From Bryoerythrophyllum caledonicum (lineage: Eukaryota > Streptophyta > Bryopsida > Pottiales > Pottiaceae), in contig OZ020514.1 of NCBI GenBank assembly GCA_963971425.1, positions 21,921,406 through 21,985,405 of the forward strand: a stretch of DNA of 64,000 nt, read 5' to 3'. The notes beneath the pieces were generated by a model that was given only the letters and a program-made list of their open reading frames with translations, was not told the origin of the DNA and made no database searches. This document shows, piece after piece, positions 1 to 64,000 of the stretch. The stretch's first letter is position 1. Each line of letters opens with the position of its first letter. Both the position numbers and the translations under genes were made by a program.

Positions 1-746
1 TCTTTGGGCCCCAGTTCGTCTATGTAGACAACTCTGAGGGAAGGCAGTAGGAGAGGATTGCTCCTAGATTCTGGAATCGACAAACTACATCTGGATTTAC
101 CATGGAGTAATGCTTCAAAGAATGGATTCTGAGGTGGACATGTAAAAAGCTGCTTAGACTTTTGCACAGGGCGGCGCTCTTAAGCTCAAAGATTACGGCA
201 GATTGACGAGATTGTGAAATAAGAATCCCCTGGCCATAAAGACGTCGAGTAATGCGCATACGCATCGTCGTCGTGATCGTGAGTTAGCATGCCAATACAT
301 GAAATAGGAATTTGTCTGAGACCTGCGGTCGCCTTCGTAATCCGCTACATTCTTGGATGGCCGTCTTAGAAGAGTCCATCTTGTCGTGAATAATGTAGAG
401 AAACTCAGACGGGTAATTAATGGACTGAAATGTCCAACTAGAGTACACATTACGGCAAGCACTTTGGTAGTTGAGATGCCTCGCTCGATCATCATGCAAT
501 GCTTCCCATTCGTCAGATCCGCGAGGATACTTGGCAAGAAACTCAACTAGATAGTCACACTCGGTACATCTCAAAAAGTTGCTACCAATAGCCTTGACCT
601 CAACATTCCAAAAAATCTTCCTTTTCAATTAACTAATAGGAGATTTCAAAATCAGCTTGACAAAGCATTCAAAGTTCACCTGGAACCAACAAATGAAGCT
701 ATGAAGACTTATAAAGCTGAATAAGAGAGATGCAAAAAAAGACATA

Positions 747-764
747 CATCGGCTGCCAACCGAC
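747..764. repeat. Tag-1 palindrome in the copy A intron
   Basis: ATCGGCTGCCAACCGAC is a degenerate copy of GTCGGCTNNNAGCCGAC. It lies in the intron at about 629-835. The homologous intron of copy B carries a degenerate tag 1 at 25543-25560, and that of copy C carries tag 2 at 16201-16219. Confidence 0.7.
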
Positions 765-1780
765 AAACATGGATAATGGTTTGGGAGGCGAGTGAGAGAC
801 AAACTACATGTGCAAGTTGGAGGAATACAGATACTTACCAAGTTGGACATGTCACGGAGATGATTCTAGTTCATCGCCGTAGGTAGAACCATCAGAGATG
901 AGACCCTCTTGTTGCCGATGACTCAAAACTCATTCGGCATGTGGTCTGTATTGTTGTTGATGATTCTTGAAGTGGTCCCACGAGCTTGAACAATCTATGA
1001 CCTCGGGCTCAAAATACCAGCATTTCCATGACAACCGTGTACGCCTCCGTTCAATAAATCGGATTTATTCTTGTAGTATGCAGACTTGGATACGCCATGA
1101 ATGCGGAACCAGACAACTTTGCACACATCGACCCCATGTAGAGTGATGTAGGGTTTCTTGAATTCCAGAACTGAGTGGAGTTGGACCTGAACAACGTACG
1201 CGGTTTCACGCCGTTGCTTGAAGCTTGATGAGTAAAACTGCTGGCAAATTTTGCAAGTGTCCGCCCAAAATAATATCAGACAGCATCATCTCGAACAACA
1301 CTTTTTCGAACTAACAAGCTCGCAAGCAACTTTGTCCTGGAGGCGACAAAACTTGGTGACAGAAACATCGCTCTTCAGTTTCAGCTTCCGTTTCATACCT
1401 CTGTATGGATCCTTGGCCACCTCCTCGAGCCCATCATCTTTACATGAGGCTTGATTGTGCTCAGAACAATAGATAGGCACTCAGACAACAATGGACCACC
1501 TTCCAAGCGCGTGCGCGAAATCTTCCAGCGCAGCGTGGTCATCTGAAGATCCTCATGCTCAGAAACAAAGAGAACGCCAACGTCAGTGTCACCCAATATG
1601 TCCGCATCACATGCCTTGTGCGGAAGGCAAACTTGAATCATCGCCTGCCCAACTAATGCGAAGTTATTGTCGAGCAAATGGCAGTACTTGTTCCTCCATT
1701 GTGGTCAATCCGGATACTGAAATTGATCACTTTTGAACCTTGAAGGCAAGGTGGCGTCAACTAGAGGTTGGTCAGTCGCG

Positions 1781-1800
1781 CGTCGGCCGCCAGCCAACGG
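1781..1800. repeat. Tag-1 palindrome within copy A coding-like sequence
   Basis: CGTCGGCCGCCAGCCAACGG. On the minus strand it reads V-G-W-R-P-T in the same register as neighbouring coding-like sequence. The tag inside FCPb-L at 10832-10848 is read in the same register as V-G-S-Q-P-T. Confidence 0.65.
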
Positions 1801-2646
1801 AACGCTCTCCTATCCTTCTCGGCTTGTTTTAGAGTCGTTGCCTGAAACCTCATCGAATCGCATGGACACTAGAAAAATAGTCATCATAGATTCTGTCACT
1901 GCGGTTGTCGTCATCCGAAGCGCCTGACATCTCAATCTCTGGACATTCATCATTTGACGCAAATAGAGTATCGTCATTGATCCGCATGGGGCGAACACGA
2001 TAGCCACTCTAGAGAACAAGGTTACGTACTTTGTCAGCCAGAGTGTTCACCTCAGGGAGCTCGCAATATGCCGTATGAGTGACGAACTTGATATTTACTG
2101 TCTCCACTCGGACAACCAAAAAAAAGCTGTGAGGAATCATAATCCCTTGCAATGAACCCTTTGGTGAGCACTCATTGATAACTCCAACGCTTGGACAACA
2201 ATTTTGATTCATGACATCAACAAGGAGGGCAACCTCTATGCCGTCACGAAGGTTCAGGAACAACTGAACTGGTTTGATATCCTCAACGGGCTACAATGTG
2301 GATTTGACAAGATCTTCAGTGAGCTTGTGGATGTCAGCAAATGGCCGAAGGTCAGCCGCCATCCAATTGATTGACCGACCACAACATTTGCAAAGCATCG
2401 TTAAACCATCAGTTGGGAACGGAATCGGCATTTCCATGAGATCGGAAACTTCAATCACTTTGACACGAATAGTCCATGGATCCCTCAGAATGATTTTCTG
2501 AACGATTGCGCGACCAACAAAGTAGAGGCTTGAGTGAGTTAGGGCGACTTGAACACCTTTGTGGGGCTTCCATCAACCTGATTTTCCGTTCTTCATTAAC
2601 GATAAAATGGGTCCACAATTCATATTTTAGAATGCCAACTAGGCTT

Positions 2647-2663
2647 CGTCGGCTGGGAGCCTA
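2647..2663. repeat. Degenerate tag-1 palindrome upstream of copy A
   Basis: GTCGGCTGGGAGCCTAC keeps the 7-nt arm, 3-nt centre, 7-nt arm layout with one arm mismatch. It lies just 5' of the first recognisable exon of copy A. Confidence 0.6.
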
Positions 2664-2769
2664 CAAAATTTGTCACGAACAACAACCTTTAAAGTACTTC
2701 TCAACTAGAGAATGGTTCACGAATAGGATAAAGGCGAATGCAAGCGCCACTGAGTCAAAATCAATGCTT

Positions 2770-2815
2770 CAGAGTTTTGGTTTTGGGTTCAGGATTAGGA
2801 TTTTGGGTTTCGAGT
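2770..2815. promoter_or_regulatory. Telo-box-like degenerate repeats upstream of copy A
   Basis: Short degenerate iterations of TTTTGGGTT and GGATTAGGA lie 5' of the minus-strand gene, reading AAACCC-like on its sense strand. Similar arrays precede the FCP gene at 19290 and array R at 29696-29830. Plant telo-boxes occur near transcription starts; a regulatory role here is inferred. Confidence 0.35.
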
Positions 2816-2819
2816 GAAC

Positions 2820-3990
2820 TGCTTATGAATTTCAATGCTTTTGCACGAGACATGGAAAATTAAGAATTAGAAAGAACTTGTTTGTGATTACATGTAATGC
2901 ATAAACAAATTGGAAGAACCACTTTTGTGCACAAATAGGGTTGCCAGTGTTTAGGATTTCAGGACTTCAAGTATTCAAGTAATCAACGTTGATACAACAG
3001 GAAAATGAAGCAACAAGGTCAAGCTCATACATCATCAAGCAAGAGTCTCCAAGGAATAAAAAATGACACAATATCTGGGAAGAAACGGGACAATCCAAGA
3101 ATTGAGCGGATATCTCGCGAGAATAGTATAATTTGGAAAACACCTAGATACCCTTATAGATTGCACAGAATTCAAGTACAATTTTACTTGAAATGGAATC
3201 TGAGGTCTAATCGAAGAATGCAATGGACACACAACTGCACCATAAACAAACGCCTACTTCCAGAAAGTGATTGTCAACGTGCTACGCAATGCAAGAATGT
3301 CTAAAAGAGCGTGTGCAGAACAATGCAATCCGGACGATCTATGCTCAAACAGAAACTATACGACAGGAAAGTGTGTGAGGGCAAGTGCATTAAAGACAAG
3401 TAGAACAGAAATGACTGAGAATTCGTAGTAGATGCAATGATATCCGTCACTGAGCTAAAGAATGTGCGCGAAATTTGATTTTGAAATTTCGCGCAAGAAT
3501 TACCTTCAGGGATTCGCGCCCTGATATTCGCGCCCGTTCATTCTTGGACTTCAAACTCAAATTCAAACGGCATCAAATGTGAAACTTTAAGAAGAATTTC
3601 GAATGGATTTCAAGAGGAATTTGAATGGAAGCTTGAGAAATAAATATGTAATGAAAATGATGAGGATGAAAATGACGAAATTGAAAGCCTTGTGTCAGCC
3701 GAGATTAGGAGCCAAACTTCAAAGCAATTACAAGAAGAAAATAAATTTATAAAAGAGATATTTAAGGAAATCTAAATTATAATATTAATAGAAAATTTAC
3801 ATTAGAACACTAAAAAAGATAAGTAAATATGAATATTAAAAAATAAATTATAATGGAATTTCAAATGAAATTAAAAATGCCTCTTCGAAATTGGACTGGT
3901 TGGATGTAAATTTCAGGACTACTGAGACTCTTTGATGGCCTTTCAATTAAGGATGGAAGATGATCAATCGGTCGCGATGTTTTGATTTGA
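2820..3990. other. Intergenic region between divergent copy A and the ParB-like gene
   Basis: AT-rich sequence with no convincing gene. It holds a perfect hairpin at 3465-3495 followed by two direct ATTCGCGCCC repeats near 3520-3540. The short open frame around 3005-3304 is low-complexity and has no recognisable domain, so I leave it out. Confidence 0.5.
3465..3495. repeat. Perfect 12-bp hairpin
   Basis: Arms TGCGCGAAATTT (3465-3476) and AAATTTCGCGCA (3484-3495) are separated by 7 nt. It lies in the divergent intergenic region. No poly-T follows and a role is unknown. Confidence 0.75.
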
Positions 3991-3995
3991 CGAGG

Positions 3996-4004
3996 TATAA
4001 AAAG
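3996..4004 (+). promoter_or_regulatory. Candidate TATA box of the ParB-like gene
   Basis: TATAAAAAG lies 122 bp before the ATG at 4126, a plausible plant spacing. It was called only from sequence and position. Confidence 0.4.
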
Positions 4005-4278
4005 TGAGGTTTCGACCAAAGCGGGTCATTTGCATTCTACTTTTCTTGGTTTAGTTGAGCAGCTTCAGGGTAAGGATAAGTTTTTCCTAGTTTTGATCTG
4101 AACCTGTCCGCGGCCAGCCGATGTAATGTTTCCGGTAGTTGAAAGAAGGAGTGGAGCAACATCCACTAGGCAGAACGAGGCGGAGGAGCTGCAGCGCTAG
4201 AGTTCACACCGCCAGCTGACGAGTATTTTGCAGCATCCAACAGAATGTCTTCAATCGGTAGGTATGTTTCTCTGTCTC

Positions 4279-4443
4279 CGTCGGCTGCCAGCCGACGGCA
4301 AGCTGTATATATTGTGGATGAAGTAGTTCGGTAATTGAGTGCAGGAAGTTTAAACCGTATGTCATATTGTAAGATATTGTAGTGCATGTGCACTGCCATC
4401 GGCTGCCAGCCGATGATATTCTTCAGTGTCGGCTGCCAGCCGA
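4279..4443. repeat. Cluster of three tag-1 palindromes in an intron
   Basis: CGTCGGCTGCCAGCCGACG (4279-4297) is a perfect copy. ATCGGCTGCCAGCCGAT (4398-4414) is a perfect variant with both outer bases exchanged symmetrically. GTCGGCTGCCAGCCGAA follows at 4427-4443. All lie in the first intron of the ParB-like gene. Confidence 0.85.
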
Positions 4444-5229
4444 AAATATACTACAATGACGCATCTTACGAACATTGCGTGCTATCTTATTGCATAGGTT
4501 GAGTAAGCTCAAGTGGTTGTTTGGGCAATGTATTAATGAGGACAAGACGGTCTGGCTCAATAATCAATTATTGAAAGCCACATTTGAGGCTCGTCCGGAA
4601 TTAACAAAATAGGGCATTACTTTGAGGCCAGAGGAGGTGACCGAAATGGGTATTAATGGGAAACACTCGGGCAAGAGTTTTCTTGGTGGAAACCTGGTCG
4701 CCATGATGGATATTATGGAAGACCCTGAGGACAACGACTTCATTTGACTATTACTGAAGGTGAAGGTTTGAGTGGCCAATGACAACCCAAAGTCTTATGC
4801 TGTAAGAATCCGCTGGGCCCTCTGCTCACAAGAGCTATGCACCTTAGCACAGGAGGTGGGCATGCAGTTTAACAACGTGTACCCAGAGAGCCGTGCGGAA
4901 TTGGTGGACTGCTTCATGTAGGCAAAGGACTAGAGAGTGGAGGTGAATGACAGATCTGGGGGGCGTGGCAAACGTAAAGCTGTAAAGAAGCCAAGGGCCT
5001 TAAAGAAGGCGAGCAGTTCTGCACTGATTGTTGTTGCTGGAACACCTAATATGGAGGTGTCGCCATCGAAGGTTCCAAAGAAGCAAGCGCCTAAGAAGAC
5101 TGCAAAGGTGAAGACACTGGTCAAAGCACTAGTATGTCGGAACAACCTCTCGTCTAGTACCAACAGTAAGGAGGTAGTGGAGATGTACAACACGGTCGAG
5201 AAGGGTGTAAAGGGAAAATTTGTCTTGTA

Positions 5230-6889
5230 AATATAAATAAATCCAAGAGAATTTCCTAGTGGGGGATCTTAGGGAGGCTTAATTCAGTCTATCATTTTAA
5301 TAAGTAAGGTCACATGTTAGATAGAGAGTCTTTTGTTTAACAAATTTCTCAAGGTAACAAATTATCCATTATAAGTGTGTTAATTAACCCTTGTGATTTT
5401 CTCGTGAGTGCTCTCTACACTCTTATCATCAATTAGTGGTTAAACATGCTTTTGTGATTGTGTAGGATCCTCTCACTAAAGGACACAAGTAGTCTTTAAG
5501 TGTTTTAGTGAGTGATACAATTTGTCTTGTTCATAATCAATGCATCATAACCAATTCCATTGCCAACTCTAATTGCTAATTTCTTTTTAGTAGAATTCAC
5601 AACTATGCTATCTATTCTACTTTGCCATGAGCTTTTGAGTACAAAATTCTATCCTAGCTTTCCACTTTCGCTACACTGGTCCGCCTTAAGTTAATCATTT
5701 CATCATACTTGCAAAACTTTCCATTCAAAGAAACACCGGACAACAATCATATGTCACTCTTTGTATAATTGTTGTTATTGATAACCCTCTACTATCAAAT
5801 CTATGTGTTCACTCACTAATACTTCCTTATGGCAAACGGTCTTGTTTTATGTCGTCAATCTCATGACACATACAAACAATCTCTTTTTCTTTAGCTTGAC
5901 TTAATGGCCACTTGGTCAAACTTTAATTCAAAAGGCACCTAGCCGAGCTTATGACAACATGGTCATTTAACATAAATTCTCAAGACTCTCTCGGCCCACT
6001 CATGGCTCTTTAGTCTTACTACTCCATCTTCTCCATTGCACTCTCTTTTAGCAATTCTTTTCTTTTCAACTTACCTTCACTATTTGTCATGCTTCATCCA
6101 CATGATCTTTTAACGCTTCAATTCATACTACAATGATATAAATTTCTTTTTGGAAAAATGATTATTGCCTTCTAATTTAATGACTAAAGGTGATCAATCC
6201 TTACACATTATAGACTTAATTTCACTTGGCAATTCTATCAAACAAATAGTATAATTGTATGCATTTTACCTCATCTTCTATCCACTCATCTCACTTTTAG
6301 AATAAGAGGAATCACAACAGTCATACAAGACTAATTGTAATCATTGCTTTATGGTTTTTATAACTCGTCACGTCACTCAGTGTTTACCATTGGAAAGGAT
6401 TTGACAAATGGTAATATAATGGAAAGTCTCAATTACTACAATGCTTCACAGATTCTTCATTTATGATACTCAATTTAGTTACTGATATTGGTAGTATTCA
6501 AGACAAATTATATATTATAGCATTCTCAGTGTGGTGATTGAGAATTGGTTGAAGCATCGATTAATTGCATCCTGGATACTCCCGTTCATTCTTGAGCCAT
6601 TAATTGTGCACCATTATCACGACCTAGACCAATGATCTTCCCTCCCAACTACCATAACTACTCTTATAACTTCTTTTTGAAAGCTTCCTTTTACTACCTA
6701 ACTTAACCGCCTATTAGTCTTTTTTACACTATTCCAAAAATTTCGGTAAATGTTCACACCATTTCATACTATTTGTAAACTAGTGCTACTTATAATCCTT
6801 CTTCACACTACAAAGACGAATAGTGTTCAAAAAGTAAAATTTCTACACTACAAAGGGATTAGGGTGTTGTTATCTATTTGGGCAACAAG
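5230..6889. mobile_element. Insertion of about 1.66 kb inside the ParB-like gene (type unknown)
   Basis: The coding frame reads KGKFVL up to 5229 and resumes with VLPVKV just after 6889. GTCTTG on the left and GTTCTG on the right could be a diverged 6-bp target duplication. The insert is AT-rich with no domain-bearing ORF and no clear terminal inverted repeat. A solo LTR shifted by a base or two is possible (TGTAAAT...GCAACA), but its flanks would not match. Confidence 0.5.
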
Positions 6890-7526
6890 TTCTGCCAGTT
6901 AAGGTTTATTCGTCTAAGATCCAACTTGCTCCCTACGGAATGAATTACCGTAAACTCGTCGACAGGCACCTCGACCAACTCCAGGTCATCTATAAGGCCA
7001 TGGGTCCTTGGCGGGCAAAACCGCCACTATACTGTGTTCTTCTTCGTGCATTGCCAAGTTCTGCTCAGAATGGCAAGGAGTTAAAAGGTATGGAACTTCT
7101 TCGCAGAAGCACGCCAAAGGTGATAGACGACGAAGTACAATTTGAAGGACAGACCTACAGGTGGTATGACGATATCAAATATCATTGGTTCATCATTGAT
7201 AGGCAGCACACGTACTCTGTGTGTAAGGAGCTAGTGGAGATGGAGGACCCTGAATCCTCTAGAGCAAAGTAATTTATGGAGTCGGACATTATCGTTCTGT
7301 GGTCGAACAGCCAAGACGACGTGGTGAAAATTTCAAACCAATTGAACGTTGATGTTGCTGAGAAGAAAGCGGAAGAGACTTATACTTCTCAGCTTCGTAG
7401 AATGAGGGAGAGGTGGGTGGAGCTTGGTCGCGTTTACAAGCTTAAAGACCATGCAGCCTGAAAGGTATAATCATTGCTCACTTGCTTGTTTAAGCCTTTT
7501 GTGCAATGTTGATCAAGTATCTCTAT

Positions 7527-7545
7527 CGTTGGCTGTCAGCCGACG
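7527..7545. repeat. Tag-1 palindrome in ParB-like gene intron
   Basis: CGTTGGCTGTCAGCCGACG lies between the 7461 exon end and the last exon. One arm has a C-to-T change at CpG. Confidence 0.85.
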
Positions 7546-8627
7546 TTATGACATCCCATCACACTTGATTGTATTCCTTGTGATTGTTGCAGGAATTTTG
7601 CAAGAATCACTTTACTCTAATCATGAGTAAGGCTAAAGACGTGGAGACAAAGAAGTTGCCCTTGGTTTTTGTTCCAGATGACCTCTACAACAAGTGGCAA
7701 GTGGTTTTCACCGCTTGGCAAATGGGTCAATGAATTGAGGAGAATGGACAACCTCCACTCCAAATTCCTCGAATTCCGTAGCGGGACATCATATACACGG
7801 ACCTTTTGTAGTTTGTCAACTTGCGTGACAAGGAGTCCATGAAGCTGGTTGAGGCGATCCTAGATAAAAAGGTTTATATTAAGGTCAACGCAGGAAAGGA
7901 GAAGGGGGCCGTTGGTGTGTCGGTGAAATCGTGGGTTAAAGACCTGAAGATGACCTACATCATAAAAAATGAATTGATGCTGAAGTACCGTAGTTATCCA
8001 CTGAAGAAGCCTGAAGAGGCCACTTATGTTCTGTTGGCGTATGAGCAGTTCACGTTGCTCGCTGCTGAGAAGGTTATCAACGATGAAACCATTGATAACA
8101 TCAGACGCGAGTTGGAGCAGTGCGATGCCGGCGCAACATTCCTGAAGGGCAGGAACAATAAAATTACTCCAACAACTTTTGAGGCCCCATCAGAGTTTTG
8201 GGCGACCGTGAAGAAGTACGCCGTTCCATGTGATGAGGATCTAGTTGATAAGTTCGTTGTTTGCTTCGAGGTTCGTATTGTGAAGGGGCTTGTCGAACTG
8301 GTGAAGAAGATGGACGACAAAGGAGACGTCCAACTCGAGAAGGGGGCTCGCGAGATGTTCGTTGTATTTCGATTTGACGAAGCAGGTAAATCAATCTTTA
8401 TCGTCAGAGACCGGCTCAAAACAGTTGTACAGAGGGTGTTGCGAAGGAGTGATGATGATCAATGTGAGCACTTTGCTCCTACAATTTTTATTACTGACGA
8501 CAACTCCAGTTTTCAAATTGAGACGGAATGTTGCGGTTCGATCGGAGTTTGTGCCGTTCACACTATTCAATACCTCCCTGAGAGTATCAGGAAGTTCAAG
8601 GTTCGGCCATGCACGACATACCTTTGA

Positions 8628-9064
8628 ACGGATATTTAACTAAATATGGACGAAACAAAGTCCAGAAATGAAAACGAGTCACAAACAAGTCATTGAGAAA
8701 TAAATACAGTCGGCGGGCAATAAAGGCCAAAGTGATACAGCAAGAAAAATTGAATGGACAAATTTGATGTTAAAAAAAAAGAAATACCAGTTGCAAAAAA
8801 GAGACGTATATTGATCAAAACAAATTACAATGTCGGCTAGCAGCCAATCAAAAAGTTGAGATCTTGAGAACTAATAATTACAACTGCTCAAAATAAAAAC
8901 ATCCTAGAATAAAGTTAGTCGGAAACTAATGACACGTACATGGGAGCCCTAAATCAAATTATACAACACAAATGTTCACTTTCATGTACTTTACAAAATG
9001 CAACCTTCAAATCACGGACAAAAACTAATTTGAAGACCATCGGCTGGCAGCCAAAGAAGAAGAC
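8628..9064. other. 3' intergenic segment between convergent genes
   Basis: It separates the ParB-like stop at 8627 from the FCPb-L stop at 9065. It carries tag-1 copies at 8831-8849 and 9039-9055. The reverse complement is homologous to 35494-35938 and homology stops about 5 bp beyond the ParB-like stop codon. Confidence 0.7.
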
Positions 9065-11154
9065 CTAGTACCATTCGATTTCGTCCCATCGGACAACTGT
9101 GCGCCCATACTCACGCGCCTTTGAACCCATCCAATGAGCCTGACGAGGTCGATGTGCTTGCTTCAAATATTCAGGGACGCTTGAAAATCTGTGGAGCGGA
9201 TAAATGAAGGGAAGGATGTTGGTCGCCACATTAGGAATAACTTGGTTGTCGTCTTGAAGGCTCAAATGACCCTTAAACGGCCAGGAAATATAACAAATGT
9301 TGTTGGGGTTTTTCCGGAGAGACCTTAGGTTCACATCCACGAACAAAACTTGATGAGGCAAGTAGACAGCACGCAAATGATTCTTCTTAGAAAGAATAGA
9401 CATCTTTTTGTAACTCCAAGGGAAATTTATGCTCTGAGCTAAGTCTCGTCTGCTATAGACAAATGACAGCCTATCGATAACACCAACCAGAAAAATATGC
9501 CGCAAGACTACTTGTAACTCCTCCACTGGCAATGTTGACGAAAGTGCGACGTTAAAGCACGGCAACAACATATCAGAAAGCTTTTTCAAGCTCGGCCGGC
9601 GAACAATATTCTCACGAGTGCAAGAACCAGAAGTTGGCACACGTGGTTTTTCAAAGCAAAGGAGCCCATTGACACAGAGGACAACACACTTTCGATACGG
9701 TGAAGGGATTCCATATATGCATTTGAAATAAAAGGATGACCCCTGGAAAATAAAAAAGAAGACAATCGTCAGGATGCCGAATATTAAGGACGGATGAAAA
9801 CACTACACTGTCGTTTGCCAGTCGACGGTGCATAACAACGCACAGGATCATCATAAGAGATGAATCACAGACATGTTATAAAGACAATATATATACACAA
9901 AAAAATTGGAATGAAAAAATATATCTTAAGATCGCAAAAATAAAAAAATCAGAAGGTTATAAAGGTTAAGTTCCTGATTTTCGATAGCAGTAAAGAAGAA
10001 GAGAAACTCGGAAAAGCCCATTGGAGAAAAAAGGGATATTTAGTTCGAGTAGGCAATTAACATCATGGATACCACTTCATTGGGACAGTATGGCGCATCG
10101 AAATCCAAGGCGTGGGAATAGATGACCTCCCTACACTTTTGATGTTAAAACGACCCAGGGTACACTTGAGAAGTTTTGAATTCCCAATTTGAAGAGCAGT
10201 GTTCCTGAACATTGACTCCAGACTTCAAAAGTCTCGAGAGCCATGGAATTAACGCACTCAAGAGATACGGCTGCATCCCGGGAACTGAGATCTCTGGAGT
10301 ATTGTATTTAAATAGAGAAGGATGAACAACATTAGAAGGGCTATTGAGGATATTTTGGAGAGGAAAGGGATCAGCGAGAAGCTTGTTCCGCTCATTAGCA
10401 TCAGGCCTGATTGAAAAGCGTCTATCAGAAAACACACGGGCCAACCTCTTGAGTAGTGGCGCAACTAAAGTAGTGGGATTCTTGGCCGCGGAGGAATCAC
10501 AGTAGGTAGTGCCCAATACTTTTGTGTCCCTTCACAAGTCGGAGAAAACATTGAACAAGTGATCCATGTGCCGATGAATATCTCTAGACTTATCGGTTGA
10601 CAAAAGGCCAATGAAAAGGACGACTGGCAGAAAGCAAAGAACTCTTCAAGCCCAGGCCTAGATTATTGGTGAAAGCTCTTCCTCTTAGCATTGCCATGAC
10701 AAATAAAACTTTTGGCGAGTAAAAGCCTCCTTAGTTCAAGGACGAGGTAGTAGCTTGAAGGACCCACCTGAATGTTCCTTGGAACCACATCGGAGCTGAG
10801 GTCGGCAGTAGGTACTGAAGCACATGAAGGAGTTGGCTGGGAGCCAACAACATTGGCACCGATTAGACAAGCACCATCCGAAACAAAATTGCCGATGACT
10901 ACCTCCTCGATGTAACAACGGGTGGAGCCAGAAACAATAGCGACATTCCCAGGACGTATCGGTGACACAATCTCAACTACAATAGTCGGTTTGATTACAA
11001 CTACAGGCTCCCTGCCACGCTGAAGTGAGCATTGGCCTGAATCGACATGAAATCCACGACCGCAAGAGGCACCACGGACGACTTGATGCTCTAGTCTCTC
11101 GTAATCATTCAATAGTGATTGGAAGTCGCTGAAGCGCGGGGAGATGTCCGTCAA
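9065..11154 (-). CDS. FCPb-L: FCP1/NIF-like HAD-fold gene, modules 3 and 4
   Basis: The start (MTDISPRFSDFQSLL) is set by similarity to the N-terminus at 33577 and to the DIDLT region of the 19290 gene. Module 3 has YYLVLELRRLLLAKSF near 10700 and a terminal part 10516-10145 (CDSSAAKNPTTLVAP). An intron near 9780-9900 with a TTTTCCAG acceptor and a tag-1 copy leads to module 4 (about 9760-9065), with VVLCVNGLLCFEKPR and HQVLFVDVN. FCP1-family phosphatases use D-x-D-x-(T/V). Here the first Asp is E or C and the second is R or N, so I infer an inactive phosphatase fold. Frame breaks between modules 3a and 3b (10517-10662) suggest an unmodelled intron or decay. Module 4 resembles the second domain at 21182-21781, which also has VNGLLCFE. 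Confidence 0.6.
9809..9828. repeat. Degenerate tag 1 in the intron between FCPb-L modules 3 and 4
   Basis: TGTCGTTTGCCAGTCGACGG. The corresponding intron of the nested element's FCP gene instead carries three tag-2 palindromes (20939-21113). Confidence 0.6.
10832..10848. repeat. Tag-1 palindrome inside the FCPb-L coding sequence
   Basis: GTTGGCTGGGAGCCAAC (10833-10848 with flanks). On the minus strand it is read V-G-S-Q-P-T in an open frame. The array R counterpart (33977-33995) differs at the centre so that the Gln codon becomes TAG. Confidence 0.8.
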
Positions 11155-11380
11155 GTCAATGTCTCCCAGATGAGTCGCGATGCCAAGTTAGTGTGAAATT
11201 TCCCCAGAAACTCTGACTTCATGGAATGAATTTTGCATTTGAAGTCAATAAAGTAGACATATATGGATTCAGTGAGGCACCAATCGTAAATGATTGTTCA
11301 AAAAACAAAAGAGCGTTATTACCGAGAAAATTACATTTATAGCAAGTCAATAAAGGTCTGACAAAATGAACATTTAAGAG

Positions 11381-11399
11381 CATTGGTTGCCAGCCGACG
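11381..11399. repeat. Tag-1 palindrome between FCPa-L and FCPb-L
   Basis: CATTGGTTGCCAGCCGACG lies just past the FCPa-L stop at 11408-11410. It corresponds to 33419-33437 in array R. Confidence 0.7.
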
Positions 11400-12308
11400 C
11401 TGCTATCCTATGAAGAAGAAATGCTGAGACGCATCGAGTTGGGGTAAGCTTTGACGTATTCTGCCCACTTTGGGTCATTGGGCCATAGAAGAGGATATCC
11501 AGTCAAATCGATGTTCTCACAAATATACTCACGGACAGGCAATCCCAATGAAAGCAAATCGGAATGGAACTAAATGACACCAGGAAGAACGACATTATTC
11601 ACGATCTCCTTGGAAGTCAGATCGAATGTCAGTGGATGCATCACATTGAAGGGACTGTTTCGGACATTATTGAAACGGCAGTCGTCAAAAAGATGAGTGC
11701 TTAGGCTATTTGCTCCTGTGCCTAACAGGCCGGACGGATGCAAAAAATAGGGTAGAAAGCCTACGGATATAAAGAGTCCGACCATTGAACGATGTGGTTG
11801 AAGCGTTGCAGAAACTGTTGTGGAAACAATGTCTAATTTGTCTAACAATGCCACACTATCCTTCAAGACCTATCATTTGTAATTTCAAAAAAGAGCTGGA
11901 TTGGTCACTCCAAACTGCCACAGTGAAGTTGGAAACATAGAACTCGAGAAACTCTTTGAGCATCGGCTGAAAGATGGTATGCCATTTTTTGTCGGCTCCA
12001 ACACCTTGCGCCATCAAGAGACCGTTCAAAGATAGGACAAGGAAGTACTTATTGACTCTCTCACATGGTCCGGCGCGGAGCAATAAAGACCACTCACTTG
12101 CGTTGCCAACTCCAGGATTAACCCATAGAAATGAATGGATAACGATGCATGAATTAAGAAACCATCAAGTGCATAGGAAGTTGAGATAATTACAAGCGAT
12201 GTTTATTATGGGTAAACATTCACACAAAGATAATATCACTGTGCGAACTCAAAAATAATAATCCATTATCATGACAAAAGTCACGAAAAGAAATGGAATG
12301 AATTTCAG

Positions 12309-12328
12309 CGTCGGCTGGCAGCCGACGG
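12309..12328. repeat. Tag-1 palindrome, perfect copy
   Basis: CGTCGGCTGGCAGCCGACGG lies in the FCPa-L intron between modules 1 and 2. The array R counterpart (32658-32677) reads GTTGGCTACTTGCCAAC: both outer C-G pairs changed to T-A. Confidence 0.9.
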
Positions 12329-13255
12329 ATTGACCTAACGTCTACTTGGAAGTGACCTTGGACGCTTCTCGCTTGGAAAGGACCAAATAAACTACTCCCA
12401 CTCCGGTTGTCCTAGAAGCAATGGAGGGTTCCCCGGGACGGCTACCAGCAAAGTTTTACAAGGGTCGACAGGCTTAGGTTCAAGGAAGGTCACCCTGCGG
12501 CCAAGAGGCACTCAGCGACGACGGCAGCATCAGGCACGACCGTATCCACACTGGCTGAGAGCTCATCATTCAATTCTGGATTTGCAACTTGAGGATGAGG
12601 ACAACGAGGCTTGTCACTCCGAAAGGGCTCGGCAAACTTCTTCACCATGAAAAGTGGTCCACAGTTGAGGTGTACTCGGGAACAGTCCAATCCAATTCTT
12701 TCATCGCACTTTGAAAGGAAACTATCACCGAGAGAGCTTGTCTACTCTCGCGGGCAGTCTTAGTTGAAGTGAGAGTGTAGGGCATTGGATGAATGGCATT
12801 ATATGGAGAATTCTTGACGTTCGAGTACGGATGAACGTCAATCAAGTGGGTGTTCGCCCTATTGGCTCCTTTTCCTATTAATTCCCCATAACTAAGAAGT
12901 AGCGTTGATAGCCTCTTGAGATAGAATTTCTTGACATCGACAGTATACCGAGCTACATCGCAAAGGATATTATCAAAGATATGTTTGATTCTGTGAAGAA
13001 TGTAATCAAACTGATCTTGCAGGTCATTAAGAAGAGTCTCCACTCCAGCCGGACTTTCGGAACTCCAACTCACGACAGTAAAATTATCAAAACAGTATTT
13101 GAGAAATTGTTGGGTGTGAGGCCGGAACTTAGTAACGCGGTGATCGCCATGCGTGAGATCCAAATCATTCAATTCAAACACAAGGAAGTAATCTTTGAGG
13201 GGTGTCAAACCCAACTGAACCATGGGCTCAAACGCTTTGGATTCTCGATCAGCAG

Positions 13256-13259
13256 CAAC
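13256..13259. other. Left target-site duplication (CAAC) of the nested element
   Basis: CAAC here matches 22403-22406. The empty paralogous site in array R (31724-31728, GGTTT on plus) reads AAAC on the corresponding strand. Confidence 0.75.
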
Positions 13260-13287
13260 ATGCCACATTTAAATAAATCTGGACTTT
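13260..13287 (+). repeat. Left terminal inverted repeat
   Basis: It pairs with 22375-22402; mismatches are at positions 4, 5, 14 and 20 of 28. Its inner part is also one arm of a hairpin at 13272-13321. Confidence 0.85.
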
Positions 13288-13321
13288 TGAAAGTCTAGAT
13301 TGGTCAAAGTCCAGATTTATT
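13272..13321. repeat. Perfect 16-bp hairpin overlapping the left TIR
   Basis: AATAAATCTGGACTTT (13272-13287) is repeated as AAAGTCCAGATTTATT (13306-13321). The right end has only a looser equivalent, with AAGTCC pieces near 22356-22380. Confidence 0.8.
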
Positions 13322-13358
13322 CAAGGAAAATCTAACAAAATATGATATAGAGGTGCTT

Positions 13359-14121
13359 CATAAGATCCTATGATCTAACAAAGATGGTCATTAAATTTTG
13401 AAAGTTAGAAACTTCACAAGAGAAACAATTAATAAATTGTAGGAATGTGTGATGTAGCAAGTGACCTTGCAAGGATAGGAGAATCATAGTAGAAGTGACC
13501 TTGCATCACAGGATAGGAAGATCCTACCATCACCATTTATTAGTACTATTGGAAGTGAGAAGAATAATGTATTTATTGCATCTACAGTGAGAAACAAACG
13601 TAGCATATAAGCACTTCCACTAGAAACAAAAGTATTTGAGGAGGGGTAATACATTCTAAAGAAATTATGACATCGCCTAGGTTTATGTACATGTGAGCAT
13701 CTTACATAGGCAGCTAGAAGAAGCAGGATCGTAGGATCCTGCTATCTCATTGGAAGAGTTTTAAGGAAATTACCAGATAATAGTACTGTTTAAATTGCAT
13801 CAAATGGCAGGAAAGTAACGTAGCAGAGTAGCAGTTAACGGTAGAATCAGAAGTATCTGAAAAGAGCTCATACATTGTTGACAATTAATGACATTGCCGA
13901 ATTATATGCATTATAATTAAAATAGATGTACACATTTATCATAGATAGCAAGGAGCAACAAAATCGAAGGATCCTACTATCTTGCTAGAAGAGTTCAAGA
14001 AAAAGACGAGCGATGAGAAAACTGTGCTATCTTGCTGGAAAACTTCTACGACATCACAAGTCCTGTTGTGGAAAGTCATAGCTGGATTTCGAGGAGGTCA
14101 AGGTCGCAGGATCCTACGATA
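13359..14121. repeat. Left subterminal block: five tag-2 palindromes in tandem duplications
   Basis: Tag-2-like sites lie at 13359-13375, 13512-13531, 13728-13747, 13962-13981 and 14102-14121, each centred on AGATCCTA or GGATCCT. Segments 13545-13760 and 13780-13995 are diverged copies of each other, spaced about 235 bp; each ends with the tag followed by a TATCT..(G/T)AAGAG phrase. No gene is seen here. Confidence 0.8.
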
Positions 14122-14437
14122 TTGCTAGAGAACCCTAATACCATCAAGGGTCCGCCACGTTTGCAGCTTCAAGATTAGCCAATGCTGCAATTCGGTCCCT
14201 CTTTGGAATCGTGCGGGTCTTAGAGTTCATTCTACCCGACGCGGAGGCAAATACGACGGCATCAACATGAACTTGAAGTGGACGTCATTTTTTCGGAACC
14301 CACGTTGCTGCCCAACAATCCTCATACTTCTTCTTGTGGTTTTTCAATTGATTTCTCGGCTCCCAGAATTGGATAATGAACTTTCCATATTCCGCATGCC
14401 CTCTTTCACAATTGACTGCTGAACATGCTCTCCCTAA

Positions 14438-17400
14438 CTAGACGGGATATATTTCGGGGTCAGAAGGACGGAGTAGGATCCATGATCCCACTCCGACATC
14501 TCGCCATGGATTCAAGGCGTCCTTCGGTCTCTCTTTCCTTGGGCCACAATAAAGTTCAGGTTCGTCATCTTCAGGTTCGTCATCTTCAGGTGTGACATCT
14601 CGACTGGTAATGAGGCACAATGGAGCTGGATCTGTGGCTCTCCAATCATGAATTGGCCAGAAGCTTTCTACGAAGGCCGCAGGAGTGGGAGGAAGAGGTT
14701 TCTCTAGTTCTGCAAGTATTCCATTCCAGTACTCGATATAAGGTGGAAAATCCTTACGAAAGCCCATACTTTCAAGCATCCCGCGTTCCCAGAATTCTAT
14801 ATAACCTCGAATTCCACACTTGATGAACGACCTCTTATCAAGGGCTTTGGAAACCTTCTCTCTTGCCTTCTCTGGATTGCCTGTGGAAGAAGGAACTTCA
14901 TCGCCCCACAACCGCTAGAAAGGTACAGGATTTGGGAGCCTGGAAGGTAGCATCGGTTTTCCGTCAGCATCCTCCTTCCAAAGACGGATAGCAGGCTTGT
15001 CTCTGGGTAGCCAGTGCGCATGAACTACAAGTTCCTTAAATCGCATGACGGGCCACCCTTCTTCATCTACGTAGAATTTAAAGAGGTGCATCTCTCCTAA
15101 GCCAACAAGTCTGTCAGCACCATCACGAATATAACCATGGACAAAAGATTTGAAATCAACAACCTCTCGAACAAACTCGGGCATAAAACAGCAAGTCCTG
15201 CGACTGCATGAAGGACATCATCAAATCCGCGACAATATAAGTATTCTGGTTCTTCAAGGTCTTGGATAAGTGGCTAAAGTAAGCATCAATATCCTCATGC
15301 GTGTGCCCGACTAATAAGAAACCAACTTGGATTTCTTTGAACACCCTTCGATAAGTCAACATCGATAAAAACGCCATGAGAAACTGGTTCTTATTGTCCT
15401 TTGCAGAGTTGTCAAGCTGCAAATATAACCTTTTTAAAAGGGGGACGGGTACAGTCGAGTTATTCGTTACCGGAGGTAAGAGCTGAATACATCTGGACTT
15501 CCCTCTGAGCATAGCTTCAAAGAAAGAATTGGCCGGCTCATGGGGAATAATTCTACGAGATTCACGAATGGGTGGTTCTTTGAGACGCCAAAGCAATCTC
15601 GCAAGGGAGGAGATAGTATAATTAGAGTCTCATGGCCACAAGTCAGTGGAGTAGTGAGCATAGGCACCATCTCCATGACCGTGCGTGACCATACCGATGA
15701 CGTTCATTGGGAACTGACCCAAGGGTGATGTGAGTTTGGTAGAAGCTCGCATACGAGGAATAGTTGTCTTGGCTGTATCCATTTTATCGTGGATAATACA
15801 AAGAATATTGCCCTTGTGCCGCTTCCACTCTTCTCTCCAGGTAGGGTACACACGCCTACACGAAGCTTAAAGGTTGCAGTGGGTTCGTTTCTGCTTCACG
15901 AACGAATTATATTCGACGGAACCCTTAACTGATGTGTCGATGTACTGCAATACCGTGTCACAGAGGATGCACTTTGCAAATGAGCTCCCAACGGATTTAA
16001 CCGCAACATTATTGAAGTGCTTCCTTCTGATTCTACTAACAGCGGATTGCGAAACCGCGGGCAACCCGCATTGTAGATTCGACTGCAAAAGAGTCAAAAC
16101 ATTGAGTGCGTCAGGTAAGTGCCCAGTGAGAATTGAACATAAATCAGATTGAGGATAACCACAGAATGGGAGGACTGTAAGATTATAGCATACCCTTGGC
16201 GATCGTAGGATCCTACCATGAACTAGATGTATAGAGCAAAGATAGAGGGTCTTTCAGGACATTATCATAATCATGAGGTGCTTAAAGTACACGTGAATGC
16301 AGAAAAGTGGTTCATGTGGTGTACTATGTAGAGTAATACCTCTGTGGCGTCAGCCTGGATCTTCTTCCAACTATGTCCAGAGGGTAGAAACTTTAGAGTG
16401 TCCATCCGCCTTGGTACTGTCAACCTCATCTGATTGGGCATGTGATCAGCACTCTCATTGATGATAGCCGTAATCGTACCAAGTGCTTGCACGGTTCCAA
16501 GGCGGGGTCGTTTGACGTCTTTGTTCCCGTGCGTAGAGGAAACGATACCCTTCTTGTATTGGTCCATATATTCGTGAAACTTTGATTTCGGTATGCCATG
16601 GATTTTGTACCACGCTGTAGCGCAAATATCCTGACCTAGTAAAGTGACATACTTTTGTTTCCGATTGTTGCCCATATAGCGTAATTGTCCACCCACAGAC
16701 CTTGCATAATCCCGGCGTTCGTCAAAGTCCTTCAGCCAAAACATCTGGCGAATGAAAAGGGTATCTTGGGGCCTGATTAAGCGCACGCATTCATCAGAAC
16801 AACATGATTGCGAACTCACTGCTTGAATTTCTTCCGGCATAGTCTTCTTAGCGAATGTGTTGAGCTTCTCCTCAGTCCGCTTTTTGCGACGAACAAACCG
16901 GTATGGTGCTTTTGGGCGGCCACCCAGGTGCGCATTCGCGTTCGGTGCGTCAGGTAGACGATTGAAATGGTCAAGCGTATCGCTAAGACTATGTCCTCCT
17001 TCGAATGCGCAGTCGGAAATGGGCCACCTCCGATGACTCATAATGTCACTAGGATCTCCGATGAAAACGTCGATTACTGTGACGCCAATGTTCCCCTCCC
17101 CCAAAGTACTATTTTCGAACAGCTCATCTGGATAGACGCAATTAATGCGACCAGAGGCCATAAGATCCCCATCACCGTTAAACCGCTTCACAACCTTCTC
17201 CACCCACTCTGCCTGAGGTACAAAAGGAGGAGTGTTTGTGGACCCAGAAGTTTTGCCTAAGGCCGAAGTCAGGACAAGGCTTGCTGTCTCCTAGAGAATT
17301 GTTCTACCAATTGATTCAGCCAAGACAGAGATGCCCTCCTGCATTGGATGAATTAGTAGACTTCGCGCCCGTGCATGTATCTCAACAGGTCGAAGAAGAG

Positions 17401-17674
17401 TCAATTCCGCGAACGTGATATCAATGTCGACGCCCAGCCAACACCTAGTAGGAATAGCTTCAATGACAATGGCATGTCCAACAACGCCATGTCCAAGGTA
17501 GCATAGTAAAACACTCATGCCCGGTTCATATCGGTTTTGCACGTCATTGGCATCAACATCAGGGTTAATGCTCGTAGAATCAGTAAACTCATCGTCCGGT
17601 CCGCAACTTGAAGACATTAAAGGCAACCGGAAAGAAATGGATCCAATAAACCTTCGATTGGCCCTGGTCTTCAA
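14438..17674 (-). pseudogene. DUF7869-type gene, copy C (candidate transposase of the nested element)
   Basis: Exon 1 (17674-16340) includes CCSDECVRLIRPQ, FIRQMFWLKDFDERRDYA, CATAWYKIHGIPKS, HGNKDVKRPR and TVQALGTI. A GT..AG intron (16083-16339) contains one tag 2. Exon 2 (16082 onward) has NVAVKSVGSSF, THGHGDGAYAHYSTDLWP, then the DUF7869 core with LYLQLDNSAKDNKNQF and GHTHEDIDAYFSHLSK near 15300. The end (14911-14438) has PLPPTPAAF, an acidic PEDDEPEDDEP stretch and ALNPWRDVGVGSWI. The LDN..HTHxDxD arrangement resembles an RNase-H-like acidic triad, but that is inference. Inactivating changes are TAG 17291-17293, TAA 15867-15869, TGA 15630-15632, a 1-nt shift near 15190 and TAG 14915-14917. 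It shares a divergent intergenic region with the FCP gene at 19290. Confidence 0.75.
16201..16219. repeat. Tag-2 palindrome in the copy C intron
   Basis: GATCGTAGGATCCTACCAT lies in intron 16083-16339, the position at which copies A and B carry tag 1. Confidence 0.85.
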
Positions 17675-19144
17675 TCTCCTGATGAATAAAAAATCGTAAG
17701 AGACAAATCAACAAATCAAGCCTGATGATACTAGATCGTAAGATCCTACGATGAACCATGATCTCAAGCTCACCCGTGATTTCCAGGTTTTGCGATCATC
17801 CCAGAGTATCAACAAATTGATCGTAAGATCCTACGATTGTTCGGTAACTCCTAAACGATCATAGGCGATAGTAAGATCCTACGATCATCCGAGAGTATCT
17901 ACAACATCCACATTCCTCGTTCGATACCGAACCAAAGAGATCGTAAGATCCTACGATCATTCCAGAACCCGATTTCGATCCTCGGTGATAGTAAGATCCT
18001 ACGATCTTCCAGATTACTCGGATGCCCTCAAAGCCCGTTTTCATCTACCACGAAATAGATCGTAGGATCATACGATCTTAAAATGACCCATGACAGATCA
18101 TCAAAGATAGTACTATCCTACGATCATCCGATATTATCATACGACCACCTAAGATCGTACAATCATCTTGACTGTACGGAAAGTACGTTTACGAACACAG
18201 TAATAGCTACTGAACTAGTTCATTTAAGCAATGGCAAAAGTTGATTCCACCACAAGTATGAGTAGTTTATAGAATATGATATAGACTAATTTAAAACAGC
18301 AAATACTTTACAAACCACCGCAGCATCTCACGATTAGAATTAGTTTTGAATCTATGATTCTGACTCACTTACAACAGCATCAACTCTGAAAACCACGGCG
18401 GCACTTGCATTTTTAAAATATTTGAAAACCTTCATGCGTAGAAAGTGGGGGAAGGAGAGAGTACCGTAGATTGTGATGGAACCGGAGAGAGATGGATCAA
18501 TACTAGCAGCGGGACAACAATGAAGCGCTCGATCAACTTGAGAAGCTCAGATCGACGTGATTGTGACGCTCACATTGATGTGAATGTGACGCTCACATTG
18601 ACGTGAAGGTAAAGATGAGCTTACAGCTTATAGCTCGCTACCTAAACTTGACAGAACATGACGAAGAGGTGTCGAAGTAGGTGAAGCCCAAGCTCGACTA
18701 AACACAAAGACGATACCGCATTTCTGACGCTCTAATACTCCAAGTTTCTTCAAAACACAATGCTCTCAGTTCTTGGGCAAATACAACTCTCTCAAACTCT
18801 AACTCTGCTGGAAATGAACTCAAAATGTTTGAACACTAAAAGCACAGCAACCTCTTCTTGATCTATAGAAAGCGGGAAGTTCATCAAGAATAGGTTGAAT
18901 CCTTGGCGGGGATAGAATCACAATCATTTTCAAGGACGTGGAGAGCTGTACGAGTGCCACTTCGAACGTAATTATTTCCAAGACGGAAAATGACAACAAC
19001 GGAGACAAGATAAAATATATTAGTAAAATTGTTCTTAAATTGTGGGAATGTCCAGTGATCATGAAGAACACACGTGTTTCAGTAGTACTCATGAACTTAC
19101 GAGAATTCGTCATGGTTACAATCATTAACCTGTTAGACTAGGTT
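17675..19144. promoter_or_regulatory. Divergent promoter region of the nested element
   Basis: Between the 5' ends of copy C and the FCP gene. The proximal half holds the tag-2 array (17734-18125). A short direct repeat GTGACGCTCACATTGA near 18560-18602 follows. No convincing ORF; the short frames at 18820-19141 lack any recognisable domain. Confidence 0.6.
17734..18125. repeat. Phased tag-2 array, about 120-bp period
   Basis: Seven 20-bp palindromes start at 17734, 17819, 17867, 17939, 17987, 18058 and 18106. From 17819 the spacing alternates 48, 72, 48, 71, 48. The first of each pair starts GATCGTA, the second GATAGTA, so the unit is a two-palindrome repeat of about 120 bp. A decayed half-site follows at 18153. 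Consensus GATCGTAAGATCCTACGATC. Confidence 0.9.
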
Positions 19145-19285
19145 AATAGTTCAGGGTTCTAGGTTCAGGGTTTAGAGTACAAGATAACAGACTCAAACTT
19201 CTAGGTTTAGGGTTCTAGGTATAGGGTTTTAGGTTTGGGGTCTTAGCTTCAGTGTTTGGGGTTCAGGTTTCTAGGATTAGAGTTA
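19145..19285 (+). promoter_or_regulatory. Degenerate TTTAGGG (telo-box-like) array before the FCP gene
   Basis: About a dozen GGGTT(C/T)TAGG / GGTTTAGGG-like units end 5 bp before ATG 19290. It is either an interstitial telomere-like tract or a 5' UTR/promoter element; the sequence alone does not decide. Confidence 0.5.
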
Positions 19286-19289
19286 GGAC

Positions 19290-20781
19290 ATGGAGACTAC
19301 GACGGATAATGAGCAGCACTCTGTCGCGAATACACTTGCTACGTTACAGGACATTGATTTGACTGTTTCACCCCCAGTAAGTAAAGCGCCGTTCGATAGG
19401 GAGCTTATCATAGGCATATTCGAGGAGGCTAGTCAGTCACTACAGGCCTTCAACCCTCCTAGGAATGTTTCGAATACACCTATTGTTGAGGACTACTTGG
19501 ATGACCCTTTGAATTTCAGTCAAGAAATTCAGCCAACAACCTTTAGGATCGTCCCAAGACCTGATGTTGAGGCTGATGCTGCTGAAAAGGGTCCTCCATC
19601 CGCACAACATACCGATGCAGGACCCTCTGCAAAAGGTATGAGCTATTAAATTCTACCATGTTGTTGTTTTCTGTGTATCTTTTATGTTCTATGTTCACAC
19701 TATTATCCTCAGGGGAATTCAGGATCGGCGATCCTTACGGCCATCGTAGGATCTTACGATCGCTTTGGATAGTGTAGTCTTTTTCGTTCCTATTGGGATG
19801 GTAGGATCCTACGATTCTAATGGGATGGTAGGATCCTACTATCCTTCAGCACTGTTGTCTCGAATGCTGGAAATTTATAAGTATTCTGAATGGCTTTTCG
19901 GTCGTGTATTCTTCACTAATTACCTCCTTTTTTTCGGCAGTTGAGATGTCGGGGACTGCTTAACGTCGTGTAAAGGTTCCATTATCGGCGGCACATAAGG
20001 GCTCTGGTTCCTCTAGAGAAAATATGATTCTAGACAATTCTACTGCTTATTATTAGTTTTCTGAATTGGAGACTCATGCTTGCAACGTTTGTTTTCTGTA
20101 GGAAAACTCAGTGCACCAGCCATTAAATCAGCCCCTAGATCAGCAAAGGTAAGGCAACCTTGGTACATTGTTGTGCTGGACTTGAATGGCTTTCTGATTC
20201 ATAGATCATACGATAAGGGGCGTAAAACTGTCGCTAGACCTGAGTGTGCAAATTTTCTGAAGGTGCTGACAAATAAGGCTACTATCGTGGTATGGAGTTG
20301 CGCCATGAGGAAAAATGTTGATAGCATGTTACAGGTGGCTTTGGGTAGTTCTACTGTAAACCTAACAGTTATGTCACAATCTGATATTGCGGAGTCGAGC
20401 TTTCCGAGAGCGGGGAACAATGTTGAGAAGAAGTACATGCTCAAGGACCTCAGAAACGTCAGGAAATATGTTGACCACGTAGACCTCAATCTGACATTGC
20501 TCATTGACGACAACCCGGAGAAGAACCTCCTCAACGATGAGTTCAGTGCGATTCATCCTCAAACGTCGACAAGTGACCTGAAGGACAAGTTCCTCATGAA
20601 CACTATGCTTCCATGGCTCGAGAATATGTTTTCCTCAAATCTCTCTGTGGCCGAATATGTCCGTAACCATCCCCTTCCTGGATGTCCGGTTCCTGGAGAA
20701 GTTAGGTCCACTACGTTGGCTCAGAACATCGTAATTGGGTGTTCCCGAAAATGGAATTCCAAAGTCGGGGCATTTCAATGA
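19290..20781 (+). CDS. FCP1-like gene of the nested element: N-terminal region and domain 1
   Basis: ATG 19290 opens an acidic N-terminal exon (TLQDIDLTVSPPVS) with a donor at AAAG|GTATGA (about 19636). A small second exon begins after TTCGGCAG (about 19942) and has a TAA at its Gln-like eighth codon. The main exon starts after TTTTCTGTAG at 20101 and encodes IVVLDLNGFLIHRSYD, ATIVVWSCAMRKN, LTLLIDDNPEKNLLN and IHPQTS, the normal order of an FCP1/NIF domain. Of all modules here this is closest to catalytic: the nucleophile Asp is kept (D-L-N-G), but the second Asp is Asn. Introns hold tag-2 copies (19742-19843). It is equivalent to module 3 of FCPb. Whether it is spliced to the 21155 exon is unresolved. 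Confidence 0.65.
19742..19843. repeat. Three tag-2 palindromes in the first intron
   Basis: CATCGTAGGATCTTACGATC (19742-19761), GATGGTAGGATCCTACGATT (19797-19816) and GATGGTAGGATCCTACTATC (19824-19843). Confidence 0.85.
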
Positions 20782-20938
20782 CTACTCACTCGTATCGGTG
20801 ATGTGTATATTTTGTATATTTTGTTTCAATATAAACTTGTAGGATGTACCTCTACTCTATCAGACACTCTTCAGTATTGAGGCCATCATCTTATTTTGAA
20901 TATTATTAATCGCAATATCTCCCATGAATTATCCTTAG

Positions 20939-21113
20939 GGTGGTAGGATCCTATGACCCTGAAGAATGTAGTTGTTAAGGATACTGTATGATTTTTGTGA
21001 TGCAGATAGCAGTGTGGTAGGATCCTACGACCCTCATGGATGGAGTAGTTAAGGATGTTGTATGGATGATTTGTTTGTAGTATGGATGGCAGTGTGGTGG
21101 GATCCTACGATGC
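20939..21113. repeat. Three tag-2 palindromes between FCP domains 1 and 2
   Basis: Centres GTAGGATCCTAT at 20939-20959, GTAGGATCCTAC at 21014-21033 and GTGGGATCCTAC at 21094-21113, spaced about 75-80 bp in diverged direct repeats sharing AAGGAT..TGTATG and GCAGTGTGGT phrases. Confidence 0.85.
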
Positions 21114-21154
21114 ATGATGTTGTTTATAACTTGTATCTTTCTCTATGATCACAG

Positions 21155-21781
21155 CGACGCGACGACTCGACAAAAGTTATCGTGTTGTCTGTCAACGGAT
21201 TGCTTTGTTTCGAGCAATACGATACCTGCTCCCCGCGACGCTTCAATCGGAACAACATCATTAATTGGCCTGGTCTCCTAGAGTTCTTCAGTATACTTAT
21301 GAGGTCGTTCCAAGTTGGTATATGGTCGTCCATGGTCCCCGCGCGCCTGAAGAAGGTCCTCGAAGTCCTCCTCCCCGAAGACATAAGGTCAAGACTTCTT
21401 TTTTGTTATGGACGAAACAAGTGTTCAAGGCCACAATTGTATCCTTTCTGTGACAAGGTTCTTCAGAGACTCTCAACGGACCGGAAGACGAAGCAGTTCT
21501 GTCTTCCTGACAAAATATTGATGGTTGATGACATGCCAATGAGTCATGTCTTCAACGGAGACCTCGCTTGCTACTTTCCGAAGTCATGGCATGGTGAAAT
21601 GACCTTACCCAACACATTCAATGTTATACCTAATATTGGCACAGCGTTGCTTCCGTTCATCCTTCCACTGCGATCTTACGCCTCGGTGAAGGAGTATCTG
21701 CGGGGGCACCCGATGGATGTAAAGTTTAATCGTAGACTCCTTGAACCATGGCACTTTGAGCGAGTGTTACGAAGTACGTAG
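21155..21781 (+). CDS. FCP1-like domain 2 of the nested element
   Basis: It begins after a CACAG acceptor at about 21154 and runs open to the stop at 21781. It has VIVLSVNGLLCFEQYD, FQVGIWSSMVP, KILMVDDMPMSHVFNG and VIPNIGTALLPFILPL, and matches FCPb module 4 along its length (VNGLLCFE, SRRDL-like loop, ALLPFI.PL). The catalytic D-x-D is S-V-N, so phosphatase chemistry is not expected, though the VDD acidic pair near the C-terminus is kept. It may be the 3' exon of the 19290 gene or a separate gene. No in-frame stop is seen in this exon. Confidence 0.65.
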   Translation, partial: RRDDSTKVIVLSVNGLLCFEQYDTCSPRRFNRNNIINWPGLLEFFSILMRSFQVGIWSSMVPARLKKVLEVLLPEDIRSRLLFCYGRNKCSRPQLYPFCDKVLQRLSTDRKTKQFCLPDKILMVDDMPMSHVFNGDLACYFPKSWHGEMTLPNTFNVIPNIGTALLPFILPLRSYASVKEYLRGHPMDVKFNRRLLEPWHFERVLRST

Positions 21782-22190
21782 TCGGTTCCCTACAGTGAGT
21801 TCTGTTGGCGTTGGTTTTCATCCAGTTTATTCTATGAATATATTTTTTTGATAGTCATCACCCCCATTCTCCATGCCTTTTCGGTTGCTTATTTTTTTGA
21901 TGTGTACTACATTGATTGCCCTACATGTATTGTTACACCGTAGGATCTTACTATGTACGCTATGTATCTTGAGCGAGTAATACAAAGTATGTAGCCGCTT
22001 CCCTACATTCAGTTCTTGAGCGGCTTACTTTTGTTCAGTATACTCTATGAGTAAAGTTATCAGTGGTTCATACCCCCATTCTCCGCGCCTAATTGAATGC
22101 TTCTTTGTTTGACGTGTACTACATTGATTGCCCTACATGTGTTGTTAGATTGTAGGATCCCACTATGTAAGCTATGTATCTTTGATCGCC
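21757..22190. repeat. Right subterminal tandem duplication, one tag-2 site per unit
   Basis: Units at about 21757-21970 and 21971-22190 share GAGCGAGT, TTCCCTACA, CACCCCCATTCTCC and ATTGATTGCCCTACATGT. Each ends with a degenerate tag 2 (21947-21965, 22150-22170). This mirrors the 235-bp duplicated block at the left end. Confidence 0.8.
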
Positions 22191-22374
22191 AGATCCCACC
22201 ACATTGTTTGATGCCTTTTAAACTTCATCCCTAAGTGAATGTTGCAGTTACCCCTAATCTGTAGGCTCAATCCTATATTTATTGAAACTATTCCTGATGC
22301 CAATGGTAAGACCGTATGATTTCATGATCTTGCATCCTACATCAAGAATTGATCCTAAGTCCAAAATTCGTCTT

Positions 22375-22402
22375 AAAGTCCACATTTACTTAAATGTCAC
22401 AT
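22375..22402 (-). repeat. Right terminal inverted repeat
   Basis: Inverted partner of 13260-13287, followed directly by CAAC (22403-22406). Confidence 0.85.
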
Positions 22403-22769
22403 CAACCTATTCCACAACACCAGAAGCAGCAAGTACAGGAGTACTAGTCCCCTGATCAGCTGATTTAAAGAAAGACCATTTACAGGACATTGGATCCTAG
22501 GTCGGCTATCAGCCGACGGACCGACTTGAAATATTAGACAAGGTTAGGGAATAATTCATAAAATCAAACATAAAATTAGCAATGTACCTGAGCACAAGAT
22601 CAAGAAGGGTTTATAAATATTTCTGAAATTTAGTTGCACGCTAGGTCACTAAATTCTGAAGCTATTGTAAGCTAACTAACAAACCAACCTCCGCATGGAT
22701 TGCGTGCGCGATCCACGTGAAGAGACAGGGCTCGTTAGGGAGATCTTTGCCATCGAGGGTCATTGGTGT
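22403..22769 (-). pseudogene. 5' portion of FCPa-L, separated by the nested element
   Basis: Plus-strand 22407-22520 matches the reverse complement of 31614-31724, including GACATTGGATCC and a tag 1 at 22500-22518. Sequence 22620-22766 matches the exon at 31367-31500 (PMTLDG, then an indel relative to array R). The exon is cut at 22769 by the LTR-like element, so the N-terminal part equivalent to 28342-31366 is missing. Confidence 0.75.
22500..22518. repeat. Tag-1 palindrome
   Basis: GTCGGCTATCAGCCGAC lies in the FCPa-L intron. The array R equivalent is at 31614-31632. It is the first tag 1 outside the right end of the nested element. Confidence 0.9.
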
Positions 22770-24559
22770 TGTAGAGCCAAAATCCTTAAAATAGCTTTTT
22801 TCAAAAAATTAAGTGTAAAAAGGGTTGTAGACATATGGAGAATCAAATAATTAATGATTAAGTTTACACTAAATATTTAATTAATCAAGAAGTACCTATT
22901 CATATCCAAGATATAAGGATTAATGGGAAAAGGGTTGAACTCGCACCCTTTGGGAAGGGTGTTCCTTTTCATGTATAGATATGAATAGATGTGAGGATTT
23001 AGTGGAAATAATCTTAATGGTTAATTATAGGAAAAACCGTTTTTCGAAGAGGTGTGCCTTTTGGATTTGAGTAGAATGACTAGCTTGAATTTTTAGCATT
23101 CTTTGCCATTACCATAGACATTCATTGGAGGAAGATTGGAGTGAGCCCTAGCTTAGGTGAAAAAGCTAGTAATTGAAGAAATCTCTTATGTTGTAAGAGT
23201 ATTATGTTATGTGTGAAATTATTAATATATAATTATTATTGAATTTGCATATGTAAAGTCTTATGTGATTTAAATAATATGTATAATTGCAATAATATTA
23301 GTTCTTCATAGAATAAATTTGACATTGTGTTTTGTAAATGCAATTATATGCATGAGGTATTAATTGTGAATAAATTCCTATGCATAAATGCATTATTTAT
23401 TTAGATCATCATTGTAGAAATTAGGATATCATCCTAATTATTTATGTGACATGAAATTGTGTGTATTAATGAATTAAATTTAATATATTGCATATGAGTG
23501 AAATGTGCATACTTAATAATTAAATCTTCAAGAGATAAAGTTAGGGAAAGATCCTAACTATGTCAAAGTGACATTGTGAATATTAATGTAATAATTCTAA
23601 GTGTATGTAAGGTATTTAGAAATTAATTTGGAGTAAGAAACTTAATGCATTAATGTGAGGAATGCATAAGTAATTGATGTAAGACTTAAGTTTAAGTGTG
23701 GAAACTTAAGTACTAAGACATAAGACGGGAATATTATGCATGTGTAAATAAGAAAACTTAAGTCCACAGTGAACAAGGACTTAAATATAAATGACAGAAC
23801 TTAAATCTGAGTGATAAAACTTAAGTCTAGAGTGAGTAAGAACTTAAGTATAAATGACAGAACTTAAGTCTGAATAATAGGACTTAAGTCTACAGTGAGG
23901 GAAAACTTAAGTCTGAGTGATAGGACTTAAGTCTAAGTTACAGAACTTAAGTCATGTAAGTGAAAGAGTGAAGATACTCTTTTTGCATTTAAGTGTTAAG
24001 GATTAATAGATAGATTAGACTTAAGTCACGACTTAGAGTAGAAATATTTAGAAGCTTAATCTAACTTGTGTGTTGTTCGAGTCTAACACTTGTGATGAGT
24101 ACGTGAGTATGTGAACCGTGGGACGTACGTGAAAAGTGGAGCGAATTGCACAAGGTAAATTTGTGAATTCGAATGGAATTAATTAAGGAATCAACCATGA
24201 GTGCAATGGATAGTATCCAAGAGCCAAAGATGGCAAAAGTATAGGAAACTAACTAACGTGCATATTCATAGTTAAATCAAAAGCAAGGGTCTTTAGAGGA
24301 GCAAGGCTCTATCTAAGCACTTAAATCTTTGGGATTAATACCTTAAGAGTGGAATGTTAAGTGTGATATGTTTTAAGGCTTAATTCCCTAAAAACGAGTG
24401 CGTAAACTTAAGTAATTCAATAGAAAGATAACTTTTGACCTATAATTAAAGACAAACTACTTAACGGTTGACGCTAGACCATCCCGGAAAGAATTTAGAA
24501 TCATGGAGAGACTTGTGTGAGTCTTGGGTGTTTTGCGAATGTGAATTTTATGGTTTACA
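22770..24559. mobile_element. Solo-LTR-like element, 1.79 kb
   Basis: It begins TGTAGAGCC and ends GGTTTACA, the same termini as 38285-39619. Both also share GACGCTAGACCATCC, GGAAAGAATTTAGAATCA and ACTTGTGTGAGTCTTGGGT near the right end. TG..CA ends and lack of coding sequence fit a solo LTR. Flanking 5-mers GGTGT and GGTTC do not match, unlike the perfect ATGTG pair of the related copy. It sits where FCPa-L and DUF7869 copy B both lose their 5' parts, suggesting recombination between LTRs at different loci. Confidence 0.65.
23690..24060. repeat. Minisatellite inside the LTR-like element
   Basis: About ten or more diverged iterations of AACTTAAGTCTGAGTGATAG-type units (ACTTAAGT core). Confidence 0.75.
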
Positions 24560-27500
24560 GGTTCAACCACCAATTGAAGCAACCTTCGCTTCAGGGGTCA
24601 AATGTGATCAATTTCAGTATCCGGATCGACCACAATGGAGGAACAAGTACTGCCATTTACTCGACAATAACTTCGCATTAGTTGGGCGGGCAATGATTCA
24701 AGTTTGCCTTCCGCACGAGGCATGTGATGCGGACATATTGGGTGACACTGACGTTGGCGTTCTCTTTGTTTCTGAGCATGAGGATCTTCACATGACCACG
24801 CTACGTTGGAAGATTTTGCGCACGCGCGTGGAAGGTGGTCCACTGTTGTCTGAGTGCCTTATCTACTGTTCTGAGCACAATCAAGCCTCATGTAAAGATG
24901 ACGGGCTCGAGAGGGTAGCCAAGGATCCATACAGAGGTATGAAACGGAAGCTTAAGTAGAAGAGCGATGTTTCTGTTACCAAGTTTGGGCGCCTCTAGTC
25001 AAAAGTTGCTTGTCAGCTTGTTAGTTCGAAAAAATGTTGTTCGAGACGATGTTGTCAGATATTATTTTGGGCGGACACTTGTAAAATCTGCCAGTAGTTC
25101 TACTCCTCAAGCTTTGAGCAACGGCATGAAACTGCGTTCGCTGTTTAGGGCGAGCTCTACAAAGTTCCGGGCTTCAAGAAACTCTTCATCACTCTACATG
25201 GCGTCGATGTTTGTGAAGTTGTCTGGTTTTGCATTCATGGCGTTTTCAACTACAAGTATAAATCGGATTCATTGAACGGACGCGTAAACGGTTGTCATGG
25301 AAATGCTGGAATTTTGCGCCCCAGGTCTCAGACTGTTCAGGCTCGTGGGACCATTTCCAGAATCATCAACGATAATGCCGACCACATGCCGAATGAGTTT
25401 CGAGTCATCGGCAACAAGAGGGTCGCATCTCTGATGGTTCTACCTACGGCGATGAACTGGAATCATCTCCGTCACATGTCCAACCTGGTAAGGTTTTACA
25501 TTCTTCCTACTTGCACATGTGACTTGCACATGTAACCCATACTGTCGGTTGGCACCAGATGCATGTTTTTTTTTGCATCTCTCTAATTCTGCATTATTAA
25601 TCTTGATCGCTTTCTCTGTCAACTCCAGGTGAACTTTGAATGTTGTGTCAAGCCGATTTCGCAATCTACTGATAGTCGATTGAAAAGGAAGTTTTTTCAG
25701 AATGTTGAGGTAAAGGCTATTGGTAGCAACTTTTCGAGATGTACCGAGTGTAACTATCTGGTTGAGTTTCTTGCCAAATATCCTCGCGGGTCTGGCGAAT
25801 GGCACGCACTCCATGATGATCATGCGATGCATCTCAACTACCAAAGTACTTGCCGTAATGTGTACTTTGGATGGACATCTCAGTCCAATAATTACCCGTC
25901 AGAGTTTCTCTGCATTATTCACCACAAGATGGACACTTTGAAGACGGCCATTCCAAGAATGCAGAGGATTACAAAGGCGACCGCGGGTCTTGCACAAATT
26001 CCTATTTCATGTACTGGCGTGCTTACTCACGGTCATGGCAACGGTGCATATGTGCATTACTCGTCATATTCCGACGTCCTTATAGCCTGGGGACTCCAAT
26101 GTCACAATCTCGTCTATCTGCCATGTTCTTCGGGCTTTAGAACGCTGCCCTATGCAAGAGTCTAAGCAGCTTTTTGCATATCCACCTCAGAATCCATTCT
26201 TTGAAGCTCTTATTTGTGGTAAATTCAAATGTAGTTCATCGATTCCAGAATCTAGGGGCGATCCCCTCCCAATTGCTTCGCTGGCTCAACCGGAAGTTAA
26301 GCTTCCTTGGAAGCTGTATCTCCTACTTGATAACTCTGTAGAGGATAACAAGATCAGGTTCGTCATGGCCTTCTGTTCGCTTCTCACAGCTAGACGAATT
26401 TTTAAGGAAGTGAGTGTGGGATTTCTGATTGTCAGCCACACTCATAAGGACATTGACGTACATTTCAGTTTCCTTTCAAAATTCATCAAACGGGAAAATA
26501 CCTACTGTTTAGTTGACCTCATGAAATCTTTCATGGACTCTCATAAGACAATAGCCTTTATTCCTGAACTTGTTGAAGAGGTTGCTAATTTCAAAAGTTA
26601 CATTGTTGATTACCATCTTGACGGCAAGAATAAGCTCGTTGATCTCGGTGAGATGCACCTTTTTAAATTTTACGTTGAAGAGAAAGGTGAAGACCCGAGA
26701 TGGCCGGTCATGAGATACAAGAGAAGTGCAACAGATTCATCATGGCTCCCTCCGGATGAGGCTCATTTGTTTTTCGTCCATGTTCTGTTTGCTATCATTT
26801 TCTGCCGATTCTCTTGTTACTTACCCGTCGGCTGCCACCCAACGGATTTGACCTTTGCTTCTTTTGTCCTTCTTTCCTTTGTATTCATTGCTTTTTTGTT
26901 TTTGTCTCACTTTTTTGTATTTTGCAATCTGATAAGCCTGTGAAGATGTGAACAACAGATAAATTCGGGAATCCTAACCTTTAATCGGTGATCCGAAACC
27001 AATACCCTTCAAGCCGCTTTGGGATGACGTTCATGTCAACAAATCGAAGCATAACCAGGAGAAGGAGCGGCAAGAAGCGTAACCAGGACAAGGGCCACTA
27101 GAAATAGCAAGAAGCAATCCTTTATCAAGAACGATATTGTAACGTATATTGAGTTCTAGAGGACAGACATGGCTCGAGACAAAACATATGTCGAGGATAT
27201 GGCACCTTTCATTGCATATTGGGAGCGTCTTTTACAGCTTATTTCTGGTCCTCTCCCTCCTAACCCCAACTGCCTATGTGAAGGATTCTGCCCAAAATCG
27301 GACATGATGCGTAATCATGGTCGCGCAACGTCACTGTCCGATGCAATTAATTCCAGCTCGGATGTTATACCTGAAGATGAACCTGACCCTTACCCTTACT
27401 GCAACCCACAGATGAGCCGTCCGAAATTGTCCTTCAATCCGTTTTGTGATGTTCTTCTTGGTGATTTTGTTTTTTGCCGACCTCGCACTGGCCACTACCT

Positions 27501-27782
27501 TCTTGTGTGGATGGGTCGGTACTGGAGTGCGTTAACTACACACCTGGGTATTCCTATAGGAAATTAAAGGTAAAATGGTGGGTTCCACTCACGACTAAGA
27601 AAGATTCTAAGATCATCGGAAAGGAGTGCTGGAATAGGCGGTGGGAACGGGAACAACGCGACCCGGATGTTCAAAATTGCAGTATCGTTCTCTTCACCCA
27701 TTGCTACCCGTCTCATAATAAGCCTGGGCCGCCAAAGATCCATCGTATCCCACCTGGAGCAGCGAGCGCTGCAATGGCTTGA
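24560..27782 (+). pseudogene. DUF7869-type gene, copy B
   Basis: The gene starts abruptly at the LTR edge. Exon 1 (to 25487, donor CTG|GTAAGG) holds HLLDNNFALVGRAMIQ, CCSRRCCQ, HGVDVCEVVWF, HGNAGIL and TVQARGTISRII. Intron 25488-25628 carries a degenerate tag 1. Exon 2 (25629 on) has NVEVKAIGSNFSRC, THGHGNGAYVHYS, then the DUF7869 core with LYLLLDNSVEDNK and SHTHKDIDVHFSFLSK near 26430-26490, and LVDLGEMHLFKFYVEE. The C-terminal part (27169-27782) has PLPPNP, PEDEPDPYPY and KWWVPLTTKK. Stops at 24957, 24996, 25095 and 25146 and frame changes near 26150 and 27520 indicate a pseudogene. At 24996, 25095 and 25146 copy A has CAG where copy B has TAG. Confidence 0.75.
25543..25560. repeat. Degenerate tag 1 in the copy B intron
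   Basis: GTCGGTTGGCACCAGAT, clearly degenerate in the right arm, at the homologous intron position to 747-764 and 16201-16219. Confidence 0.5.
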
Positions 27783-28020
27783 TTGGAGGCAGGTGGCATC
27801 GTTGTTCATGGCAGTGGCGATTGATTGTTTTTCTGGTCGGCTGCTAGCCGACGGATTGATGTTCTCTACAATGTAATTTGTTCACCATTTATTAATTTGA
27901 ATGTTGCGTGGAACAGTAATATCTGCCGTACTTCAGCCATTACTACTTTTTTCATGTAACTCATCTGACGGGATCTCAATCTGAATAATTGGTGTTTTTC
28001 TTGTCGGCTGCCAGCCGACA
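26826..28020. repeat. Tag-1 palindromes at 26826, 27836 and 28002
   Basis: CGTCGGCTGCCACCCAACGG (26826-26845), GTCGGCTGCTAGCCGAC (27837-27853) and GTCGGCTGCCAGCCGAC (28003-28019, perfect). They lie in a presumed intron and the 3' flank of copy B. Confidence 0.85.
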
Positions 28021-28744
28021 GCCTCTGTATTTTGCATATGTAGTTCGAACCAATTTTTGTGGTCAAAGTCTTCGTACGTGTGAAGGAAGGATTGAAATCT
28101 GTGGCACGTGTGTTGCTCGATATCATAATGACGAGTAGATGGCTAGTTGTACATCAGTAATTATTGTTGAAGCGAACTTTGCGGCAAGTGAATTATAAAT
28201 TCACGAATTCACTGTATGTGCAGTATCTCATTGTGTTCACTTGATTTTGTGTATCTTGAATTTTTCTTGCTACAAATTGGAGTGTTTAGTCTGCGCTCGT
28301 TTCCTCCTTTTCTTAGTCTGATTCTGCTTCCAGCCGACGACATGGTTGAGACTCGGAGTATGGCCCTAGTTAGGAGAGCAAGAGAGGAAAGGGAGGAAAG
28401 GGAGGAAAATGAGGTCAGAGTTGCCAGGGAGGCAGAATCTCAGAAAAGTGAAGTGTCTAAAAACTATGTGGAGAGGACTATTTTTGTCGAGTGACGTTCA
28501 TGAGGAGAACTAGAACGAAGAAGATGTATTTGATGAAGAGGAGTTCGACGACGATGGCAGTCTCCACGTCAATGCTCAAGTGGGATGCTCTGATGAGGAA
28601 GACCGCTACTGCAATGGATCGGACGAGGTGGACTCGTGGGCTACCGGACATGTTGACAACGATTCATTTTCAGGCTCTCCAGGTATTTGTTGGACTCCGA
28701 TATGTACGCTCCTGCATGGCTCAAGAACTGGTAGATGTTAAGTA

Positions 28745-30470
28745 TAGCTCAACTTGTTAATAGTCCCTTACAGATGCTTTTCTCTAATGAATTTTCCAGA
28801 CTGCTGCCATCTATGGGGCACCTCCAAATATAACCTTCATTTTTACTCAAATATCGTGCTCTATTCGGATCTCATCCTTGGTATACTTCTTTAAATTCAA
28901 GCGCCGTTTTTACCTTTCTATTTTGATGTTGTGCTTGGTAGAATCCTGTGTCATATGAGGTCAACAATCTTTTGTCCATGTGTTGTCTTCTATCTTCAGT
29001 CCGTGTGTTGTCTTCTACAATATTTTTTTTATCATTGTATTCTCTTGGACATTTTTTGAAGTTCTATACTTATCCGTGCTGCCAATCGGCAGTCATCTTT
29101 TTATGAAACCCACTTCCTTGTCTTTGTTTCATACTTCAGTATTATCACTTGTATTTCTTTACCCACTTTGTCGGACTTTCTTTGATGGATGTTTTATACA
29201 CAATACTCTGTTGACAAGATTTCATTCCTATTCATTGAAGTTCTTTTTGCCGGCTGCCATCCGACAACCTCTTTTTATTTCGAGTTTGGAGATCATTTGT
29301 TTGCCCTACTTACTCGAGCCATACTCTCTAAGTGTTTTCTTATTTTTTCATAAGATCATTCTGCCATCTGCTGCTACTTTTGCGAGTTGCCTACGGAAAG
29401 CCTTCTCTGTTTGAAATCCACTAAACTCTCTATTGTCCATCGGTTGCCGGCCGACATCTGTACTCGAAGGACAGACCACATTCTTCATTTTCATGTTGAC
29501 CACCTCTCATGGCTGCATATTTTTGGTTCAATTTCCAAATAATCACCTTATTTTTTATCCCTTTTTTTGAATAAATTGTTTGATCATTGGAGTTTTTTTA
29601 TCACCTTTTTTTATCATGAGATTTCTTCTATAAATTTATTTGGTGATTTTGATTCCTCCTCATTCTTTGTCGGCTGGCCCGCGACCTTTAATTCTATCTT
29701 CAAGAATCCTTAGGGCATATGGAAATTCTTTAGGGTTCAAGGGGAATATTTAGGGTCTGGGAGAAATTTAGGGTCTACGGAGAATCTGTAGGTTTTTGGA
29801 GAATCTTTAGATTTTGTGGATTAAGAGCCAACGCTTAAATTTAAGGATTCTATTGGTTTTGAAGAGACTTCATAATGATATGAGACAGTTATTATAGTTT
29901 TGTGAGGGGCAATGTTTGGTGGAACGCAATTTCCAATGTATATCCTTAGGATTCAGCCCATATTTTCTTGTTTTATTGTATGATATAGGAAATGAAATCC
30001 GAGTCTAAGTTTTTTTGGGTCCATAATTGATCGATTTGTCTACATTTAGTTAAATATTAGTTTTTGGCTAACGTTGGAATCTTCTTCAGCAAGCCAAGCG
30101 ATGAGCGTGAAAGATTCAGCCAGTTGAAGAAGGTAACGAGATTGTCGAAGCCTCTTAACCCTGTCTATGACGACGCCACTACGCCCTCGACCGAGAGTTA
30201 GTGTAGAGATGTATGCAATCCTTGTATGGGTTTGCTCACCGCAATTTCGGGTCCCACCTTGGCGGTGAAGGAATAAAAATTCACCGTCTTTAATGCCTAG
30301 GGTGGTGGGAATGTCACAACTTTGGCCTTGGTTGGTTTTCTTATCCCTTGTTGTGCTTGTTGTTTGTTTAGTCTTGCTTTTACCGATTCTTGTCATTGCA
30401 ATCCCGTCGGCTGTCAGCTAACAAATTTTTTCAATTGAACTCTTACTGAGCTTATCGTATTTGTGCTTAG
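28745..30470. other. Long intron/spacer of FCPa-R
   Basis: T-rich, with no supported exon. It holds tag-1 copies at 29249-29267, 29439-29457, 29668-29686 and 30405-30423 (last three degenerate), a half-site at 29082-29095, and the telo-box-like array. The frame at 28980-29414 is hydrophobic low-complexity sequence and probably spurious. Confidence 0.5.
29696..29830 (+). promoter_or_regulatory. Degenerate TTTAGGG array upstream of the 30474 exon
   Basis: Iterations such as TTTAGGGTTC, TTTAGGGTCT and TTTAGATTTT with GGAGAAT spacers. It raises the possibility that a transcription start lies here rather than at 28342. Confidence 0.4.
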
Positions 30471-31613
30471 CAGGCAAAAGCAATTGTGACTGAGTTTGTG
30501 GGCAAGGAAAAAGACATTGCTATCGCAAAGGAGTGCGTGAAGAATATGTCCTTCCTTCCGCAACCGCCTAGTGTACCTAATCGAATCACCTGGTCTCACA
30601 AGTCTGATTCTACGGTAGGGGCTTATCAGCTTGGAGGCAATTTATTGTCTGCATTGGAGGGCGTGGCTTTGAGGGCTGATTCGCAAGGAAGCATTCCATC
30701 GAATTTAGATTCTCATGCCTCAACAAGAATTGTTCAACTTGGAGGTGTTGCTCGTTTTGCGGAGGCAATAATGGAGGACTTCGTGGTTAATTCCATCCAA
30801 CCGTCCAGTTCACGACATTCGACGGAAGTTCTTGATTTATCAGACGACCAGTTGTCAGATTGTGATATTGAGTTGAATCCAGACGAGGCCAACGTCGACC
30901 ATCCGTTACCTCGATCGGCGAGGAACTTTAGTTTACGGAGCCGAAATCAAGAACTTCCGTCGAATGTCAATGATGCATCAAGGAGTGGAAGAGGCAATGC
31001 CCGCTAGTTCTGTTGTTGTCAATCCGGTCGAGCAATCACCTGCTGAAACAATCCTCCGGGTTGTCCGCACTTCTCTGGCAGCTCCTAAGCCGAAGACCCT
31101 CCAACCTCCTCATCTCTCGACGGACCTTGCTACTTTTAAACCGCTAGGTCCTGTTTTAGGCGTCGCCCGGCCGTTATCTCAAAAGGAAGTCACGGTGGTT
31201 TCTAATGCAACTGCCGTCTCACATGGAAGCCCTAAATCGAAGAGGTCGAAGATTAACAGCAAAACTTCTAGTGCGAAGCGCACGAAGTCTCCAACGTCAA
31301 AGTCGAAGGGTTTGTTTGCAAAGCTCGGTGGACGAGGCAATTCTTCTTCAAGACCGGGAACGCCAATGACCCTTGATGGCGAAGATCTCTCCAACGAGCC
31401 CCTGTCTCGTCATGAGGATCATGTAGACGTTCCATCCGAAGGTTCGTTTGTTAATTAGCTTACCATAGCTTCAGAATTTAGTGATCTAGCGCGCGACAAA
31501 TTTTCAAAAATATTAATAAACTCTTCTTGATTCTGTGGTCAGGTGCATTGCTTATTTTGGGTTTGATTTTATCAAAAAAATTCTCAGTCCTTGTCTAAAT
31601 TTTTGGGTCGGTC

Positions 31614-34600
31614 CGTTGGCTGCGAGCCGACAAAGGATCCAATGTCCTGTTAATGGTCTTTCTCCCATTCAGCTGATTAGGGGACTCATACTCCTGCCGT
31701 TGCTGCTTTTGGTGCTTAGAGCAGGTTTCTGCTGATCGAGAATTCAAAGTGGTTGAAGACATGGTTCATGTGGGTTTGACACACCTCAAAGATTACTACC
31801 TCGTACTTGAATTGAATGGTTTGGTTCTCACGCATGGCGATGACCGTGTTGCTAAGTTCCGGCCTCACACACAATAGTTTTTCAAGTACTGTGATGATAA
31901 CTTTATTGTCGTGGTTTAGAGTTCCGAAAGTCCGACAGGAGTGGGGACTCTTTTTATGACCTGCAAGTCCAATTCAAATATATTCTTTGCAGAATCAATC
32001 GTGTCTTTGATAATACCCTTTGCGATGTAGCTCGATATTCTGTGGATGGCAAAAAATTCTACCTCAAGAGGCTATCAACCCTATTTCTTAGTTATGGGAA
32101 ATTAATAGGGAAAGGAGTCAATAGCGCCAACACCCTCTTGATTGACGTTCATCCGTACTCGAACGTTAAGAATTCTCCATATAACGTCATTCATCCAATG
32201 CCCTACACTTTCACTTCAACCGAGACTGCCGATGAGAGTTAGCAAGCTCTCTTGGTGATTGTATCCATGCTGAGAGCGATGAAAGAGTTGGGTTGGACAG
32301 TTTTCGAGTATACCTCAATTGAAGACCACCTTATCATGGTAAAGAAGTTCGCCGAGCCTTTTCAAAGTGACAAGCCTTGTCGTCTTCGCCTTGAAGGTGA
32401 GAATCCGGATTTGGATGATGAGCGCTCTGCTAGAGTTGATACGGTCTTGCCCGATGCGGCCGACGTCGCTGTTGAGCCTCGTGGCCGCTAGCACACCTTC
32501 GTTCAACCAAAGCTCCTCGATCCTTGGAAGTCTGTGCTGGTCCCCATCTTGGGGAACCCTCGATTGCTTCCAGGTCAATCGGAGTGGGAGCAATTTGTTT
32601 GGTCCTTCCCAAGCACAAAGCGTCCAAGGTCACTTCCAAGTAGACGTTAGTTCAATCCGTTGGCTACTTGCCAACGCTGAAATTGATTCCATTTCTTTTC
32701 GTGACATTTGTCATGACTATGGAATTTATTTTTTGAGTTCGCAGAGTAATAAGGTTTTTGTGTGAATGTTTTCTCATAATAAACATCGCTTGTAATTATC
32801 TCAATTTCTTTTGCACATGATGGTTTCGTAATTCATGCATCATCATCCATTCATTTCTCCATCTAAACCTTGGAGTTGGCAACGCAAGTGAGTGGTCTTT
32901 ATTGCTTCGCGCCGGACCATCTGAGAAGGTCAATAAGTACTTCCTTGTCCTATCTTTGAGCGGTCTGTTGATGGCGCAAGGTGTTGGAGCCGACAAGAAA
33001 TGGCATACCATCTTTTGGCCAATGATGAGAGAGTTTCTCAAATTCTATGTTTCGAACTTCATAGTGGCAGTTTGGAGTGACCAATCCAGCTCCATATTGA
33101 AATACACTCTTCTTCTCGACGATTGTCGTTTTAATAATGTTCGGAACAGTCCCCTCAATGTAATGCATCCACTGACATTCGATCTAACTTCGAAGGAGTC
33201 CGTAAAGAATGTCGTTCTTCTTGATGTCATCAAGTTCCTTTCCGATTTACTTTCATCGGGATTGCTTGTTCCTGAGTATATTTGTGAGAACATCGATTTG
33301 ACCGGATATCCTTGTCTATGGCCCAATGACCCAAAGTGAGAAGAATACGTTGAAGCTTATCCCAACTTGATGCGTCCAAGCATTTGTTGATGCGTCCAAG
33401 CATATCATAGGATAGTAGCGTTGGCTGGCAGCTGATGCCCTCGAATGTTCATTTTATTAGACTATTAATGCCTTCCTGTAAATACAATTTTCTTAGTAAT
33501 AAAGCTCTTTCATTTTTTTAACAATCTTTTGTAATTGGTGCCTCACTTAACCCATGCATGTCTGCTCTATTGACTTTTGATGCAAAATTCTCTCCTTCAT
33601 ATCGGAGTTCGTGGGAAAATTTTGCACCAACTTGTCGTCCCGGCTGATCCGGGAGACATTGATTTGACGGACGTCTCCCCGCGCTTCAGCGGCTTTCAGT
33701 CCCTATTGGATGATTACGAGAGAGTGGACCATCAAGGCGTCTCTAACTCTCTGGAGACTCTTGCAGTCTTGGATTTCATGTCAATCTTGGCCAATGCTCA
33801 CTTCAGCGTGGCAGGGAGCCTGCAGTTGTAATCGGACCGGCTATTGCAATTGAGATCGCGTCATTGATGCGTCCTCGGAAACCCGTTCTTGTTTCTCGCT
33901 CCACCTGCTTTCACCTTCAGGAGGCTGACATCTACGCTTTAGTTTCAGATGGTGCTTTTTCTATAAGTGTCATTGTGGTTGGCTCCTAGCCAACACCTTC
34001 ATCTGCTTCAGTACCCGCTGCCGACCTCAGCTCCGATGTGGTTCAAAGGAACATCCAGGTGGGTCCTTTAAGCTACTAACTCGTCCTTGAAATAAGGGGG
34101 CTTCTTCTCGCCAAAAGTTTTGTTTGTCTTGGCAATGCTAAGAGGAAGAGCTTTCATCAGAAATCTAGGCCTGGGCTTCAAGAGTTCCTTACTTTCTGCC
34201 AGTTGTCCTTTTCGTTGGCCTTTGGGTCGACCGATAAGTCAAAAGATATCTTTTGGCACATGGATCACTTGTTCGATGTTTTCCCCGACTTGCGAAGGGA
34301 CACAAAAGTGTTGAGCTCATCCTATTGTGATTCCTCTACGGCCAAGAATCCCACGACTTTAGTTGCGCCGCTGCTGAAGAGGTTGGCCCATATGTTTACA
34401 GATAAACGCTATCTAATCGTGTCTGATGCAAATGAGCGGAATACGCTTCTCATCAATCATTACCTTCTCCAGAATATCCTCAATAGCCCCTATAATGTTG
34501 TTTATTCTTCACTTTTTAAATATAATCCACCAGAGATCTCAGTTCCAGGGATGCAGCTCTTGAGTGCGTTAATTCCTTGGGTCTCGAGACTTTTGAAGTC

Positions 34601-35732
34601 TAGAGTCAATGTCCAGGAGTACCGTTCATCAAATTGGGAATTCAGAATGATTCGAATGTATCCGGGGTCGTTTCATCATCAAAAGTACAGGAAGGTCATC
34701 TATTCCCACGCATTGGGTTTTGATGCGCCATACTGTCTCGATGAAGTGCAATCCAAGCTCACTATTGCCCACTCCCACTGAGTATCCCTTGTTTCTTCAA
34801 TTGGGCTTTTCCAAATTTCTCTTCTTTTTTACTACTATTGACAAACAGGAACTAAACCTTCATTACCTTATAATTTCTGAATTTTTGTCATCTTAAGATA
34901 TATTTTCTTATTCCAATTTTCTTCTATGTATGTATTCTCTTTATCTTATGTCTGTGATTCATCTTTTATGCAGGTCCTGTTTGTTGTTATGTGCTCCCGT
35001 GCATTAACGTCGCGCTTTGGTCAACGATGCAAATAGAGCACTTACTACTAGTCTTGCAGCATATTCTTCTAGTTGGTGTTATTAATAGGTTGTCATTTGT
35101 CTATAGCAGACGTGACTTAGCTAAAAGCCTAAATGTCCCTTGGAGTTACAAAACGATGTTTATTCTTTCTAAGAAGAATCATTTGCGTGTTGTCTGTTTG
35201 CCTCATCAAGTTCTATTTGTGGATGTAAACCCAAGGTCTCTCCAAAGAAACCCCGACAACATTTGTTTTATTCCCTCACCGTTTAAGGGTCATTTGAGCC
35301 TTCAAGACAATGACCAAGTTATTCCAAACGTGGCGACCGACATCCTTCCCTTCATCTACCGGCTCCACAAATTTTCAAGCGTCCGTGAAAATTTGAACTA
35401 AGCACATCGACCTGGTCAGGGGCATTGGACGGTTTCAAAGCGCGTGAGTATGGGCGCACAATTGTTCGATGGGATGAAATCGAATGGCACTAGGTCTTCT
35501 TCTTTGAAAGCCAGCCAATGGTCTTCAAATTAGTTTTTATTCATTACTCGAAGGATACATTTTGTAAAGTACATGAAAGTGAACATTTGTGTTGTATAAT
35601 TTGATTTCAAGTGCCCATGTACGTTTCATTCGTTTTCGATTTCTCAACTTTATTCTGGGATGTTTTTCTTCTCAGCTAGTTGTATGTATCAGTTATCAAG
35701 ATCTGAACTTTATGATTGGCTGCCAACCGACA
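31614..35732. repeat. Tag-1 palindromes of array R
   Basis: Sites at 31614-31632 (GTTGGCTGCGAGCCGAC), 32658-32677 (GTTGGCTACTTGCCAAC), 33419-33437 (GTTGGCTGGCAGCTGAT), 33977-33995 (GTTGGCTCCTAGCCAAC), a partial at 35507-35520 and 35714-35732 (GATTGGCTGCCAACCGAC). Each aligns with a tag in array L (22500, 12309, 11381, 10832, 9039, 8831), so positions predate the duplication while sequences have drifted. Confidence 0.85.
33577..35493 (+). pseudogene. FCPb-R: FCP1-like gene, modules 3 and 4
   Basis: The N-terminus has DIDLTDVSPRFSGFQSLLDD, like FCPb-L. A TAG interrupts the in-frame tag-1 palindrome at 33977-33995, where FCPb-L has CAG. Module 3 C-terminal part (34203-34781) has CDSSTAKNPTTLVAPLLKR and IPWVSRLLKS. 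After an AT-rich intron, module 4 (about 34975-35493) keeps LVGVINRLSFVYSRRDLAKS and HQVLFVDVNPRS but has lost the stretch with VNGLLCFE through a deletion of roughly 130 bp. A stop at 35399 precedes the expected terminal IEW motif. It is non-functional as read. Confidence 0.65.
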
Positions 35733-36029
35733 CTGTCATTTGTTTCGATCAATGTACGTCTGTTTTTTGCAACTAGTATTTCTTTTTTTTGAACATCGAG
35801 TTTGTCCATTGAGTTCTCAGTGCTCAATTTACTTTCGACTCTAGTGCCCGCCAACTGTGTATTTTGTTCTTTGTGACTTGTTTGTGACTCGTTTTCATTT
35901 TTGGACTTTATTTTGTCCATATTTAGTTATATCCGTTATCATATGAATTCAATGAAATAAGTTAATTGACCCACATGAATAAGACTTGCTTAATGGCTGG
36001 TATTTCAATAGCCATATCCACAAGTTTAG

Positions 36030-37918
36030 ATGATTTTTTTGAAGGGGGTTTCTGATTTGAAAAAGGGAATAAAAGCCTTCTCCCAAATTGCAATTCTATG
36101 ACGCTCTACATATTCACCAATCTTTAAAATCCTTGGCAATGCTTCCCAATCAATGGGTCCAAGATCAGGCGACATATTCTCAAACTCATGCACCACAAGG
36201 TCCTCCAACTACAAGATCACGAGAGAAAGAAATGTATTTAATACATTTGGGTATGGCACAATTTACAACTTGTTAAACTAAATAAAATATGAAGTTGAAT
36301 GAATAGAAAAGTAAACAAAGAACTCACTTGCGCCCAAAAAGTGGCACGAATGAGCCATTGATCAAACACGGATTCTTTTACATCACCAGTAGAAAATTGT
36401 GAAGACTCACGAATCATGTTGGATGAGTTCCACCATTTGAGCCAACGACCTTTACACTCAACTTCAACTGATGCAATAGCTACTTTTTGAAGTTTTTCAA
36501 TTTTCATGTCCGGCTTTGGAACATTGTTCCAATGCCTTGTGATCTAAGAAACAAATAATCATTGATTACAAACTAAACATAAAATAACAAGTTAGAAAAA
36601 AATATTACTTCAATTTCGTTTATCGTTTAGAATTCAATACCTCATAATAGAATTCAGATCCATTCTTGGAATCAGCCACTACCAATAACTTTTCAAATTC
36701 GTGGCTGCGAATGCTTTTGATGCATGCCCTAGCAGCCTTGTCCTTCGCCTGCCAAACTCCTTTAGGAATTTACTATTCAATGGGAGTGTTTGCTTTATAC
36801 TCACAACAAGCTTCATCAGATGCAGAGGCAATCTCACGCTGCAGATGACATGGTTATGAAGACAAAATTAGGATCATTTTTGTTGGATAACATATATAAA
36901 ACAACAAAATGTACTCACCCAATAGAGAAATGATATGAACAGGTTGATTGTCAATGTGTACCAAGTCCTGGAATTTTTCTTGAATTTCTCACAAGTCTTG
37001 AAATCTTCTTCCGGCATGAGAGCTTTAAAATCAGTCAAAGGAAGAACTCTAAAGTGTTGGATTCGGTGCAGCTTGTGTACTAAATTGGATTTCACATGAC
37101 CAAGTTCTATGGACCTGCAAATGGTATGAAATAAATGGTATATATATTGTTTGGTTATTATTATGACTGTGGAAAGTTACAATGGAAGACATATGAGTAA
37201 ATAAGCATTATCTCACCAATTCACCTCATTCATTGCATCGAGGAGAGGACCCAAATTTCCTTGAGGATCAATGACAATGCATTCTATGGGTCGGTAGAAG
37301 CTGGACTCATAACGATCCCTTCAATAATTCTATTCAATGTATCTCCACCACGCCGTGAACCAATGATTGCCTTTCCAAATGTGAAGCATTTTTTCATAAA
37401 GACTAGAGAGTTCAGGGCCATCTTGGACTTATTCATCACATTTGTCGCTTACGACTTTCCATTCACTACTCCAAGTAGATGAAATAATGGGAGATACTTC
37501 ATTGACGTGGCCAACATCATTATAGATAGACACATACAAAGGACGATCTCTACAATGGTAACCATTGACAAACTCGGCTTCTAACTTCTTCACATCTTGC
37601 TCAAGTATAGGTCTTACCAGTGGGAGAAAAACCATCTTATAGAGTGGAACAAACACTCTTGAATGGGACGGATGGACTTGAAGGCTTGAAAGAAACCCAA
37701 AGGAATCAGGCTTCTATTGCTTTCTCACCCAAATTTTAGAGACTTACAAGTCAACAATATCCTCTGGAAATTCGCCCTCTTCTATGTCTTTTCTTCTATA
37801 TCTGTCGTCCCTACCATGTTATTATGCTCAAGGTCCTTTGCCACCTCCATGTCTTGATCCTCTTCCATATTGATGACGTTCTCCATGTCTTTAGAGAACT
37901 CCAACTCTACAGAAGACA
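36030..37918 (-). pseudogene. Second ParB-like gene (W-x-G-N-H motif), multi-exon, decayed
   Basis: ATG at 37918 starts an acidic exon (FSKDMENVINMEEDQDMEVA). Next comes the exon near 37656-37217 with DVKKLEAEFVNGYHC, STWSSEWKVVSDKCDE and LHIWKGNHWFTAWWRYIE, matching the WxGNHR signature of ParB-like plant proteins. Further exons are 37117-36902 (GHVKSNLVHKLHRIQHF), 36838-36645, 36540-36330 and 36210-36050 (LEDLVVHEFENMSPDLGP), each with reasonable GT/AG borders. Stops occur after VVSDKCDE and at RYIE-stop-NY-stop. Arg of the signature is Trp here. The copia element at 38002 lies about 80 bp upstream of the ATG and may have separated a promoter or first exon. It carries no tag-1 or tag-2 palindrome, so it is probably not part of the tagged element family. 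Confidence 0.5.
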
Positions 37919-37996
37919 TTGGATTAAAACTTGGTTGCCTTTCCTAGAAAAAAAATGAGCAAAACAACTATTAATCAATCAATACATGACATTAAT

Positions 37997-38001
37997 CAAT
38001 C
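37997..38001. other. Left target duplication CAATC of the decayed copia element
   Basis: Exact match to 44651-44655, which follows the CA end of the right LTR. Confidence 0.85.
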
Positions 38002-39643
38002 TGTTAGGAGATGAGAGCATGAGAGTAGAGTAGATAGCCAAAGAACATCAGCTCCTTCACCGGTCCAAGGTTTAATCCCTTGAATATGGTACATAGGGAG
38101 TCCGTTGGTTAGAGTAGGGATCCTAGGTTGTACCATTAGTGGTAGTTAATCTAGTATTAAATGTCCTAACTAGGGAGTAATCCCCACTTCGATATGGGTA
38201 ATCCCCATTACGATACGGTAGTTGAACTATACTAGGTCTAGAGTAGATCTGAGTTAGTGAAGGACCGTGAAGTGGATGGATGTGTGTAGAGCCAATATAT
38301 GAAAAAGGACTTTTTTCTTTAAAAAATAGCTTAAAGGGTTTGAAATAGTTCAAAAAGTAGATAGTTTGTGATAAAAGTTAAGAGAAACTTTAAAAATAAG
38401 TGAAAAGCTTAAAATAGCTTAAAGGAAATAATGCTACTATGAAAGGACTTAAGGAAAAGACTTAAAAGAATAGTTACACCTTTTATTTAGTTGAAAGGGT
38501 TTAAGCAAAATCGGAAAGGGTGGAAGGAAAAGGAAGAAACCTTTTAAGAAATAGTGTCTCTTCATAGTTTTAGCTTAAGTGGAGTAGGAATTCATTTTGA
38601 ATTCACCACATTGAAGAAGCAATTGTGAGTCCTAGCTTGGAGCTAGCAAATTCTTGCGATGGTTGTAAGAATTTTTAAGTTAATACATATTGTGTTGTGT
38701 AAATTTGTATTGATCTAATTGATTAAATAACTTTGCACATGTGACTTGTGAAAGTGAGTCTAAATAATTAAGGAGTCGAATTTTAATTGATTGTAATATC
38801 TTAAATGGATAAATAGTTTAAGAAGATTTAAATGTTGCACTTATTGAACAAGTGACATTGAAAGAAAATCAAAAAACTAAAAATATTTGTGACTAAGAAT
38901 TCTTATAATAATAATTGAATTACAAGATAAGAGTTCTTATATTTGAAGTGCATTAATTAATATTAAGGAACTAATTGCATTAAAGAGAGTAATGTTATTT
39001 TGGAAGAATGCAATTACTTTAAGTTTAAGAGTAATGTATAGTGGATTAAATCAAAGGAATTAAATTTGATTGAAAGTGAATGTGTTAGAATATAGATCTC
39101 AAAAAGAATCATTCTTAAACTTCTAACAAGTGTGATTGTTTAAGTTAATGTGTTTGGATGCGGAATCCACGTGGAGTTTTAAAAGCTTGGCCGTGGACGT
39201 ACGTGATTAAAGATGGAGCGAATTGCATGAAGTAAACTTTTCAAATATAAAGAAGCATTAAAAACCAACAAAGCAATGAGTTAAGCAATGGATAAATTCC
39301 ATTCGCGTAGTAAGGCATAGTTAGAAGTTTGGGCACACACACAAGAAAGACAAAGAGCAAGGCTCTTGTCACAATCACTCTTTTTCTTGGGGTAACAAAA
39401 AAATTCTCAATCCTTTAAGGGTGTAGATTGTTTAAGCCAAAAACCTTTAAAAGGATGCATTATAGCTTTAAGTTTTATTAAAGAAAACATTTTTATGTGA
39501 TAATTCGATCAAAATTACTTAAACATTAGACGCTAGACCATCCTGGAAAGAATTTAGAATCATATGGAAACTTGTGTGAGTCTTGGGTATTTTGCGTGAG
39601 TGTAAATTTACGGTTTACAATGTGCTATCATCCTATTTCAACA
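38002..39643 (-). repeat. Left (3') LTR, split by an insertion
   Basis: 38002-38284 and 39625-39643 together match 44286-44650; the ATGTG target is duplicated at 38280-38284 and 39620-39624. It has fewer GGGTAATCCCCACTACAATAT units than the right LTR. Confidence 0.85.
38285..39619. mobile_element. Solo LTR inserted in the copia LTR, 1335 bp
   Basis: Termini TGTAGAGCC..GGTTTACA as in 22770-24559, with a perfect 5-bp duplication ATGTG and the intact target visible at about 44626-44634. AT-rich; no coding sequence. Confidence 0.85.
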
Positions 39644-39837
39644 CTCCTCCTCGAATGATGATCTTCCTCGTTAAAAAACCTCAAAATGAAGGAAAAATAG
39701 TGAAGTCACTATTCGCTAAGTTCTTCCAAGGTTCTCATTCCAGCGTCTCTAGTGAGTTTACGGTGTTGATGCGTTGGGAGTGTCTTTGTGAGTACATCGA
39801 CAATGTTTTCTGCTGAGGCGATTTTCTTTACCTGAAT

Positions 39838-40952
39838 CTAGTTCGTGTCAGTCAAGTCTTGTATGTATCCATTAATATGAGGACTGATGTGTTTGATTCG
39901 ATCAGCTTTGATGAAGCTCGAAGTGACTTGCTCCACGCACACGGCATTGTCCTCATAGATCGTGGTTGGCTTGTTTATGTTCGTGATTCCGCACTGCTGA
40001 AATATGGCTTGTTGCATCGTCCGGAGCCATACAGCTTCCCTCGGCGCGTCGTGAAACCCGAGTGACTCAGCGTGGTTGGTGGAGGTGGCTGTGACCGTTT
40101 GCTTGGTCAATCTCCATGAAATTGGTGTGCCAATCTTCACAAAAATGTATCCCGTTTGGAATTTTCCGGTGATAGGGTCAATCCTAAAACATGAATCATG
40201 ATAGCCGATGATGTCACTGCCTGCACTTTTCAGGAAATGAAGTCCGAGGTTTTCCGTGCCGTGTAGGTAGCGTAGCAAGTGCTTGATTCCTTGCCAATGT
40301 CGCATTGCCGGTCTCTGACTATGTCTTGCTAGCAGGCTGACCGCAAAGGATATGTCCAGGCAAGTATTCGTTGCAAGGTAGAGAAGTGCTCCCACCACGG
40401 CTAAGTATTGTTTCTTGTTGACCTCCTCCTCGATGCCATCAGCAAGTCGGTAGGGGTCATCGTCAGTTTTACTCCAGCCGATTATGGGTGCGGATAGTGC
40501 GTCTGCGTTCTCCATGTTGAACGTGCGCAATAGTTTCTTGACGTAAGTTTGTTGATGGAGTAATATGCTCCCATCTGCATAGTGAGTAAGAATGCTTTCA
40601 GATGGTGGTACCATGCCCTACCCGCTTGTTTCAAGCCATACAACGCCTTATGAATTTTCAAGCTAGTATACTTACCGGGTTGTGCGGGGTTTGTGTTGGG
40701 CAGGAAATCTGGAGAAGGCTTGATATGTATATCAGCGTCTAGATCTCCACATAAGTACGCTGTGACTACATTGAGGATGGGGGTTTTGAGTGTCATCTGT
40801 ACAGCTAGGCTTAGGATGTACCTAAAAGACGTGTTGTCCATGACTGGAGAATATGTTTGCTCAAAATCGATACCCGGCTTCGGTGTGTAGCTTTGAGCTA
40901 CAAGCCTGACTTTGAATCTGACTACGAGCTCGTGTTTGTCATGTTTTTGCAT
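39838..40952 (-). pseudogene. Copia reverse transcriptase/RNase H relic
   Basis: The 40952-40600 part has FEQTYSPVMDNTSFRYILSL and HKALYGLKQAGRAWYHHL. The 40614-39838 part has HQQTYVKKLLRTFNMENADA, AVVGALLYLATNTCLDISFA and an RNase H end (TTIYEDNAVCVEQ). The frame changes at about 40615, and the segment that should hold the catalytic Y-V-D-D is missing, apparently by a deletion of about 100 codons. The enzyme cannot work. Confidence 0.8.
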
Positions 40953-41163
40953 AAAGATTAATATGTGGCCTATGGATTTGGTTGCGAGGTTTGTTACGAG
41001 TGGTCCGAAGACTACTCGCTTGCATAATGACTGATCATCTGCCTATAGGGCTATTTCCCATTGAGGCCAGTCTAATCTACACTTGGCTTGTTCTAGAGTC
41101 ATTGGATCAGTGTTGAGGTTAGTAAACCTAGAGACAAAAGATTTGGGATCCTTCCACGGGATT

Positions 41164-42876
41164 CTAGTGGACTCTATTAACGCCGATACAGGCCGTCGAT
41201 CTGTATGCATGGTTGCTACATATGCTTGTGGGGTACTTGGGGTTGGGCTGGATTGCCTTGAGTTTCTCTTCCTTTGCTGGAGCTAACGGAACAGGGTTCT
41301 CTAATCCGGGAATTGGGCTCCTAATTATGCGAGGTCCTGAGTGGAATCCATCAGATAGCTTCTTGGCTAGGTTTTTGAGATTGATAAATTTTTGTACCTC
41401 TACGTCAGTTTGCACAGTCCGTAGGTTGAGGTTTAGAGTCAGAGTTTCTAGAACTCTAAAGTTTAATTTGGGATGACTGTTTTTGTGTAGTGAGCTTGGG
41501 AACTTGTTCTCTACGAATTTACAGTTTTGAAATCTAGCCTTGTAGATGGCGTCACTATCATGTATTTTATATCTTTTGATGCTAGGCAAATTATAACCTA
41601 GATAAATGGCTATGTGCCTATGGGGTGTGATTGTTTTTTGTTTTGGTTTGGGTAGGGGTACCGAGACCTCACATCCAAACATGCGTAAGTGTGCCACATG
41701 TGGGATATGCCCAGACATGAGCTCTAGTGGTGTGTGTGCAATAGTGTAGGTTTTTAATCTCAACAATAGGGTTGCGTGTAAGATTGCATGGCCCCACATC
41801 GATGGTGATAGGTTTGCAGGAAACAAAAGGGAACGTATTATAATTTGAATTTTCTTGATGTATCCCTTGGCGAGACCATTCTATGAGTGTTTGTACGGTA
41901 CTGAGTACGTGAGCTCTATCCCTGAGGCTATACAAAAGTCCCCAAAGGCTTGGAATTTAAATTCTAGGGCGTAATCCATTCTAAAGAAGCAGATCTGGTT
42001 ATCTGGAAAGTGGTTTATGAACCTGAATATCATGGCTAAGATTTTTGGGAATACCATATTCCTAGTCGTGAGCAGGGAGACCTCTGTATGTCTGCCCGAA
42101 GCATCGACTAAAATCAAAAAGTATTTGAACTGACCTGATTGCGGTGTGATTGGGCCGTAAATATCGCCCTATAGGCAGTGCAAGGAAACCGGCATCTCCA
42201 TCGGTAACTTCCACCGCGATGGTTGCGGAATCGGCTTGTCTTGTATGCAAGCTTCACATTCGTCTACATGTTCCGCGTCGCTAGCGCAGAGACTATGGTT
42301 GATCAGCATAGGGATTATCTTTTTCATGATTGTTGTCCCGCGGTGTCCAAGCCTACGGCGCCAAATGTCCGCTTTGCTATTTGCAACGTGAAACGTTGCT
42401 TTTGTGTACCTCTGGGACAAGCAAGGACTACTTGCTCGCGACAGTGAGGCTTTGGAGCGTTCACCAGCCTCATCTTTACTCATACAAGCAAGGCCTGTTC
42501 CCATTTCAGAAATGAAAAGCTCATACAAGCTGTTGGCTCCCGCTTGCGCGGTGACAAGGATCGTCGGCCCTCGCCTGAGCTCCAGCGCCTCTTCATCATT
42601 CTTCCTCGCGGTAGAGACGTGGATTTGGTTAGCTCCTAGGTCTCGATAGTTTATCAGGCTACGAGGAGCTTTTGGGGCATACATAGCCCTTTCACATAAC
42701 AGAGGGAGTCCTCTGGGCAATGCAATCGTTGCCGGGCCCTCACGGAATCTAAAATTTTGTGTCCCTGCAATAGTGACAATGTCACAACTTTGCCAAGGTT
42801 CATTTTTTGTTTTGAAACTCAAAGAACATTGGATCCTGAAGTATGGTGTGAATTGATGCACTATTAAGCAAAGCAA
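41164..42876 (-). pseudogene. Copia protease-proximal and integrase relic
   Basis: 42876-42169 includes the pre-integrase region (IWRRRLGHRGTTIMKKI, CEACIQDKPIPQPSR). 42117-41881 has integrase-core-like ILVDASGRHTEVSLL. 41826-41164 has the C-terminal integrase flank (MWGHAILHATLLLRLKT, LRMFGCEVSVPLP). Several frame changes separate the parts. Confidence 0.75.
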
Positions 42877-42999
42877 ATTTAGCTTTGGTTGTCTGAGATC
42901 TATTCTGGATCATGTATATTTCACGATCAAGTTCACAGAGCGTGAGAGATGGTGCATCAAGGGCATGAGTCTCCTTTTTTCCATCCTTTAGCGCCTATA

Positions 43000-43800
43000 G
43001 TTCTTTGTACATCTTTGTAAAGTAGTATGGAGTGCGGCATTCCTTAGCGTAATGCCCTTTCCAGCCACACTTGTGACATGCTCCCTTCACACTCTTACTA
43101 GATGACTAAGACAACTTATCAGTTTAAGGTTTATTAGTGTACCTTTTGTATGTGGAACGATCACCATTTGGCTTGCAATCACCTTTCTGTTTTCTCTTTG
43201 GTGCATCGGTGACGTGTGACTCTCGGCTAAGGTTCTATTCTTTCTTGGTCGATGAGGTCTCAGCGCTTGGGGTCTTGGTCATCTTGTTGACCACACTAGC
43301 ATGAATCTCCTTCGCTGGTCGAGACTCTACATACTTTATTAACAACTGTTGTTGTTTTTCTGCTAGTAATAGGTACGTCATAAGTTTTGAGTGCTTTTTA
43401 AACTTCATGTTACGGAATTGTTGAGCAAAAATTGCACAAGCACGAGGGAAGGTGGATAACGTCTTACCTATAAGGTCTATGTCGAAGAGTCTGTCTCCAC
43501 AGAGCGTGAGAAGTGCAGCGATTTGGTGGAGGTCTAGCGTTGAACACAGGTCAACGTTGAACATCAGGAAGTTCGGGAAGTCTAGCACCCGGAGGCTGAT
43601 CCAATCGCTTCTCGCCTGTGGTAAGAAGATCGTCTCCTCGTGCTTGAAGCGTGCCTCCAACACTTTTGATAACTCAGCTGGATCTTCCACTTGTATGTAC
43701 TGTTGTCTCAGTGATGCGTCTAGGTGACGCCTGATGATAAGCAGCGTCTACCATATCAATGGTGGAGGTAGATCCTCCGCCGTTGTTCAGTCGATAGCTC
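43000..43800 (-). pseudogene. Copia gag relic with zinc knuckle
   Basis: 43690-43235 is gag-like (ARFKHEETIFLPQARSDWIS, LLLAEKQQQLL). A CCHC knuckle CHKCGWKGHYAKEC (C-x2-C-x4-H-x4-C) lies at about 43040-43085 on minus. Stops and shifts interrupt the frame. Confidence 0.75.
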
Positions 43801-44285
43801 TTACGAGCTCCTCTGCACACAAATAAGTCTGTATGTCAATGTTCTATTCAAGGTAATTCGCTCCGTCTGGCTCTAACAGATCGAAATATAGAGGTTGGGT
43901 CCGGGTCTCTCGGACCCGGGGTTGGATCGTCATGCAAGTGGGTTCTATCGTGACCCGTAGTTAGACTTAGGTGCTGAGGCTTAGGGTTTGTCCTAAGGCT
44001 CAGGTGCTAAGCTCTAGGGTTACGGCGCTGTGAACGTGTGCATGAAGTCTGTGAAGAGTGAGTGAACAGTGTCTCTCGACGTCAGTCTGGGAGTGAACAA
44101 TGTCTCTAGACGTTGATTGTGAGTGAACAATGTCTCTAGACGTCGACTGTGAGTATGTACTCGTACTCCAGCTGGCCTGATCAGTGATCGACGTGTGTGT
44201 TGGCCTAAACCAAAGTGATGTAATCTAATCAGCTCACTAGGAGGTCAAGAAGTCAATCCTGAAGCAAGGAGCAGTGCTGATAATG

Positions 44286-44650
44286 TGTTAGGAGACAAGA
44301 GCATGGGAGTAGAGTAGACAGCCGAAGAGCATCAGCTCCTTCACTGATCTAGGGTTTGATCCTTCGCGTATGGTACATAGGGAGTCCGTTGGTTAGAGTA
44401 GGACTCCTTGGTTGTACCATTAGTGGTAGTTAATCTAGTATTAAATGTCCTAATCAGGGAGTAATCCCCACTACAATATGGGTAATCCCCACTACAATAT
44501 GGGTAATCCCCACTACAATATGGGTAATCCCCACTACAATATGGGTAATCCCCACTACGATACAATAGTTGAACTGTACTAGGTCTAGAGTAGGTCCTAG
44601 TCAATGGAAGTCCTTGAAGTGGATGGATGTGCTATCATCCTATCCCAACA
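44286..44650 (-). repeat. Right (5') LTR of the decayed copia element
   Basis: 365 bp, TGTTAGGAG to CCCAACA, followed by CAATC. It contains a short tandem array of GGGTAATCCCCACTACAATA at about 44459-44560. Confidence 0.85.
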
Positions 44651-44655
44651 CAATC

Positions 44656-45411
44656 AACTCAAAGACGCTGGCATATTGAGCTTACCGTCCAACCTAGAAA
44701 TACTAATTAACATACTAATGATGGTTGTAGGCATAGGCTCAGTGGAGGAAACAAATAGACACTTTATTTATGGAGGAAACAAATAGACACGCCAGTCTCT
44801 TCTAGATATGATGGCTGGCAAAAGCTGGTCGAGACGTGATGGAAAGAGTAAGGAAGATTGGTACATGTTGACAAACACACTGACAGACGCGGAGAAGCAT
44901 TCACAGCATCGACTTCAAAAATATTATGTTCTCAACAACTTTCACCAAACTTGCATGATCATGGTAGACCATAGTGATTGCGTCCTTACGTTACTCTACA
45001 AATGAGGCTCATACACTACTGAAAAGGGACCAGAAACGATAGCTATCCACGTAAAAGAGATCAACAAGAGCTCAGCGAAAGCTTTTTCAAGCTTGACAAA
45101 ATGGTGTATTTCTTTCTAGATTTGCAGCTGCTTAATTTCTCATTTACGCACCAGTTACTAGGTATTTGCTACCCTCCAAAAGCTTCAAGTCAAAGACCCA
45201 TTAGTTCACTAGAAAAATATAACTCCTCGTCATACTAAATCCAAGACATAACAAACATGCACTCACAGAAGAATAAAAAGGAGAATGTTACACTCGACTC
45301 GCAGCACCTGGAAAGTTCACCTCGACGTGCAAATTAGAAAAACTGCAGATTAGGATTGAATCAAGGAACTTTGATCTATCGACTCTTTAGTACCTTGGCG
45401 CCGAGTTACAA
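44656..45411. other. Spacer between the two copia elements
   Basis: No gene recognised. It holds a tandem pair of GGAGGAAACAAATAGACAC (about 44745-44790). A stretch at 45275-45315 is nearly repeated at 50431-50475 on the other side of the next copia element. Confidence 0.5.
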
Positions 45412-45416
45412 CATTG
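45412..45416. other. Left target duplication CATTG
   Basis: Exact match to 50289-50293. Confidence 0.9.
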
Positions 45417-45542
45417 TGTTGTAATGTAACATTCAAGATGATATTACTTGAGGCAAGGTGCGTGTTAAGTACACGAGAGATCCTGAGATCCTGAGAATGA
45501 GTTGACCTACAACTATGGTACAAGTGTGGTTTTACACCAACA
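45417..45542 (-). repeat. 3' LTR of the near-intact copia element
   Basis: 126 bp, unusually short. It differs from the other LTR at offsets 5 and 30 (G/A and A/G). Confidence 0.92.
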
Positions 45543-45554
45543 CCCCCTCTAAAA
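45543..45554 (-). promoter_or_regulatory. Polypurine tract
   Basis: Minus strand TTTTAGAGGGGG directly abuts the 3' LTR, the expected place for plus-strand priming. Confidence 0.8.
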
Positions 45555-45657
45555 CCACATTTGAGTTGTAGCAATGGCGAGAATAGAAGGGAGCTTGGTT
45601 TGAAAACTTAAGTAAGAGTTGATAGAAGAGTCCCTTCAAGATATTCACTTCGGGTTT

Positions 45658-48600
45658 TTAGGTAGATTTGGGAGGAATTTGTTTGAGACCAGTAAGATCC
45701 CTGTTGGTAATAAAGTGATTGGTACCAAGTGACTTAGTGAGCAAATCCGCTTGTTGAAGATGGGATGGGACATAAGTGATGACAATTGATCCATCATTAT
45801 ATTTTTCTCTAATGTAGTGATGATCTAATTCAATATGTTTTGTTCGTTGATGCATCACGGGATTGCGAACAAGTTTGATGCTGCTGATGTTGTCACAGAA
45901 AATGGGTGTAGGAGTAGAACTATTAATCTGAAGTTCCTCCATGAGACGTCTAAAATATGTGATATTGCGAGCTGCCTCAGATAGAACCCTGTACTCGGCT
46001 TCAGTGGATGATAGTGCAAGGGTAGGTTGAAGTTTACTAGTCCATGCAATAGGAGATGAACCAAGTTTATATAGAATGCCCGAGGTGGAGCGTCGTGAGT
46101 CAGTTTCTCCTGCCCAATCTGCATCTGTAAAGACAGATAGATCACCAGTATCATTAGAAGGGTAAAAAATGCCATAGTCAAGTGTGCCCTTCAGGTAGCG
46201 GAGAATGTTTTTGGCGGCAGTGAGGTGTGCTTGTTGAGGATTGTTCATATAGCGTGAAACACAATTGACCGCAAATTGGATGTCCCATCTGCTAATAGTG
46301 GCATATAAAAGTCCTCCAACTAGACTTTGGTAGACAAGTTTATCTACTGGATTTGTCTTGGTGTCTTTAAACAATTTAACCTTTGAATTCATAGGTGTTG
46401 AGATTGGGGTGCAATCTTGCATTCCAAATCTCTCTAGTAGTCGTTCAATATAGCTTCTTTGATGGAAATAAATACCATCATCTGTGTAGAGTAATTCAAC
46501 ACCAATGTAGTGTTGTGCATCACCAAGATGTGTTAATTTGAACCGCCTTGTTAATTGAGCATCAAGTTGAGCAATATTGTCATGATCATCTCCTGTAAGG
46601 ATAATGTCATCGACATATAGAAGAAGTAATGTATATTTCCCATCACAAATAGAAAAATATAGATTAGGTTCTTCGGTGCTCTTAGTAAGACCTTGTTGCT
46701 GAAGATAGGTGTTGATCTCTCCATACCACGCTCGTGGAGCTTGTTTTAATCCATAAAGTGCACGTTGAAGCTTGCAGATTTTGCCACTATGCTCAAATCT
46801 AGGAGGAATAGTCATATAGACTTCCTCATCAATTTTGCCGTTGAGAAAGGCAGTTTTGACATCAAGGTGATGTAATCGCCATTTTTTCCTAGCAGCTAGG
46901 GCAATGACACTCCTGATGGTCGACCATCGTACAACAGGGGCAAAAGTTTCAAAGAAGTCAATACCCTCCTCTTGTTCAAATCCTCGAGCTACAAGTCTTG
47001 CTTTAAGTTTTTCTATTTTGCCACTAGGTCCAGGTTTGGCTTTGAAAATCCACTTGGCAGAGATCGGGTTTTTACCAGGTGGGAGATCAACTACTTTCCA
47101 TGTGTCATTCTCTTTGATAGAGTCTACTTCCTGTTGTATAGCATCTTTCCAACCTAAGTGTTTGATGGCTTCTGTATAGTTGCGAGGTTCAGTGAAAGTA
47201 CCAGTTTCAACAGAGTAGAGATAACTATCTTTGAACCTTGTGCTTGGTCGACGCTCACGAAGTGGATATCTTCGTGGATGCTCAGCTTGTGCCTCAGGTA
47301 GTGGAGGTTGGTGATCTTCCTCAATTTGTGCCTCAGGTAGCGGAGGTTGATGATCTTCCTCAATTTGTGGTAGTTGAGGTAAAGGAGGAGTTTCTATGGT
47401 TTCACCTGAAATACTAGCTGAAGAGAGTGAAGGTGTTGGAAAGAGATCGATAATTTCAGGAGAGTTAATTTGGGCTTTTATGGAAACAAATCCCATTTGG
47501 TTTTCATCCACCACTACATCTCTACTCGTGTGAATACGTTTGGTGTGTGGATCAAAAAGTCGATAGCCTTTGCTTTGATTGTCATAACCTAAGAGAACAC
47601 ATGGAAGGGTTTTGCTATCTAATTTGGATCTCTTGATATCAGGGACATGGACATAGGCTAGTGATCCAAAGACACGAAGATGTTTGACTGAAGGTTTAAT
47701 TTTGTTGTATTTTTCATCTGGAGTCATGCCACCGTTTGCACGAGTGGGACTAATGTTGACTAAATAGTTAGCTGTATTCACTGCCTCTGTCCATAGGTAT
47801 CCTGGTAGTTTGCTAGCATGAGACATGGCGCGTGCTTTCTCTATGAGGGTTCTATTTCTACGTTCACTAACTCCATTTTGTTGTGGAGTTAATGCCATAG
47901 TTAACTGATGATGAATGCCTTGGTTGACAAGATAAGAACCAAATTCATGAGATAGGTACTCTCCTCCTCTGTCCGTTCTAAGTGTTTGAATACTCTTGCT
48001 AGTTTCTTTCTCAACACGAGCTTTGAATTCTAAAAATTTACGAAAAGACTCACTCTTGCTTCTCATAAAGTAAACAAAACTCTTCCTTGAGTAGTCATCT
48101 GTGAATGCTATAAAGTACTGTGATCCACTGAGTGAGGGTGTACGAATAGGTCCTACTAGGTCTGAGTGGATGAGTTGTAGTACCTGAGTGGTTCGATTTG
48201 TGGAAGCCTTTGAGAAACGCTCCCTATGTTGTTTTCCTGCTAAGCAATCTCCACAAATACTCCTTATAGTAGGAAAAATAGGTAATCCTTGAACTCGTTT
48301 GGCGTTGGCACAATGTTGGAGACTTGCATAGTTCATATGACCAAATCGTTTATGCCATAAGTGCATGGTTGATTCAATGGTAATAGAGTTTACCGTTGTG
48401 GTGTCTTGAATATTGGTGAATTGATAAAGACCATTAGATAGGTTTCGATAACCTTTTGCCAAAACATGTTTTTTGTGATCAAGAATAAGACAATCATTTC
48501 CAGTAAAGACAATGATGTGACCTTGGTCAGCTAAAGAGCCCACAGATAATAGATTCTTCTTTAATGCCGGGACATACAAAACATGATCAATGTTTATTCC

Positions 48601-50040
48601 ATCAGAATTGCCGGTGTTGACAGTGGAGGAACCAATTGCTTCTACATGATGTGTATTGCCATCGGCAGTAGTGACATTCTGACCCGAAGAGCTAGCTCCT
48701 ACATCATATAAGTGATCATGATTTCCTGTCACATGATGACTTGCCCCGGAGTCCATGTACCATGTGGCATTTTGATACTCCATAAGGTTGACTTCCGCCG
48801 TATCCCACTCATATCCCGGGTATCCATATCCTACATCTTCCTGAACATAGTTAGCAGTAGCATAACCACCGTAGGGGCAGTTACGAGAGATGTGTCCTAT
48901 CTCACCACAAGTATAACAGATCACACCTCTAGTTCTGTTCCCTGGAGGTCGTACATATGCTGCTGAGTATGGTCTCGCAGTCATTAAATATGACTGACCC
49001 CCGATGCCAGGGTACTGCCCATTGATTACTGGGCCCCAGGGTTGAGAACCACTGTAGCCCGGGTATGGGTGTACCCCTGGGCTGGGGCTCCAGCCGCCGG
49101 GGTTAGGGTAACCCCAGGTCGGCGGTCGATTGGGAGACGCTGTTACCTGCGGGGAGCGTGAAGTCGGGCACGCTTGCGAAGGTTTAGCGGCCGGACGTGC
49201 TTGCGGGGCCTGATTGCTTGTTGTTGGGGGTCGGAGTGCGCCGCCTGGCCTCCACGCCCATTGCCCAGCGCCTTGAACAGTGTGGATGCCGGGTCGCCAT
49301 GCTGCCGACGCTCCTCCCGGTCGTGCGCCAAGATGACGCCAAGTAGGTGCTCCACGTTGCCCACTGTACAGACTCCTGTTGTAATGGATTGCGAGTGCTT
49401 CACTGTGGCCCATCTTCTGTTCTCTTAGTGTCTTACGGTGCGATTCAGTGATTAGTTTCCCCATAAGAACTTCAAATTTTGGATTGTCAAGATACGTAAT
49501 ACCTTGCATCACAACATCATAGCTGCTGGGCAAGCCGTTGAGGACGAGGTTGATAAGAGTCTTGTCAGTCATCTCCTCTCCATAGCCTCTGAGTTCGTTG
49601 CGTAGATCCATCGCGGTGGTGAGGTAATTGTTGATGTCTTCTCCTTCTCTCATAGAGATCGCGTGTAGTTTGTTGCTGATCATCTGAATTTGCTGCTGAT
49701 CTCCTGCAGAAAACATCGCAAGAAGCATGCTCCAAGCATCAGCAGGATCGTTATGTTGGTTAACTGTTCTAAGTAAGTTATCACCTACTGACATGGTGAG
49801 ACTTGTTAATGCACGTTGTTTTGCTTCACTCAGTTTCGCTTCTGTGTATGCTACACCTTCTACTGTCACTGGATACACACTCGTAATTATCTTAGTGCCT
49901 ACTAGTGGCCATAAACCTTCTCTCTTCAATATTGCAGTCATCTTGATCTGCCAATTTCCATAGTTGAGAGGTCCAACAAGCTTGTTAGACTCTCCTACCT
50001 CACAATTCGAACTCTTGCTAAACTCTGCCATCTCTGTCAA
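45658..50040 (-). CDS. Copia gag-pol polyprotein (1460 aa)
   Basis: Domain order with rough residues: gag (LNYGNWQIKMTAILKREGLW, about 25-200); a Pro/Gly/Ala-rich spacer; CCHC knuckle CYTCGEIGHISRNC (about 373-386); protease WYMDSGASHHVTG (about 430); pre-integrase HLWHKRFGHMNY..CGDCLAGK (about 560-610); integrase core with DLVGPI, FTDDYSRKSF and NGVSERRNRT supplying the D-D-E residues (about 625-730); reverse transcriptase from NDTWKVVDLPPGKNPISAKW (about 975) to the catalytic LLYVDDIILTG (about 1140); RNase H with FTDADWAGE and SSTEAEY (about 1305-1345). No internal stop. A direct repeat (IEEDHQPPLPEAQ twice) lies between integrase and RT. Length and order are typical for plant copia elements, and every catalytic motif checked is present. 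Confidence 0.95.
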   Translation of the reverse strand: MTEMAEFSKSSNCEVGESNKLVGPLNYGNWQIKMTAILKREGLWPLVGTKIITSVYPVTVEGVAYTEAKLSEAKQRALTSLTMSVGDNLLRTVNQHNDPADAWSMLLAMFSAGDQQQIQMISNKLHAISMREGEDINNYLTTAMDLRNELRGYGEEMTDKTLINLVLNGLPSSYDVVMQGITYLDNPKFEVLMGKLITESHRKTLREQKMGHSEALAIHYNRSLYSGQRGAPTWRHLGARPGGASAAWRPGIHTVQGAGQWAWRPGGALRPPTTSNQAPQARPAAKPSQACPTSRSPQVTASPNRPPTWGYPNPGGWSPSPGVHPYPGYSGSQPWGPVINGQYPGIGGQSYLMTARPYSAAYVRPPGNRTRGVICYTCGEIGHISRNCPYGGYATANYVQEDVGYGYPGYEWDTAEVNLMEYQNATWYMDSGASHHVTGNHDHLYDVGASSSGQNVTTADGNTHHVEAIGSSTVNTGNSDGINIDHVLYVPALKKNLLSVGSLADQGHIIVFTGNDCLILDHKKHVLAKGYRNLSNGLYQFTNIQDTTTVNSITIESTMHLWHKRFGHMNYASLQHCANAKRVQGLPIFPTIRSICGDCLAGKQHRERFSKASTNRTTQVLQLIHSDLVGPIRTPSLSGSQYFIAFTDDYSRKSFVYFMRSKSESFRKFLEFKARVEKETSKSIQTLRTDRGGEYLSHEFGSYLVNQGIHHQLTMALTPQQNGVSERRNRTLIEKARAMSHASKLPGYLWTEAVNTANYLVNISPTRANGGMTPDEKYNKIKPSVKHLRVFGSLAYVHVPDIKRSKLDSKTLPCVLLGYDNQSKGYRLFDPHTKRIHTSRDVVVDENQMGFVSIKAQINSPEIIDLFPTPSLSSASISGETIETPPLPQLPQIEEDHQPPLPEAQIEEDHQPPLPEAQAEHPRRYPLRERRPSTRFKDSYLYSVETGTFTEPRNYTEAIKHLGWKDAIQQEVDSIKENDTWKVVDLPPGKNPISAKWIFKAKPGPSGKIEKLKARLVARGFEQEEGIDFFETFAPVVRWSTIRSVIALAARKKWRLHHLDVKTAFLNGKIDEEVYMTIPPRFEHSGKICKLQRALYGLKQAPRAWYGEINTYLQQQGLTKSTEEPNLYFSICDGKYTLLLLYVDDIILTGDDHDNIAQLDAQLTRRFKLTHLGDAQHYIGVELLYTDDGIYFHQRSYIERLLERFGMQDCTPISTPMNSKVKLFKDTKTNPVDKLVYQSLVGGLLYATISRWDIQFAVNCVSRYMNNPQQAHLTAAKNILRYLKGTLDYGIFYPSNDTGDLSVFTDADWAGETDSRRSTSGILYKLGSSPIAWTSKLQPTLALSSTEAEYRVLSEAARNITYFRRLMEELQINSSTPTPIFCDNISSIKLVRNPVMHQRTKHIELDHHYIREKYNDGSIVITYVPSHLQQADLLTKSLGTNHFITNRDLTGLKQIPPKST

Positions 50041-50142
50041 CTAGATCTTCTTCTCAGGTTTCTCTAGGCTTTCCAATCTACTAGATCTCTCTCAGATCTG
50101 ACTCTTCTAGATCTATCTTCCTGTAAGGAGCAAAGCTCACTT

Positions 50143-50162
50143 TGTCACACGCTCTGATACCA
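50143..50162 (-). promoter_or_regulatory. Primer-binding site (initiator-Met tRNA type)
   Basis: Minus strand TGGTATCAGAGC (50151-50162) follows the 5' LTR, the classical copia sequence complementary to the 3' end of initiator Met-tRNA. Confidence 0.92.
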
Positions 50163-50288
50163 TGTTATAATGTAACATTCAAGATGATATTGCTTGAGGC
50201 AAGGTGCGTGTTAAGTACACGAGAGATCCTGAGATCCTGAGAATGAGTTGACCTACAACTATGGTACAAGTGTGGTTTTACACCAACA
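50163..50288 (-). repeat. 5' LTR of the near-intact copia element
   Basis: 126 bp, followed by CATTG (50289-50293). Confidence 0.92.
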
Positions 50289-50520
50289 CATTGACCCATG
50301 TCGACTCCCATCAATCTCCTTGCAAAAACACTCACCGAATCACGCATCTTTCAACAAAAGCAGATCAAACAGTAACCAGAAACCAGCTGTTGAGCCTGAA
50401 AATCCTCGCTGAATTGCAAGAAAAGGAACCAAAAAAAGGAGAATATAACACTCGACTCGCAGCACCGGGGAAGATCTCGTCTCATCGCTAAAAAACTCTA
50501 GATCTAAGACAAAAATGTAC

Positions 50521-50610
50521 TCACCGCAGCAATCGACGTGCATGCATCAACGTGCAGCAATCTCACGTGCATGCATCAACGTCCAACAATCTCACGTGCA
50601 TGCATTGGAC
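50521..50610. repeat. Short tandem repeat, about 30-bp unit
   Basis: About three copies of a unit containing ACGTGCATGCATCAACGT and CAGCAATCTC/CAACAATCTC. Confidence 0.75.
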
Positions 50611-50710
50611 AGTGGTGGACAGGTGATAAAGTTAAAGATATCCGCACCATATCAACGCCGAGTGCACAGTTGGATCCTATCTACGCCGAGGTAACCACTG
50701 GACCCTATCT

Positions 50711-51223
50711 TCAACTGAAAGAGAACAATTGGTTCAAATGCAAAATCCATATCATCTCGAGTAGGAAATTTGTTAACGGTACGTCGGTTCTGGAGTCAAG
50801 CGCATCGGTTGCTTCGTCACATATCAACAGCCTAGGAGACTGCATCAACTTCTCTGTTACAACTTGCTTGTAATCATATGTAAAACTCGACCTCCATAAG
50901 ACAGTAAGCATACGAGTTGAATGACTTCAAAGAAATGGAGCACGTCTTATTAAGATAATGCCACAGTTGTCAACTGAAAGAAGTAGCAATGTTATGTGCT
51001 TGAAAATTACGACTGGATTGAACTCCAAGATGCCAAGTATCACATCATACTTCAGGTTGTTTTTATTATACACATCTAAATTGCCGATCACCACAAATAC
51101 GAACAAGGATCCAAAAGAGTTCAATTTTTGAAACAAGCGAACCTTCAAAAACGCTTTTGCAATAGCCACTCCTTGTTTCTCTCCACAGCTAAGTTGTTCA
51201 AGAATACGCCCAGTGACCAACAT
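50711..51223 (-). pseudogene. ABC-transporter nucleotide-binding domain remnant
   Basis: 51223-51140 encodes ILEQLSCGEKQGVAIAKAFL, a diverged ABC signature (LSGGQ to LSCGE). 50911-50711 encodes SPRLLICDEATDALDSRT, a Walker B and D-loop. The two lie in normal order with a non-coding gap that could be an intron. Walker A and membrane domains are not visible nearby, so this is a gene fragment, probably of an ABCB-type transporter. Confidence 0.7.
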
Positions 51224-51839
51224 AATTAATTCAACCGGTTATTCAGCCTGATTACAAGGCCGCCGAGGGCACCGCAGGGAAGAGCACAAAACATGCACCA
51301 CCGAGGGCCATGCTTGACATGCACAGGATATAAACCGCTGAGGGCACCGCACAACGTGCACAAAGACAACATATTATTTTACAGAATATTCCAAAATTTA
51401 GGGCCTACGCCAACGTATCAAAATCCAGCCGGGTCACTGCTTCCTGCAATCAGCCATGTCCCGGTTCTGCCATGTCCACGTCATAGCCACTTTCACTTCA
51501 GAGCGACGTCCACATCACTAACATAATTAAAGTTTGAGAAAAAATTGAGGGTGTTACACCCCCAATGCCTCTTAAAATTTGCTTAAATTAATGTAACTAT
51601 TACAGAAGCTCCTAGTATTTAAAAGGAAACTTTAAACAGATTCAACTTCTAGCTGGTTCGATTAGTCTTTAAAAATTTTGAATCTTGGCAGCGAGTCATT
51701 TAAAACTCCTTCAAAAAAATATCAAGGTGAATAATTTCTTCTTTGAACTAATAGCATTTATTCATAAGATATATCATTTTGACATAAATATGTGAACCAT
51801 GATTAAGAGATCTAATGAATTGCATAAATAATTGGAAAC

Positions 51840-52440
51840 TAATGGTTTTTTATAGACGTTTTATAATAACATATCAACAAAAAGAAGGATCTCGGCACCA
51901 AGACCCGTAAAATCAAACATCCAGAACAAAAAAAAATATATAAAACTATGTTCTTAGTTACATTCTTGCAGTAACATGTTCACAAAATTAGAGGACCTTG
52001 GCACTAAGACCCATGAACTTCACCTCTTAAATATCAAAATCAAAGGGCTCAGAAGCTCTTTTCAAAGAGACTTATACAACAACATATTCTTGAAGAAGAG
52101 GATCTCGGCACCAAGACCCGTGGAAACAATCATGGAGAACTAAAAAACAACGAACATAGCTGCTAGTTACAAAGATATTATTACAATCACATGTTTATAA
52201 ATTAGAAGATCTCAGCACGGAGACCTATGAACTTGAACTCCCACATATAAGGATCAGAGAACTCAACCGTCATTTTAAAAAAAAATTATACAACATATTC
52301 ACGAGGAAGAGGATCTCGACACCGAGATCTACTAAAACAAACACCCTAAACTCTTAACAACAAGCTTTGTTGATAGTTACAAAGGCATTCTTGCAATCAC
52401 ATGTTCACAAATTTAAAGGATCTTGTTACCATATTGGATG
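51840..52440. repeat. Tandem repeat, about 105-bp unit
   Basis: AGGATCTCGGCACCAAGACC or variants recur at about 51887, 51991, 52096, 52204, 52309 and 52418. Alternate units share more (CATGTTCACAAATTAGAGGA), suggesting a two-unit period of about 210 bp. Confidence 0.85.
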
Positions 52441-52791
52441 CACATAAAAACTCAAAGAACTTTGTAAAGAATGTCTTACATTGTTGCACTGCGCGATGTT
52501 CATTGTTGCCACTTCCTCTTCTCCTTCTGCGATGTTAATTGCTTTGATGTCACCTCTAGCAATGTCTTCAACATTCTCACCCCCAAACTCAAGTATCCTA
52601 GCAATTGCATCACACAAAGTACTAGTTCTGGATCTAATTTTGCTACACTGCATCCTGGCTATTAGGAACGTTTTCCTATTCGAGAAATGTAATCGAGGCT
52701 TCCTCTTCCTCTTCTTCCCCTTTGGTATGATAGGTGACACTAAAGACTTTTCTTCGTATTGCATCTGTTCAATCTTCCATATATACAACAC
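52426..52791 (-). CDS. Uncharacterised basic ORF, 121 aa
   Basis: Contains a strongly basic stretch GKKRKRKPRLHF and an acidic centre (FGGENVEDIARGDIKAINIA). No domain recognised. It abuts the tandem repeat. It may be an exon of an unknown gene or chance. Confidence 0.25.
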   Translation of the reverse strand: MLYIWKIEQMQYEEKSLVSPIIPKGKKRKRKPRLHFSNRKTFLIARMQCSKIRSRTSTLCDAIARILEFGGENVEDIARGDIKAINIAEGEEEVATMNIAQCNNVRHSLQSSLSFYVHPIW

Positions 52792-53459
52792 CTGACAACA
52801 CTATGAACACATTGAATCATCTACAACATTTTGTAAGAACAATATATAGAGTCTGTTAGGAAGGTCTTCATCAATGAGTTCAAGTGTCACAATCTGAAAA
52901 AATAGTAAAAAATCTAAACTTGACAACTACATATTTCAAACTTATTTTTTAGGTTGCGATAGGTTGTCAATCACAACTTGTTTTTGAAATCCTTTATTCT
53001 TATAGTTATTAATCCTAATTTTGGGTACTCTTTGACGGCGTCCTACTTCTACTACCCTGAAACCGCGTCTTATTTATTACTCTGTGATGGCCACTTGTAA
53101 TAGATTAGGCTTCCGACACCTAACTATTATTCCACAATTTAGTCTCCTTTTGGAACCATGCTAAGTATCATGCCCTCCCTCCTTGCCCCTACCTTCTATT
53201 TCTTAAAAAAACTTTTCCTTGCATACAACTCGGGATATGCAACTATTTTTGGTATTCATTGTATCTCCAATTGCCGGTTGGGATGTTTGCGATGAATGAT
53301 TCCAGCTATGATGATAATCTTGCAACCAATAGTGTTATCTTCATCCAATTTTCTACTCATTCTGCAAGATGGAACTAGGCATGTCATTATAAAAGTGACA
53401 ACACTTTCATTCCCGAGTCTCTTTCACCTTCATATCTTCTATGCTCTTGCCATGGCACT

Positions 53460-56400
53460 ATGGTTGCTACGCAAGATGATGTTGATGGAGATATCGTTGT
53501 CTATGGTCCCGGTCCAGGAGTACCAATTTCATTTGTTGTTGGTCAAGATGGCATCTCTGTTGTTTCTGCTCATCGTCTACGTTTTTGTTTCGGTATTCTT
53601 GAGGGTACAATGCATGTGGACGAGGAAGTCTTTGATATGATCACCGGAGAAATGACTCATATCGTAGCTCAGACTTGTACAACTCAAGACGAGGGACCTG
53701 TATATTTGTTAAAACTGAGAAAATATAGAGCGTATGGTCTAAAAGATAGCAGCATCCGTGCCTCTCTTGATTATCTAACTCCTAAACTGTCATCATCTTC
53801 TTCGCAAATTACTCCTCCACTTCATAAAGTGAAACTGGAACCGAGTGACACTTGTATTCATTTACTCAGTGACAACTCGGATAGTGACTGTCTCTTTCAA
53901 TCTATAGGCATTTCAGGAGCTCGCTTTTCCTCAACACCAATGTCTTCTCAGTCCAGTCGACCATCCACTTCAAAGCCTCCCCGACCTCTCTCCACCTCCA
54001 ATAGCATCATCGATTGCATACGTGAACTTAGTTCCCAACGGAGATCCAAGTCTCATCTTAGTAAAGTAGACTTTGATTCCATCAAAATAGAGAAGGTAGA
54101 TTTTCTCCCCCCCTCCTTCTATGGGGACATTATTTTTTATCTACCTCCAGTCGGAAAGACTAACTCCTCCTCTCAAGTCGGTCTACTACAAGGTATGGAC
54201 AAGAGACACGATGGTCATGCCTAGTCTCGTACCATAACATCTCATATCATAAACAAGTCGAACTCGTCGTTCAGAATTTCTAGATGCCTTGGACATCTCC
54301 ACTGTATGAATTCTGAGTGCCAGTATCTAAAACGGGTCCATTGTACGTCAACCGCTAACGAAACTGAATGGAATGGTTTTTGTCCCAATCCCTTTGATGT
54401 TCGTAGTTCTCCCCCTTCGCTATCCACTCTAGTTTGTAGTACCTATCAACACCCCCCTACATGTTTAGAAACTTGCATGGCAATAATTTACTATGCCTTT
54501 GGCCATGACCAAATGATTCGTGCATGTATCCATTTGGGAACATACAATCACCCACTAAAACTAGGGATGTGTAGAGAGTCAACCGTGAAGCTCCGTAGCC
54601 TCATTAGAGAGCAGGTAGAACGAACTTCTGCTGCAACAAATTTTTCTATCGTTCTTGAGGCTAGCAAGGAGTTTCTAAGAGAATTATTGCTCTATTTTGA
54701 AGGCGTTCCTCAAAAGACTCTTCCATTTGAAGAGCTTATACCTGTTTTAGATAAGTTCAAGCAGATGACGTTTCCAAGTATTCGCAAGGAGGTCACTACG
54801 TTCAAGTATTTGAGACGTTTTGGTGTGATGGACAACATTACCAGATCAAGGGGGGCTTCCAATTGGGCCTTTGTTCAGGAGAACAAGTTTCCCGGTCAAA
54901 GAACAGACTTCCATAAGGTATTCCTATTTAAGATGGCCGAAGTTGGACTAGGGAGCGGTGTGGACTTAGTATGACGCATGCAACCACAAGGTGACCTTGG
55001 AGACGCTTGGATCACGTTCGATCACGTGAAACGAGTGAAGGACTGGACAACTATGGCATGCCATGTCTATGACTCAACATATTGCCGTGTGATGACAATT
55101 GCAGTTTGTGACATGCAGTCTGAAGATGTAGCAGCACAGCTAATCTTTCGGCAGAATCTCAATGCAGTGGCAGCTAGGCATGGTATCCATGACGTCACGT
55201 TTAAGGGCTTGGATGGCGGACAATGCTCAAGAAAACTAGAATGCACTCTGCATTACCTACGGAGATGGGGATGCAAAGAAGCCCATGGATAATCGAGAGC
55301 GCACATGTCTATTCCACTAGGCACAGTCACTCAAGAAACATACAAAGGCGGATATTTGAGCTGTCTCCGAGAACAACACTAACAACTTTGCAAGCCATAC
55401 AAGAATGCCAAGACACTCGAGGAGGCAAACACTAAGTGTACAGCTATCAAATCATGGTGGTTGTCATCACGAGCAACAACGAATGAAGGAGTTGTTTGCT
55501 TAGACCTTTGGCTCGCATTTTGGCATTTCCGATATAGATAGTGGGGAGGCTTTTTGGAACTTGTAAGTTCTTTTTTAACATTACTACATTTGAATGTGCG
55601 TGTTTTGGCAAGCCCCTCCTCTTAAGGGTGCAGTTACTTATCTAAGGGTTCAACTGACTTAATGTTTTTTAAGCTCTTAGTGCTTACGTATTTTTCAACT
55701 TTTGCAGGCTCTTTCTGAAGCGGAATTGGCTGAAATGCCATTGTGCAACCTTGCAAAATCCGTTCACAATAAATGGTTACAACAATCAGAAAAAAGAGGT
55801 ACCGATCTCTACGTGGCAACTGTTGATGATATGTTTTGTGCTTTCATGCAAGTGGTTGCATACTATCAATTCTAAAAGAGTGAGAAGCCAGGAACAGGAC
55901 CGGGAAAGGATGAACTTCGACTTCGAATTGCTCAGCGTACCGCTCATCGCTCACGTAACTCCAACGTTCTACATGAGGCCCATGCAAAAATGCCTGGAGG
56001 TAATGAGTTCTACACTTGCGATCCTCATTTAGAGGGAGAAAAGGTTTTTATGCATTGAAGCAAAAGACAGATCTTCCTCCTAGATCTGAGTTTGACTCAC
56101 ATAGGCCAGATAAGATAAGTATCTTCCATCCTCGGTTTCAGAAACGACCATTTTCGCGCACTATCCACGACCTCACTTCCGACGAAGATGTTTTAGAAGA
56201 AGCTCAAATGGCTCCAAAGGTTGTTTTCCCTTCTCCTACAACTCTTGCACCAACTGCGCGGATGAAACACGTGAAGGCTGTCCAGGAAACTGACTGTCAT
56301 GAGATTGTATGGCATATTGCTCGCCTTCCAAAGACACATGTGAAAGCTTGTTTTTCTCAACAGGCCATCACAAGGAAGAAGTGTGTGGCACGGACTGTCA

Positions 56401-57120
56401 AGGATGGTAAAAGTACAACGGCACCAACTAACACATGTACGATGGATAGTTACAAAAAGAATCATTATTTTGGTTATCGAAGATGCAAACGGAGGATATT
56501 CGGTTATCGAGAGATGTGTGAAGGGCACTAGAAGGAAATGGATTGTCTCCAAGCCCGACGTTCCTACTGTATGGCCAGTGAAAATCGGCACCAATCTTCG
56601 CAAGAAAGAGATATTTGCATTTGAAGATGTCGGATTCCAATTGGCCGAATGCGTGGAGTTTTCTCCTCGGGAACTATTTGGGGATCAAGGAGGTCCATTG
56701 GACTTCTCATCATTTTCAACCCTGAAAGAGCCTACCGTGCATCCCTCGAAGCAGTTTGGAAAGGTCATTCGAAGAAATCCCAAAGCTCCTACTATAGCAC
56801 ATTAGAATAGTTGCGCATCTGCTTTGTTTGTCGTTGGCAAGATATGTAAAGTTCATATGATTCCTCCTCCAGGGTTTGGCTGCATTAAGTCATTCAAGTC
56901 CAGAAGCATTTCAAAGGTTTCAAAGTACGTCCTAAGTACCGGCCAATTTCCCAGTTGTGATTGTCCATCTTTCATGGACATGAAGAATAAGTCACTCGCC
57001 AAACATGGACAATGGATATATTGTTAGCATCTCTATTATGTCTTCACCATAGTTTGCGGGTTAGATCTCGATATGGATGTCTTTATGCATGCCCCTAGTT
57101 TCAGCTTCAACAAGATTAAG
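53460..57120 (+). pseudogene. MULE-like transposase relic with SWIM-type zinc finger
   Basis: The proposed start (53460) begins VATQDDVDGDIVVYGPG. Then come a Ser-rich linker, MDKRHDGHA (54190), and a cysteine region HLHCMNSECQYLKRVHC. The central part has TTFKYLRRFGVMD, VFLFKMAEVGLGSGVDL, AWITFDHVKRVKDWTTMACH and VMTIAVCDMQSEDVAAQ, as in MULE transposase cores. After a spacer, 55706-56035 has MPLCNLAKSVHNKWLQQ and KMPGGNEFYTCDPHLEG. The end (56824-57120) has SCDCPSFMDMKNKSLAKHGQ and IYC-stop-HLYYVFTIVCGLD, a CxC...CxH-like SWIM finger. Stops include TGA 54973-54975, TAG 55237-55239 and 55318-55320, and a TAA after YYQF, plus frameshifts. No terminal inverted repeats were found. The family match is from motif memory. 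Confidence 0.5.
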
Positions 57121-58080
57121 CGAGTTTTACAAATCCTTTCTGTGAAGCACACAGTCTTCTATTAGTAGTAGACTACATTGGATTTCATTGTATGATCATC
57201 TAACAATTGTAATGAAAAATTGGTGAGACTAAAAAAGCCACCACTTGAGTTTGTTACATTTGTGTACAGAACTTACTTCCTTTAAAATGGTGTTTTTTTC
57301 TTCTCTTTGATGTTTTTTTTCCATCCATGAATATTTATTGTACTCAAATCAATATAATATTCAATTGAATTGTCTCCAAAAATTGCAGTCGTATCTGTCA
57401 ACCTACGGTTATAAGTCTTACTCGCGCCGTACATGAACCCTACTCCACGGTCATAGGTTCTTTTTTTGCATGCTTTTTTCAGTAAATATTGCTTGCAAAA
57501 TATACTATTTTGTTTTGTTTTTAATGAATTAATTTTAAAATTAGAATATTTCATTATGTGCCTCATAGCTCACGACTTACGAGTCACGGCTCACGACTCA
57601 TACGCTAGCTTCGTTCCCAATATACCAAGATTGAAATAATTCAAGGTAGATTCCACAGTCACAACTCAACATTATGGAGAATTAGGGATGGTGAGCCACG
57701 CGTCATGCGTCCCGTCTTGATGTCTTATAGGAAGTACTATCTCCGCCGCCAGCCTTCAGCATCACTTGAATCATGAGAAGGTAGTCGGATGATTGATATG
57801 TACTGGGTCTTTGACCGCCCTTTCCATTTCGGCAGTGGCTTGTTTGAAATCTACAATGGAACCTGCCTGGAGGAAGCCTGAGTAGTCTCTAATTTTTTTG
57901 ATTTGCGACTATGTAAAAATTTAACTACTTGAAGATGTGGACTATTCATTGGACAATGAAGTAAGCAATTCCATGTGGACTTGAGCAAGGCAAATTCCGT
58001 TGGACCTTGAGACTATATCATTCACATAGCTACTCACTCTGATCCGGTGGAAGTACCATCTATAGATGAATTGCAGTTTC
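57121..58080. other. Non-coding spacer
   Basis: AT-rich then mixed sequence. It holds a short iterated CTCACGACT / TACGAGTCACGG motif at about 57568-57600. No gene seen. Confidence 0.45.
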
Positions 58081-58087
58081 TTACTCA

Positions 58088-58372
58088 GTGGAGATCTCCG
58101 GATTTGATTATGTGCTCTTTAGTTTGCCTAGGTATTGTCATGAACATAGGCTCACTTTCTACTGTGGACCCTATTCTAGAGAACGATAGATGTGATTCTC
58201 CTATTCGGAGATCTCCGGTCGTATCATCACCAGATGTACATGGCAGTATATGAAACTCCTTCCCTACACCTTTCTTGAAGATAACATTTGGCATTATAGC
58301 AGCCGGTGTCAGCTATCGAAGTTAGAGAGAAGCGGAACTTCTACAATATAAACAACTGAAGATCTCTGGTCA
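58088..58372. repeat. Possible third palindrome family near FCP array 3
   Basis: GTGGAGATCTCCGGAT (from about 58088), TCGGAGATCTCCGGTC (about 58203) and the weaker GAAGATCTCTGG (about 58361) share GGAGATCTCC. Two good copies are too few to prove a family. Confidence 0.4.
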
Positions 58373-59032
58373 CCTTCTAGCGGGACATGTGGGACTTTCA
58401 GTATTCCGCTACCATACATCAGACAATTGTGACACTGTCACTACTCTACGTATCATAAAGGAAGTGAATGCAAGACCTCGGCTCTGCTTATCTACAAGAT
58501 GACTTGCGGGAGTTGAAGAGAGGATGTCGTACTCAGGGTCGAACTTCAATTGTCTTCATAGCCGTAGATCCCCAGTCCACTTCCGCGAGGACGTGGATGA
58601 CTTATCAAGATTCAACTACTATACAACAAAAATTTAGATATTGTGACTATTCACCATATCCCAAATGCACTAAATAGAAGAGCTTTGCAGTGAACATTTA
58701 GATGAAGATGATCCTGGAGTGATGCTACTTGACGTTTCTGTGGGCGACACTGCAGCATATACTCCACAGTGTGACTCTCTGTTGGCAGAACGACATTGTT
58801 GAAATGTCAATGCTCCAAGCGCTAAAATCTACTATACTATTCCTATACAACTTTACGTATCATTGTACACAGGACGGACACTGGACGTGGACCCATGTTT
58901 TTTTGTCCTTCTCCACTATACTACCACAAAAATGCTCCTCAAGGTCAAAGTGCTCCTCAAGGTGGGATTCCTCCAAATCAATAAGGTGTTCATGCAAGCC
59001 TGAGTCTAACAAAGGAGAACGAACTTTATGAC

Positions 59033-60060
59033 CTAAGGGAGAATGGCATTCTTGTCCAACTTTGTTGATTTTAAGTTGAATGTCAAACGGTGCATGACAT
59101 TCAGAGGACTATTCTTGACATTTCCGTAAGGACAGTCGTGAAACAAGAGGGTGTTTTGGCTATTTGCGCTAGTTCCTAACACCGCCTTTTGACTCAAAAA
59201 TAACGTAGACAGTCTCATGAGGTAAAGCTTATGGTTTCCTACCAAATACTTAGCTAGATCATAGTAGGAATTATCCAATATATGACTGACCAGACTAAGT
59301 TTTGGGCAGTGGCCTCTCAGGGCTTTCATTTGAATAGCCAGCCTAACCTGACTATTGCAACTCTAAAGCACATCAATGAAAGGATCCACACAAAAGTTTA
59401 TAAAGTTTTTACTCTCAAAAGGCACGGCCGATTCTTTGACCAAGGAAAGGCAATCAGCCAACAGGTGTACAGGGCTACAAAAATTCTGGGTTTTTTTCAT
59501 GCCTTCTAGGAACTTTGAGACCTTAAAGAGAATAAAGGTCTCATTGGCAAAGGTCTTGACAGAATTCATGGTGAAGGACTCCGGATGGATGGCATTACAT
59601 CGACTATTGTTGACATCTGAAAAAAAAGAGTCCTCAATCAATAGGGTGTTGCTGCTATTCGCTATAGTTCTTTTTTGACTGTAGGGACTCATAAAAAGCA
59701 TAGGCAACATCTTTAAGAAGAATTTCCGACCTCCAACACGAAACCTTCGAACCTCGTAGTGGGAATGGTCAAAAACATGACTGAACCATCTAACGCTAAG
59801 GCATGCATCATTAATGGTTCTAATTTCATTGACATGCCTCCCGGGATTCTTGGAACTCCAGATCACAATAGTAAAGTTCTTAACACAGTAGTTGAGAGAT
59901 TCAACCATGCGAGGACAAATCTTGTTTTACAATGATCCGTTTTTGTCAACATCCTCTGCGAGTAAGAGATTGTTTATTTGGAGGACAAAGAAATAATTAG
60001 TGAGTGTTTCTCTGCCCACCAGAATGATGTGCTCAAATGCCTTCGTATCTCGGTTTGCTC
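59033..60060 (-). pseudogene. FCP array 3: two FCP1-like modules, decayed
   Basis: Module 1 (about 60050-59363) reads NYFFVLQINNLLLAEDV at motif I, then FTIVIWSSKNPGRHVNE, FFLKMLPMLFMSPY, NTLLIEDSFFSDVNNSRCN and AIHPESF. The D-x-D is Q-I-N, and a stop lies between motif I and 59908. Module 2 (59329-59033) keeps KLYLMRLSTLFLSQKAVLG, NTLLFHDCPYGNVKNSPLN and LTFNLKST but lacks a visible motif I. It is closest to FCPa modules 1 and 2 (YLKRLSTLLLS, NVKNSPYN). No DUF7869 gene is visible nearby. Confidence 0.65.
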
Positions 60061-60199
60061 CTTCTTCATCGACAACATGAGTTGATACAATAGAACGAGT
60101 TGGTACAGCAACATGAAGAATACCCGATTGAACTGTAGATTCATAGATGTATAGAAGATACTAGATATACAGTCCAAGGACAATCCACAAAACATAAGA

Positions 60200-61300
60200 A
60201 GATGAGAATAAATAAGGATTACTCATTGCAAACTCATAAGTACAAACATTGCAAATGAGTACTGTGTTTACGGAGTCTAGTGTTTTTATAAACAAGATAG
60301 TGTGCTAAAGAGCAAGAGATGTCTGCTAGATGCACTATATCGTGACTAACCTCAGGAAGTATTGCATGTGTTGTGCGTCTCAAAAGGAGCAGTAGGGAAA
60401 AGAGTTGTCTTGATATGATCCGCAGAATCAGAGGACATCAACAATTTTCTTGGTGTAGAAATCCACACTATCCCCCTCTTTTTGCCTTTCTATCATTTCT
60501 TGGGAGGATGTGGCAACCCCTCGCAAGATGGCACCTCCTTGTTGTTTTTGGAATTGCTCTTTGTTGATGCACCCCAAAAGAAATGGCACCTTCTACCAAC
60601 GGTGTCTTCGTGTTTGTGGAATTGCTCCTCTACTTCTTTTGTGGTGGCTCACTGGCGGCGGAACTTTGAGGAGTCTCATCTCTTGTGGCTTCGGAAGGCG
60701 AAACAGCAGTACTACGGTGCGCATGAATAACCTTTATACTAGGTTGCTTCTTCCTAGTGCCCACTGCTGAAACTACTGCTTCTGCACAACATCACCGGTT
60801 TTTGGAATAGTCGACGAGCTTGGCTTTGAAGAAGACGTCAGATTTTTACGCAGTAGATGCCCACTATATTCAACAAGGCTTGGAATAGGCGGCTTTGGTG
60901 GCCTGTCGACGCTTGAGTTGACTGAGATTATAGGTTATGGATGGATAAATGCGATTTGTGTACACACAACCGTTTCAGCGGCAGGTTGTGCAAACATGGG
61001 GACAATCATATGGCTCGCGGCACCACTCCGGAGCCCCGCCTTAGGTGGTTCCATAGATGATGTCTTTCTTTTGTTGTGTGGCATGATCAAGTGTGCTTCA
61101 TCAAAATGAACACCTAAGCTTGCTTTTGTGATCTATCCACCATTCAGCACCTCGTCATAGAGTACGATAACATTCCTTTTATCATCACCTAGTTTGGTCC
61201 CATTCTTTGAATCTTGGTCCGATATATTCTATTTGACCACCTCATTGGATTCCACAGTAGGCACAGCTCGGGTTGCCGGCGCAAACAAGTAAGCTCTCTT
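60200..61300. other. Unrecognised region with a short duplicated segment
   Basis: GATGGCACCTCCTTGTTGTT.. and AATGGCACCTTCTACCAACG.. (about 60525-60625) are diverged copies sharing GTGGAATTGCTC-like ends. Open frames are short and overlapping with no domain. Confidence 0.4.
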
Positions 61301-61318
61301 TGATAGAAAGGACACAGT

Positions 61319-61339
61319 GTGGGAGTCTGAAACTCCCAC
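61319..61339. repeat. Hairpin GTGGGAGT/ACTCCCAC
   Basis: 8-bp perfect arms (61319-61326, 61332-61339) with a 5-nt loop. Confidence 0.7.
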
Positions 61340-64000
61340 TTGGTTGCTCCTATTAAAAAAAATTAGCTAAAATTGTGATTATCAGCTTTGATAACCAGCA
61401 AAGTAGTTAGTATTACGTAAATGTTGGTTGTATAATAATTAGTGAAAGTAGGTGAATGCTTAACTAGTGAATGAGTGTTATAGTGGTGATATAGCTGGGC
61501 CTTAAAACCACCAAGGTTATGCCCGATAACCTTGGAAGTATGCTTGGAAAGGATCTCCGGGGCAAAAGTCCATATCACCACTTAAAACTAATTTAGCTAG
61601 TCAAAGTCTTCATCAAGTAGATAGACTAGTTATTAGATTTTCTTTCTAGTTTAATTGTGTAGGTTTCCTTTCTAGTTTATTTGTTGTTGAAAACTAAAAT
61701 TCGTATTTGAAAGAATAGGAATTTAGTTTTAAATGAAAGAAATATATAAAAAGGAGAAAAATATATATATATATATTGGTTGATAACCGATCGATATCCG
61801 GGTATCAACCGAGTACTGGGTATCAATTGGGTACCGGCCATGAGTCCGAGACGTCGACACCATGCGGCCATAACGAAGAGGATTTTGAAGAAGTTGCATT
61901 CACGTAGTCAAGAAAAAAACACCTAGGGTTTTCAAAGAAAGATTTAGTGGAGGTTGTGAGTGAATAGGCCACCGCAAGGAGAGGAGTTGTACAAGTGAAG
62001 GAAAAATGTGAAGCCGTAAGGGTTTGAGAAATTTCAAACTAGGATTTTAAACTAAGGTTTGGAATGAAGAGTTGCAAGGAGGTTGCGGGTACAACAAGGA
62101 AGTGGCAATTACAAGGTGTGGAGGCGATGTGAGGAGGTTCATGACCGCAGGGAGAAGATTCATAGACTAAACTACGATTGAAAGAAGTTGCTACTGCAAC
62201 AAAGAGGTGGTAAGAATTGTGAAACACGATGCTTCTTGCCAATTGTTGGATTTTTCTTGTTTGTAGAATTTTCTTGTTTGTAAATCCTCTTCTTTCACTT
62301 GTTGCTCTCATATTCTTTCCTCGAGATGATTCTCAATTATCTTTTCTTCCCGATCTATAGAAAGCCTCCCGGTAGATTCTATTTTGACCTTGTGTGTCCT
62401 ATTTTAGTAGAGTGATTGATGTTAATACAGGCACATCACAAAGCTAATCCATTTCAAACGACATAGCTCTACCGGTAACACTGATGCTTTCAAGATTGAT
62501 CAAAACAAGTGGGAGGGGATTGCGAAAGAAGAACAATTTGAAGAAGGTGGTTGAGTTTTTAAGCTCAATCTTCTGGTCAATCCTTCCATGGATCAACCGG
62601 GAGGTAATTCTACTCTTCCGGATGGGGCTTTCGGTTTAGCCTATGTTATATGTTAAATCTTATTGTGGATTTATTCTATCCGTTGACAGGATGTTGCTAG
62701 GTGCGGCAAATTGTTGCTAGAGTGAGAATAGAGATGTCAATGGGGCCCCATTGTGCACAAGGTTACTACCACTAGAGTGATTTCTTGAGCTACCTACTTT
62801 TGTTAGAGAATGTTTTACTGGTTTGGGACCGGGACTCTTCCGATTTACCGGTCTAATCGGTAATCCGCCAATAACTAGGCAATCTAGGAGCTAGAATGTG
62901 TTTGTCCTTTTGTGGATCTAGTTTTTGGAGGGTAGCAATTGACTTTTGTGCACTCTCTAGGAGCTAGATGTCGTTTCCCACTTTTTGAGGATCTAATTTT
63001 GGAGGGTAGCTTGTGACCTTTGTATACTTAAAGAGTCTTGGTTGAAGTACTATTCTCTTTGTTTCTTTGCTTGTGTCTTGCCTTCATTACTTGTGTCCAT
63101 ATCCTTTGTTGAGCTTGTGTAAGTAGACGGGGAGAGGATTGAGTCTTCCTAGTGAGTCTTTGCTAGGATGTGCAAGGTTGTGGCTTGTTGAATGTTATGT
63201 GATTGAATGTGAGTTGAAGCTTCCGGAGGGAGTAGGATATCCAAGTTAGAGAGGTGGAATAAGATCCGAGATCTACTCCAAATCCGTGACCGGTTGGACA
63301 GGAAAGAATTGCTTATTGGATGGGATCCAAGTAGCCCACGGCTATTTATGATAGCCTCCCTTAAATGGAAAGTGTTTGGATTGGTGGAAAGGAGGGGTGA
63401 TATCCCCCTTCTTGGTATACTGGGAGAAATCCCTGCTAAGCCTGAGTCCGGAGTATTTCGGGGTTTCTACCCTTACTATGGATGAGGTCTCTTGATCCCT
63501 GTGGAAGGTTGTCTTGCTTATGTAATATGCTAAGCATTAGATTGTTGTGATTTTTGTATCTTCTTTATTTGATTCATTGGGTGTGGTTGTAGTTGGAACC
63601 CGGCTTTGCATGATCGGTTTACCAGGACTATTTTCTAATAGATTGTGAAGGCCGGTAAACTAGCTGCAACATTTTAACTCTTTTAAGGTGTAGATTTAGA
63701 TTGTGGATATTGTGGCCTCTGGACTGTGACAACAGAGGGCAATGACTTTCCGGGCACTGTAAAAACTTACCGGAAAACTACTCTCACGTTCAAAAGAGTT
63801 TAAACTAAACATTTGTGGTTATTTGTTACCGGTCATTAGCGAGCCGCCGATGCTACCCGAACATCATAGCGCACAATATACTCAACCACAGCATCACTGC
63901 ATTTAAGAGAAAAAAATTTCGACGCCGCATGGAACTCTTGAGGAGCGGAGGTGGTATCTGGAGTAATTCCCTTTGAGAAAAGCCTTCCTCTGATTGCTAA
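61340..64000. other. Unannotated right end
   Basis: No convincing gene. It contains an AT microsatellite at about 61760-61780, repeated GATCTAGTTTTTGGAGGGTA / GATCTAATTTTGGAGGGTAG phrases (about 62925-63015), and a 63-codon frame at 63294-63485 without a known domain. Frequent ACCGG(T/C) motifs and long UTR-like sequence suggest an LTR-retrotransposon flank, but no LTR pair is visible within the window. Confidence 0.35.
61511..61535. repeat. Hairpin CCAAGGTTAT/ATAACCTTGG
   Basis: 10-bp perfect arms with loop GCCCG. No poly-T follows and no gene is adjacent. Confidence 0.8.

Follow-up and report, generated by a model that had tools for sequence, protein, structure and literature searches.

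Sola DNA transposons encode a DDD transposase, generate 4-bp target site duplications (TSDs), and carry terminal inverted repeats (TIRs) of 11-1124 bp, according to the available part of the published account (PMC10741241). The same part gives their length as mostly 2-9 kb, sometimes over 15 kb, and lists them in the moss Physcomitrella (PMC10741241). A giant member of Sola1, Sola1-1_Ec32 from Ectocarpus, is described in the accessible portion of its report as 21.5 kb long, with a 1104-aa accessory protein that is encoded on the strand opposite the transposase and contains ParB-like and DNA methyltransferase domains (PMC12477816). In amoebozoa, Sola2 elements that carry Fanzor1 as a passenger have TIRs of 12-21 bp, AT-rich 4-bp duplications and, in one family, a transposase of 888 aa, as stated in the sections at hand (PMC3627910). 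A 4-bp TSD is also given for Ginger1 in the excerpt available (PMC10045372).

The locus analyzed here lies in a 64,000-nt stretch of contig OZ020514.1 of Bryoerythrophyllum caledonicum (the window), to which all coordinates refer. Element E1 occupies 13260..22402 (9143 bp) and is very probably a copy, shortened by an internal deletion, of a TIR DNA transposon that has two genes, is 16.6 kb and more in length, and uses the DUF7869 protein as its transposase. Its boundaries were drawn from TIRs, a TSD, and a paralogous empty site. The 28-bp termini ATGCCACATTTAAATAAATCTGGACTTT and ATGTGACATTTAAGTAAATGTGGACTTT agree at 24 of 28 positions (left repeat at 13260..13287, plus strand; right repeat at 22375..22402, minus strand) and are flanked on both sides by CAAC (13256..13259 and 22403..22406, both plus strand). 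A paralogue is unbroken across the insertion point, with 11882-13263 aligning to 33103-31721 (84%) and, on the other side, 22418-22770 aligning to 31714-31359 (81%; both blastn). Once joined, the flanks realign to this paralogue with a single 1-bp gap within 10 bp of the junction. The initial annotation had fixed the boundaries by these three signs, namely the matching termini, the CAAC duplication, and the contiguous paralogue, and all three were reproduced.

The DUF7869 protein and FCP1-like domains that had been named as the content of E1 were recovered with Pfam. The DUF7869 gene, encoding the putative transposase, lies on the minus strand at 14438..17707, contains in-frame stops, and was delimited from its open reading frame pieces, the Pfam match, and its collinearity with 24465-27567. 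DUF7869 (PF25273) was detected at 15156-15629 with an E value of 7.9e-31; with a TGA read as a residue, the core carrying the D..D..E/D motifs extends over 15156..15866 on the minus strand (alignment; PF25273, E 7.7e-37). Two NIF/FCP1-like domains (PF03031) are encoded on the plus strand, the first at 20065..20781 with the motif DLNG rather than DxDx(T/V) (E 1.1e-13), and the second at 21149..21781 with the motif SVNG (E 2.4e-5). The palindrome ATCGTAGGATCCTACGAT occurs 18 times (up to three mismatches) between 13728 and 22166, against a shuffle expectation with a mean of 0.00, and all 18 copies of the window fall within E1.

Further copies were sought in the genome (437 Mb, 894 contigs). This assembly contains an rbcL gene and, behind it, a frame recognizable as accD; the rbcL protein matched land-plant chains better (1013 bits each for 1wdd of rice and 1rlc of tobacco, for instance) than 1gk8 of Chlamydomonas (992 bits), in keeping with a host among the streptophyte green plants. 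A left-end probe of 181 bases gave 255 candidates, 40 of which were scored, and a right-end probe of 211 bases gave 83, of which 40 were likewise scored, E1 being included each time. The 39 other scored left ends start their match at 13254-13263, 22 of them exactly at 13260, and 26 of the 39 other scored right ends stop exactly at 22402. Termini lying elsewhere, a result that the initial annotation had named as refuting, did not appear among these scored ends. Under a pairing rule that required the same strand and a right end within 60 kb, 12 of 29 E1-type left-end loci were paired, and the remaining 17 had no partner among the loci located. Each of the 12 paired copies showed an exact 4-bp duplication, with 12 different sequences and differing flanks, in line with the 4-bp duplication proposed as a rule. 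An explanation of E1 as a host gene island or a segmental duplication, with TIR and CAAC arising by chance, could draw on the single copy visible to the earlier reader. It is rendered vanishingly improbable by the other scored ends, 39 left and 39 right, which fall at the same bases, and by the independent copies with different flanks and their own duplications in 12 of 12 paired cases, and chance repeats were rejected on the same recurrence of ends and duplications.

The claim of a complete 9.1-kb element did not survive the genome search. At the distance expected for a 9.1-kb copy, a right end was found in none of 20 other copies, and the paired copies measured 16,591 to 44,468 bp (n = 12); E1 is therefore short for its type. 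The longest of these copies would contain nested insertions. Compared with E1, a 16.6-kb copy shows 95-98% identity and holds an extra 7.36 kb in its middle, the deletion junction in E1 being at 19284..19285. Consequently, E1 is most simply a deletion derivative, and it is probably non-autonomous.

The gene interrupted by E1 is that of another element. Element B, an older transposon of the same kind and the target of E1, spans 8627..30062, as judged from its TIRs, its TSD, and the recurrence of B-type ends and TSDs genome-wide. It is 12,289 bp long when E1 and its second CAAC are subtracted. Its TSD, TTTG, stands at 8623..8626 and 30063..30066 (both plus strand), and a terminus scan of the window returned its ends as 19/28 matches at 8627 and 30035-30062, among other weak matches. 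The DUF7869 gene of B is broken, with pieces in two frames on the plus strand at 24465..27567 (Pfam, E 1.6e-30 at 26086-26943). Its accessory gene, with tandem NIF-like domains, lies on the minus strand at 9065..13268 and is split by E1, which inserted into this NIF gene and left the upstream part at 22418-22770. The opposed orientation of the two genes is the same as in E1. Only one of the B stretches scanned exceeded the Pfam cut-off for NIF (PF03031 at 12642-13268, E 5.7e-10).

A third element, C, interrupted by B, is likely to be present in the window. Its right part, a paralogue of B on the plus strand, occupies 30067..35937; the stretch paralogous to the E1-interrupted gene of B is 31359-35937, and the terminus at 35937, near which the right end is placed, resembles that of B. 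The NIF-like stretches of C remained below the Pfam cut-off (E 0.073 and 0.046). On the other side of B, 6838..8626 (plus strand) is likely the upstream part of the accessory gene of C, which would run on across B. By blastp, a plus-strand frame at about 7812-8627 shows similarity (E 1.3e-4) to the accessory gene found in the full-length E1 copy. A DUF7869 gene remnant on the minus strand at 37..1770, 85% identical to 24564-26282 (blastn), would also belong to C. No left end of C was found at its predicted place within the 2.3 kb examined. Since the interrupted gene belongs to B, which is itself apparently nested in C, the supposed host gene turns out to be part of a further transposon of this type.

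A search of the genome with the DUF7869 model returned 3,610 first-look candidates, 150 of which were scored; open frames of 1066-1087 aa were frequent among these. Two gene copies of a further family, E2, were 99.9% identical across 6.1 kb and diverged abruptly after ...GCGTGTT. The E2 terminus defined in this way had 1077 forward and 1099 reverse matches with up to three mismatches (2,176 in total; control 0). Twenty forward/reverse pairs 2.2-14.4 kb apart were chosen from the listed perfect sites, and an exact 4-bp duplication was present in 15 of them; two of the five pairs lacking one have flanks that are inverted copies of each other's. The B-type terminus had 327 forward and 328 reverse matches at the same threshold (655 in total; control 0). 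Ten pairs were chosen, with a spacing of about 16.7 kb in eight, and eight of the ten had an exact 4-bp duplication, one a 5-bp duplication, and one none. The expectation of duplications at insertions elsewhere was thus borne out for most chosen pairs in both families and failed for a quarter of the E2 pairs and two of the B-type pairs.

The termini of these elements are about 25-28 bp long and begin with ATGCC.. and AAC... Those of E1, B-type, and E2 agree with one another at 14-19 of 25 positions, and for the weakest pair of families 1,073 of 200,000 shuffles were equally good. E2 target sites tend to CAC-NNNN-GTG (8 to 12 of 15 per position), a preference absent from the target sites of E1 and B-type. 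Inverted termini with duplications of constant length at independent copies are the mark of a TIR (class II, DDE-type) transposon and were observed here. EnSpm/CACTA elements are defined by CACTA-type termini; this assignment was rejected on the ATGCC.. and AAC.. ends. Ginger1, with its Gypsy-type integrase, was also rejected, as no rve integrase domain was found and DUF7869 was the only Pfam match above the cut-off.

DUF7869 is common to E1, B/C, and E2. In the stretch compared, C1 plus the initial 14.56 Mb of C2, nine of 13 DUF7869 hits were located 1581-1622 bp inward of a perfect E2 terminus and were oriented toward that terminus; the other four had no E2 terminus nearby. The motif spacing D-x78/79-D-x38-E (x39-D) was fixed in all five proteins compared, for the E and the D alike, and the blocks DSN, DN..NKN, and GHTHEDID were present in all six alignment rows. 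In one intact protein, a frame of 1077 aa, the acids are residues 526, 605, and 644/645. As read, the order of the core (..DGMD.., ..HGIGLY..DSN.., QADN..ENKN, FLIVGHTHEDIDxxFS) looks integrase-like. The broken B copy has HTHKDID, with K for the E of the motif and the D kept. Because DUF7869 accompanies three families with different ends, keeps a constant position, and has a D-D-E/D pattern, the protein is very probably the transposase on sequence grounds, and the role suggested for it in the initial annotation is supported by these points.

Selection and structure were also considered. Between families, dN/dS was 0.09 and 0.16 in the two computable pairs, with dS nearly saturated; among recently diverged copies it was 0.53-0.62 (three pairs), indicating weak constraint. 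AlphaFold models were of very low confidence both for the E1 DUF7869 core alone (mean pLDDT 41.2) and for a 3-row alignment from the window (mean pLDDT 40.8). The DUF7869 profile retrieved no relevant solved structure from the PDB, the best match being ribosomal eL38 at E 0.17. No DUF7869 was found in viral contigs or prokaryote genomes.

A large gene opposite in strand to DUF7869 is present in the full-length E1 copy, in E2, and in B. In the full-length relative of E1, this accessory gene is a run of plus-strand frames, the last part of which corresponds to the two NIF domains of E1, and B and C each show a series of NIF-like stretches, about four by mutual similarity. When the accessory proteins were compared by blastp, no E value fell below 0.068 between E1 and E2, or below 0.003 (over 31 aa) between E2 and B/C. 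It is conceivable that DUF7869 is a passenger and that a protein not recognized as such, perhaps a portion of the accessory gene product, is the transposase, for the large opposite-strand gene likewise occurs in E1, E2, and B/C and its upstream domains are uncharacterized. We regard this as quite improbable: DUF7869 is conserved between E1 and E2 while their accessory proteins are beyond blastp detection, NIF is a known phosphatase family with its motif altered in E1, and 25 of the 29 E1-type left-end loci retain the DUF7869 end, matching E1 to at least 14888, inside the DUF7869 gene. No ParB-like or DNA methyltransferase domains were detected in the accessory gene fragments with Pfam or with tblastn against phages. 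By eye only, the short ParB-like strings VVIGGQHCVAAHRVL and WFIIDRQHTYSVCKEL were noticed in the accessory gene.

NIF (PF03031) comprises phosphatases of the FCP1/SCP type, to which both E1 domains and one B stretch are related by matches above the Pfam cut-off. Unlike these phosphatases, the E1 domains are encoded in transposons and have DLNG and SVNG in place of DxDx(T/V), a motif that is absent anywhere in either domain. Among five B/C stretches aligned by eye, three lacked DxDx(T/V) and two had a matching string; both strings are misplaced relative to the aligned E1 motif, one (DLDLT) lying a few residues beyond it, and both are uncertain. Because the active-site motif is altered, the E1 NIF domains are probably binding modules rather than phosphatases. 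The first of them matched nothing in the PDB at E 0.01, and the interrupted NIF stretch had no match in plasmids. The genome search for NIF gave 1,884 first-look candidates, and about 90 of the 150 scored hits, counted by hand, lay in frames of 281-292 aa; NIF is thus repeated in this genome, in part via mobile elements. Of 18 hits spanning model positions 1-153, 15 were found inward of a scored E1-type right end, at a distance of 1745-1879 bp.

The proposed mechanism follows the cut-and-paste route. DUF7869 would bind the roughly 25-bp termini, whose core is ATTTAANTAAATNTGGAC in E1 and nearly the same in B, and may cut them through an RNase-H-like D-D-E/D site. Joining of the ends to a target cut with a 4-bp stagger would then produce the 4-bp duplications. 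The other gene, on the opposite strand, encodes a large accessory protein, which in the E1 and B/C lineages ends in NIF/FCP1-like domains, the putative binding modules of E1.

The link of DUF7869 to transposons is new here: a protein family with no assigned function is now connected with the ends of mobile elements, in three transposon families from a single genome. The results also show that this green plant is heavily loaded with giant DNA transposons. Tandem NIF domains in DUF7869 transposons, catalytically dead by the look of their motifs, likewise appear to be new, and transposon-borne NIF domains could be miscounted as host phosphatases by annotators. FCP1-type enzymes are RNA polymerase II CTD phosphatases. 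A speculative and doubtful extension is that this giant plant DUF7869 lineage turned such phosphatases into tandem dead readers, which might direct the element, or the accessory protein that it encodes, toward chromatin under transcription or protect it against silencing. If this were true, the NIF expansion of the genome would be largely transposon-made.

As to classification, the elements could stand outside Sola as an independent superfamily, in which case DUF7869 would be a transposase lineage in its own right. No transposase family was found in Pfam, where DUF7869 was the sole hit above the cut-off, and none of the Pfam or NCBIfam transposase models matched the intact proteins scanned; DUF7869 is also not mentioned in the literature searched, most subscription journals lying outside it. 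A separate superfamily nevertheless seems rather unlikely, as the TSDs, the DDD-like motif, the TIRs, the size, and the opposite-strand gene all fit Sola and Sola1 as described in the available parts of the two accounts (PMC10741241, PMC12477816). The initial annotation knew of no described transposon family with this cargo. That claim was too strong as to the plan of the element, since the accessible portion of the report on giant Sola1 already describes a transposase and, opposite to it in strand, a large accessory gene (PMC12477816). For the cargo itself, no NIF/FCP1 cargo of transposons was described in the literature searched, a body without most subscription journals.

Compared with the described systems, the present elements share TIRs, 4-bp duplications, and a passenger gene with the Sola2/Fanzor1 elements; they differ from these in the passenger, and AT-rich duplications are a feature of Sola2 in the sections at hand (PMC3627910). 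They are larger than most Sola elements (2-9 kb), and NIF domains are unmentioned for Sola in the available part of its account (PMC10741241). Like Sola, they combine 4-bp TSDs and TIRs of about 25-28 bp with giant size. The accessory protein here has NIF domains, unlike that of Sola1-1_Ec32 with its ParB-like and DNA methyltransferase domains, as far as the accessible portion of the report goes. Sola is suggested by the 4-bp duplications, the DDD-like motif, and the long opposite-strand gene, and on these described features we consider the Sola superfamily the likeliest home of the DUF7869 elements, with a reasonable though not high degree of confidence. Within it, the nearest in plan would be Sola1-1_Ec32, which in the same portion of its report is likewise a giant element with a large accessory gene opposite the transposase strand (PMC12477816).

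The two oppositely oriented genes of E1, the internally deleted DUF7869 transposon copy at 13260-22402, are separated by a minisatellite with a 14-bp unit (GTTCAGGGTTCTAG) at 19149-19275. The breakpoint of the E1 deletion lies at the edge of this GTTCAGGGTTCTAG array, which is more extended in the longer 16.6-kb copy (L089/L090) than in E1. The palindrome ATCGTAGGATCCTACGAT, counted at up to three mismatches, occurs 18 times between 13728 and 22166, with every copy inside E1. Most of these copies fall outside the E1 reading frames, and the palindromes are possible binding sites for an element-encoded protein. Since the left end of E1 (13260-13320) contains an inner inverted repeat, AATAAATCTGGACTTT...AAAGTCCAGATTTATT, this end could fold back.

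Among the 40 E1-type left ends scored genome-wide, that of E1 included, 22 were located on contig C1, which makes up 15% of the genome (binomial p 5e-9). This contig might represent a chromosome that does not recombine, or a sex chromosome.

NIF-like stretches were also found outside E1. At 59036-60061 on the minus strand, further stretches resemble those in the accessory genes of B, an older element of the same kind, and C, a likely third one, and the one at 59363-59926 scored 18.4 bits, under the Pfam cut-off. Of the 150 NIF matches scored genome-wide, roughly 90 (a hand count) fell within reading frames 281-292 aa long and scored alike; these apparently form another repeated NIF family, distinct from the E1 type.

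The window additionally carries a retrotransposon at 45658-50040 with one open frame of 1460 aa, which we take to be of the Copia type, as well as the remains of a second retrotransposon at 39.8-43.7 kb. Elsewhere in the genome, two copies of the second DUF7869 transposon family, E2, lie 60 kb apart on contig C2 (3103752-3170198; L125-L128) with flanks that are each other's inverted copies, the kind of arrangement that would result if an inversion, or a duplication in inverted orientation, had taken place between elements.
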